IMG/VR virus record: IMGVR_UViG_3300046005_001691
Location: 1-36,258 of that record
DNA: 36,258 bases
Strand: one strand, 5' to 3'
Source: a virus
Shown here: piece after piece, positions 1-36,258 of the stretch
Layout of the letters: each line of letters starts with the position of its first letter
How positions within the stretch are numbered: the first letter of the stretch is position 1
The notes under the pieces: generated by a model
Told to the model about the DNA's origin: nothing
What the model saw: the letters and a program-made list of their open reading frames with translations, nothing else
Database searches by the model: none
Made by a program: the position numbers and the translations under genes

Positions 1-126
1 GGGCCTCTTGCAGCGCGCCAGCCGGAACGCCAGCGAAGCCTTGACGCTGCGGAGCCTCTGGCCCGTCGTACTCAATGAAGGCGTGCGTCGCGCTATTGGC
101 CGTCTCCCATTTGCCGCGCTCTGTCT
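1..126. repeat. Terminal direct repeat, left copy (circular assembly overlap)
   Basis: The first 126 bases are identical to 36130-36255. The last three bases of the window (36256-36258, ttt) do not match the corresponding caa at 127-129. The portal reading frame continues across the join without a break (1168 + 36129 - 35342 + 1 = 1956, divisible by 3). This means a circular or circularly permuted genome of about 36,129 bp. A repeat this short is more likely an assembler k-mer overlap than a biological terminal repeat. Confidence 0.9.
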
Positions 127-1168
127 CAAACGCACCGACACGCCCGATAAACGGCGCCTTGGGGGCAAGGGCTACCAGCTCCGTCGCCATCGTGCGCCAG
201 TAGTTATACATCCGCTGCGCGTCTTTGGCGTCGCGGATGAGGGAGCGGAAATGCCGCTTGCCCTCGACGTTCACCTCGTCACCGTACACCGGGACGATGG
301 GGATATACTTGCCCGGCCACTCGACCGTAGACAGAACCTCCGCCCCGGTCATGGTGTATTGCGTGACCTTGTAGCCCTCGATCTCACGGGGCGAGCCGAC
401 CACCGTAATTCCCTCAGCCTCGAACGTCGCCTGGTGCGTCGCGTAGACCTTGGCGTCGATAACCTCGCCGTTGGAGAGGAGGAGGATCTGCTTCTTTACC
501 TTGTCGCGCTTCCACCATTCAGCGATCAGCACGCTATCGTCAGAGATCCACGGATCGCGCAGGCTGGAATAGGGCTCGTCGTTCCAGTTGACCGCCTCGG
601 CGCCCTTGTACTCGCGTTCGAACACCGACTTCTTGATGACGTCGATGATAAAGGCGCTGTTCCAGTCGCTGCTATCAGCCGCCGTGGAAAAGGGGTCGCC
701 ATAGACCGCCAGCGGGTTAGCGATCCGCTCGACGCACAGGTCCTGATCGAACGTGTCGCCGGTCGCGTACTTGGTGTTGATCCTAAAGAACCCGTACCCA
801 CCCGTTACCGCGCACTCCATCGCCGTGTCATAGGCAACGTCGGCGTCAGACGTGTACTCAATGTTGCGGATTAGGTCGGAGTAGATGTCCGCGACAGCCG
901 GATCGGCGTCGCTATCCGCCGGGTGAACCTTAATGCTTGGCTTGTTCTGCCTGGCATCGTTGACCACCTGCCGAATGAACGCGGGCAGCTTGTTGACGGT
1001 CAAGACCGGGCGCTGTTCAAGCTCGCGCTGCTGCTTAACGCGCTCGTCCCATTGCTCGCCCAGACGGGCAAACTTGACGTCATCCAGCCACAGTTCGCGG
1101 TTGTCGTTTTCGGCGTCGCGCGCCTGTTCAAACGCCTCGCGGGCCTGGTCTAGGATATCGTCAGACAC
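1..1168 (-). CDS. Portal protein, N-terminal part (P22 gp1-like), cut by contig end
   Basis: This is the first 389 codons of a 651-residue portal protein whose remainder lies at 35342-36258. Portal forms the dodecameric ring at the capsid vertex through which DNA is packaged and ejected. The start is a GTG at 1168-1166 that shares one base with the terminase stop (TAGTG), so translation is probably coupled. My translation begins VSDDILDQAREAFEQA and contains LTVNKLPAFIRQVVNDARQ, NKPSIKVHP and DAQRMYNYWRT, the kind of segments seen in P22-type portals. Length and position next to terminase and scaffold support this. The alternative, a different portal family, is unlikely given the P22-type coat gene nearby. 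Confidence 0.9.
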   Translation of the reverse strand, partial: MSDDILDQAREAFEQARDAENDNRELWLDDVKFARLGEQWDERVKQQRELEQRPVLTVNKLPAFIRQVVNDARQNKPSIKVHPADSDADPAVADIYSDLIRNIEYTSDADVAYDTAMECAVTGGYGFFRINTKYATGDTFDQDLCVERIANPLAVYGDPFSTAADSSDWNSAFIIDVIKKSVFEREYKGAEAVNWNDEPYSSLRDPWISDDSVLIAEWWKRDKVKKQILLLSNGEVIDAKVYATHQATFEAEGITVVGSPREIEGYKVTQYTMTGAEVLSTVEWPGKYIPIVPVYGDEVNVEGKRHFRSLIRDAKDAQRMYNYWRTMATELVALAPKAPFIGRVGAFETERGKWETANSATHAFIEYDGPEAPQRQGFAGVPAGALQEA

Positions 1169-2454
1169 TAGCCCATCCATCCGTAAGAGCCGACCTGCGA
1201 TTGAGGGCGAGGCCGCTTGATCATCGGTTCTTCATAAGCGACGCAGCCAAGCCCAAAGGCGTCGGCGCCGTGCGACGACCAATCGTGCTTTGGCCCCAAG
1301 CCAACGCCGGTCTTTTCGTGTTTCTGTTCGTGATAGGCTCCGAGCGCGTCCAGCCCGCCTTGGCAGGTGTCAGCGTTGAACCACATCGATGGGAACAAGC
1401 GCCGCCCGGCCTCAATGCGAGCGGAAGCAGCGCCCTTGCCCTGGTTCGGGACCACTGTGACCGTGTAGCCCGCTGAACGCAGCGCGCTCTCATAAGAGAC
1501 GTCGAAAACCTTGTCGTTGCTCGCCCCGTCGTGAGGCAGCCAGATTTGCGCGCGGTCGGGCGTATAGCCCTGCGCTCGCATCCAGTTGACGTGAGTGGCG
1601 AGCGGTTGGCCTTGCGCCTCGTAATAGTCGAGCCACCTGATCTCGCGACCAATGAACTGCGCCGCCCAAATGGTGAGGCTGTCCGCTCTCGCGCCCGTTC
1701 CGCCGATGTCGAAGAACAGCCGGATCGTCATAAGGGGGTCTGCGGCGACCTTGCCAATCCGGCCCTCTTTCTTGGCCTTGGTCAAATCGGCAGCGTAATA
1801 CGCGCCCTCAGTCACCTTCTTGTATCCGCCGTCCCACACGTGCTCGTAATTGTCGGGCCGGTCGCGCTCATCGTCCCGGCGTTCTTGCTCTAGCTCAGCG
1901 GGAAACCACGGGTTATCCGACCAGTTGGCTTGAACGATCACGGCGCCGGTCGGCGGTGTCGGCCCACGCAGCAGCGCGTCAACCGGATCGGCCTTGCGGT
2001 TCGGGTTCCACGAGAACCACAGCTCAGACCCACTTTTGCGGATCGTCGGACGGAGAAGCGTTAGGCTGGCCTGGCTGAGAGACTGGGCCTCTTCGACCCA
2101 CGCTATGTCGAAGCCTTCAAGCGACTTGATGCTTTCGGCGGTGTGGTCCTGCATCCCCTGAAAGACGATGACGCCGCCGTATGGCGCCTCAATGTGCGTG
2201 TTCAAGATCGTGAACCGATCCGACAGGCCCATTTTGGCAATCTTGCTCTCGACCAGCTTCTTGACCGATTGCGCCAGCGATTTTTGGATTTCGCGGATGC
2301 AAACAACGTCGGTCTTTTGCCTAGCGCAGCGCGCCACAAGCAATTCGGCAAAAAAGTGCGACTTGCCAGAGCCCCGCCCGCCGTGGGCGCCCTTGTAACG
2401 CGCCGGGGGCAGCAGCGGAGCAAAGACCCTTGGGCACTCAAGCTTTAGGGTCAA
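1168..2454 (-). CDS. Terminase large subunit (packaging ATPase/nuclease)
   Basis: A 428-residue packaging motor that drives DNA into the prohead and cuts it headful by headful. The N-terminal ATPase domain has a Walker A motif GGRGSGKS at residues 25-32 and a Walker B FDIAWVEEA near 115-123. The C-terminal RNase H-like nuclease half includes RLFFDIGGTGARADS, where the first acidic residue would bind metal. The best available start is TTG at 2454, directly after an in-frame TAG and 17 bp inside the end of the small subunit gene. A TTG start is unusual but there is no better one upstream. The stop overlaps the portal start by one base. It resembles the PBSX-like/Terminase_3 group used by many P22-like podoviruses. 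Confidence 0.93.
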   Translation of the reverse strand: MTLKLECPRVFAPLLPPARYKGAHGGRGSGKSHFFAELLVARCARQKTDVVCIREIQKSLAQSVKKLVESKIAKMGLSDRFTILNTHIEAPYGGVIVFQGMQDHTAESIKSLEGFDIAWVEEAQSLSQASLTLLRPTIRKSGSELWFSWNPNRKADPVDALLRGPTPPTGAVIVQANWSDNPWFPAELEQERRDDERDRPDNYEHVWDGGYKKVTEGAYYAADLTKAKKEGRIGKVAADPLMTIRLFFDIGGTGARADSLTIWAAQFIGREIRWLDYYEAQGQPLATHVNWMRAQGYTPDRAQIWLPHDGASNDKVFDVSYESALRSAGYTVTVVPNQGKGAASARIEAGRRLFPSMWFNADTCQGGLDALGAYHEQKHEKTGVGLGPKHDWSSHGADAFGLGCVAYEEPMIKRPRPQSQVGSYGWMG

Positions 2455-2803
2455 CTATCACCCACTCGACAGGGATAGGGCCACCTTGGGGGCCGCTGTG
2501 TTCGTTCTGCACCTTGTCTTTCCACTCCTCGGGAGCGGCGTTCTTAAGGGCGAAGATGCGAGCGGTAACACGCGGCCCCATGTCGGCAGACAGAAGCCCC
2601 TCCTCCAATACGCGGGTGCGAATAGCGGCGTGCTGCTTTACTGCTTCCGAAAAAGCAGGCTGCGCGCCCATCCATTCGTTGATGGTCGAACGGGCCACGC
2701 CGATCTTACCGGCGAAAGCGGTAAGGCTCAGGCCGTTACGCGCGTCGTCCAGAAGCTCGTCGATAAACGCCGGATCGTACTTGGTCGGCCTTCCGGCTGG
2801 CAT
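2438..2803 (-). CDS. Terminase small subunit
   Basis: A 121-residue DNA-recognition subunit of the packaging enzyme. It starts MPAGRPTKYD, a typical opening of this family, at 2803, preceded by AGAGGA about six bases upstream. A longer reading to 2965 exists but its added residues are low-complexity and unlike the family. Residues about 10-45 form a helix-turn-helix (SLTAFAGKIGVARSTINEW). The C-terminal half (RIFALKNAAPEEWKDK) matches the small-subunit pattern in which a short motif contacts the portal or large subunit. It overlaps the large subunit by 17 bp, so the two are probably made together. It presumably recognises a pac site, which may lie in or near this gene; I could not identify it. 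Confidence 0.88.
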   Translation of the reverse strand: MPAGRPTKYDPAFIDELLDDARNGLSLTAFAGKIGVARSTINEWMGAQPAFSEAVKQHAAIRTRVLEEGLLSADMGPRVTARIFALKNAAPEEWKDKVQNEHSGPQGGPIPVEWVIVDPKA

Positions 2804-3005
2804 GGTCAGTCCTCTCGGGTTGCTGACGTGTGGGTATCGCCCGCCGGTCAAGGTCAGGTTTGTGCAATGTCTGCTATGGGTGAGACTATGCCGGGGGCGA
2901 TGGGGGTTGCGCGTTGGCGCGAAACTCAACGGGGCTGCGCTACAGGCGCAAGACCCCGGATACAAAATGTATGGCTGATTCGGTGCGTCGGCGCAAGGGG
3001 TAGTG
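2804..3005 (-). promoter_or_regulatory. Leader region upstream of terminase; weak promoter candidate
   Basis: A 202-base gap in a genome where most genes overlap. On the minus strand a TTGCGC (2991-2996) lies 17 bases before CATACA (2968-2973), a poor match to a sigma70 -10. A GANTC site (2977-2981) sits in the spacer. A second TTGCGCC follows downstream. It may carry a late promoter, pac sequence or leader structure; none is established. Confidence 0.35.
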
Positions 3006-3245
3006 TCAGGGCGTCAAAGCGTCCAGCCCATCAGGCGGCAACGCGCCTTTGAGCATCATGTCTAAGGCTACGCTCATCGGGCCGCTGATCCGCGTCGTCC
3101 CGCGCTCATAGTCGCGGATGCTGGCGCCGGGGTCGCGACCGCCAAGGCGCAAGGCCCGGCCCATCTCAGCCATGCGGAGAGGACGGCCAAAGCCCCACAT
3201 ATGGCCAAGAGTGGCGCGGGCGTCTCTAAGCTGGTCGCCGGTCAT
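3006..3245 (-). CDS. Small helix-turn-helix-like protein
   Basis: A 79-residue protein of the XRE/Cro-like type by appearance. It opens MTGDQLRDARATLGHMWG, typical of helix 1 of small phage HTH regulators, followed by MAEMGRALRL (recognition region) and ASIRDYERGTTRISGPM, the characteristic segment after the HTH. It overlaps the preceding gene by 4 bp. It lies last in a three-gene block just before the terminase leader, so a role in regulating late genes or packaging is possible but only inferred from position. Confidence 0.65.
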   Translation of the reverse strand: MTGDQLRDARATLGHMWGFGRPLRMAEMGRALRLGGRDPGASIRDYERGTTRISGPMSVALDMMLKGALPPDGLDALTP

Positions 3246-3424
3246 GCGGGAGCCTTAATTTTGCGGGCCATTGTTTCCGCCTCTTTCCTGCTGTCAGCAA
3301 CCGACACAAGCCGCGGGCCTTGCGTGATCCAAAATTGATGCGCCTTGCCCTCCTCGTCGCGGAGCAAGGGGCGCCATGTGCCAGACACGGCGTGGTATCG
3401 CATGGCGGTGACAACGGGGCTCAT
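3242..3424 (-). CDS. Hypothetical protein (60 aa)
   Basis: A 60-residue basic protein (MSPVVTAMRYHAVSGTWRPL...) joined by 4-bp start/stop overlaps to genes on both sides (3421-3424 and 3242-3245). That linkage is the main support for it being real. It has no membrane segment or recognisable motif. Its middle, GTWRPLLRDEEGKAHQFWIT, shares the sense of a short beta domain with its 74-residue upstream neighbour, which also has a W-C/L-L-x-T pattern. The two could be distant duplicates, but this is a weak impression. No function assigned. Confidence 0.6.
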   Translation of the reverse strand: MSPVVTAMRYHAVSGTWRPLLRDEEGKAHQFWITQGPRLVSVADSRKEAETMARKIKAPA

Positions 3425-3645
3425 TGAGCCACCGCGCCAGCCAAAGCCGAAATGCCAGCAAACGCTTTGATGGCCGCTTCAACTTCCTTGAGGCTATCGA
3501 AGTAGCGGGCTTGGCCAAAGCCTGCGCCGCTGTAACGGGTCGAAAGAACGCACCAGCGGCCAGCCAGGCGGCAGAGGTGATAGGCTACGCCGCGCGAGAC
3601 GGTTTGGAAGGCGGGGCCGGTGGCGGTTTCGGTCATCTGGATCAT
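3421..3645 (-). CDS. Hypothetical protein (74 aa), first gene after a candidate promoter
   Basis: A 74-residue protein, probably starting at 3645 (ATG, with AGGA eight bases upstream); an alternative ATG lies at about 3633. The centre (VAYHLCRLAGRWCVLSTRY) reads as beta strands and the C-terminal half (YFDSLKEVEAAIKAF) as an amphipathic helix. This pattern is common in small phage proteins that resemble dsRNA-binding-like or DUF-type alpha-beta domains, but I do not recognise the family. It is the first gene downstream of the best promoter candidate in this part of the genome. Confidence 0.6.
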   Translation of the reverse strand: MIQMTETATGPAFQTVSRGVAYHLCRLAGRWCVLSTRYSGAGFGQARYFDSLKEVEAAIKAFAGISALAGAVAQ

Positions 3646-3764
3646 TTGCTTTGTCCTAGCTGGTGGGGCGCTGCCCCGTTCGTGAGTTCAGTTATACAAG
3701 GATTATCGGTAGGCGCAAGCGGTTATCTGTACCAGACCCCGAAAAATCCCGAACTTTATGCGTA
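3646..3764 (-). promoter_or_regulatory. Candidate late promoter (-35 TTGCGC, -10 TATAAC) and leader hairpin
   Basis: On the minus strand, TTGCGC (3713-3718) is separated by 16 bases from TATAAC (3691-3696), which matches five of six bases of the -10 consensus. A short perfect hairpin (GGGGC-AGC-GCCCC, 3665-3677) lies in the leader, followed by AGGA before the start at 3645. It would read into 3421-3645, 3242-3424, 3006-3245 and possibly on to the terminase genes. Confidence 0.45.
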
Positions 3765-4373
3765 TCACGCCGCCCTCGCCTTCCGTTCCCGCGCCGCATA
3801 GTCCAGCGCCTGCCATGCCAGCACGAGATTCTGGCACGCCGCCCGGATAACCGCCGCTTGCGCTTCCTTGCGGCTTTCGTCTGTGATCCGCTCTACCGTG
3901 TCCCGCCAGCCTGACCCAAGCCGCGCGTTTGTCCCCGACATGAGCGCACACAGCAGCTCGGCATCACGGCGCCCGCACTTGCTCAAAACGATCTGCAACA
4001 GCCGGGATGCGTCAATCATCGCCTGGGTGATCTGTTCGGATGCGGTGGCGGTGGCCTTGTCTACCCGGTCCATGCTGATTTCGGGGCGTTCGTGGCCGTA
4101 GGCGATGGCGATGAGGTTTTCGAGGCGTCGGGCGGCCCGAAGCTGTTGATCGGTGAGCGCGGCCTTGCCGGGCTTGCCGTCTTCCTGCGGCCCCTTGCGG
4201 GAGTGCAGGAGGCTAAACACGTCCAGCCGGTGAGCGGCTATGATGCGATATTCGTTGTCATGCACCACGCGGACGCCTTGGGCCTTCAGGGCGATAATCT
4301 GCGCTTTGCGGGCTTCACGTTCGGCCAGGGCCTCGGCGGTGTCGGTCCTCTTGCGGCGGGGGGTGCGGGTCAT
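3765..4373 (-). CDS. Putative late regulator (possibly DUF6456-like), 202 aa
   Basis: A 202-residue basic protein, start at 4373 (MTRTPRRKRTD), with a 4-bp overlap to the gene before it. The N-terminus is strongly basic, followed by an HTH-like stretch (IIALKAQGVRVVHDNEYRIIAAHRLDVF split around residues 20-50). The C-terminal two thirds are helical (LLQIVLSKCGRRDAELL, VIRAACQNLVLAW). The helical part resembles alphaproteobacterial DUF6456-type domains, but I hold this loosely. It is the last gene of the early leftward operon, immediately before a candidate late promoter, which is the position of the lambda Q antiterminator. A late-gene activator or antiterminator is therefore a reasonable inference from order alone. 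Confidence 0.6.
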   Translation of the reverse strand: MTRTPRRKRTDTAEALAEREARKAQIIALKAQGVRVVHDNEYRIIAAHRLDVFSLLHSRKGPQEDGKPGKAALTDQQLRAARRLENLIAIAYGHERPEISMDRVDKATATASEQITQAMIDASRLLQIVLSKCGRRDAELLCALMSGTNARLGSGWRDTVERITDESRKEAQAAVIRAACQNLVLAWQALDYAARERKARAA

Positions 4374-4588
4374 CGAAGCAAATCCCTCAGAAACCGATAA
4401 ACGTGCGGAAAGCCGCCTTCCTTGATCCACTCGCAGAAGACGTCAAAGGCCACGCGGGCAAGCCGTTCAGCGTCGAGATCCAGCCGGGCATCGAAAGGCC
4501 GACCGGTCACGCCCCGGCGTTGACGAATGATCTCAGCGTCAAGGGCTTCAGACATGCGGAAGATGATAGCGGGCACGGGGCGGGTCAT
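4370..4588 (-). CDS. Hypothetical protein (72 aa)
   Basis: A 72-residue soluble, helical protein (MTRPVPAIIFRMSEALDAEI...). It is bound by 4-bp overlaps to both neighbours (4585-4588 and 4370-4373), so it is almost certainly translated in the early leftward operon. The C-terminal segment (LARVAFDVFCEWIKEGGF) is amphipathic. I do not recognise the family and assign no function. Confidence 0.6.
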   Translation of the reverse strand: MTRPVPAIIFRMSEALDAEIIRQRRGVTGRPFDARLDLDAERLARVAFDVFCEWIKEGGFPHVYRFLRDLLR

Positions 4589-5073
4589 GCGGCCACCTGT
4601 TCGGGCTGGACGTCAAACAGCCATGCGACCTCCGAGGCAGGCCAGCCCGCCCGGCGGAACCATCCGATAAACCGGGCCTTGTCGGGGCTCATCGGGCGAA
4701 TGCGCTGGACGCGGGCAATGCGCTTGACGCCGGGAACGCGGGTGCGAGGCGATGCCAGTTTCAGGAGCGCCGCCTTGCGGATCACGGCGCGCTCTGTGCA
4801 GCCGTTGCCAATCTTGCGGGCGATGATGGCGCAAGTGACGGTCTGGTCAGGGTACATCCGGCGTAAGGCGTCCACCGCCTCGGGCGTCCAGTTAAACCCG
4901 TTTGACGCGGTGCGCGGGCGTTTCATGTTGTGGATACGGACGGCGGAGCTGATCGTAACGCAGTTGCAGCCGTCGCCGAAGTGGCGGGCGATCTCGACCG
5001 GCCCGCGCTGTTCGTCCAGGTAGAGGCGGCGCAAGGTGGCGAGGCGTTCGGGGGTCCAGTTGAAGCGGGTCAT
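4585..5073 (-). CDS. Tandem GcrA-like DNA-binding regulator
   Basis: A 162-residue protein starting at 5073 (MTRFNWTPERL); a longer reading to 5490 adds only out-of-character sequence overlapping the upstream gene. Residues 4-52 and 60-107 are two copies of the same unit: FNWTPE, then LRRLY or LRRMY, then an IAR helix and a CNCVTI/CTERAV recognition segment. This pattern (S/N-W-T-x-E-x-V/L-x-x-L-x-x-L/M-W/Y) is that of the N-terminal DNA-binding domain of GcrA, the alphaproteobacterial cell-cycle regulator that acts with sigma70 at CcrM-methylated GANTC sites. Residues about 128-162 form a third HTH-like unit (GWPASEVAWLFDVQPEQV). GcrA has one such domain, so the duplication is unusual. The phage could use it to steer host or phage promoters; a generic Myb/homeodomain-like regulator is the alternative. 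Confidence 0.72.
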   Translation of the reverse strand: MTRFNWTPERLATLRRLYLDEQRGPVEIARHFGDGCNCVTISSAVRIHNMKRPRTASNGFNWTPEAVDALRRMYPDQTVTCAIIARKIGNGCTERAVIRKAALLKLASPRTRVPGVKRIARVQRIRPMSPDKARFIGWFRRAGWPASEVAWLFDVQPEQVAA

Positions 5074-5579
5074 GCGACCTCGCTGCGGTAGCTGGCCAGC
5101 TTTTCGCGAAGACGGGCGGCCTCGGCACGATGGTTCGCAGCCTTGGCCTTGTGGTCGTGATAGGCGGGCGGCATTTCCTCGAGCGGTATCGGGGCGCCGT
5201 TGCCCCACATTGGCCCGGCAAGGCGATCTGCTTGCATTGCTAGCAGCGTATGTTCCTCGATCTTCCGTGACAGGCTCATCGCCTGATAGTCGGCGTCGCT
5301 GGCAGGCTCCCACGCCTTGGCCTTGGCGTTCGGGTCCACGGCGCCCCGCGCGTTGACGGAGCGCACCAGCGGCAGAAACTGGCCAGCCATCGGAAACTTG
5401 GGATTGGTCCCCGTGCGCCACCGCTGACAGGCGGTCTGGATCGCATGGGCGGGAAACTCTTTTAGGTCGTTGCACCAGTCGGCCATCCACCGGCCCCGGT
5501 CTTCCACGCTCATGAGCGGCGGGCGGCAGTGAACGGCGAGGCTTTCGAGGGCGTCCAGGATTTCGGCTTGATCAGCCAT
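5070..5579 (-). CDS. Putative helicase-loader-like replication protein
   Basis: A 169-residue protein with start at 5579 (MADQAEILDALE), eight bases inside the end of the DUF1376 gene; an in-frame ATG at 5600 is the alternative. The N-terminal half (LAVHCRPPLMS, WCNDLKEFPAHAIQTACQRWR, KFPMAGQFLPLV) follows the pattern seen in phage loader proteins of the lambda P/DnaC-associated type: helix, a P-x-x-A-I/V-x-x-A segment, then W and a FP-x-x-x-x-F/L-L motif. The C-terminal half is coiled (KAKAANHRAEAARLREKL). Its place directly after a DUF1376 initiator supports a replication role. Assignment by context and pattern, not by a diagnostic motif. Confidence 0.55.
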   Translation of the reverse strand: MADQAEILDALESLAVHCRPPLMSVEDRGRWMADWCNDLKEFPAHAIQTACQRWRTGTNPKFPMAGQFLPLVRSVNARGAVDPNAKAKAWEPASDADYQAMSLSRKIEEHTLLAMQADRLAGPMWGNGAPIPLEEMPPAYHDHKAKAANHRAEAARLREKLASYRSEVA

Positions 5580-6375
5580 TTTGCGCTTCCAGTCTGGCAA
5601 AGGCGAGGCGGCGGGCCTCAGCGTGTTCAGAGGCGATGCGGTCGGTAAGGCTCACCACAGACGGGCTTGCTCTGGCCTCCGGCAGTGGCGTTTCGCGGGA
5701 GTTGTCGGAAAGGGCTTGCAGGACGGCCCGGTCGAAATAGCCCCAGGTCGAGATTGGGCCACGGGCGGCGGCACAAAGGCCCCGAACCACCGGCAACACG
5801 TCTCGGCCCCAGTCGGCTCCACGTTGGCGCCAAGCTGCGATTTTGCCCGACGAGGTGATCAGGCCGGGGGCCTTCATCGGATCCAGCCAGGGCGAGGCTA
5901 CCGCATCGACCAAAGCCTCCATCGGCTTAGCTGGCCACGCGCACGCGCTACCACCACCACCATCTTCTCTTTCTGGTTCTGGTTCTGGTTCTGAAGAATG
6001 CTCTGGCAAACGGCTAGCAATTGCTAGGGGCGTTTCTTGCGTTTTCAATGCCTTAGCGTTGCCGCCCTTGGTTCCAGCATCGACACGTTTAATCGACTTT
6101 TCGCGCGCCTTTTCGAGTTCAAAGACGAGGCGTTTGTTAGTGATCTCGCCTGCGACCTCATCAAAAAACGCCATCACTTCGGCGCTGATTTTCGCCCATC
6201 GCGAAGGCGTGCAACCGGCCACGCGCGCCAGTTTCTTAGGGTCGTTCGGCAGGCGCCCATCAGCCCGCCACATGGTCATCAACAGCAGCAGATAAGCGCC
6301 ATGCTGTTCGGTCGTGAGGTGGCGCGTGTCGCCCAGGTAGTCGGCCACGTAGAGCTGCATAAAGGGCGCGCTCAT
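5572..6375 (-). CDS. DUF1376 (YdaU-like) phage replication protein
   Basis: A 267-residue protein whose first 90 residues fit the DUF1376 family: YVADYLGDTRHLTTEQHGA, then LLLLMTMWRADGRLPNDP and LARVAGCTPSRW. These form a winged-helix-like DNA-binding domain found in phage replication organisers (role like lambda O). A flexible linker rich in Glu-Pro and Gly (EPEPEPERE, DGGGG) follows at about 125-145. A C-terminal domain (AWRQRGADWGRDVLPVVRGL, WGYFDRAVLQAL) probably contacts the loader or helicase. It overlaps both neighbours. The origin is expected inside or near this gene, as in lambda O, but I saw no clear iteron set. Confidence 0.8.
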   Translation of the reverse strand: MSAPFMQLYVADYLGDTRHLTTEQHGAYLLLLMTMWRADGRLPNDPKKLARVAGCTPSRWAKISAEVMAFFDEVAGEITNKRLVFELEKAREKSIKRVDAGTKGGNAKALKTQETPLAIASRLPEHSSEPEPEPEREDGGGGSACAWPAKPMEALVDAVASPWLDPMKAPGLITSSGKIAAWRQRGADWGRDVLPVVRGLCAAARGPISTWGYFDRAVLQALSDNSRETPLPEARASPSVVSLTDRIASEHAEARRLAFARLEAQNG

Positions 6376-6695
6376 GCCGCCACCCGCTCAGCCGCGAGGC
6401 GCTTGGCGTGTTCGCGTATGCCATAAAGGACGGTCGTATGATCGCGCTCGCCCAGTAGGGAGCCAATAAACGGCAGAGAAAAGCGAGGCTTGCCGTCGCT
6501 GGACCTAACCTCGCGAATGAGCCACATCGCCTCCTGACGCGCGTGGCAAACGTATCGCAGCCGTGACGGCCCGGTCAGGTCGGCTACGGTCAGGCCGTGG
6601 CCCTCGGCAACCTCGCGGACGATATCGCGGGCCGACCGATGGGGCGACGCCGGAACAAGCATCTGGCCGCGCCAGAGCGACAGAACGACCGTCAT
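6372..6695 (-). CDS. Stand-alone DnaA domain IV-like protein
   Basis: A 107-residue protein matching the C-terminal DNA-binding domain of DnaA and little else. It shows the VADLTGPSR start of helix 1, the YVCHARQEAMWLIRE helix, FSLPFIGSLLGERDHTTVLY, and a final helix. The GERDHTTV segment corresponds to the DnaA signature that reads the DnaA box. It lacks the AAA+ ATPase domain, so it cannot unwind DNA alone. It could bind the phage origin, recruit host DnaA/DnaB, or compete with host DnaA at oriC. ATGA overlaps on both sides place it firmly in the replication operon, just before DUF1376. Confidence 0.82.
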   Translation of the reverse strand: MTVVLSLWRGQMLVPASPHRSARDIVREVAEGHGLTVADLTGPSRLRYVCHARQEAMWLIREVRSSDGKPRFSLPFIGSLLGERDHTTVLYGIREHAKRLAAERVAA

Positions 6696-7102
6696 GCGGC
6701 CACCTGTGAGCGTCTGGCGTTGCGTTCGGCGGTGTAGGGCACATAAGGGCCAGTCAGGCGCGGCTCGCCGTTGCGGCCCCGCGTTTCGAGGAAGCGCCCG
6801 AACCCGCCTTCAGCGAGGCAAGCGGCGGAATAGTCCTCGTCGCGGTTCGGTTCGGGAATCTCGTAAAGCCCGACAGTGCCGTTGCGGTCGTGCTGGCCTT
6901 GCGCCAACGCCGCCTCTTTAGCCGCCTGCGAACGCCGCACGCCAAGAACAAGAGCGCGGTTGCGAATAGCGTCGCGCGACACGTTCCAGGCCTTGGCCCA
7001 GCTCGTAATCATCTCGCTGGACGCATCCGCGTATTGCTCGCGCAGGATCGCGTCATGCTCGGCAAAAAACACGCGCCGCCGCTTTTCGGGGTAAGACCTC
7101 AT
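6692..7102 (-). CDS. Hypothetical protein with N-terminal Myb/HTH-like domain (136 aa)
   Basis: A 136-residue protein joined by 4-bp overlaps to both neighbours. Residues about 10-60 (FFAEHDAILREQYADAS, MITSWAKAWNVSRDAIRNRALVLG) follow the pattern of a SANT/Myb-like or GcrA-type HTH: acidic helix, tryptophan spacing, then a recognition helix ending in ALVLGV. The C-terminal part is rich in charged residues and aromatic-Pro segments (GLYEIPEP, GPYVPYT) and is probably unstructured. A DNA-binding accessory factor for the early operon is plausible; the exact function is unknown. Confidence 0.6.
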   Translation of the reverse strand: MRSYPEKRRRVFFAEHDAILREQYADASSEMITSWAKAWNVSRDAIRNRALVLGVRRSQAAKEAALAQGQHDRNGTVGLYEIPEPNRDEDYSAACLAEGGFGRFLETRGRNGEPRLTGPYVPYTAERNARRSQVAA

Positions 7103-7482
7103 GACCGCACCTCCACAGTTCCGTTGAGTTTCTTGCGCCGGGTCTTGTCGAAGCCGCGCGATTGCAGCTTCCGCCCGCTGTCGGTCTTGATGCCGAGATG
7201 TTTCTGACGCTTGCGGGCGACGTCGGCCTTCTGGCGAACGTCGGCGGCGGTCTTGGCCTTGTGCTTGTCCGACAGGGCCGGGGCTAGGTTCGCTTCCCGG
7301 TTCTCGCCGCCGTTAATCAGGGCGATGACGTGATCGGCTTCCCACTTCTCACCGGCTCGGATTTTTCGGCCTGAGATGTGGCAGACGCCGCCGTGAGCCT
7401 CGAACACGCGAAGCCGGACGCGGGGCGGAATAGCGGTGTCGGGCGTGGCGCCGATCCATTCAGGGACGCTGCGCCCCGTCAT
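7099..7482 (-). CDS. HNH endonuclease-family protein (127 aa)
   Basis: A compact HNH protein. GGVCHISGRKIRAGEKWEADH contains the first half of the ßßα-metal fold with the catalytic DH, followed by IALINGGENREANLAP (the conserved asparagine) and LSDKHKAKTAADV in place of the usual final His helix. The C-terminus is very basic (KKLNGTVEVRS preceded by KTRRK). The form is common in alphaproteobacterial phages, where it lies among early genes. It could be a nicking enzyme in recombination or replication, or a selfish element. Overlaps both neighbours by 4 bp. Confidence 0.8.
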   Translation of the reverse strand: MTGRSVPEWIGATPDTAIPPRVRLRVFEAHGGVCHISGRKIRAGEKWEADHVIALINGGENREANLAPALSDKHKAKTAADVRQKADVARKRQKHLGIKTDSGRKLQSRGFDKTRRKKLNGTVEVRS

Positions 7483-7811
7483 GCCCGGCGCTCCAGTTCG
7501 AGCATCCGGCGGACGGCCACGGCCAGCTTCCGGCGGGCGGCGGGATTACCGACCTGCACACGGCGAAGGCGCAGGGCATCGGCCACTAGCGCGTCATGCT
7601 CACGGCGGTTGGCCAGTGCGACCAGATCGGCCCCTAAAAGCTCCCCCGACGCGCTCGACTGCGCCGGGGGAAAGTTCAGGGAGGCTCCGCGAGGGAGTTC
7701 ACCGGACAGGCGAGTGCTAGTCGCCTCCGGGGTGTCTTGATTAGGGGGGACCAGCCGAAGCGGGTTAGCCTCTGACCTGTAGCGCCGAGGCGCGGGATTG
7801 GAGGCGGCCAT
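7479..7811 (-). CDS. Hypothetical protein, first after Cro-like gene (110 aa)
   Basis: A 110-residue protein whose start (7811) directly abuts the Cro-like stop. The N-terminal half is low complexity with Pro, Ser and Arg (likely disordered). The C-terminal half is a basic helical segment (VALANRREHDALVADALRLRR, then KLAVAVRRMLELERR). Its position is that of lambda cII or N-type early regulators, but nothing in the sequence identifies it as one. Function unknown. Confidence 0.55.
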   Translation of the reverse strand: MAASNPAPRRYRSEANPLRLVPPNQDTPEATSTRLSGELPRGASLNFPPAQSSASGELLGADLVALANRREHDALVADALRLRRVQVGNPAARRKLAVAVRRMLELERRA

Positions 7812-8033
7812 CTAGGCGGCGTCCCTTGCTCGCGCAGGACGCTCAGCGGCAGCGTTTGCGAGTTCGTCCAGTGTGGCGAGGCCGGTATCGCAAAACGCCT
7901 TCCAGTGTTCCGCTGGAATGCTGTTCCGCTGGCGCCAGGAGGTGACAGTATGGACCGAAACGACATTCCCGATCTTGTCGAGGATCGCCGCTGCGGTGCC
8001 CGCTCGCTTGATGATGTCAGCATGTGTTGTCAT
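7812..8033 (-). CDS. Cro-like helix-turn-helix regulator
   Basis: A 73-residue protein transcribed away from the CI-type repressor. The HTH covers about residues 5-45 (ADIIKRAGTAAAILDKIGN, VSVHTVTSWRQRNSIPAEHW). The N-terminal A-G-x-x-x-x-x-x-L and W-R-Q-R-N-S-I-P segment fit the small YdaS/carph-isopro-type regulators found in Caulobacterales and other alphaproteobacteria. It probably binds the TATGC-N5-GCATA operators and represses its own promoter and the repressor gene. Its ATG lies only eight bases beyond the -10 box, so its mRNA has at most a few leader bases. Confidence 0.82.
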   Translation of the reverse strand: MTTHADIIKRAGTAAAILDKIGNVVSVHTVTSWRQRNSIPAEHWKAFCDTGLATLDELANAAAERPARARDAA

Positions 8034-8041
8034 GGCTAAGC

Positions 8042-8070
8042 ACTATGCATCGCGCATAGCGTTAACGCAA
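8042..8070 (-). promoter_or_regulatory. Leftward early promoter (PR equivalent)
   Basis: On the minus strand: -35 TTGCGT (8065-8070), a 17-base spacer, -10 CATAGT (8042-8047). It uses the same -10 and spacer length as the promoter at 8991-9019. A perfect operator overlaps the spacer and -10. Transcription would start about 8034-8036, essentially at the Cro-like ATG (8033), giving a leaderless or nearly leaderless message. Confidence 0.7.
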
Positions 8071-8109
8071 GGCGAAACGCATAATGAGTTGTTATATGCG
8101 TGCGAAATG
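8044..8109. promoter_or_regulatory. Operator array OR: TATGC-N5-GCATA sites spaced 25-26 bp
   Basis: One perfect palindromic site lies at 8044-8058. A partial site with an intact right half is at 8069-8083, and another with an intact left half is at 8095-8109, overlapping the repressor start. Centres are 25 and 26 bp apart. A CATAAT (8080-8085), matching five of six bases of a -10 for rightward transcription of the repressor, overlaps the second site, with no good -35. That is as expected for a promoter needing activation by bound repressor. Confidence 0.6.
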
Positions 8110-8910
8110 TTCAGTTCCGCCGCCCGCCTGAAAGCCGCCCGCATAGCCGCGCGATTTGAAACAGCGCCAGCGGCGGCGGACGCTATGGGCATTCCCCAGC
8201 AGACCTACATGGCCCACGAGAATGGCAGTCGTGGGTTCACAAAGTCAGCTGAACGCTACGCCAAGATGTTTAAGGTAACGCCCGAGTGGCTGCTATTCGG
8301 CACCGGAACGGGGGCGAAAATGACCCCTCCTCCGACAAAATCGCCAGACGACGGAAGGCCGATTCCCGCTGCGGAAATGCGGCTTTGGGTCAAAAGTGGA
8401 CCGGTAAGCCGCGAAAAACGCCCACAAGCCGCCTTGCGCAGCGTACCCATAATGGGTGAAGTTGCCGCCGGAGTTTGGCGGGAGACCGGCGTGAGTGCGA
8501 CGATTGACGCTAGCGAAAGCCTTTCGGTTGACGTGCCGGGCTATGAAAGAGCGGCGCTCTGGGCGCTTCGCGTCGCCGGGCCGTCGATGGACCTCCTTTA
8601 TCCCCCTGGACGATATGTCATCGTCGCCTCGCCTGCGGAGGCCGGGCTTCGTGTCGGCGATCACGTCGTGTGCGAACGCCAGCAAAACGGGCTTATCGAG
8701 ATCACGCTTAAAGAGCTGATGACGATTGACGGCAAGAACGCGCTAATGCCGCGCAGTTCGCACCCGGATTATCAGGAGCCGTTCATCCTCTCTGCTGCTG
8801 GCGACTATGACCAGACGGCCCCAAAGATTATCGGCGTTGTTGTCGCGGACTACGCCCGACGCGAGCGCCCGCCGATTCTGTTTTCGCCGGTCACGGACGA
8901 CGACGCCTAG
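8107..8910 (+). CDS. CI-type prophage repressor with S24 (LexA-like) peptidase domain
   Basis: A 267-residue repressor that maintains lysogeny and is inactivated by RecA-stimulated self-cleavage. Start chosen at 8107 (MFSSAARLKAARI) because the HTH begins there; a longer reading from 7873 would run through the operators and the Cro gene. Residues 5-65 are an HTH (ADAMGIPQQTYMAHENGSRG). The linker is about 70-110. The cleavage site is Ala121-Gly122 in GEVAAGVW. The catalytic serine is Ser160 (AGPSMD) and the lysine is Lys202 (EITLKEL), in the spacing expected of LexA/CI peptidases. There is no Shine-Dalgarno sequence upstream. The protein presumably binds the operators on both sides of its gene. 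Confidence 0.93.
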   Translation: MFSSAARLKAARIAARFETAPAAADAMGIPQQTYMAHENGSRGFTKSAERYAKMFKVTPEWLLFGTGTGAKMTPPPTKSPDDGRPIPAAEMRLWVKSGPVSREKRPQAALRSVPIMGEVAAGVWRETGVSATIDASESLSVDVPGYERAALWALRVAGPSMDLLYPPGRYVIVASPAEAGLRVGDHVVCERQQNGLIEITLKELMTIDGKNALMPRSSHPDYQEPFILSAAGDYDQTAPKIIGVVVADYARRERPPILFSPVTDDDA

Positions 8911-8977
8911 CGGCCATGCCGCCCTCACCCCAATAACTTCCGCTTTCGCATAGCCGCGAAAACAAGTCGCGCGCTGC

Positions 8978-9019
8978 TATGCGTTTTGCGTTGACACCGT
9001 GTTATGCGTTGCGCATAGT
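8978..9019 (+). promoter_or_regulatory. Rightward early promoter (PL equivalent) with two operators
   Basis: Consensus -35 TTGACA (8991-8996), a 17-base spacer and -10 CATAGT (9014-9019). A perfect operator TATGC-N5-GCATA spans 9003-9017. A second site with a perfect left half spans 8978-8992 and overlaps the -35. Centres are 25 bp apart. Bound repressor would cover both promoter boxes. Transcription would start near 9026 and reach the first gene (9044), which has GGGAG as ribosome site. Confidence 0.8.
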
Positions 9020-9043
9020 GTTTCCACAAACGGGAGACACCCC

Positions 9044-9325
9044 ATGCAGACCGCGACCATCAGTTTTGAAGTCGAAGTGATCGTCGAAGCCCTCGACCGT
9101 CACGCGGAAGCCGAGATCACCGAGATCGGCCTGATCGTCTATGACCGCGCCGCCCCGATTGGCCTGCGTCACAAGACGACGCGCATGGTTCCGGTTTCGC
9201 CGGAGCTGTCGGCGCTGATCCTTCAGCACTTCCTGTCGGAAGCCGAGGACGCCCTCGCCGAAGCCGACACCGACCACGCCGAACAGGCAGCGGAACACCG
9301 CTGGGAAATGGCGAGCGGTCGATGA
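9044..9325 (+). CDS. Hypothetical protein, first gene of rightward early operon (93 aa)
   Basis: A 93-residue acidic protein starting at 9044 (MQTATISFEVEVIVE), with GGGAG six to ten bases upstream and about 18 bases after the predicted transcription start. The N-terminal half alternates hydrophobic residues as beta strands; the C-terminal half is an acidic helix (EAEDALAEADTDHAEQAAEH). First-position genes in such operons are often antitermination or anti-host-defence factors. A DNA-mimic role could be suspected from the acidic tail, but nothing identifies it. Confidence 0.7.
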   Translation: MQTATISFEVEVIVEALDRHAEAEITEIGLIVYDRAAPIGLRHKTTRMVPVSPELSALILQHFLSEAEDALAEADTDHAEQAAEHRWEMASGR

Positions 9326-9423
9326 GCATTCGCACCCGCGCCCTCCTCATCCTCGCGCTGGCCTGTGTGTCATGGGCCGCGCTGGTCGGGCTGTACGTCA
9401 CGAGCATGGGGGCCGCGCAATGA
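9322..9423 (+). CDS. Tiny membrane protein (33 aa)
   Basis: A 33-residue reading frame with ATGA overlaps at both ends (9322-9325 and 9420-9423). After a basic start (MSIRTR) almost the whole length is one hydrophobic segment (LLILALACVSWAALVGLYV). The strict overlap linkage and clean membrane segment support a real small gene. Function unknown; small early membrane proteins in temperate phages include superinfection-exclusion factors. Confidence 0.55.
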   Translation: MSIRTRALLILALACVSWAALVGLYVTSMGAAQ

Positions 9424-9506
9424 CCCGCCCCAGCCGCTCCGCCGCCAACTACCTCACCGTCGTGCTGCTCGTTTGGGCGGCGCTCATCTGGATGATCGTC
9501 TCGTGA
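9420..9506 (+). CDS. Tiny membrane protein (28 aa)
   Basis: A 28-residue frame starting at 9420, overlapping the previous stop by 4 bp and the next gene's GTG by 4 bp. It has a short polar start with two arginines (MTRPSRSAANY) followed by one membrane segment (LTVVLLVWAALIWMIV). It resembles its 33-residue neighbour in design (positive inside, single helix, Trp-Ala-Ala-Leu shared), so the pair may act together. Function unknown. Confidence 0.5.
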   Translation: MTRPSRSAANYLTVVLLVWAALIWMIVS

Positions 9507-10153
9507 CGAAACTTACACCTGATGAAATAGCCGACAAACTGGCGCGCTATAGTCGCCTAAACCCGGCGACCGGCTGCCTGGAATGGCAGCGCGGCGGTCA
9601 CAACGGCTACGGACAGGTCTGCGTAGGCGGCGGGGAAGTTAGGCCCGCTCATCGCGCCGCCTATGAGATTGTTCACGGCCCCGTTGATCGGGCGCTACAC
9701 ATTGATCACCTCTGCCGAAACCCGAGCTGCATAAACGTCCAGCACCTAGAGGCGGTGACGCCGCGCGAGAATACTCTTCGGGGAATTGGACCGGCAGCGC
9801 GGAACGCTCGCAAGACGCACTGCAAAAATGGGCACGAACTTGCTCCGCCTAACCTGATCGCTCATCCGACGGCGCGCCTCTGCAAGACCTGCATCATGGG
9901 TCGCAAGGCGGAAAAGCGACGTCAGGAAGGGGCGCGGCAAGTTCGGGCGCGGCTGTCCGACGAGATCGCTCTCGAAATCCTACACGCATATGATCCCGTT
10001 GCGCGTAGTCGAAACCGCCCTACCGCCAACAGCACTAAAGACTTGGCGCGGCGATACGGCTTAACGCCCTCTGTCGTGCAGGCCCTCGTCTCTGGCAAGC
10101 GATACAAGCACTTGCCGCGACCTTCCTCTCTGGTTTGTGAGGCCAGCCAATGA
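9503..10153 (+). CDS. HNH homing-type endonuclease with C-terminal HTH (216 aa)
   Basis: Start is GTG at 9503, overlapping the previous stop (GTGA). The N-terminal domain is an HNH_3-type nuclease: GCLEWQRGGHNGYGQV, AHRAAYEIVHGPVDRA, HIDHLCRNPSCINVQHLEAV, with the catalytic His in HIDH and Asn in NVQHL. A zinc-ribbon-like CKNGHEL...CKTC follows at about 110-135. The C-terminus carries an HTH (DLARRYGLTPSVVQALVSGKRY). The combination is typical of free-standing phage homing endonucleases, which cut alleles lacking them; recruitment for phage DNA processing is the alternative. It is related in plan to 11280-11783. Confidence 0.85.
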   Translation: MTKLTPDEIADKLARYSRLNPATGCLEWQRGGHNGYGQVCVGGGEVRPAHRAAYEIVHGPVDRALHIDHLCRNPSCINVQHLEAVTPRENTLRGIGPAARNARKTHCKNGHELAPPNLIAHPTARLCKTCIMGRKAEKRRQEGARQVRARLSDEIALEILHAYDPVARSRNRPTANSTKDLARRYGLTPSVVQALVSGKRYKHLPRPSSLVCEASQ

Positions 10154-10452
10154 CCATCCTCGATTGGTCGCCCATCAACAGAACCCCGCGCGCTTCCCAG
10201 CAAGAACGCGCGAGCAGGGAGGACGCGGCACGCCCCCCCGTCGTGTCCTCCCGACCCCTCACCGGCTCACTGGCCGACTATGACGACCTCGCCGAAGCCG
10301 TGGACCGCTACCGCTCGACGTGGGGCCGCCCGGCATACGAGGCCATGAGAGACGCTGCGACCCGATGCGGGATGCCGCAGGGCGAGCCGCCGCTGTCGTG
10401 GTCCGTCCGCCGGGTCAACACCTACCGCAACATGATGGAGAGCGCGTCGTGA
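10150..10452 (+). CDS. Hypothetical protein (100 aa)
   Basis: A 100-residue protein linked by 4-bp overlaps at both ends. The N-terminal third is Arg/Pro/Ser-rich and probably disordered. The rest is helical (DDLAEAVDRYRSTWGRPAYE, MRDAATRCGMP, WSVRRVNTYRNMM). No catalytic motif seen. The C-terminal pattern could be a small DNA- or protein-binding domain. Function unknown. Confidence 0.6.
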   Translation: MTILDWSPINRTPRASQQERASREDAARPPVVSSRPLTGSLADYDDLAEAVDRYRSTWGRPAYEAMRDAATRCGMPQGEPPLSWSVRRVNTYRNMMESAS

Positions 10453-10628
10453 ACCCGTCCAGCTACCCCGACCAGATCGGAGGCCCTGACGCCTGCCTAG
10501 TCGCGGCGACTTGCCCCGATTGCAGCGAGCCGATCCCCACCGGGCGCCCCTTCGAAGTCATGGCCGCCGAGGACCACGACGGATCGCCCTGTCCTGACTG
10601 TCAATTTATGAATGGAGCGCCGGTATGA
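10449..10628 (+). CDS. Small zinc-ribbon protein (59 aa)
   Basis: Start is GTG at 10449 (VNPSSYPDQIGG), overlapping the previous stop by 4 bp; an upstream ATG reading at 10320 lies wholly inside the previous gene. Two CxxC pairs (ATCPDCSEP and SPCPDCQF, about 31 residues apart) form a four-cysteine zinc ribbon, likely a nucleic-acid or protein-binding knuckle. Small proteins like this are common in phage early regions. It overlaps the next ATG by 4 bp. Confidence 0.6.
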   Translation: MNPSSYPDQIGGPDACLVAATCPDCSEPIPTGRPFEVMAAEDHDGSPCPDCQFMNGAPV

Positions 10629-11077
10629 AAGCCGAAGACCTGACCATCGCCGAAGCCCGAGCGGCTTTCCGGTCCCTCAGTGCGGAAATCAATCCGCGCG
10701 CTGACGTCTTCGTCAGCGTTAACGGCGGAACGACCGGCTCCGATCTTCGCGCCACCGTCTACCCCGAAGGCATGACCCGTTCGGCCAGCTTCCCGATTTT
10801 TGGCGACACATGGCGCGAGCTTCTGGATGCCGCCCGGTCTGAGTGGGCGAAAAGGTCCGCGACCTACAACGCCGCGACCATTCGAGCGATGGCGCTGAAG
10901 ATCATCGAAGTCACCGCCGACATTGGCGAGTGCACCGACCGCGCCTTGCGAGCCGACTTCGGCCTGGGCGACGTTGAGCGGTTTGCCGAGGCTGCTGCGG
11001 AGCAGGCCAACGCGCTCGCTGCTGGTGGCCCCTTCTCGGTCACGATCACCAGTGGTGCGAACGCGAGGGCGGTATGA
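10625..11077 (+). CDS. Hypothetical protein (150 aa)
   Basis: A 150-residue protein in the early operon with 4-bp overlaps on both sides. The N-terminal half shows beta strands (ADVFVSVNGGTTGSDLRATVYP), then a helix (DTWRELLDAARSEWAKRS). The second half is helical (AATIRAMALKIIEVTADIG, VERFAEAAAEQANAL). I do not recognise the family. The overall plan is like small phage proteins that modulate host factors, but no function is claimed. Confidence 0.65.
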   Translation: MKAEDLTIAEARAAFRSLSAEINPRADVFVSVNGGTTGSDLRATVYPEGMTRSASFPIFGDTWRELLDAARSEWAKRSATYNAATIRAMALKIIEVTADIGECTDRALRADFGLGDVERFAEAAAEQANALAAGGPFSVTITSGANARAV

Positions 11078-11283
11078 GCGAGCCCGCCCCCTGCTACCGC
11101 ATCGTCATCCCGAACACCGGCCACGTCATTGAGGCTGTTGAGGTGTTCGCCAGGGCGAAACAGCGCGCCGAGTGGCATCGCAACCGCCTCGATCATCCGA
11201 CGTACCCGGCTCAAGTCATTGTCCAGCGTGTCGGGCCTGATGGCCGGGCGCGGAAGGTCTGGCCGCAAGGGGCGAGCGCGTGA
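11074..11283 (+). CDS. Hypothetical protein (69 aa)
   Basis: A 69-residue basic protein (MSEPAPCYRIVIPNTGHVIEA...), start at 11074 overlapping the previous stop by 4 bp. It looks like a small alpha-beta domain: strand (CYRIVIPN), strand (HVIEAVEVF), helix (RAKQRAEWHRNRL), strand (AQVIVQRV). Its end overlaps the GTG of the next gene (GTGA). No function assigned. Confidence 0.6.
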   Translation: MSEPAPCYRIVIPNTGHVIEAVEVFARAKQRAEWHRNRLDHPTYPAQVIVQRVGPDGRARKVWPQGASA

Positions 11284-11783
11284 GTGCGAAGCCGACATTT
11301 ATAGATCGGGTTGAGTTTGACCTGAATTGCGGCTGTTGGCTTTGGGCTTACGGCGGGCGCACAAGTGACGGTTACGGCAAGTTCCAGCACGAGAAGAAAA
11401 CCCTTCTCGCTCACCGCGTGTCGTGGATGCTGCACCGGGGCGAAATCCCGAACGGGCATAGCGTCTGCCACCGCTGCGACACCCCGGCTTGCGTAAACCC
11501 GGCCCACCTGTTCACCGCCAGCCACGCGGACAACATGGCGGACATGAGGGCTAAGGGCCGGGCCGACCGTAAGCACGGCGCCCGGAATGGCCGCGCCAAA
11601 TTGTCGAACGATCAAGCGATGGAAATGCTGACCCTTTCAAAAATGGGTCTGTTTTCTAAGCGCCAAATTGCCCGGTCCTACGGCGTAGCGGACTCGACCG
11701 TTGCCCGCGTGATCAACGGCGAAACCTTCTCACACCTCATTCATTCCCGCGCTCTTATCGAGGCATCCCATGCGAACGTCTGA
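11280..11783 (+). CDS. Second HNH homing-type endonuclease with C-terminal HTH (167 aa)
   Basis: Start is GTG at 11280. It has the same plan as 9503-10153: CGCWLWAYGGRTSDGYGKF, AHRVSWMLHRGEIPNG, then VCHRCDTPACVNPAHLFTA with the HNH_3 core, DNMADMRAKGR, and a C-terminal HTH (RQIARSYGVADSTVARVINGE). The zinc-ribbon insertion of the other copy is missing. The two are likely distant paralogues. It overlaps the ERF gene by 14 bp. Homing or recombination nuclease are the two options. Confidence 0.85.
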   Translation: MSAKPTFIDRVEFDLNCGCWLWAYGGRTSDGYGKFQHEKKTLLAHRVSWMLHRGEIPNGHSVCHRCDTPACVNPAHLFTASHADNMADMRAKGRADRKHGARNGRAKLSNDQAMEMLTLSKMGLFSKRQIARSYGVADSTVARVINGETFSHLIHSRALIEASHANV

Positions 11784-12423
11784 ATCCATAAAGGCCCTGG
11801 CGCCTGCCCTGACCGCTGCCCTTGGCAAGCTGGAGGGCGCGGCGAAGACCGCCAAGAACCCGCACTTTAAGAACACCTACGCCGACCTTGCGTCAGTCGT
11901 GGATGCCAGCCGGTCAATCCTCGCAGAGAGCGACCTCGCCGTGATGCAGTCGCCGGGCTTGATCGTGGAAGGCCGCCTGCAACTGTTCACCCGCATCATC
12001 CACAAGTCGGGCGAATGGATCGAGGGCGAATTTCACATGCCCCTCGCCAAGTCAGATCCGCAGGCCACGCTTGCCACGCTGACCTATGCCCGGCGCGGCG
12101 CCTTGATGGCTATTCTCGGCATCCCGGCAGTTGATGATGACGGCGAAACGGCAGTGGGCAGGGGAACGGATACCGCAGCCAGCGGGCCGCGTCAGGCCCC
12201 GCCCGTGACCGCCAAGCCCGCCCCGCAGCCGACGTTGGCCGAGCGCGCCAACCGCCTCGCCGCGACGCTGGAAGCCGCCAAGACGCAAGACGACCTCCGC
12301 CGCACCTTTGACCGCGCGGCGGGCCTGTGTGCCGATCTGGACGCCGCCGACCCCGAGCGCCTGGTTGAATTGACCGCGCTTTATGAGCGGCTGTTCCTCG
12401 CGCTTGAACAGGTGGCGGCATGA
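11770..12423 (+). CDS. erf: ERF-family single-strand annealing protein
   Basis: A 217-residue recombinase of the ERF family, which anneals complementary single strands during phage recombination and circularisation. The N-terminal 115 residues carry the family pattern: LAPALTAALGKLEGAAKTAKNPHFKNTYADL split over residues 8-38, then VVDASRSILAESDLAVMQSP, LFTRIIHKSGEWIEGEF, and YARRGALMAILGIPAVDDDGE, in which G-I-x-x-x-x-D-D-D-G is diagnostic. A Pro/Ala linker separates a helical C-terminal tail that may recruit SSB. It sits with Gp157- and NinB-like genes, which supports a recombination module. Confidence 0.92.
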   Translation: MRTSESIKALAPALTAALGKLEGAAKTAKNPHFKNTYADLASVVDASRSILAESDLAVMQSPGLIVEGRLQLFTRIIHKSGEWIEGEFHMPLAKSDPQATLATLTYARRGALMAILGIPAVDDDGETAVGRGTDTAASGPRQAPPVTAKPAPQPTLAERANRLAATLEAAKTQDDLRRTFDRAAGLCADLDAADPERLVELTALYERLFLALEQVAA

Positions 12424-12935
12424 GCGCGGCGCCGTACCTCGACCGCCACACCATCACCGCCAAGGGCCTAGCCGACGCCTTGCGCGAGGGCGGGTTTGCC
12501 GACGACGAGGATCTGATCCTCGACACGCTGGAAGGCGAGACCGACGCGATGGAGGCAGTTAGCCGCCTCCTCCGCTGGATGAACGAACGGCAGGCCACGG
12601 CCCAGAGCCTCAAGGCGCTAGAAGCCGACTACGCCGCCCGGCGTAAGCGGTTCGAGGAGGCGGTTAAATCCGCTCGCGGCGCCCTTGCCCGGTTCATGGA
12701 CGAAACCGGCCTGACGAAGATCGAACGGCCCGAGGCGACGCTATCCATGCGGCAGGGCTCGCCGTCCGTCATCTACCCGGCGGACCTGGACCCCGAAACC
12801 CTGCCCGAGAAGTTCCGCCGCTGGACCTGCGAAGCCGATAAGGCCGCGATTAAAGACGCCATGCTGGCCGGTGAAGACGTGCCGGGCCTGACGCTTTCCA
12901 ACGGCGGAACCTCGCTTGCGGTGCGCGTGAAGTAA
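12420..12935 (+). CDS. Gp157-family (Siphovirus Gp157-like) protein
   Basis: A 171-residue protein starting at 12420 (ATGA overlap). The middle is a long coiled coil (AQSLKALEADYAARRKRFEE, then AVKSARGALARFMDETGLTK), followed by a beta-rich end (IERPEATLSMRQGSP, LPEKFRRWTCEADKAAIKDAM, GLTLSNGGTSLAVR). This is the plan of the Gp157 family, linked in Streptococcus thermophilus phage to resistance and often found beside single-strand annealing proteins. A helper role in recombination is likely; the mechanism is not known to me. Confidence 0.82.
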   Translation: MSAAPYLDRHTITAKGLADALREGGFADDEDLILDTLEGETDAMEAVSRLLRWMNERQATAQSLKALEADYAARRKRFEEAVKSARGALARFMDETGLTKIERPEATLSMRQGSPSVIYPADLDPETLPEKFRRWTCEADKAAIKDAMLAGEDVPGLTLSNGGTSLAVRVK

Positions 12936-13336
12936 TGTCCCGCCCCCTCGTCATCCTAAACACCAAGGCCAACCGGCAGACCGCCGCCAACTGGTGCATG
13001 AACGCCCCGGAGGGAACGCAGGTCGAGTTTCGCGAGCGCCTTCGGACGGACGATCAAAATAAAAAAATGTGGGCAAGCCTTACTGACCTCGCCCGCCAGC
13101 GCCCGTTCCACAACGGCGTCAAGATGAGCCCCGACACCTACAAGGCGATGCTCATGCACGCTTTAGGCCATGAGACGCGGTTTATCCCGACCCTGGACGG
13201 CGACGGCGTGTTTCCGCTGGGGTTCCGCTCCTCGCGGCTGACCATCCCCGAGATGAGCGACCTCCTGGAACTCCTCCACGCCTTCGCCGCTCGTGAAGGC
13301 CTCACCCTATCCAAACAGACGGAGGCGGCAGCGTGA
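12935..13336 (+). CDS. NinB-like recombination protein
   Basis: A 133-residue protein whose start shares one base with the previous stop (TAATG). It shows the NinB pattern: VEFRERLRTDDQNKKMWASL near residues 30-50 (R-T-x-x-Q-N-x-x-M-W is characteristic), then LTDLARQRPFHNGVKMSPD, YKAMLMHALGHE, and RSSRLTIPEMSDLLELLHAF. In lambda NinB (Orf) binds single-stranded DNA and SSB and replaces RecFOR functions. Neighbouring ERF fits. Confidence 0.87.
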   Translation: MSRPLVILNTKANRQTAANWCMNAPEGTQVEFRERLRTDDQNKKMWASLTDLARQRPFHNGVKMSPDTYKAMLMHALGHETRFIPTLDGDGVFPLGFRSSRLTIPEMSDLLELLHAFAAREGLTLSKQTEAAA

Positions 13337-14211
13337 GCCTGACCTTTAATGAAGACCCGAGTTCATCCCGCGCTTTGTCACAAACCGATTTAGGAACCAC
13401 CATGACCATCGACGAACTCGAAGCCTACATTACTGCTCGCGGCTACTGCGTCCAGCGCGAGGGCGCCAGCCTCACCGCCGGGGGCGGCCTCGACCTCGGC
13501 AGCCTGACCACGCTGCCGGAGGGCGCCAGCCTCACCGCCGGGGGCTACCTCGACCTCGGCAGCCTGACCACGCTGCCGGAGGGCGCCGGCCTCACCGCCG
13601 GGGGCGACCTCTACCTCGGCAGCCTGACCACGCTGCCGGAGGGCGCCAGCCTCACCGCCGGGGGCTACCTCGGCCTCGGCCGCCTGACCACGCTGCCGGA
13701 GGGCGCCGGCCTCACCGCCGGGGGCTACCTCGGCCTCCGCAGCCTGACCAGCGAAACCCAACGCTACCAAGGCAAGACGATCCGCCTCCGCACCATCGAC
13801 GGCATTTGCACCCGGCTCATCAAACAGCGGACGGTCGGCGGCGTGACGGTCTGGAGCGCGCAATACTTCAGGGGCGACCTTACCAACGACCCCCGCTGCT
13901 ACGTCGCGCAAGACGGAGACGAGTACGCCCACGGCGAGACCGCTGAAAAGGCGATGCGGGACCTGCGGTTCAAGGTTGCTCAGCGCGATCTGGACCCGGC
14001 CGAACTGGTTGCGGACATCAAGCGCCGGGGGACGGTGACGTTCAACGACTACCGGCTGCTCACGGGCGCCTGCGAGTCTGGACTGTCGGAGGGCCTGCGG
14101 GCTCTCGGCAAGGAAGGCGCGGAGGAGATGCCGCTCGGCGAGGCGCTGGCGTTGTGCTCCGGCGCATACGGCGGCAGCACGTTCCGCAAGCTCATGGGGG
14201 TCGCGCAATGA
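13333..14211 (+). CDS. Solenoid repeat protein with five 20-residue repeats (292 aa)
   Basis: The start is GTG at 13333 (4-bp overlap with NinB) or possibly the ATG at 13402 (MTIDELEAYI); the former gives 292 residues. Residues about 43-140 are a tandem 20-residue repeat of the form GASLTAGG-x-L-D-L-GSLTTLPE. It resembles the 'LPEGL-TVGG-x-LDL' leucine-rich-like solenoid repeats of many phage proteins, predicted to form a beta-helix. A non-repeated C-terminal domain follows (TIRLRTIDGICTRLIKQRTVGG, then YRLLTGACESGLSEGLRALG), which looks like an enzymatic or binding module. The antisense strand has a long open frame as a by-product of the repeat. Function unknown. Confidence 0.75.
   Translation: MSLTFNEDPSSSRALSQTDLGTTMTIDELEAYITARGYCVQREGASLTAGGGLDLGSLTTLPEGASLTAGGYLDLGSLTTLPEGAGLTAGGDLYLGSLTTLPEGASLTAGGYLGLGRLTTLPEGAGLTAGGYLGLRSLTSETQRYQGKTIRLRTIDGICTRLIKQRTVGGVTVWSAQYFRGDLTNDPRCYVAQDGDEYAHGETAEKAMRDLRFKVAQRDLDPAELVADIKRRGTVTFNDYRLLTGACESGLSEGLRALGKEGAEEMPLGEALALCSGAYGGSTFRKLMGVAQ
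13459..13752 (+). repeat. 60-bp tandem coding repeats (about 4.9 copies)
   Basis: Units begin at 13459, 13519, 13579, 13639 and 13699 with near identity at DNA level (gagggcgcc... / ...acgctgccg). Differences cluster at a few codons: Gly/Tyr/Asp before Leu, Asp/Tyr/Gly after it, and Ser/Gly in GAS/GAG. Such identity implies recent expansion or gene conversion, so copy number probably varies between isolates. Confidence 0.92.
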
Positions 14212-14390
14212 CCAAGGAACTAAAGGAAGCGAGAGAGAGGTTGGAAGACGCCATCGACTGTTCTGGCGCCGCTCGCGAGGATGACGAGTTCGTCGTCGTC
14301 TACCGCGCCATGCTCCTCGCCATCTGCCGTCTTCTCGGCGCCCTTTCTCATACGGGAGGCGGGGATGTCTCATACGGGAGGCGGGGATGA
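14208..14390 (+). CDS. Hypothetical small protein (60 aa)
   Basis: A 60-residue protein starting at 14208 (MTKELKEARERLEDAI), with ATGA overlaps at both ends. It is helical throughout, with an acidic middle (AAREDDEFVVVYRAMLLAICRL). Its last codons are formed by a perfect 22-bp duplication (14346-14389), giving GGGDV and then a shifted reading. The natural C-terminus before the duplication was probably eight residues shorter or different. Function unknown. Confidence 0.6.
   Translation: MTKELKEARERLEDAIDCSGAAREDDEFVVVYRAMLLAICRLLGALSHTGGGDVSYGRRG
14346..14389 (+). repeat. Perfect 22-bp tandem duplication covering a ribosome site and start codon
   Basis: Two identical 22-base units at 14346-14367 and 14368-14389, each with GGGAGG five bases before an ATG. 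The second ATG starts the MazG-like gene (14387). The first (14365) opens a frame of only nine codons. A recent slippage event, since no differences have accumulated. Confidence 0.93.
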
Positions 14391-14680
14391 GTGACGCGCC
14401 GTCCCAAGCCCAAGAACACGACAGGCCAGCGACCGTTTCAACTGGCGAATACAGCATCGGTAGCAACGTACTTCCCGGCCTCTCGAAGCTGGTCGAGGAG
14501 TGCGGGGAAGTCGTGCAGGCGGTCGGTAAGATCATGGGCGCACATGGCTTCGTGACGCATTGGGACGGCTCCGATCTCAAGGAGCGCTTGGAGGATGAGA
14601 TGGCTGACCTCTGGGCCGCTCCAGCTACTCGGCTGGGTGAGCCATCTGGGCAACAAATCGTGGACCGACTGCACGGCTGA
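14387..14680 (+). CDS. MazG-like NTP pyrophosphohydrolase, frameshifted (97 aa as read)
   Basis: The first about 76 residues match MazG-like pyrophosphohydrolases, which hydrolyse NTPs or alarmones: LPGLSKLVEECGEVVQAVGK carries the E-E-x-x-E metal site, and LEDEMADLWAA the second E-x-x-D site. After DLWAA the frame becomes unlike the family (PATRLGEPSGQQIVD) and stops at 14680. In the +1 frame the family-like sequence continues (QLLGWVSHLGN, then ERLARLVEVVAKKRGW, NIYGL) to a TAG at 14742-14744, overlapping the next ATG by 11 bases. One extra base near 14620 (GCCGCTCCAG against GCCGCCCAG) would account for this. It is either a real inactivation, a sequencing error, or an unusual frameshift; no slippery heptamer is visible. 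Confidence 0.7.
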   Translation: MSDAPSQAQEHDRPATVSTGEYSIGSNVLPGLSKLVEECGEVVQAVGKIMGAHGFVTHWDGSDLKERLEDEMADLWAAPATRLGEPSGQQIVDRLHG

Positions 14681-14733
14681 AAGGTTGGCCCGGCTGGTCG
14701 AGGTCGTCGCGAAGAAGCGAGGCTGGAACATTT

Positions 14734-14922
14734 ATGGCCTTTAGCCCGTCAGAAACGGCCCGCTTTACAGCCGCTGTCCATCGTCGTGAGGCGGAGGTTC
14801 GCCGGGCGTCTGAATACGCTCACCAGCGGGAGTTTGCCGAGGTTCTGGACCAATGGGCCAACGACGCCGAACACCGCGCCACAGAGGCCGAGAGAGGCCA
14901 GCAGGGGGAGTTGTTCGCATGA
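14734..14922 (+). CDS. Hypothetical helical protein (62 aa)
   Basis: A 62-residue protein (MAFSPSETARFTAAVHRREA...) consisting of one long charged helix or coiled coil, ending EAERGQQGELFA. A GELF-type end resembles clamp- or polymerase-associated tails but is too short to be evidence. It starts within the last codons of the repaired MazG frame and overlaps the next gene by 4 bp, with GGGGGAG at its end serving that gene as ribosome site. Function unknown. Confidence 0.6.
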   Translation: MAFSPSETARFTAAVHRREAEVRRASEYAHQREFAEVLDQWANDAEHRATEAERGQQGELFA

Positions 14923-15179
14923 GGATGAGCCCTCGCCTGCTCGATCTGGCGTCCGCCGCTGCCTACCTGTCGCTCCCGCTTGCTGCGGTGCGTCGGCTGG
15001 CCGCTGGCCGCGTCCTGATCGACGGGCGAGCGCGTTGGGATCGGGTCGCGCTAGACGCATGGCTTGACGAACAGCGGGGCGTTCGCGTTCAGTCACCGGC
15101 CAACGAAAACCCCAGCCCTGCGGATGCCGCCCTTGCCCGCTTCCTTGCGACCGCGCGACATGCTCCCCGGCGTTCATAG
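14919..15179 (+). CDS. Excisionase-like/HTH_17 DNA-binding protein
   Basis: An 86-residue protein starting at 14919 (MRMSPRLLDL) or 14925, with GGGGGAG upstream. Residues 5-50 are a MerR/Xis-type winged helix: LLDLASAAAYLSLPLAAVRRL, then RVLIDGRARWDRVALDAWLDE, in which the final W-x-R-x-x-L-D-A-W-L is typical of the HTH_17/AlpA-Xis group that helps integrase bend the attachment site. It lies directly before and overlapping the integrase, the classic place of xis. An AlpA-like activator of int is the alternative. Confidence 0.75.
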   Translation: MRMSPRLLDLASAAAYLSLPLAAVRRLAAGRVLIDGRARWDRVALDAWLDEQRGVRVQSPANENPSPADAALARFLATARHAPRRS

Positions 15180-16233
15180 GGTTCGCGCCAAGGCGGGCGG
15201 CGGCAAGCTGGCCGAGTATTGGTACGCATGGCGGGGCGGGCCGCGCATCCTCAAAGCCGTGGCCGCTGGGGAGACCGCCCTAGCCCGCGAGATCGCCCGC
15301 CAGCTATCCGCCGCGACCGCAGCCTATCAGGAGGCCATGCGCCCCGCTCGCGCTGACGCGTTCCTGTCTGGCCTGATTACCCAATACCTGACCGGCGAGG
15401 ACGGCAAGCCGCCGCCCCATCTGGCCAAGCTCGCCACCCGGACGCAGCGGGATATCCGCCTTGCGCTAGACGTCGTTCGCGTCGACCTGGGCGAAATGGA
15501 GTTGGACGCGCTCAAAGCCAAAGGCGCCCGCCGCGCGCTTCTGGACTGGCGAGACCGCTACGCATCGACGCCGCGCACCGCTGACGCCCGCATGGAAGCC
15601 CTAGCCCGCGTCCTGTCATGGGCGGTCGAATGCGATCTGATCGAAGCGAACCCGCTGGAAAAGTGGCCCCGCCTCTACAGCGTCAACCGGGCGGATGCGA
15701 TCTGGACGAAGGCGGATTTGGTCAAGCTGTTGAAGGGAGCCCCGGCGCCGTTCCGCACCGCGATCCTGTTCGCAATCCTGACCGGCCTTCGCGGGGGCGA
15801 TCTGGTCAAGATCACATGGCATCAGGTCGGGAGCGACGGCATCCGGCTCCGCACGTCGAAAAGCGGGGGGAAGCGATCCGCCGTCATTCCCCTGACCCGG
15901 AAGCTGCGCGCTCTGCTAAACAAGATTGGACGCCGCGACGTCGGAACCGTCCTTGTCAGCGCCACCGGCAAGCCTTGGACGCTGGGCGGGCTAAAGACGG
16001 CAATTCAGCGAGAGAAGACCGCCAAGGGCATCACCGGCCTGCGGTTCCACGACCTACGCGGGACAGCGGCGACGAACTTTATACGCGAGGGGTTGCCGGT
16101 CGCGGACGTGGCGATGATCCTTGGATGGGATCAACAGCGCACCGCCGCGCTGGCAAGCTATGTAACCGCCGACGCTGTTGCAGCGGGCATGCTGAAACGG
16201 CTAGAGAGGAACAGATCGGGGACGGGTTTGTAA
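15160..16233 (+). CDS. int: Tyrosine recombinase integrase
   Basis: A 357-residue integrase reading to 16233 that recombines attP with a bacterial attB and, with the excisionase, reverses it. I chose the ATG at 15160 (MLPGVHRVRAK) since related integrases start near this point; an ATG at 15124 would add 12 residues. The arm-binding and core-binding domains cover about 1-165 (AEYWYAWRGGPRIL at the start). The catalytic domain shows TGLRGGDLVKI (first Arg), TSKSGGKR (Lys), RFHDLRGTAATNF (His-x-x-Arg), ILGWDQQRT (Trp in place of the second His), and Tyr in LASYVTADAV. The gene ends inside the first arm-type repeat of attP. Confidence 0.93.
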   Translation: MLPGVHRVRAKAGGGKLAEYWYAWRGGPRILKAVAAGETALAREIARQLSAATAAYQEAMRPARADAFLSGLITQYLTGEDGKPPPHLAKLATRTQRDIRLALDVVRVDLGEMELDALKAKGARRALLDWRDRYASTPRTADARMEALARVLSWAVECDLIEANPLEKWPRLYSVNRADAIWTKADLVKLLKGAPAPFRTAILFAILTGLRGGDLVKITWHQVGSDGIRLRTSKSGGKRSAVIPLTRKLRALLNKIGRRDVGTVLVSATGKPWTLGGLKTAIQREKTAKGITGLRFHDLRGTAATNFIREGLPVADVAMILGWDQQRTAALASYVTADAVAAGMLKRLERNRSGTGL

Positions 16234-16449
16234 AAGATCGGACGGGGCCTGTAAAAATGCCCGGTCAACGATCTAGCAGCGAGCGCGGAAAACCCTTACA
16301 GCGCAAGCGATAGCCGGCTTAGCTCAGATGGTAGAGCAGCGGTTTTGTAATCGGGCAAACAGCGCCGAAAAATCAATGCACCGGGTGTAAAAGATCGGGC
16401 CATCTGCCGTCGATCCGTAAAGGGTTGCGGGGGTCTGTGTAAAAGGCCG
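16229..16449 (+). other. attP: four TGTAAAA arm-type repeats around a tRNA-derived core
   Basis: Direct repeats TGTAAAAgatcgg at 16229-16241, TGTAAAAatgc at 16250-16260, TGTAAAAgatcggg at 16386-16399 and TGTAAAAggccg at 16438-16449. Two lie on each side of the tRNA-like core (16313-16351), the arrangement of integrase arm-binding sites. The first overlaps the integrase stop codon. Otherwise the 231-base gap 16234-16464 holds no gene. A weak stem before four Ts near 16440-16460 might end spanin transcription. Confidence 0.7.
16313..16351 (+). other. attP core: 5' half of tRNA-Thr(UGU) gene
   Basis: The segment reads as tRNA from its first base: acceptor GCCGGCT, TA, D arm GCTC-AGATGGTA-GAGC, A, anticodon stem GCGGT and loop TTTGTAA with anticodon TGT. 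It then departs from tRNA at 16352, with no variable loop, T arm or 3' acceptor. It is therefore not a functional tRNA. It marks the host attachment site as a tRNA-Thr(UGU) gene with crossover near the anticodon loop. Confidence 0.82.
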
Positions 16450-16464
16450 CAGCCCTTAAGGCCG

Positions 16465-16749
16465 TCACTTCCACAGCTTCCACCAGGGCCGGGCCGTCAC
16501 CGTATCTCGGTGAGCGTCCACGATAGCCACGGCTGCGGCTCTACGCCCATCGCACACGGTCAGCGCGGCCTCTTGGCGTAGTGCCAGCGCCCCAAGGTCG
16601 CCAACGGTCTCCAGCGGCCCGACGTCGGCCCTAGGGCAGGCTTCCCGCAGGATCGGCGGGACGTTGATCGTTAGGGGCTTGGGGCTCCCCGCGCATGACG
16701 CCAAGAGACCCGCGCAGAGCATCACGAAAAGCGGGATCGAGGCGCGCAT
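16465..16749 (-). CDS. Outer-membrane spanin subunit (Rz1-like lipoprotein)
   Basis: A 94-residue lipoprotein starting at 16749 (MRASIPLFVML), with GGGGG upstream. The signal peptide ends in a lipobox LLASC, cysteine at about residue 19. Pro-rich residues follow (GSPKPLTINVPP), as in Rz1. It starts inside the inner-membrane spanin gene in another frame (16631-16749), the nested Rz/Rz1 arrangement. It is exported, lipidated, and fuses outer to inner membrane with its partner in the last step of lysis. The C-terminal helix (AALTVCDGRRAAAVAIVD) is longer than in lambda Rz1. Confidence 0.87.
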   Translation of the reverse strand: MRASIPLFVMLCAGLLASCAGSPKPLTINVPPILREACPRADVGPLETVGDLGALALRQEAALTVCDGRRAAAVAIVDAHRDTVTARPWWKLWK

Positions 16750-16993
16750 CGGCCCCCGGTGCTGACTGGACGACATCGACTTGCCTTTCCGCTTCCTGAC
16801 GCACGACCACTTCTGTTCGCAGCGTCCGCTCAACAATGCCCGTGGTCTGTTCGGCGAGGGCTTGGCCCTGTTCGGCGACTTCGGCGCGGGCCTTGGCATC
16901 CTTGGCCGCTCGCCATTGGAACCAGCCGATGGCCAGCAGCAGGGCAAGCGCGAGGGCGGCTAGCGAGGCGATTAGCGCGCGGGCTTGGGTCAT
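16631..16993 (-). CDS. Inner-membrane spanin subunit (Rz-like)
   Basis: A 120-residue protein starting at 16993 (MTQARALIASL), overlapping the endolysin stop by 4 bp; an in-frame upstream ATG at 17050 lies inside endolysin. A single N-terminal membrane segment (residues about 6-27, LAALALALLLAIGWF) is followed by a periplasmic coiled coil (AAKDAKARAEVAEQGQALAE) and a Pro-rich tail. That is the shape of an i-spanin. Together with the embedded lipoprotein gene it completes a gram-negative lysis cassette. Confidence 0.86.
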   Translation of the reverse strand: MTQARALIASLAALALALLLAIGWFQWRAAKDAKARAEVAEQGQALAEQTTGIVERTLRTEVVVRQEAERQVDVVQSAPGADARLDPAFRDALRGSLGVMRGEPQAPNDQRPADPAGSLP

Positions 16994-17376
16994 TTGGGAT
17001 AGGCTTTCCAGCTCAGCTCCCAGTGAGGACCATCCCGGAAGCGAACCCAATCACCGCCCCAGGTGATCGGAACGCCAAGTTCCGCCGCAGCCGCCTTCAC
17101 ATGCTTTGCGAGCCGATGATACAGCGGCCAGTCCCACGACACGTCCCCGTTGATGACCGGGGCCAGGTCTACCGCGTGGCCGGTCAGGTGGCGACTGTTC
17201 ATGGTCTTGGTCGCGCCTTGCCCGAACAGTTGGCGTTGCCGGTCAACGGTGCGCCGACCTTCCAGAACGGCGAAGTCCAGATCGGACTTGCGGATGGCAA
17301 GCTGAACGACCTTGACCAGATCGGGATGCACGCCTTCAAGGCGGGCAAGGCTACGGGCGCCGAGAGCAAAGGGCAT
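16990..17376 (-). CDS. Endolysin, M15-type L-alanyl-D-glutamate peptidase
   Basis: A 128-residue peptidoglycan-degrading enzyme of the VanY/peptidase M15_4 family. Zinc ligands are visible in SRHLTGHAVDL (His63, Asp70) and DGPHWEL (His118), and ERRT-type substrate residues appear as EGRRTVDRQRQLF. Length and motif order match the T5/phi-type L-Ala-D-Glu endopeptidases. No signal peptide or SAR segment, so it needs a holin to reach the wall. Start at 17376, with AGGA upstream in an otherwise AT-rich leader. It overlaps the spanin gene by 4 bp. Confidence 0.93.
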   Translation of the reverse strand: MPFALGARSLARLEGVHPDLVKVVQLAIRKSDLDFAVLEGRRTVDRQRQLFGQGATKTMNSRHLTGHAVDLAPVINGDVSWDWPLYHRLAKHVKAAAAELGVPITWGGDWVRFRDGPHWELSWKAYPK

Positions 17377-17397
17377 AGATTGTTCCTGTGTTGAAAA

Positions 17398-17514
17398 CTA
17401 CCGGCGCGACGGATCGACCGCCCGCCTCATCGCCCACCGCGCCAGAACGACGCCGCACGCGAGAACAGAGCCGACGCCCAGCGCAAAGCCGCACGCGAAC
17501 GCCAGCAGACCCAT
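17398..17514 (-). CDS. Tiny membrane protein (38 aa), overlapping frame
   Basis: A 38-residue frame starting at 17514 with GGGGTGGGGG just upstream. It is hydrophobic from residue 3 (LLAFACGFALGVGSVLACGVVLA), then basic (RWAMRRAVDPSRR). It overlaps the 46-residue frame in a different phase for 88 bases. Its place directly before endolysin suggests a holin or antiholin-like peptide. The codons are natural for this genome but length gives little statistical support. Confidence 0.45.
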   Translation of the reverse strand: MGLLAFACGFALGVGSVLACGVVLARWAMRRAVDPSRR

Positions 17515-17567
17515 GCGACCCCCACCCCGATAACGATGCCTTCCACGACGTGGACGAGTGGCCACAT
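17427..17567 (-). CDS. Tiny membrane protein (46 aa)
   Basis: A 46-residue frame starting at 17567, sharing one base with the previous stop (TGATG), which argues for coupled translation. One membrane segment near the start (WPLVHVVEGIVIGVGVAWVCW) is followed by a basic amphipathic tail (RSRAALRWASALFSRAASFW). It lies two genes before endolysin. It may be a pinholin-like or lysis-timing peptide, but no family is recognised. Confidence 0.5.
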   Translation of the reverse strand: MWPLVHVVEGIVIGVGVAWVCWRSRAALRWASALFSRAASFWRGGR

Positions 17568-17731
17568 CAGCCGGGGTCAGGATCTACCGGGAGCGCAGCG
17601 GGCGCCGGATGCTTGCCCTTGCCGAGCCGCTTCAGCTTCACGCGGTAGCCCGCATCGACCATCGCCTGCACCCATTCGGCGCGTCGGGCGTACCACTCGT
17701 CGTGGCGGCGCTTGGCTTCCTCGGGGGTCAT
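17567..17731 (-). CDS. Hypothetical protein (54 aa)
   Basis: A 54-residue soluble protein starting at 17731 (MTPEEAKRRHDEWYARR), overlapping the phosphoesterase stop by 4 bp. A charged helix is followed by a basic Lys/Gly-rich tail (VKLKRLGKGKHPAP). No membrane segment, so not a holin. The R-H-D-E-W-Y-x-R-R helix is reminiscent of small phage proteins of unknown function. No assignment. Confidence 0.55.
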   Translation of the reverse strand: MTPEEAKRRHDEWYARRAEWVQAMVDAGYRVKLKRLGKGKHPAPAALPVDPDPG

Positions 17732-18876
17732 GCGGCGGCGCTCTTGCCAGCGTCCCACTTCGCCCGGCGCCAGGTCAGATACTCCGCCGCCTCCTCTAGC
17801 GAGAAGAACGGCTTAATGTAGCGCACCGGATCGTCGGCATAGTCAGGGTCAATCACAGCGGCCATTGACCGCGCCCAGTTGGATTCCTTGAAGCCCTTTT
17901 CCTTCGCGTAGTGGTCGAAGTCCTTATACGTCCCTACGCGGAAGCCGTGGCAAAGCCGGGCCGGATCGTTATGCCAGATCGGAATATAGCCGCTCGTGTG
18001 CCGGTGGCCGCAGGCTAGGATATGGTCGCGATGGTCAAACAGCGTTTGACGCACGAGCGCGTGAGCCGGGTTGAATTGCGAGCCGCCGGGGAAGTCGTGG
18101 CGGACGTTCATCGTGAACTCGGCCCCGCCCGGCAGGCACACCCGCATCCGGGCGCCGACGTTTTCGTACAGGCCCGGCAGCTTTTTCAGCCGGTGGATCA
18201 CCTCCGACACGTCGCCCTTTTGTGTGTTCCAGGTGTCGTGATTGCCGCCGACCGTCACCAGCCACGGGATCTCTGTCAGCACCCACTCGATCAGGGTCAG
18301 TGCCTGACGGCTCGTGACCTCCTGATTGGCATAGAGGCCCATGAGCCGCCCGACCCAGTTATTCGTTGTGTCGCCAATGTTGACGGCCATCATGCCGGGC
18401 GTGTCGCGACAGGTGGCGATATCGCGTTCAAGGTCGGACCACGCACAACCGGGATCGTCGATGTGGGGATCGCCGAAGAACGCCACGGCAATCGGGCCGG
18501 GCATGGAGACGCGAAGTGTTTGAAGCTTGGCGGCATCGTCAAACGCCTTGCGCTTCAGGTGTCGGACCTTGAGCTGGTCGATCAGCTCGCGCGCGTTCGG
18601 CTCGCCGTCGTCAGGCAGGCTATCAACCTCAAATATCGGCGCGTTCTGGCGAGGCTTGAACCGCTCCGGATCGGGCTTTAGTCCATACTTGGCCTCGGCT
18701 GTTTTGAGCCGGTCATAGACGCCGTTTCGGTTGATGCCGAGCCGGTCGGCGGCCTCGCGGATCGCGCTGCCCTCGAAAGAGCCCCGCCCCGGATCAAGGG
18801 GAAAGCCCTCCTCCAGGCACTCGTTGATCGTCTCACACAGATGCTCTAGCCGTTCCCGGCTCCAAGGCGTGGTCAT
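17728..18876 (-). CDS. Metallophosphoesterase with N-terminal HTH domain (382 aa)
   Basis: A calcineurin-like phosphoesterase. Metal-binding motifs appear in order: FFGDPHID (GDxH), VNIGDTTNNW (GDxxN), VGGNHDTW (GNHD), VRHDFPGG (His), and ACGHRHTSG (GHxH). The first about 70 residues carry an HTH (AIREAADRLGINRNGVYDRL), unusual for a plain phosphatase and suggesting nucleic-acid targeting. Known relatives include DNA repair nucleases (Mre11/SbcD type) and cyclic-nucleotide phosphodiesterases. It lies between holin-like genes and endolysin, a late position. That argues for a role in host DNA degradation, defence evasion or virion maturation rather than replication. Start at 18876. Confidence 0.85.
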   Translation of the reverse strand: MTTPWSRERLEHLCETINECLEEGFPLDPGRGSFEGSAIREAADRLGINRNGVYDRLKTAEAKYGLKPDPERFKPRQNAPIFEVDSLPDDGEPNARELIDQLKVRHLKRKAFDDAAKLQTLRVSMPGPIAVAFFGDPHIDDPGCAWSDLERDIATCRDTPGMMAVNIGDTTNNWVGRLMGLYANQEVTSRQALTLIEWVLTEIPWLVTVGGNHDTWNTQKGDVSEVIHRLKKLPGLYENVGARMRVCLPGGAEFTMNVRHDFPGGSQFNPAHALVRQTLFDHRDHILACGHRHTSGYIPIWHNDPARLCHGFRVGTYKDFDHYAKEKGFKESNWARSMAAVIDPDYADDPVRYIKPFFSLEEAAEYLTWRRAKWDAGKSAAA

Positions 18877-18941
18877 GCGGTATCACCTGTCGAAAGATCA
18901 GCCCGGCCCTTGGGCCAGTGGCCGAAGGCGGAGGGGCGTCT

Positions 18942-19223
18942 TTAAGGCGAGACTTGCTCAGCAGGCGGGGCGGGCGTCGGGCTTCCGCGCCAACCGGCGG
19001 CGAGCTTGGCCCAGTCTACAAGGCTGGCCCCCATCATATAACAGCCCATGACCACGACGTTTTGCGCGACCAGGGCTATCGCCACCCACTTAAGCGCATC
19101 CGCGTCGGTGAGCTTGGCGATGATGACGCCGACCCCAGCAGCGGTGAGCCCGCCTAGTGTGAACGTGTAGATCCGCCGCCACTTGAAGCTGACTTCGGCG
19201 GGCGTGTCGTCAGCCCCGCTCAC
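18942..19223 (-). CDS. Putative holin with two membrane segments (93 aa)
   Basis: A 93-residue protein with two predicted membrane helices: residues about 18-38 (IYTFTLGGLTAAGVGVIIAKL interior) and 45-68 (WVAIALVAQNVVVMGCYMMG). The polar N-terminus and Pro-rich charged C-terminus are in keeping with a class II holin. It comes just before the phosphoesterase and endolysin block and is linked by a 4-bp overlap to another small membrane protein. Holins are not conserved enough to confirm by motif. Confidence 0.65.
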   Translation of the reverse strand: MSGADDTPAEVSFKWRRIYTFTLGGLTAAGVGVIIAKLTDADALKWVAIALVAQNVVVMGCYMMGASLVDWAKLAAGWRGSPTPAPPAEQVSP

Positions 19224-19495
19224 GACGCCGACCCACCAGGGCGACGACGACGGACGGCGGGCTCCTCAATCACAAAGTGACGTTCCAGCAGCTCGCGAAC
19301 GTACTTCAGTTGCTCCTCGACCCGGATCAGCGCATCCGCCGTCGCCCGGTGCGCCTTGGCCTCCGCGTCGGTTCTGGCATTGGTCGCCGTCAGATCGCGC
19401 TCTGTCGTGTTCAACCGGCCCTCCAAGCGGATAAGCCAGACAATGGCCGCGACCGCAGCCAGACCAATCGTGATTATTTCACCCGAGACAGGCAT
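19220..19495 (-). CDS. Small membrane-anchored coiled-coil protein (91 aa)
   Basis: A 91-residue protein with an N-terminal membrane segment (residues about 5-22, EIITIGLAAVAAIVWLI) and then a long charged coiled coil (RLEGRLNTTERDLTATNAR, DALIRVEEQLKYVRELLERH) and a basic end. It is first in the lysis gene group, overlapping the holin candidate by 4 bp. The plan resembles DUF2730-type or class III holin/antiholin-like proteins. It may modulate the holin. Confidence 0.62.
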   Translation of the reverse strand: MPVSGEIITIGLAAVAAIVWLIRLEGRLNTTERDLTATNARTDAEAKAHRATADALIRVEEQLKYVRELLERHFVIEEPAVRRRRPGGSAS

Positions 19496-19553
19496 CGGCT
19501 CTCACTTGCTTTTGCGGGTTGGGATTTGGGGGGTTTGGCGGTAGGCTTAACGG

Positions 19554-19817
19554 ATGAAGCCCATCCGCTGGGAACTCGGCAGCTACATGTACGCCAACAG
19601 CAAAGTGCTGCCGGGCGTGTTTTTCATGATTTGGGGCGTGGCTTTGGCGCTGATTTGGGCGCGCGAAGTTATTGTTTCCGGGGCGGGTTTGCTACGGCGC
19701 CGGAAGCCCTACCTAGCATTGCCGCCTCCCTCAGACGACGTTGCGCCGTTTCCCATTCAGGCGGCGGCAGCCGAAGCTGACCCTTACGCGGCGGACGGCT
19801 CTGCGCCTGCATCATAA
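19554..19817 (+). CDS. Possible membrane protein on the opposite strand (87 aa)
   Basis: A rightward 87-residue frame in a region where everything else runs leftward. Its first 38 codons fill most of a 173-base gap (19496-19668) with no leftward gene; the rest overlaps the end of the 867-residue gene in antisense. It has one clear membrane segment (LPGVFFMIWGVALALIWA) after a polar start (MKPIRWELGSYMYANS). GGTAGG lies 14-9 bases upstream. An antisense or moron-type gene is possible, as is a chance frame. I saw no convincing promoter. Confidence 0.35.
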   Translation: MKPIRWELGSYMYANSKVLPGVFFMIWGVALALIWAREVIVSGAGLLRRRKPYLALPPPSDDVAPFPIQAAAAEADPYAADGSAPAS

Positions 19818-22272
19818 CTAAACGCGCTTCGTCCGGGCTCATCATCAGCACCCGGCCAGCCGCATCGCGCACCGGCACCGGCATCCCTGCCGTTTTAATC
19901 CTGTCCGCGCCAGCTTGGACCGCTCGCCCGACAAGCTCATTTATGCCCGCGCGCGAACCTTGCGTGAAGCCCGTGACCGTTGCACTCATCAGCGCGTCTG
20001 AAACGCTTTCATCCTGTTCGCGGATGGCCTGGTTAATGTCAGACGTAATCGACCCGGTGCCCGGCGCGTAGCGGCTTTCAAACGCCCTCATTGCGTCTTC
20101 GTCAGCCGCCAGCCGTTGCATTTTTTCCGCGCCATTTGGCCCGAACAACGCCTCCAGCTTTCGCTGCACGTGCGGAACTTTGAGGGCGCCCGGCTTAAGG
20201 CGGCCCGTCTGTTCAAGGTTAAAAAACGCGTTCGCCGCCCCCGCTTGCGCCGCCTTACGTTCTGCCGGGGACATTTTCTTGGTCAGCTTGTCAAAGTCAT
20301 TCGCCGTCACCCGCGACGAAAACAGCTGCTTTTGCGTGTTTCCAAAAGCCGCTTCCGCCGACAGATAGTCGCCTGCCTCGCGTACCGCCGAAACGTAAGC
20401 CGGATTGCGGTTGTTTTCCTCGGCGAGGCGGAACATTTCCTGCCGAAGCTCGCGGCGCGTGTCTAACAGATCGATCACCGGACCAGAACGCGGCAGAGTT
20501 TTTGTCACCGGATCTCGGAAGGCTTCGATCTGGCGATCCAGCCCGCGCACAACATAGTCAAGGCTTTGCGTCGTCGGCTGGCGTTCATAGACCGGCGAGC
20601 CAACAGGCTCTGGCCGCCCCTGATAAACGCCCTCCAAATCATCGCCGACCGAATTGCGCCAATCGGCATCGTCAGCCATCCGCATCCGGTCAACGGCGCC
20701 CTGGTCAGGCGGTCGCGCAAAGCGACGCTTGCCCGCCAAGTTGTCGTCAATGGCGCGCAGCAGATCATCACCCGTCACGGCCTGCATGTTCCCGCCGCCT
20801 TCCATTGACGGGGGAGCCACGTCCGGGAAGTAACCGGCGTCATAGGCGCGTTGGGCCGCTTCCTCCAGCGAGACGCCTTGCGGGTTGACCAGCTTGCGGC
20901 GGAACGGTGAATCCCTATGCCAGCGGTCAGCATCACGGGCCACCAGCTCGCCGCCGTCGTCGCGGATGCCGCCCAGCTTGGAAACAAACGTGGTCAGGTC
21001 ATCCCCTTGCGACGGCGCCCTTTGCGGGGCACGAGGCGCCGCGGCACGCGCGGGCGCATCGAACGGCGTCAGGTCGCTCGCCCATTCCGCTGCGTCGTCC
21101 GCAAAGACGATGCCCAGCGTGTCAGGATCAAGGTCCTGGTTACGCATCATGTTGCGCGACGTTTGAATTGCCGACCGAGCCGCAGGACGCTGCAAAATGC
21201 GGTCGATTGCAGGGCTTACCATCGGTGTCGTGTTTGAAAACGCCTCGTCATAGAGCGGCTTGGCCGCCCTTTGGCCGCGACTGACAAGGTTGTCAATCTG
21301 GCCTTGCGCTGACCCCGGAGCGACCCCAGTGGCCCCTTCAATGGCGTTCAGCATCCGCTCTGGACGGTCAATGGCCCGCGCATAAAGGCGACCGCTCAGC
21401 GCGTCCGCTGTTGCGCCCTCGCGCCTTGCCAGCGCGCCAAGCGCAACTTGGCCACGCCGCCCCATTACCTCGCCAGCCAGCACCGGGCCGCCAATCGGCG
21501 ACACCGGCGGAATCTCGCCTTGCTTGGCAACGTACTTCAAGGCCTGCTTGGCCACATCGTCCGGCACGTCCGGGATAAGCCCGCCAACCGGCGCGGGAGG
21601 CTTGCGCGTAAACGGTATGCGACCACCGCCCGCCAAATAGCCCGCCCCGGTGCCCAGCGAGGCCCCAACCATCGCATTAAACACGCCTTGATTGCCACGC
21701 TCCCGCACAGTGCCACGATCAAGCACGCCAGACGCATAACCTTGAGCCGCCGCGTTCACGCCACCCGTAAGGGCCGCAGCGCCAACACGACCAGCCGCCG
21801 CCGCTTGAATAACCGGGGCGCCTGGGACAATGGCCGTCGCCGCTGTCCCCGCCCCTTGAGCCGCGCCAGCCACCAAAGGCCGTCGCGCGCGGAAGTCATC
21901 TTCGACCCGCCGCGTAGTTCTCATGTTGCGATCGTATGCGTCGCCGACGCCCCGGATAAGCGGCGACAGGCCAACGGGCGATTGACCCGGCCCAACGCGC
22001 GGCTTGACCTTGCCGGTCACAAGATCGGCGACCGTCCCCAGCCCGGCGGTAAACTCATCGCCGATCAGCAGGCCGCGATTGAGGTTGGCCGCAAAGCCCG
22101 CCGCTTCGTCCAAGAGGGATTTGCGTGGCGGCGCAGCCTTGGCCCTAGCAGGCGGGACACGCTTCGCAGGTGCAGCGGTCGCCTCCTGAGCGCCACGGAT
22201 TGCCGTAGCCTCGTCAGGCGCCTCGATACGCACCTTGCGCCCTTCAGGCGTCTGGATCGTGTAAATGGGCAT
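19669..22272 (-). CDS. Large internal virion/ejection-type protein (867 aa)
   Basis: A 867-residue protein, Ala/Arg-rich, starting MPIYTIQTPEGRKVRIEAPD, a beta-type opening frequent in large proteins of alphaproteobacterial podoviruses. Around residues 140-190 are small-residue-rich hydrophobic stretches (GAAQGAGTAATAIVPGAP, GAAALTGGVNAAAQGYASG) like the glycine-zipper segments of ejection proteins that enter membranes. The C-terminal half is helical (FRLAEENNRNPAYVSAVREA, KMSPAERKAAQAGAANAF). By size and place (end of the tail gene block, before lysis) it corresponds to P22 gp16/gp20 or T7 gp16-type DNA-ejection proteins. No lytic transglycosylase motif seen. Confidence 0.65.
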   Translation of the reverse strand: MPIYTIQTPEGRKVRIEAPDEATAIRGAQEATAAPAKRVPPARAKAAPPRKSLLDEAAGFAANLNRGLLIGDEFTAGLGTVADLVTGKVKPRVGPGQSPVGLSPLIRGVGDAYDRNMRTTRRVEDDFRARRPLVAGAAQGAGTAATAIVPGAPVIQAAAAGRVGAAALTGGVNAAAQGYASGVLDRGTVRERGNQGVFNAMVGASLGTGAGYLAGGGRIPFTRKPPAPVGGLIPDVPDDVAKQALKYVAKQGEIPPVSPIGGPVLAGEVMGRRGQVALGALARREGATADALSGRLYARAIDRPERMLNAIEGATGVAPGSAQGQIDNLVSRGQRAAKPLYDEAFSNTTPMVSPAIDRILQRPAARSAIQTSRNMMRNQDLDPDTLGIVFADDAAEWASDLTPFDAPARAAAPRAPQRAPSQGDDLTTFVSKLGGIRDDGGELVARDADRWHRDSPFRRKLVNPQGVSLEEAAQRAYDAGYFPDVAPPSMEGGGNMQAVTGDDLLRAIDDNLAGKRRFARPPDQGAVDRMRMADDADWRNSVGDDLEGVYQGRPEPVGSPVYERQPTTQSLDYVVRGLDRQIEAFRDPVTKTLPRSGPVIDLLDTRRELRQEMFRLAEENNRNPAYVSAVREAGDYLSAEAAFGNTQKQLFSSRVTANDFDKLTKKMSPAERKAAQAGAANAFFNLEQTGRLKPGALKVPHVQRKLEALFGPNGAEKMQRLAADEDAMRAFESRYAPGTGSITSDINQAIREQDESVSDALMSATVTGFTQGSRAGINELVGRAVQAGADRIKTAGMPVPVRDAAGRVLMMSPDEARLVMMQAQSRPPRKGQLRLPPPEWETAQRRLREAAMLGRASGAVANPPRKQ

Positions 22273-22890
22273 CTATTCCACCGACAGGATGCGATAGCCT
22301 TTGGACGGCGCGGCAGGCTCAGCGGGAGCGGGCTTGCGAGGCGGAGCGGCGGGAGCGGCGGGCCTTGCCTTCCGGGCCTGCCACGCCGCCTGTGCGCCAA
22401 CTAGGGTTCCGCGCGTCGCGACAAAGTCGTCAAGAAAAGCCGCGTAATCAGCGGCGCGCTTGGCGTCTTCCTGCATCCGGCGCGCTATGCCGGTGTTGGT
22501 CGGACCGGTAAAATCCGGGTTGGGAACGGACTTTTTGAACAGCGCAACATCCTTATCCGACATTGCGCCGGAGCCCGCCTCGCGCTGCGCCGGAGCCATC
22601 CGGTTCGTCAGGCTTTGCATCCCAGCAAAGTCGGAATCAAACGCGCCCCGGATTTCCGATGCAAACGGCAGACCCCACACTTGGCCGGTCCCGGCCCTGC
22701 GGTTTAGTTCAAGAAACCGCTCGGCATCCTTGGCCGCTGCGGCGCGAGATTGCGCGGCAGCGCGAGCTGTTTGCAGTTCGCTTTGTTCTTGCGCGGAAAG
22801 CCTTGCTGGCTTGGCAGGCGCCGCCCCGCCCTTGGCGGCTTGATATGCCGCCAAAAGCTGTTCATTCGTCATTCGTGACAGGTCGGTCAT
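22273..22890 (-). CDS. Putative virion/ejection-associated protein (205 aa)
   Basis: A 205-residue protein with a helical N-terminal half (MTNEQLLAAYQAAKGG, LQTARAAAQSRAAAAKDAER), a conserved-looking central part (GLPFASEIRGAFDSDFAGMQ, LTNRMAPAQREAGSGAMSDKD near residues 80-110, GPTNTGIARRMQEDAKRAADY) and a Pro/Ala-rich tail. The GSG-x-MSD-x-D-V-x-x-F-K-x-S-V-P pattern is found in podovirus and prophage proteins annotated as DNA-transfer or tape-like, where it forms a helical binding element. It directly abuts the 867-residue gene and probably works with it during ejection. Inference from place. Confidence 0.6.
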   Translation of the reverse strand: MTDLSRMTNEQLLAAYQAAKGGAAPAKPARLSAQEQSELQTARAAAQSRAAAAKDAERFLELNRRAGTGQVWGLPFASEIRGAFDSDFAGMQSLTNRMAPAQREAGSGAMSDKDVALFKKSVPNPDFTGPTNTGIARRMQEDAKRAADYAAFLDDFVATRGTLVGAQAAWQARKARPAAPAAPPRKPAPAEPAAPSKGYRILSVE

Positions 22891-23537
22891 GGGATCAGCT
22901 TCCTCCGGCGAAGCTCGGCCTCGATAGCGGTCATAGCGGGAGAAGTTCCGGCGGCAGCGGGGGCCGGGCGACCGCGACCACCGCCCACACGCGGCGGGGC
23001 GAAGACCTTGGGAGCGGCGCCAAAGTTAGCGACCTTTTTCCACTGGCCGTCGTCTTGCAGTTCGTAAATGCCGTCAGGCCCGCGCTCGCGGGGCCGCTCT
23101 ACCGGCTTTGGCGCGACCTCAAACGGGTCTTGGCTTCTCACCACCTGACCAGTGCGGGGATCAATAATGTCGTAAGCGCCAGCGCCGCGATTGATGGTCT
23201 GCATTTCCGGCGCGGCTTTCGGCATCCCGTAGCTTCTCGCCCACGCCTCCGGCGAGACGTCGAACAGCGCCTGTTGCTCCAGCGGCAGGTTGTCCCGGAT
23301 CTGGCCAATGCGCTCTTGCTCGCCGCGCTCGGCAAACATCTTGCGGGCCGCGTCAAGGTTCCCCTCACCCCCGCCCATGTCCTGCAATCCAGCGCCGATG
23401 ATGTACGCCTTGTCTTGCCACGAGCGTTTGGGCACGCGCTTGCCGCCTGACGGGTCCACACGCGGCGGGACGCCGGGAGCCTGCGGTTGATTTTGCTGCG
23501 GCATAAAGCCCGACAAGATGTTCCTTAAGTTCATCAC
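22887..23537 (-). CDS. Putative virion-associated protein (216 aa)
   Basis: A 216-residue protein starting MMNLRNILSGFMPQQ, with a helical middle (QDKAYIIGAGLQDMGGGEGN, RKMFAERGEQERIGQIRDN), a short beta segment (GAYDIIDPRTGQVV, GIYELQDDGQWKKVANFG) and a Gly/Pro-rich tail ending ELRRRKLIP. The D-G-I-Y-E-L-x-D-D-G-Q-W-x-K-V piece looks like a small repeat or hub element common in phage structural proteins. 4-bp overlaps both sides. Role in the internal or tail-associated complex inferred from neighbours. Confidence 0.55.
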   Translation of the reverse strand: MMNLRNILSGFMPQQNQPQAPGVPPRVDPSGGKRVPKRSWQDKAYIIGAGLQDMGGGEGNLDAARKMFAERGEQERIGQIRDNLPLEQQALFDVSPEAWARSYGMPKAAPEMQTINRGAGAYDIIDPRTGQVVRSQDPFEVAPKPVERPRERGPDGIYELQDDGQWKKVANFGAAPKVFAPPRVGGGRGRPAPAAAGTSPAMTAIEAELRRRKLIP

Positions 23538-26164
23538 AGCGCCCCGTAATTGACCTGGAGATAACCGGACGGATGCACGCTCACGGCCCCGGTGTGCATG
23601 ACCTCTTGCGCCATCACGCCCTCCCGAACCGTGCCGGGCTCATCCCAGACGTAGCGATAGCGATACCAGTTATGTTCGCCGCGCTTGCCGATGGGTTCGA
23701 TGTCGGTTTTGACCCGAATGTCAGACGCCGCGACCATCGCAGCGGTTTGCAGCGCCTGCCCAATAAGCTGGGCCGGAGCCTGCGAATTGACCTGCGTCCC
23801 TTGGGTTGAGGCCCCCGCGTACAGGTTCGGGATCGTACCCAGCAGCCCTTGCGTCTGCGCGATCTGGTTCTGGCCATACTGCTGTTGCAGCAGGTATTGC
23901 TGATACAGCCGGTCAAGGCTGGCCTGATCAAGCTGTTGAGCCTGCGAGCCGAAGGCGTTCAGCGCGTTGACCGCGTTCAGGTTCATGCCCTGTTGTTGCT
24001 GGCCGATGTTGCCGAGCAAGCCCGCCGCCTGGAGGTTCTGCGAGTTGTTTTGCAGGAAGTTGTTCGCGTTGGCGAGGGCCGCCTGTTGTGCAAGCGTGGC
24101 GTTGGTATTGAACGCCGTGTTGCGCGCATCCGCCCCGAACCGGGCCGCGTCCGCCATTTGACCGGCGTTGAACTGCCCGGCGCTCTGCAACAGCCCGGCG
24201 TTGAACTCCTGCCGGGAATTGGCCGCCGCCGCGTTCTGGCCAGCCGCCTGATTGAACGCCCCGGCCCCAAACTCCGCCGCACGGTTGCCCGCCGACAGGT
24301 TGGCCATGGTCATGTCTTGACCAAGCCCGGCGTTGAACTGATCGCGCGCGTTCAGGGCGGATTGATTGGCGAGGCTTGCGGTGTTTTGAGCGCCCGCGCC
24401 GAATTGCGCCGCCTGATTGCTGGCGTCCATGTTGGCGAGGCCGAGCTGTTGCAGCAAGCCAGCGTTGAACTGGTTTCCGCTGTTGATCGCGCCTTGATTG
24501 GCGAGGCCCGACTGTTGCGCCAGTCCGGTGTTGAACTCGTCGCGGCTGTTCAAAGCGTTTTGATTGGCAAGCCCGGCCTGTTGCGTCAGGCCCGCGTTGA
24601 ACTCGCCTCGGCTGTTGAGCGCGTTTTGATTGGCAAGGCCCGATTGTTGCAACAGACCCGCGTTGAACTGCCCTTGATTGTTCATCGCCGATTGATTGGC
24701 GAGACCCGCCGTGTTCTGCGCCCCGGCTCCGAACTGCGCCGCCTGATTTGCCGCACCGGCCCCGAACTCAGCGGCCCGGTTTCCGGCATCCGCGCGGAAC
24801 TGCCCCGCCGTGTTGACCGCGCCTTGATTGGCGAGCCCGGCCTGTTGCAGGAGCCCCGCGTTGAATTGGTTTTGGTTGTTGAGGGCCGCTTGATTGGCAA
24901 GGCCAAACTGCCCGCTAAGGCCCGCGTTGAACTCCTCGCGATTGTTCGCGGCGCCTTGGTTGGCCAGCCCAGCTTGCTGTGTCAGCCCCGCATCGAACTG
25001 ACGTTGGCTGTTGAGGGCGTTTTGATTGGCGAGGTTGGCCTGTTGCGCGAACCCGGCGTTCTGCCCCGCAATGGACATGTCAGCGCCCTGGTTGGCCATG
25101 CCCGCTTGCAGGCGGTTGCCAACGTCTTGACCCGACAGGCCCGCCGCCGTGTTGAACCCTTGCGCCCGCATCGCAGCCGACAGGTGGCCGCTTTCACGCA
25201 GAAACGCCTCGTTCGTCAGGCTATCGGCGACGCCTTGCCGAGACCCACCAAACGCCCCGGCCTGCGTAAAGCCGCCAGCGGCGTTATTGATCGACCGCTG
25301 ACGTTGCAGGTTCAGATCGCTCAGCGAGTTTTGAACGACCTGATCTTCAAAGGGGTTTCGATACAGCCCCATCCCCGAGGCGATAGTATCGGCGTCAACG
25401 TTACGCACAGCGCCACGGTTGACGCTTGCGGCCTGCGCCATTTCCGCCGGGCCAGCCTGCGCCGCCTGCATCATGTAGGCGTTGCCAGCGGTCGGAGCCG
25501 TACCAAGCGCCGCCGGGCCAGCGGACGCGGCCCCCGTCATTGCCGGATCATAGCCCTGCGACTGGTAGCCTTGCGACTGATAGCCTTGCGCGTTGGCCAG
25601 CATTGCCGGGCCAGCCGAAGCGGCGTTTGACATGGCCGCCGGGCCAGCCGACGCCGCGTTTGACATGGCCGCCGGGCCAGCTTGCGCGCCGTTCATCAGG
25701 GCGGTTTGCGCGGTCGGCGCCTGCCCCATCTGCGTGGCCTGATAGCCTTGGCCCATCGCCATAGCCGCAGGCCCGGCCTGCACCGACTGCCCCGTGATCG
25801 GCTGATAGCCTTGCGCCGTGACGTTGTTGGTTTGCCCGGCGTTGGCCGCTCGCATCGGTCGGAACCGGTAGCCTTGCGCTTGCGTGGCCGCAGGCGTGAC
25901 CACCGGGGCCTGAGACCCCATCAGCCCGTAAGCGCCACGCGCCGCCGCGTTGGTCGCACGCTGTCCCGCGTTGACGTTCAGCAGGCCCCGCGCCGCTTGT
26001 TGGTCCGCGTTCATCGGCGCCGAAAGCTGCCCCTCATACGGGGTAAACGGCCTGTTAATCAGCCCCTGCATGTTGTTGAACGCAGGGTTAAACAGCGCCG
26101 CCGTTTGCGGGTTCGAGGCCGTCGTAGACGTCGTTTTCGTCTTCGACTTGAACAGATTGCTCAT
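23534..26164 (-). CDS. Hendecad-repeat structural protein with C-terminal S74 chaperone domain (876 aa)
   Basis: Starts MSNLFKSKTKTT. Residues about 140-260 are 9- to 11-residue Ala/Gly repeats (AASAGPAAMSN three times, QGYQS units). Residues about 370-680 are twelve or so 22-residue repeats (GLANQ-x-A-x-N-x-x-x-F-NAGL-x-QQ) with an 11-residue subperiod, predicted as a long hendecad coiled coil. The last 65 residues are a peptidase S74 intramolecular chaperone: SDIRVKTDIEP holds the Ser and Lys pair used for self-cleavage, then NWYRYRYVWDE, VMAQEV, and a YLQVNYGAL end. S74 domains trimerise fibres and cut themselves off after folding. The gene lies among ejection-type proteins, so it may be a trimeric fibre or an ejection-tube component. 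Confidence 0.8.
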   Translation of the reverse strand: MSNLFKSKTKTTSTTASNPQTAALFNPAFNNMQGLINRPFTPYEGQLSAPMNADQQAARGLLNVNAGQRATNAAARGAYGLMGSQAPVVTPAATQAQGYRFRPMRAANAGQTNNVTAQGYQPITGQSVQAGPAAMAMGQGYQATQMGQAPTAQTALMNGAQAGPAAMSNAASAGPAAMSNAASAGPAMLANAQGYQSQGYQSQGYDPAMTGAASAGPAALGTAPTAGNAYMMQAAQAGPAEMAQAASVNRGAVRNVDADTIASGMGLYRNPFEDQVVQNSLSDLNLQRQRSINNAAGGFTQAGAFGGSRQGVADSLTNEAFLRESGHLSAAMRAQGFNTAAGLSGQDVGNRLQAGMANQGADMSIAGQNAGFAQQANLANQNALNSQRQFDAGLTQQAGLANQGAANNREEFNAGLSGQFGLANQAALNNQNQFNAGLLQQAGLANQGAVNTAGQFRADAGNRAAEFGAGAANQAAQFGAGAQNTAGLANQSAMNNQGQFNAGLLQQSGLANQNALNSRGEFNAGLTQQAGLANQNALNSRDEFNTGLAQQSGLANQGAINSGNQFNAGLLQQLGLANMDASNQAAQFGAGAQNTASLANQSALNARDQFNAGLGQDMTMANLSAGNRAAEFGAGAFNQAAGQNAAAANSRQEFNAGLLQSAGQFNAGQMADAARFGADARNTAFNTNATLAQQAALANANNFLQNNSQNLQAAGLLGNIGQQQQGMNLNAVNALNAFGSQAQQLDQASLDRLYQQYLLQQQYGQNQIAQTQGLLGTIPNLYAGASTQGTQVNSQAPAQLIGQALQTAAMVAASDIRVKTDIEPIGKRGEHNWYRYRYVWDEPGTVREGVMAQEVMHTGAVSVHPSGYLQVNYGAL
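24290..25040 (-). repeat. 66-bp tandem coding repeats (about 11-12 copies, 22 aa)
   Basis: On the plus strand the marker ttgattggcRag recurs at about 66-base steps (24362, 24428 variant, 24494, 24560, 24626, 24692, 24824, 24890, 24956 variant, 25022), with one longer interval at 24692-24824 where two 11-residue units (AAEFGAGA, AAQFGAGA) are inserted. Copies are similar but diverged, older than the 60-bp repeats at 13459. Confidence 0.85.
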
Positions 26165-26493
26165 TCGATATTCTCCGCGAGCGCAACGCCCACTACTTTC
26201 CAGCCGAGAGCCTTTTCCCAGCCCCGACGTCCGACCAATGCCTTGCGCGTGCAGCCTTGAGCCTTGCCCCAGGCTGTTATCCCGTCCTCGTGCGAGAGGA
26301 TCTCCGTCAGGTCGCCACCGGCCAGCCAGAAAAACAGCGTCCGCCCCGCGTCCTCGTCGATGAACTGCGTCACCAGCGCCGACCGCTCAAACAGCCACAG
26401 ATGCGCCTCGCCCGCTTCGATCTGGGCAATGACGCTTTCATAGGTCCAGCGGTCGCCGCCATCGCGTAGGGCGGCCTCGATCCACTCTCTCAA
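26161..26493 (-). CDS. T7 gp13-like/GNAT-fold virion-assembly protein (110 aa)
   Basis: A 110-residue protein whose start is TTG at 26493 (TTGA overlap). It shows SALVTQFIDEDAGRTLFFW, LAGGDLTEILSHEDGITAWG, and CTRKALVGRRGWEKALGWK. The final G-R-R-G-W-E-K-A-L and preceding L-A-G-G-D pattern matches the small acetyltransferase-fold proteins found in podoviruses next to tail-tube/internal genes (as T7 gp13, internal virion protein A). It probably helps virion assembly rather than acetylating anything. Confidence 0.65.
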   Translation of the reverse strand: MREWIEAALRDGGDRWTYESVIAQIEAGEAHLWLFERSALVTQFIDEDAGRTLFFWLAGGDLTEILSHEDGITAWGKAQGCTRKALVGRRGWEKALGWKVVGVALAENIE

Positions 26494-26699
26494 AGGGCGG
26501 TCAATGCCAGCGCGCCGCTTGTCACCGCGACCGCGTAGCGCGTGCCCGTGACCGTATCGACGAAGATCACACGGCAGCCCTTGCCAACCTCGATATCTCG
26601 CCCGCGCTTGTGATTGGCGTCATCCTGTTGCGCGAGCTGAGACCGGAACAGCGCCTCGTTCTGCCGGTCATACGTCTCCGGCGCCTGCGGAAAGTTCAT
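26490..26699 (-). CDS. Hypothetical small structural-region protein (69 aa)
   Basis: A 69-residue protein (MNFPQAPETYDRQNEALFRSQ...). A Gln-rich helix (NEALFRSQLAQQDDANHK) is followed by a beta hairpin (GCRVIFVDTVTGTRYAVAVTSGALAL). The same plan, helix with R-x-x-I/L then beta hairpin, appears in small podovirus proteins lying between tail genes, sometimes as connector or chaperone. It overlaps both neighbours by 4 bp. No assignment. Confidence 0.6.
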   Translation of the reverse strand: MNFPQAPETYDRQNEALFRSQLAQQDDANHKRGRDIEVGKGCRVIFVDTVTGTRYAVAVTSGALALTAL

Positions 26700-28174
26700 C
26701 GCTTGCTCATCGGCTTGACGTCGAATTGATAGACCCCGGCCCGTGCATCGCTTGGCGTCACGAAGCTGATCTGCATCTCAATGTCCCGGCCCGAAAACAG
26801 GCAGTCCACCGGGCTTGTCGAGATGGTGTAGGGACCAAACGTCTCCGTTGACCCGTTGGGCCACGGCTTGGCGTAGAACGTCACCTGACTATCGCCGACG
26901 GTCGCCTCGTCAGGCACAAAGCCCCGAATGAGCGAGCGCCGATCCGAGCCGCCACCCTCGCCAGGCCACTCAAACGGCCCCGTGCGCGCGTAGGGCGTCG
27001 CACCCGACCATGACCATCCGAACTCGTGCGTGTAGATGGCCCCAGAGGCGTCAACACAGATGGGATAGGTAAACACACCGGCAGGCGCACCGCAGGTCCG
27101 TGAGAGCGTCCCTACGTCCCAGGCGTTGGTCCGGTAGCTCCATTTGACGTACCGGTCATTCTCAGTCGAAGCCCCGGACGGATAGAACCACCAGACCTCG
27201 GAGAATTGCGTGTTGTGCCACGCCGAGACCTTGGAGATAGCCGCCGCCGAAATGTCGGAAAACACGTAGTCGGCCACCTCGCAAGGAAGCTGCGATACCC
27301 CGCCGTCGTAGATGTAGAAGTTGTCCTGCCCCATCCACACCGCGCGGCTATCGAGCCCGACCGCCGCGCCCTTGGCGACAATGCCGCAGTTATCGCCGAC
27401 CTTGGTAAAGCCGTAGACGGTCGGCAGGCCCTGATAGTTCGCCAGCCAGACGTCCACATTGCTAAACAGCAGCGTTCCGCCCGCGACCCGCTGGCCGCAG
27501 ACAAGCCGCCCCGCCGTATCAAGCTCCTGGTCCCCGGCCTGATCGGTCGCACCCGCCGTCCAGTCGGTGTTGACCCCTTGGTCACACCAATGAACCGTCC
27601 GGTTCTTGAGCGCGAAGATAAACCGCTCTGCCGTGACCACCAGTCCCGTGCAGCCGGTCGGAGCGCCGGAGATCACCGCAGCGTCGGCTGCCGTGTTCAG
27701 TTGCCATTCGTACAGCTTGCCGTCGCCGTCCATGCACCCGACGAGGTATTGACCCCAGGTATCGAGCGACCAGACCGAAGCGGGCGTATAGGTGCCGGTA
27801 TCAGGTCGCGGCGTGCCGTACGTCCCGGCGCCATAGGCCCCGCCGCCATAGCCCGTCGTGGAACCTGCATCCGCAGAGCCCGCCGTAAACCCGCTTGGCG
27901 TGATGTCCGTGATCGTGCCATCGGCAGACATGACGTACAGGCCCGAATGGGTGCCCACGCCAAGCCATCGGTTGCCATTGGTGGCCACCCACGGCAGGCA
28001 GGCGCGAGCCTTGCCCGTGACCGTGCTTGCGGTCGCCGCCGCCCATCCGCCGACCGGCTGGAGGTTGTTGCCATCAGGCCAGCGGATAAGGTTCCCGGCC
28101 CGCCATCGGTTCTTGGCCTGCCTTGCCGTTCCGTTGGCCATCAGCCCCGGCGGCAAGTCAATGTTGACCAGCAT
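26696..28174 (-). CDS. P22 gp10-like DNA-stabilisation/tail hub protein (492 aa)
   Basis: A 492-residue protein with a repeated beta-propeller-like sequence. It opens LVNIDLPPGLMANGTARQAK, then RWRAGNLIRWPDGNNLQPVGGW, which is close to the opening of P22 gp10-type 'phage stabilisation' proteins (W-x-x-G-N-L-I-R-W). Other blade-like segments are FALKNRTVHWCDQG, LFSNVDVWLANYQGLP, AVWMGQDNFYIYDGGVSQL, and NTQFSEVWWFYPSG. Gp10 closes the portal channel and joins gp4 to the needle and tailspike. The gene lies with gp4-like and fibre genes, as expected. Confidence 0.85.
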   Translation of the reverse strand: MLVNIDLPPGLMANGTARQAKNRWRAGNLIRWPDGNNLQPVGGWAAATASTVTGKARACLPWVATNGNRWLGVGTHSGLYVMSADGTITDITPSGFTAGSADAGSTTGYGGGAYGAGTYGTPRPDTGTYTPASVWSLDTWGQYLVGCMDGDGKLYEWQLNTAADAAVISGAPTGCTGLVVTAERFIFALKNRTVHWCDQGVNTDWTAGATDQAGDQELDTAGRLVCGQRVAGGTLLFSNVDVWLANYQGLPTVYGFTKVGDNCGIVAKGAAVGLDSRAVWMGQDNFYIYDGGVSQLPCEVADYVFSDISAAAISKVSAWHNTQFSEVWWFYPSGASTENDRYVKWSYRTNAWDVGTLSRTCGAPAGVFTYPICVDASGAIYTHEFGWSWSGATPYARTGPFEWPGEGGGSDRRSLIRGFVPDEATVGDSQVTFYAKPWPNGSTETFGPYTISTSPVDCLFSGRDIEMQISFVTPSDARAGVYQFDVKPMSKR

Positions 28175-28978
28175 TTAGAGCACGCGATCCACGACGGTAA
28201 ACGTAAAGTAGTTAGGGTCGGTTAGTGCGTTGGACGAGTTGTAAAACCGAATATCCGCCGTTGTCGTGGTTTGCGTCCCCGGCGTTGTCTCGATCTGCAA
28301 AACAGCGGAGTTGCCGCCGGTGCTTCCAATTACCGTCCAATCGCCGACCGCGCTCGCCGCTGGTGAACGGGTGACAAGATAGCGGCCAACAGCAGTCCGC
28401 GTGACGGTGCTGATTACACCCGAAACAAACTGCATTGACAGAATTGTCGACGAGACGCTGCCATACGCCATCCCCGCAATACAGGCCCCCGGCTTGATCG
28501 CGGCATTAGCCCCGCCGATCCGCGCCGACAGGGCCGACGACGTGACCCACACGTCGCCATTGTTCGGGCTGGTGGGAGCCGTGCCAGCCGGGACGTTGAA
28601 CCCTGCCGCGCCCGTACCAGAGGCCACCGTGATCACCGGCCCGGTGAACGTGCCACCGGCCAGCGAGACCAGTTGATGCGTCGTGCCGTTCAGGCGAACG
28701 AAAAAGCCCGCCGTCGTGGTCCATGCATCGCCGTTGGTGATGTTGGTCGTTGGCGCCGCGCCATGCGGGTAACGGAACGAAGCATAGCCCGCACCGCCAG
28801 CCGCAGGCGTTGTGCCGACTAGCACGCCGGTCATGGTAGACCCGGCCTTGTCCACCTTGCCGAAGACGATTGTATCGATACCGTCCAGATCGGTGTTGAT
28901 CTTCGTGCCCCAGGTATCGCTGGAAGCGCCGACTTCGGGCTTGGTCCAGCTATAGTTCGTGGTCGTGCTGTCAGCCAT
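28175..28978 (-). CDS. Tail fibre-like protein (267 aa)
   Basis: A 267-residue Ser/Thr/Gly-rich protein. Its start ([40 protein letters not shown]) is the standard N-terminal signature of short tail fibres and collar proteins in many phages (the 'W-x-x-P-x-x-G-x-S-x-D-x-W-G-x-x-x-N' motif). The rest has G-D-x-W repeats ([31 protein letters not shown]) typical of fibre shafts. A C-terminal beta-sandwich ([28 protein letters not shown]) could be the receptor-binding head. It directly abuts the gp10-like gene. Confidence 0.78.
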
Positions 28979-29031
28979 AGGTCATCCCCTCGCGGTTGCG
29001 AGTGTTTGCAGTCAGGTTGTGCAGAGAGCGG

Positions 29032-29307
29032 CTAGGCCGCGTCGTCGATCCAGTAATCAGCCAACAGCACCCGCGCCGTCGCCTCATCGGGGAACTTCAG
29101 CCACCCGGTAGAGCCGCCCGCGAAGATCCGCACCGGGTTCTCAGGGACCACGGCGTAGAACGCCAGCTCCTCAGTCACGAGCCATGGAGCGACGTTCAGG
29201 TGATAGCCTTCAATGGTCCCGGTGACAGGGCGGACGCCATCAGCGTCGGGCTCGCCGTAGGTGTAGACGGTTATAGGCCCGTCGATCAGCGCAGGATTCC
29301 AGCTCAT
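29032..29307 (-). CDS. Hypothetical tail-region protein (91 aa)
   Basis: A 91-residue protein starting at 29307 (MSWNPALIDGPITVYTYG), overlapping the 592-residue gene by 4 bp. It appears all-beta with several aromatic residues (GYHLNVAPWLVTEELAFYAV, TGWLKFPDEATARVLL). The D-E-A-x-A-R-x-x-L-x-x-Y/W-x end is often seen in small phage proteins of fibre operons. It may be a fibre chaperone or tip. No diagnostic motif. Confidence 0.6.
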   Translation of the reverse strand: MSWNPALIDGPITVYTYGEPDADGVRPVTGTIEGYHLNVAPWLVTEELAFYAVVPENPVRIFAGGSTGWLKFPDEATARVLLADYWIDDAA

Positions 29308-31082
29308 GTCGTGAGGCTTTGCAGTTGGGCATCCGGGAGGGCGCGGTTGTAAATGCGGATGCGGGAGAACGTCCCGTTCGGGTAAAGCCCGCCAAACTGG
29401 AACACCACGGGGCCTAGACCGATGTTAGTCATAGTCGGCGGCGTCACGGACGTATCGGCGGTTCCGATGCCGCCATTCACCGACGCGTTGACGTCGTTTA
29501 TGGCGTAACGGGCGGCCACCTTTTGCGTCACGTTAGCTGACAGCGCGCCCCCCGAGACGTTTGCTGTTGTCGCGTTGCTTTCGCGGACAAACGCCTGCCC
29601 GTTCGGTGTAGTGTAAATGCCACCGCCGTTCGCCAGTGTTCCCCAGTTGGTAAGGTCGATACTCGATATCGCCCTTGGAATGTTGAACTCAGCCACCACG
29701 CTGTACGGCGCAGGAGCCGACAGGCCGGTAAATGTCACCGCATCCGCCGCCCGCGTTACCGCCGCTGTTGTGGTTGGGATGGGGGAGGATGCGCCGGTTC
29801 CGGCTTCAAGCGATCCCTCGTAACAATAGACCGTTCCCGTACCCACGAGGTCGTCAGGCAGAAGAGCGAAGGTGACTAAAGGCGTCGGCGTCGCCCCCGT
29901 GCTGCCGTAACCCGTGATGCGATACCAGCCGCCGCCGACTGATTGGATTGTCCACGTTCCAGTCGGTGAGCCCGAGACAGTTGGCACGCCGCCCGACCAC
30001 GTAAACGTCACATCCGCAAAATTGGTCCCCGCCGTCGTGTCGCGGATCAAAATGCGCGAGCGGGTCGAAGTCCCCGCCTTCAGGAAAAAGCCGCCCGTGT
30101 AGACCGTCGAAGCTACCAGCGTCCGCGCTTCACGCATGATGCTGTTGGTGGCCGTCGCGGTGATAAGGCTCGCGTTGGTTGTCCCATCGGGGCTTACTGC
30201 CGCCGCCGCCGTGGCCAGATTTGGCCCAGCGTCCTGCCACGCAACATTGGTAAACCCGTTAGACTGGATCAGGCTATTAGTCCGCGCCTCTTCCACGAGG
30301 ATGCCCAGCGAGGCCAGCGTTACCGGGTCGTAGACAAGGCGAGGGCCGTAGTATGCCGCCGTGGTCGTCGGGTAGTAGGTGCTGGGGGTCGTCTGGTAGG
30401 TGACGGCCTCGAGTTGAGCGCCCCAGAGGAAGATGCCGGAGGTGCCGTCGCCTGCATAGGACGTCGAACCGTCGTCCGCCGCAAGTACGTACAGTCGCGC
30501 CTGATTGGCCGCCGCAGTCGTTGCTACCGTAATCGAACACCGATACCAGCCGTTGCCGACGCTTTGCATAGCCGATGCTTGCGGAGCCGCCGCGCCGCCA
30601 GTCCCACCCAACGCGCCCGTTGAAAGATTGAACACCCGACCGGAGGCGCTGACGTTGTGGTAAACCAGCACGAAAGACCGCTCAGCGGCCTTAGCATAAG
30701 TGCTAATTACTGTTTGGTTTGCAGAAGTCGTGACCACTTGCAGGGCATAATGGTTCGTGGTGGCCGCGACTTCTACCAGCTTGTCCGCCGTCAGCGTCCC
30801 ATCTGGCGCCGCAACGGCGTTCGCGGTAATCGTCGCGCTGTTTAGCGTCCAGCTCGCGTTGTCTAGCGTCTGGCTTTGCAGCAGCAGATTATTCGGCCCA
30901 TAGACCAGCTTCCCCGTCCCGTCGTAGCCCATGGCGAGGGACGCACGCGTGAACGTAAAGCCGGGAAGCGCAGTCAGGTCGCTCACCGACCGACCGTCCA
31001 GCCCAAATGATCCGCCCGCGAAGTTCAGATCGGCGTAGGGCCGCTGCGATCCGAAAACCGGGATGATGCTTGCGGGTGTCAA
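29304..31082 (-). CDS. Putative receptor-binding protein with two carbohydrate-binding-like domains (592 aa)
   Basis: A 592-residue beta-rich, Thr/Ser/Ala-rich protein. Start is TTG at 31082 (TTGA overlap with the previous stop), giving LTPASIIPVFGSQRPY read as Met first. The N-terminal FTFTRASLAMGYDGTGKLVYG is the phage 'FTRAS-x-x-x-x-x-x-x-G' module seen before lectin-like domains. Two related units follow: one begins LLLQSQTLDNASWTLNS with APDGTLTADKL, the other SLIQSNGFTNVAWQDAG with SPDGTTNASLI. Both fit CBM/lectin-type jelly rolls. The end (SRIRIYNRALPDAQLQSL) matches the last strand of a LamG/concanavalin-like domain. It probably binds host surface sugar. Confidence 0.72.
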   Translation of the reverse strand: MTPASIIPVFGSQRPYADLNFAGGSFGLDGRSVSDLTALPGFTFTRASLAMGYDGTGKLVYGPNNLLLQSQTLDNASWTLNSATITANAVAAPDGTLTADKLVEVAATTNHYALQVVTTSANQTVISTYAKAAERSFVLVYHNVSASGRVFNLSTGALGGTGGAAAPQASAMQSVGNGWYRCSITVATTAAANQARLYVLAADDGSTSYAGDGTSGIFLWGAQLEAVTYQTTPSTYYPTTTAAYYGPRLVYDPVTLASLGILVEEARTNSLIQSNGFTNVAWQDAGPNLATAAAAVSPDGTTNASLITATATNSIMREARTLVASTVYTGGFFLKAGTSTRSRILIRDTTAGTNFADVTFTWSGGVPTVSGSPTGTWTIQSVGGGWYRITGYGSTGATPTPLVTFALLPDDLVGTGTVYCYEGSLEAGTGASSPIPTTTAAVTRAADAVTFTGLSAPAPYSVVAEFNIPRAISSIDLTNWGTLANGGGIYTTPNGQAFVRESNATTANVSGGALSANVTQKVAARYAINDVNASVNGGIGTADTSVTPPTMTNIGLGPVVFQFGGLYPNGTFSRIRIYNRALPDAQLQSLTT

Positions 31083-31597
31083 GGACGGATGCCCTCAACG
31101 TCAACCGTGAACACCTCAGCCGAGGCAGGCGTGTAAGCCGCCGTCGCCTGCACCGCGATGTAAATGGTCGTGTCAGCCTGGGGGGCGATGGTGATGGCGC
31201 CTGACGACGGGTTGGCCATGCCATAGGCCCCGGCCGTGGCCGAAGCCCGGTCCATCGTCACGTCAACGAACCCACAGTGCCCGGCCATGTCAGCCACCGC
31301 CAGCGCGCCAATTGCACCCCCGGCGCCGTTGTCGCCAACCGTCCACGTCGGAAGCCGGTCAAAGAAATGCACCCGGAAGCTGGCGCTTGTCAGCGAGATG
31401 CTGGACTTGCGAAGCCGCACCCGGTCCAGCCGGAACGCATCGCCCTTCATGGCCACCGCGTTGACGATTGCAGGCGAGTTGACCGGAACAACAGTCGTCT
31501 GACGCGCAACCAGATCGTTAGCCGTGTAGGCCGTCGTATCGGCAGGGCGTGTGAGAACAGCGGTAAGAACCGCCACCCCTTGAGGAGAGTGAGACAT
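31079..31597 (-). CDS. Putative virion surface/tail protein (172 aa)
   Basis: A 172-residue protein, mostly beta: LTRPADTTAYTANDLVARQ, SSISLTSASFRVHFFDRLPTW split, DTTIYIAVQATAAYTPASAE. The 'P-A-D-T-T-A-Y-x-A-x-D-x-V-A' opening and F-R-V-H-F-F-D segment are recurrent in proteins encoded near connector and fibre genes of podoviruses and siphoviruses. It may be a decoration or tail-associated beta-sandwich. It lies between the gp4-like adaptor and the receptor-binding candidate. Function inferred from place. Confidence 0.6.
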   Translation of the reverse strand: MSHSPQGVAVLTAVLTRPADTTAYTANDLVARQTTVVPVNSPAIVNAVAMKGDAFRLDRVRLRKSSISLTSASFRVHFFDRLPTWTVGDNGAGGAIGALAVADMAGHCGFVDVTMDRASATAGAYGMANPSSGAITIAPQADTTIYIAVQATAAYTPASAEVFTVDVEGIRP

Positions 31598-32272
31598 TTA
31601 GAGCCCCGTCGTGATGTTGAAGTAGCCCCGCCGCGTCGGGATGATGTCGTTTGCGGTGAATTGAGGCGTGAACATCACGCCTTGCCGGCGCCGCTCAGAG
31701 GCGATCAGCCCCGCCAACGCCGTCTGATAAAGCTGTTGCCAAAGCCCAACCCGCTCATCGTCCACCAGGTACGGCGCCGCCTGCAAAAGCGAGCCGTAGA
31801 GGTAGACGTTGGGATAGTTGGCCAAAACCCAGTTGGATGCGTTGCTATCGCTCAGGGCCGGGATCGCGGCGTAGTAGGCAAGCTCGCCCGTGTAGGCCTG
31901 ATCGGGAACCGGCGAGTAACGGAAATCATCGCCGACCATCGCGAACGAGCGCGGGAACGCCGCCTGAATGTCCGTCGTCGCACGCAGGAACGCGAGGCTT
32001 TCCGGCGTCACGTTGTCCAGCGGGTAAATGTCCGTGTTCGTGGTCAGCGTCAGAGACACGATGCCGACCATATCGGACGGGACCGCCTCATATTCCGCAT
32101 CAACGGTGATCGCGAGCCGCGTCATCATGCGGGGCGACTTGATCGCCTCCGGTCCCGTGCCGAACGCCTTTTCAGCCAAGGTCACGAAGTCAGGAATCAC
32201 CGACGTCAGGTCAGTGCGGTGCAGCCATGACGCAATGGACGTCTTCAGCTCACTGTAGGTGGTTAGAGCCAT
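31598..32272 (-). CDS. P22 gp4-like head-tail adaptor (224 aa)
   Basis: A 224-residue protein starting at 32272 (MALTTYSELKTSIASWLHR), inside the end of the glycosyltransferase gene (23-bp overlap); an ATG at 32290 would add six residues. The opening Y-x-x-L-x-x-x-I-x-x-W-L-x-R-x-D-L, then FVTLAEKAFGTGPEAIKSPRM, DAEYEAVPSDMVGIVSLTLT and NYPNVYLYGSLLQAAPYL with DDERVGLWQQLY are typical of phage adaptor/'gp4-like' proteins that bind under the portal. Gene order (portal, scaffold, coat, then adaptor) fits P22. Confidence 0.78.
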   Translation of the reverse strand: MALTTYSELKTSIASWLHRTDLTSVIPDFVTLAEKAFGTGPEAIKSPRMMTRLAITVDAEYEAVPSDMVGIVSLTLTTNTDIYPLDNVTPESLAFLRATTDIQAAFPRSFAMVGDDFRYSPVPDQAYTGELAYYAAIPALSDSNASNWVLANYPNVYLYGSLLQAAPYLVDDERVGLWQQLYQTALAGLIASERRRQGVMFTPQFTANDIIPTRRGYFNITTGL

Positions 32273-32897
32273 TTTTGATCCATTCGCCAACGTGGCCGGT
32301 GTAGGACTTCGACCCCGCGACGTGCGTCAGCCGGTGTTCAGGGTCCAGCCACACCTTGCCGCCCGCATCCCGCCAATCGAGGCAGAACCGCGTGTCCTCC
32401 CCGCCCCCTCTAGGAACGTGGAAGAACGCAAAGCCCGTGAACGCAAAATGCGAGTAGACGTGTTCCGGCTTGGCCAGCGTCTCAAAGACCCGCTTGGAGA
32501 GGCACAGGAAGCCGCCGGGCAGGGTTTCGACCTCCAGCAGCCCGTTGACCGCGTAAAGCTCCTCGCCCTCCAGCCACGTCACCGGATAGGCTTCCGCGTC
32601 CTGCTTTAGCCGGTAGGCGCCCCCAACGAAGTCAACGTCGTGGCTGGCCAGTCGCAGCATTGCGCCCGGCTCCCATGCAACGTCACTATCGAGGAAAATC
32701 ATCTTGTCCGCGTCGCTGGCCATGAACTGATTGGCCAGTTGGTCGCGCGCCTGGGTGATCAGGCTGCATCGCGGAAGAAACGCGACCTCAAATTCAACAC
32801 CCGTGAGAGCCGCAGCCCCCTGCTCATTGAGCAGGGAGCGCGCCGTTTCCACGGTAATCCCGCCGTCATAGGCAGGAATAGCTACGAGTAGTTTCAC
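32250..32897 (-). CDS. GT-A-type glycosyltransferase inside the head gene block (215 aa)
   Basis: A 215-residue glycosyltransferase-2-like enzyme; GTG start at 32897 (GTGA overlap). It has the N-terminal strand LLVAIPAYDGGITVETARSL, a DxD metal/nucleotide-sugar site at Asp70-Ser71-Asp72 (KMIFLDSDVAW), FVGGAYRLK, LPGGFLCLSKRVFE (acceptor loop), GGGEDTRFCLDWRDAG, and a final catalytic-type His region. No membrane segment. It would transfer a sugar from a nucleotide-sugar donor. Because it sits between a small head protein and the adaptor in the late operon, the acceptor may be a virion protein, or host O-antigen late in infection. Not a classic seroconversion cassette. Confidence 0.82.
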   Translation of the reverse strand: MKLLVAIPAYDGGITVETARSLLNEQGAAALTGVEFEVAFLPRCSLITQARDQLANQFMASDADKMIFLDSDVAWEPGAMLRLASHDVDFVGGAYRLKQDAEAYPVTWLEGEELYAVNGLLEVETLPGGFLCLSKRVFETLAKPEHVYSHFAFTGFAFFHVPRGGGEDTRFCLDWRDAGGKVWLDPEHRLTHVAGSKSYTGHVGEWIKNGSNHLQ

Positions 32898-33187
32898 GCA
32901 GCGCCCTTGATAGCGCCAAGCGACACCAGAGCGTTACGCAGGGCGTTGCCCTGGGCGGCGAGGGTGGCGATAGCGTTGGCAAGGATGGTGCTGTTGTAGG
33001 TGCCAGTCAGAGCGGCGATGCCGTTGGTCGCAGCGGCAGTGCCACCCGACGAATCAGTCACCGCAGCTTGAGCCGCACCCGCCGGACGGGCCAGCGGAGT
33101 GCTGCCGTAAAAGGCGATCAGGTCGGTGGCCGATTGGCCAAGCGTAGTGCCGTCCGGATTGCCGTCAGAAAGTTGCTTCACAGCCAT
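32894..33187 (-). CDS. Small head fibre/decoration-like protein (97 aa)
   Basis: A 97-residue Ala/Gly/Thr-rich protein starting at 33187 with a strong ribosome site (TAAGGAGAT) made partly from the coat stop codon, so expected to be abundant. It contains LSDGNPDGTTLGQSATDLIAFYG, a signature found in small head fibre proteins beside podovirus and siphovirus coat genes, then helical repeats (TNGIAALTGTYNSTILANAI, TLAAQGNALRNALVSLG). It probably decorates the capsid. Confidence 0.72.
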   Translation of the reverse strand: MAVKQLSDGNPDGTTLGQSATDLIAFYGSTPLARPAGAAQAAVTDSSGGTAAATNGIAALTGTYNSTILANAIATLAAQGNALRNALVSLGAIKGAA

Positions 33188-33199
33188 GATGTGATCTCC

Positions 33200-34393
33200 T
33201 TAGACCGAAGCGGAGTTGGCAAGGCGGGTTGCCAGTTGAGGGCGAAGCGTCTTGTAGCCGTACAGGACGTCGAGACGACACGGGAGGATGTCGTTGTTGA
33301 TGTCGTAGTTACGGACGACGCGCATCGAAATGCCGTCGTAGACTTCACGCGCGGCGAAATCGACGCCCTTGGGCATCACAAGGTCAGCGGTCGCAAAGGT
33401 GAACGCATCCTTGTGGTACATCATCGACTGGCCGTAGTTGGTCGAAGCCGTGCCAGAAATGGCGACAACAGCGTCCGCTTGCGGGAAGGCCGAGATGTTC
33501 TGCGTGGCGCCGGTCGTTTGCATGGCCGGGGAAACGCTGATGGTGCCAGCGCCGCCCGCGTAGTTAGCCGTGACGACAAACTGTTGCAGGATGCCCGTGG
33601 ACACCTTGGTTTCAGGGTGAACAGAGAACACCGACCCGAAGGTGATGATCTCGCCCGCCTGAATGGCCCCGGTGCCGGTCTTCAGCACAACCGAAGTGGC
33701 GCCTTGGGTCGAAACCGTGGTCGTCACCGCGTAGCTGGCGTTGCCGGCGCCGCGATCTTGCGTCGACAGATGGGTGCTTTCGGCGAACTCAAAGCCCGAA
33801 GCGTAGCCCATGTATCCCTCACGGTACTGCTTGCCGACCTCGCGACCGTCCTGGAACAGACCCTTAAGGGCGTCCACAAGGCGGGCGTTGTCGAGGGTGT
33901 TCAGCAGGGCCGTGCGGCCACCAGCCGGGGTCAGGCTGTCTTCCAGCTTCTTGCGGCCTTCCAGAACCTTCGCGAAGGTGATGGCGGCAGCGGTGTTATC
34001 CACCTGATTGTAGACGTCCCGACGCATCGACAGGGCGTCGCTCTCGATGGCCGCCGAGAGAACCGCCATAGCGGGCTCGAGGATGCGCTTGGAGAAGTCG
34101 TCCAGCGACAGGGTGAGGTCAGCCGACGTAAACGCCAGATCAACACCCTTTTGAGTGGCGACTTGCAGCGTGACGCTGGTTTCGTTGGTGTCCTGCACCG
34201 ACATTACACGGCCCGTACGGACGGTGTATTGGTTCGGCAGGCGGATCTTGAGGCTATCGCCGATCTTGGCGCCGGACTTGGCGAAGCTGTCATCGTACTG
34301 ACGGTTGATGCTGCCGATGAAGGTCAGCTTCTGGTGCAGCACGCGGAGGGCTTCGCGAGTGACGGCGGTCGGCGTCAGAAGCGCATTGCTCAT
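33200..34393 (-). CDS. Major capsid protein (P22 coat-type)
   Basis: A 397-residue coat protein. It starts at 34393 (ATG, AGAAGGAAC upstream). Characteristic segments of the P22 coat family are NALLTPTAVTREALRVLHQ, LTFIGSINRQYDDSFAKSG, IGDSLKIRLPNQYTVRTG, and DFSKRILEPAMAVLSAAIES near residue 100. The middle (STQGATSVVLKTGTGAIQAG, VHPETKVSTGILQQFVV) would be the extra I-domain, and the end (VRNYDINNDILPCRLDVLYG, KTLRPQLATRLANS) the HK97-like fold's last strands. Order after scaffold and a shared 53-base gap with a hairpin agree. Confidence 0.93.
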   Translation of the reverse strand: MSNALLTPTAVTREALRVLHQKLTFIGSINRQYDDSFAKSGAKIGDSLKIRLPNQYTVRTGRVMSVQDTNETSVTLQVATQKGVDLAFTSADLTLSLDDFSKRILEPAMAVLSAAIESDALSMRRDVYNQVDNTAAAITFAKVLEGRKKLEDSLTPAGGRTALLNTLDNARLVDALKGLFQDGREVGKQYREGYMGYASGFEFAESTHLSTQDRGAGNASYAVTTTVSTQGATSVVLKTGTGAIQAGEIITFGSVFSVHPETKVSTGILQQFVVTANYAGGAGTISVSPAMQTTGATQNISAFPQADAVVAISGTASTNYGQSMMYHKDAFTFATADLVMPKGVDFAAREVYDGISMRVVRNYDINNDILPCRLDVLYGYKTLRPQLATRLANSASV

Positions 34394-34422
34394 GACGAAA
34401 AGTTCCTTCTAAGGGAGGGTCG

Positions 34423-34436
34423 GCGTCTCTCGACGC
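34423..34436 (-). promoter_or_regulatory. Small GNRA-loop hairpin between scaffold and coat genes
   Basis: On the minus strand the RNA reads GCGTC-GAGA-GACGC, a perfect 5-bp stem with a GAGA tetraloop, in the 53-base gap between the scaffold stop and coat start. It has no following T run, so it is not a terminator. It could stabilise the 5' end of a processed coat mRNA or uncouple coat from scaffold translation. Confidence 0.4.
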
Positions 34437-34446
34437 TGATGGGGGG

Positions 34447-35325
34447 TTAGCCGCGCTTGCGGGCGGCCTGTGCTTGTCGGGCCTTCATCCAGGCATCAAC
34501 GCTCGCCCGGTCATCCAGCCTGCCGGACGGGGCGCTATTTGCGCCGCGCACCTTTTGCGCCGGTTGCACCGATTGAGCCTTGAGGCCCTGTTGAACGGCC
34601 TTGTTCGTCTTCGCGCCCTTTTCCAGCTCCATGAGCCGGTGCATGGCCACGATGAAACGCGCGTCAGTGACTTGGTTCAGCTCTTGCGGGCTGTAACCAA
34701 ACTGCGTTCCAAACTGGATCAGCTTGCCAGCCAGATCAGGGGTAAGGGCGATGTTGTTTGCTTCAAGGTAAGCCATGCTTTCCTGTGCCTGGCGTGCGCT
34801 TTCGCGTGCCGCGACCAGTGAGGCTTCCTGTTGCGCCGATTGGACATACTGCCCAGCCTCGGCGCGGGCTTCCTTCAAGGCTTGATGCTTGCGAAGGGCG
34901 CTTTGGAGCGCAAGGGCATCCTCTTGCGCCTGATCGTACTGCCCGGCAGCACGAAAAGCGGAGACCCGTTGTTCCCAGCCGTCCCAATCAATCGTCTCAT
35001 AGTCCGCAAGTTGCTGCTCGACCATGACCACGCGGGCCTTGGCCTGCACGATCTGTTCGGACACCTGAGACTGTTGGGCCAGCCTTTCGCCCAATTCCCG
35101 GCGCTGTTCAGCGATCTCTTGCGTTTTGCGGGTGTAGTCCGCCTGCATCAGGAACGCGCCCTTGAGCGCCTTCGGAATGCGGTGCTTTACCCCGTCTAGG
35201 TCAACCTCTTCGGTATCGTCCTCAGGCTCTGCCTCGTCGGCGTCGCCGTCAAACTCAACGTCCAGATCGTCCTGCACGTCCTCGACTTCCGGGGCTTCCG
35301 CTTCCGGATTGGTCTCGTTTTCCAT
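34447..35325 (-). CDS. Capsid scaffolding protein (292 aa)
   Basis: A 292-residue protein with a highly acidic N-terminus (EAEAPEVEDVQDDLDVEFDG and following Asp/Glu), then the motif VDLDGVKHRIPKALKGAFLM, found in podovirus scaffold proteins, followed by long coiled coil (QQSQVSEQIVQAKARVVMVE, AGQYVQSAQQEASLVAARES) and a basic C-terminal tail (ASVDAWMKARQAQAARKRG). The basic tail would bind coat protein, as in P22 gp8. It lies between portal and coat. Start at 35325, 16 bases from the portal stop. Confidence 0.85.
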   Translation of the reverse strand: MENETNPEAEAPEVEDVQDDLDVEFDGDADEAEPEDDTEEVDLDGVKHRIPKALKGAFLMQADYTRKTQEIAEQRRELGERLAQQSQVSEQIVQAKARVVMVEQQLADYETIDWDGWEQRVSAFRAAGQYDQAQEDALALQSALRKHQALKEARAEAGQYVQSAQQEASLVAARESARQAQESMAYLEANNIALTPDLAGKLIQFGTQFGYSPQELNQVTDARFIVAMHRLMELEKGAKTNKAVQQGLKAQSVQPAQKVRGANSAPSGRLDDRASVDAWMKARQAQAARKRG

Positions 35326-35341
35326 GGTGTCCCTTTGGGGG

Positions 35342-36258
35342 TTAGATCAGGGGCTGCGCTGTGGCTTGGCCCAATGCGGTCATCCGCATTTCTTGTTCGA
35401 CCCTTGCGCGGTCGGTCTCAGCCTCAAAACGCTTGGTCTGGGCTTCGAATTGTTTCACCTGAAGTTCCGCCGCCTTCAGCGACTGGTCCGACTTCATGGC
35501 CTCGTTTTCCGCCTGGAGCTGGCCGATCATGGCCTGACCTTGCTGAATCTGCTGTTGCAGTTCCGGCGGGATGCCTTGCTGTTGGCCTTGCGGGTTCAGC
35601 GCGGCGAGGCGCTTGGCGACTTCCTCGTGTTCCGGCCAGTCCATTGACTTGGCGATCAGGTCGCCCAGCAGCGGAGCGGCTTGCGGGAACGCCTGTATCA
35701 GCGCCGTCATCTGTTCGGCGGCTTCCTCGCGGCGTGACGTGTAGGACGGTCCAGCAGCGACGATCAGGTCATACTTGCCAGCGTCCAGCGCGTACACCGC
35801 CGGGATAGGCCGCCCCTCGCCGTCAACAACCGGCTGGCCCTTTTCGTCAAGGGCCTGCGTTTCTTGATTGATCGGCACATTGCGGGGCGAGCCGTCAACG
35901 CCCATGACGCGGATGATACGCTCTGTCGAGTACACGTGCGGGATCAGGTCAATCAGGATGCGCCCGGCGTGGCGAATGGCCCGCGACAGGTTGTCCACGA
36001 AGTGGAACGTGGACACGTCCCCTTCCCGCTGGCGAGCCATGATCGCCCGCCCGCTGGTCTCGTTAGACCGGGCGCCGAGCGAGGCGTCATAGATGCCAAG
36101 GATCGCCTTCATCTCGTCAGACGTAGACAGGGCCTCTTGCAGCGCGCCAGCCGGAACGCCAGCGAAGCCTTGACGCTGCGGAGCCTCTGGCCCGTCGTAC
36201 TCAATGAAGGCGTGCGTCGCGCTATTGGCCGTCTCCCATTTGCCGCGCTCTGTCTTTT
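35342..36258 (-). CDS. Portal protein, C-terminal part (P22 gp1-like)
   Basis: The rest of the portal gene begun at 1-1168; after removing the 126-base overlap the whole protein is 651 residues. This part includes MKAILGIYDASLGARSNETS, GRAIMARQREGDVSTFHFVD, NLSRAIRHAGRILIDLIPHV and YDLIVAAGPSYTSRREEA, strongly typical of P22-type portals (E-T-S-G-x-A-I-x-x-R-Q is a hallmark). The C-terminus is a long coiled coil (QQIQQGQAMIGQLQAENEAM, KAAELQVKQFEAQTKRFEA), corresponding to the P22 portal barrel region. Its ATG at 36112 is internal, not the start. Confidence 0.92.
   Translation of the reverse strand, partial: KTERGKWETANSATHAFIEYDGPEAPQRQGFAGVPAGALQEALSTSDEMKAILGIYDASLGARSNETSGRAIMARQREGDVSTFHFVDNLSRAIRHAGRILIDLIPHVYSTERIIRVMGVDGSPRNVPINQETQALDEKGQPVVDGEGRPIPAVYALDAGKYDLIVAAGPSYTSRREEAAEQMTALIQAFPQAAPLLGDLIAKSMDWPEHEEVAKRLAALNPQGQQQGIPPELQQQIQQGQAMIGQLQAENEAMKSDQSLKAAELQVKQFEAQTKRFEAETDRARVEQEMRMTALGQATAQPLI
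36130..36255. repeat. Terminal direct repeat, right copy
   Basis: Identical to 1-126. The final three bases of the window (36256-36258) differ from the left end and are likely end-of-contig error, since they would change the portal sequence at that point (caa at 127-129). Confidence 0.9.

What the first reader, a model, noticed from the sequence alone, without database searches (positions are those of the whole stretch)
16313..16351. attP carries the 5' half of tRNA-Thr(UGU), so the prophage would supply the upstream DNA of an essential tRNA
Most tRNA-targeting integrases carry the 3' part of the tRNA gene, leaving the host promoter intact. Here the phage core matches the acceptor 5' strand, D arm and anticodon loop only, on the plus strand, with int upstream. 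Recombination would give: host promoter + 5' half + phage late-gene end at one junction, and int-side phage DNA + 5' half + host 3' half at the other. The intact tRNA-Thr(UGU) would then be transcribed from phage DNA. I see no strong sigma70 promoter between int and the core (16234-16312), only a weak TTGTAA-N18-TAAAAA. The tRNA may depend on read-through from int or on a cryptic promoter, tying host viability to prophage transcription.
Basis: partly seen in the sequence, partly recalled or inferred. Interest (0 to 1): 0.7.

Follow-up and report, generated by a model that had tools for sequence, protein, structure and literature searches.

The report
Phage attP holding half a tRNA
This phage inserts into a bacterial threonine-tRNA gene using a copy of the gene's front half, so after insertion the repaired tRNA gene sits behind phage DNA instead of its own control region: uncommon, but a known kind of arrangement that recurs among this integrase's relatives.

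Summary
Window 16313-16350 (38 nt, one base shorter than stated) is the 5' half of tRNA-Thr(UGU), positions 1-38, ending with the anticodon loop. It lies 79 bp after a tyrosine integrase gene, on the same strand, between TGTAAAA repeats that look like arm-type integrase sites. The contig ends abut, so this is a free circular phage genome and the site is an attP.

Provirus L040 has a 41-nt 5' half of tRNA-Lys(UUU) at its host-promoter end, and an intact tRNA-Lys(UUU) 19 bp after the int stop codon at the other. At least 17 integrase relatives carry 5' halves (Thr, Arg, Lys, Ser); others carry 3' halves on the opposite strand inside the same arm-site frame, so captured half and core strand have switched repeatedly.

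The promoter claim is weaker. Read-through from int is unlikely in a lysogen, because the operon ending in int starts under an operator-like palindrome. A local cryptic promoter is inferred.

5' capture is documented (159 of 3,919 Islander islands; archaeal pTN3): a new member of a known kind. No Thr lysogen or host genome was available.

The parts
15160..16233 (+). Tyrosine integrase gene (357 aa); start codon choice uncertain (ORF open from 15064)
   Evidence: Pfam Phage_integrase E 1.2e-17; catalytic-region residues conserved in the family alignment
16229..16235 (+). TGTAAAA repeat, putative arm-type integrase site 1 (overlaps int stop codon)
   Evidence: direct repeats; same strand and layout in relatives
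16234..16312 (+). 79-bp phage leader between int and core; would lie directly upstream of the reconstituted tRNA in a lysogen
   Evidence: no consensus promoter
16250..16256 (+). TGTAAAA repeat, putative arm-type site 2
16313..16350 (+). attP core: tRNA-Thr(UGU) 5' half, positions 1-38
16344..16350 (+). Anticodon loop TTTGTAA (positions 32-38), proposed 7-bp overlap where strands exchange
   Evidence: identity with the tRNA ends exactly here; exchange point inferred
16386..16392 (+). TGTAAAA repeat, putative arm-type site 3
16438..16444 (+). TGTAAAA repeat, putative arm-type site 4
8107..8910 (+). CI-like repressor gene (start inferred within ORF 7873-8910)
   Evidence: phrog_4 transcriptional repressor E 1e-19
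8044..8058 (+). Operator-like palindrome in front of the repressor gene (one mismatch)
8991..9019 (+). Only consensus-like promoter in 7700-16500 (TTGACA-17-CATAGT), reading into the + strand operon that ends with int
   Evidence: one hit, shuffles give mean 1.1
9003..9017 (+). Operator-like palindrome TATGCGTTGCGCATA overlapping that promoter
   Evidence: only exact match in the window

Best explanation
16313-16350 is the core of the attachment site (attP) of a temperate phage whose tyrosine integrase recombines within the anticodon loop of the host tRNA-Thr(UGU) gene. The phage carries the 5' half of that tRNA, so integration leaves host promoter + displaced 5' half at the late-gene end, and int + 79 bp of phage DNA + an intact tRNA-Thr(UGU) (phage 5' half, host 3' half) at the int end. 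Shown: the half tRNA, its place, the arm-like repeats, the free circular state of the genome, and the same junction topology in a relative's provirus at tRNA-Lys(UUU). Inferred: use of this site by this integrase, exchange in the loop, and that a lysogen transcribes the tRNA from a weak local promoter in the int 3' end or the 79-bp leader rather than from the repressible early operon. The 5' half is one of two states seen in this integrase family: relatives with the same arm-site frame carry a 3' half on the opposite strand. The proposed reason is that the anticodon stem-loop is a dyad that the enzyme can meet in either orientation.
For: Core and integrase; identical core in three other contigs with a sharp right boundary at the loop end; arm repeats in the same strand and spacing in 5'- and 3'-capturing relatives; contig ends join into one 698-aa portal gene without a stop, so both flanks are phage; provirus L040: 41-nt direct repeat of the tRNA-Lys(UUU) 5' half plus one flanking base, displaced half next to host DNA, intact tRNA 19 bp after int; 17 rows with 5' capture against 32 with 3' capture on the integrase tree, at least 3 changes of half, single clade rejected p-AU 2e-9; operator-like palindrome over the early promoter.
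Against: No integrated copy at tRNA-Thr(UGU) was found: 81 viral contigs hold an intact tRNA-Thr(UGU) of the searched type; in the 78 examined none has this integrase within the fetched DNA. The only genome scan found no close integrase. No promoter is detectable by consensus. A second host tRNA-Thr(UGU) cannot be excluded.
Confidence: 0.85

Rival explanations
1. Same attP, but the host has another tRNA-Thr(UGU) gene, or natural read-through, so the change of upstream DNA has no consequence for the host.
For: No host genome could be read, so the copy number is unknown. 5' capture occurs in several independent lineages, which suggests it is tolerated.
Against: tRNA-Thr(UGU) is usually single-copy in alphaproteobacteria (general knowledge, not tested). 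L040 shows 5' capture at another tRNA species usually in single copy, tRNA-Lys(UUU).
Confidence: 0.25
2. One reading: tRNA-Thr(UGU) in the lysogen depends on read-through from int, tying host viability to prophage transcription.
For: int ends only 79 bp upstream, and only 14-19 bp upstream in the Lys-type relatives. No terminator-like site on the + strand lies between int and the core. Archaeal pTN3 is reported to express the rebuilt tRNA from the integrase promoter (PMC8371274).
Against: int is the last gene of a long + strand block whose only consensus-like promoter is overlapped by an operator-like palindrome beside a CI-like repressor gene, so it should be off in a lysogen. Separate promoters nearer to int were not excluded.
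Confidence: 0.15
3. The half tRNA is a relic or chance fragment and integration happens elsewhere.
For: No integrated copy at tRNA-Thr was found.
Against: Core conserved without change where both flanks diverge (83.5% left, 72.5% right), correct distance from int, flanking arm repeats, and equivalent tRNA halves at the same place in dozens of relatives.
Confidence: 0.04

Closest known systems
tRNA-gene attP sites with anticodon-loop crossover and a 5' tDNA fragment (Islander database, PMC4383910)
   Same: Phage carries one tRNA half, integration rebuilds the gene, and the displaced fragment is the 5' part; 159 of 3,919 islands are of this type
   Different: Listed there only as a count; this phage and tRNA-Thr(UGU) case were found in a metagenomic virus, not in a sequenced host
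Thermococcus nautili plasmid pTN3 integrase (PMC5495485, PMC8371274)
   Same: attP/attB share the 5' half of a tRNA (41 bp); the rebuilt tRNA-Leu gene is separated from its original promoter
   Different: Archaeal suicidal integrase whose gene is split on integration; here int lies wholly beside the core
Paracoccus phage vB_PsuS_Psul1, EBPR podovirus 2, Rhizobium phage RHEph27, Mesorhizobium phage vB_MseS-P1
   Same: Related integrases (35-37% identity), core at the same place downstream of int, crossover at the anticodon loop
   Different: They carry 3' halves (tRNA-Trp, Gly) on the strand opposite to int, so the host promoter stays with the rebuilt tRNA
tRNA-dependent lysogeny of actinobacteriophages (PMC10865867)
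   Same: Lysogen viability depends on phage-provided tRNA function
   Different: There the phage encodes a complete tRNA and does not rebuild the host gene; here no complete tRNA is encoded and the gene is rebuilt
dusA 5'-end integrases (PMC4482086)
   Same: Island replaces the 5' end and upstream DNA of a target gene; putative promoters remain after insertion
   Different: Protein-coding target, different integrase family

Membership tests
Phage tyrosine integrase with tRNA-gene attP | Tyrosine recombinase catalytic domain | tested here: met
   Pfam Phage_integrase E 1.2e-17; R211, H297, R300, G322 and Y334 among invariant columns
Phage tyrosine integrase with tRNA-gene attP | tRNA fragment next to int, flanked by arm-type repeats | tested here: met
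Phage tyrosine integrase with tRNA-gene attP | Integration into the matching tRNA gene, with tRNA rebuilt at one junction | tested here: inconclusive
   Seen in relative L040 at tRNA-Lys(UUU); no tRNA-Thr lysogen found
5'-fragment (promoter-replacing) tDNA islands | attP identity runs from tRNA nucleotide 1 to the crossover | tested here: met
   positions 1-38, ending at the loop
5'-fragment (promoter-replacing) tDNA islands | Displaced 5' fragment with host promoter at the far end of the provirus | tested here: inconclusive
   met in relative L040; not testable for the window phage
5'-fragment (promoter-replacing) tDNA islands | Rebuilt tRNA transcribed from element DNA | not testable with these tools
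   needs RNA from a lysogen
tRNA-dependent lysogeny | Phage encodes a complete tRNA of the same isotype | tested here: not met
   no tRNA gene in the complete genome

The most novel reading that the evidence does not exclude
In this integrase family the captured tRNA half and the strand of the core have flipped repeatedly inside a fixed arm-site frame, and the 5'-capturing lineages carry hidden constitutive promoters in the int 3' end or leader that replace the promoter of an essential host tRNA in every lysogen.
Probability: 0.4. Interest if true: 0.55.

Novelty: new member of a known kind. Interest (0 to 1): 0.4.

Why it matters
If lysogens really transcribe an essential tRNA from phage DNA, prophage decay or deletion on the int side could harm the host, which would stabilise the prophage and keep a phage promoter under host selection. 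The family offers natural pairs for a direct test: relatives at the same tRNA-Lys(UUU) with opposite capture (L040 and L041).

Tried and rejected
Plasmid search with a tRNA-Thr(UGU) sequence: nothing. Two patterns for intact tRNA-Thr(UGU) were mis-spaced by one base, so their zero counts mean nothing; the corrected pattern found 81 contigs, of which the 78 that could be examined hold none of these integrases in the fetched DNA (L163 starts inside the tRNA and was not usable, L139 was looked at). Promoter scoring of leaders upstream of 5' halves: none stands out from shuffles, nor does the native host upstream of L040, so this test has no power. Conservation as promoter evidence: the left flank is more conserved than the right (83.5 against 72.5%), but arm sites alone may explain it. 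Considered and rejected: tRNA-dependent lysogeny (no complete tRNA in the genome) and a conventional 3' capture read on the wrong strand (no T-arm motif near the core).

Full report
What is there. The window is one IMG/VR virus record of 36,258 bp. Its two ends abut: the minus-strand portal gene continues across 1/36258 as one 698-aa frame without an internal stop, and both parts match the portal family phrog_156 in consecutive stretches. It is therefore a free circular or circularly permuted phage genome, and a tRNA fragment in its middle is an attP candidate rather than a provirus junction. Late genes (P22-type coat protein, portal, scaffold, endolysin) run on the minus strand and early genes on the plus strand; the two blocks converge at the site.

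The core. 16313-16350 equals tRNA-Thr(UGU) positions 1-38. Without gaps, position 32-38 (the anticodon loop TTTGTAA) is 16344-16350, so identity stops at the last loop base. The finding's end, 16351, is one base too far. ARAGORN sees no tRNA and Rfam nothing at its cut-off, as expected for a half. Three other IMG/VR contigs have the same 38 nt. Against L025 the last 300 nt before the int stop codon are 97.7% identical, the 79-nt leader 83.5%, and the 110 nt to the right 72.5%, while the core is identical. That is what a site under selection to match a host gene looks like.

The frame. Four TGTAAA copies on the plus strand flank the core (16229, 16250 | 16386, 16438). The same arrangement, a closely spaced pair on the int side and often a pair about 40-55 bp apart on the other, is found in relatives that carry 5' halves and in relatives that carry 3' halves. 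They are most simply arm-type integrase sites.

Relatives. Solved examples among sequenced phages carry 3' halves on the strand opposite to int: Psul1 (annotated attachment site in tRNA-Trp), EBPR podovirus 2 (tRNA-Trp), RHEph27 and Mesorhizobium phage P1 (tRNA-Gly). Among the nearest IMG/VR relatives I classified what follows int. 5' halves on the int strand: tRNA-Thr(UGU) in the window, L022, L023, L024 and L025; tRNA-Arg(CCU) in L026, L027 and L046; tRNA-Lys(CUU) in L044, L056, L065 and L118; tRNA-Lys(UUU) in L049, L116 and, integrated, L040. A further three (L030, L039, L043) carry a tRNA-Ser(GCU) 5' half on the other strand, pointing away from int. 3' halves, or intact tRNAs in the minus orientation, are carried by about 32. 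Anticodons of halves were read by eye from the sequence.

Tree. On a maximum-likelihood tree of 106 integrases the window lies in a 14-row clade (support 99/98) that holds 5' plus-strand, 5' minus-strand and 3' types. Two other 5' groups lie elsewhere. The captured half changes at least 3 times and the four-way geometry at least 5 times, and one clade for all 5' types is rejected (p-AU 2.4e-9; the group was defined from the data, so read this as strong rather than exact). Clustered at 70% identity there are 13 clusters with 5' and 22 with 3' capture. The sample was drawn by similarity to the window, so this is not an unbiased rate, but it is far above the 159 of 3,919 (4%) of the Islander database (PMC4383910). 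In Sinorhizobium meliloti 9 of 88 were 5' (PMC11476347).

An integrated example. The L040 provirus contig (45,762 bp) holds, in int orientation: host DNA, then GCGTCC...TTTTAATC (41 nt of the tRNA-Lys(UUU) 5' half) followed by phage DNA at the far end; and int, 19 bp, then the complete tRNA-Lys(UUU) followed by a host gene that looks like a ROK-type sugar kinase (read by eye). Upstream of the repeat the two junctions share only one base. L041, a relative at the same tRNA species, has the opposite geometry: intact tRNA on the other strand, and a 3' fragment at the far end.

How the tRNA is transcribed. No consensus promoter lies in 15900-16500, but none lies in the native host upstream DNA of L040 either, so the test cannot tell. 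In 7700-16500 the only consensus-like promoter is 8991-9019, the number that shuffles also give, but it lies in the expected place and is overlapped by the window's only exact TATGCGNNNCGCATA palindrome; a near copy (8044-8058) lies in front of a CI-like repressor gene. I infer that the operon ending in int is repressed in a lysogen, so read-through is a poor supply. A weak local promoter inside the int 3' end or the leader is the likeliest source; in L040, with 19 bp between int and tRNA, it would have to overlap int. This step is inference (about 0.5).

Mechanism proposed. The integrase exchanges strands within the anticodon loop. The anticodon stem is a dyad, so the core can be met in either orientation; the half that the phage keeps is usually the one between the loop and int, whichever strand that is. 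That gives 3' capture with the tRNA antisense to int, and 5' capture with the tRNA sense to int. The Ser type, with the half on the far side of int, shows the rule is not absolute. Literature agrees that loop and stem match the canonical core site of tyrosine recombinases and that expression from element DNA is seldom met in bacteria (PMC8371274).

A second integrase. Two contigs (L138, L140) carry a tRNA-Thr(UGU) 5' half beside a clearly different integrase that lies on the other side of the core. 5' capture at this tRNA has thus arisen at least twice.

Verdict. The finding is real and correctly reasoned in its topology, overstated in rarity and in the promoter argument, and belongs to a documented minority class. 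What is not shown: a lysogen at tRNA-Thr(UGU), the host, the copy number of the tRNA, and any transcript.

Noticed in passing
window 1..1180 and 35342..36258: Portal gene continues across the contig ends without stop or overlap: the record is a complete circular genome although classed as linear.
   Followed up: yes
L040 4089-4185; L112 and L113 (G005:C1:45000-45762, 1-1500): Provirus with 5' capture of tRNA-Lys(UUU): intact tRNA 19 bp after int, displaced 5' half beside host DNA.
   Followed up: yes
L030, L039, L043 (77-134 nt after int): tRNA-Ser(GCU) 5' half on the strand opposite to int, pointing away from it: a second geometry of 5' capture, in which the non-int end of the phage would lie upstream of the tRNA.
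   Followed up: partly
L138 1748-1785, L140 9295-9332: A different tyrosine integrase family carries the same tRNA-Thr(UGU) 5' half with int on the other side; in L138 the core extends into a palindrome GAGCAGCG...CGCTGCTC.
   Followed up: partly
L114 (far end of the L041 provirus): tRNA-Lys 3' fragment followed by further TTTTACAG arm-like repeats, as if a second element or tandem site lay beyond it.
   Followed up: no
window 8044-8058 and 9003-9017: Paired operator-like palindromes flanking a CI-like repressor gene; the second overlaps the only consensus-like early promoter.
   Followed up: partly
L031, L060, L087 and about 18 other integrase relatives: No tRNA half found after int in these relatives; their attachment sites may lie in other genes or elsewhere in the phage.
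   Followed up: no
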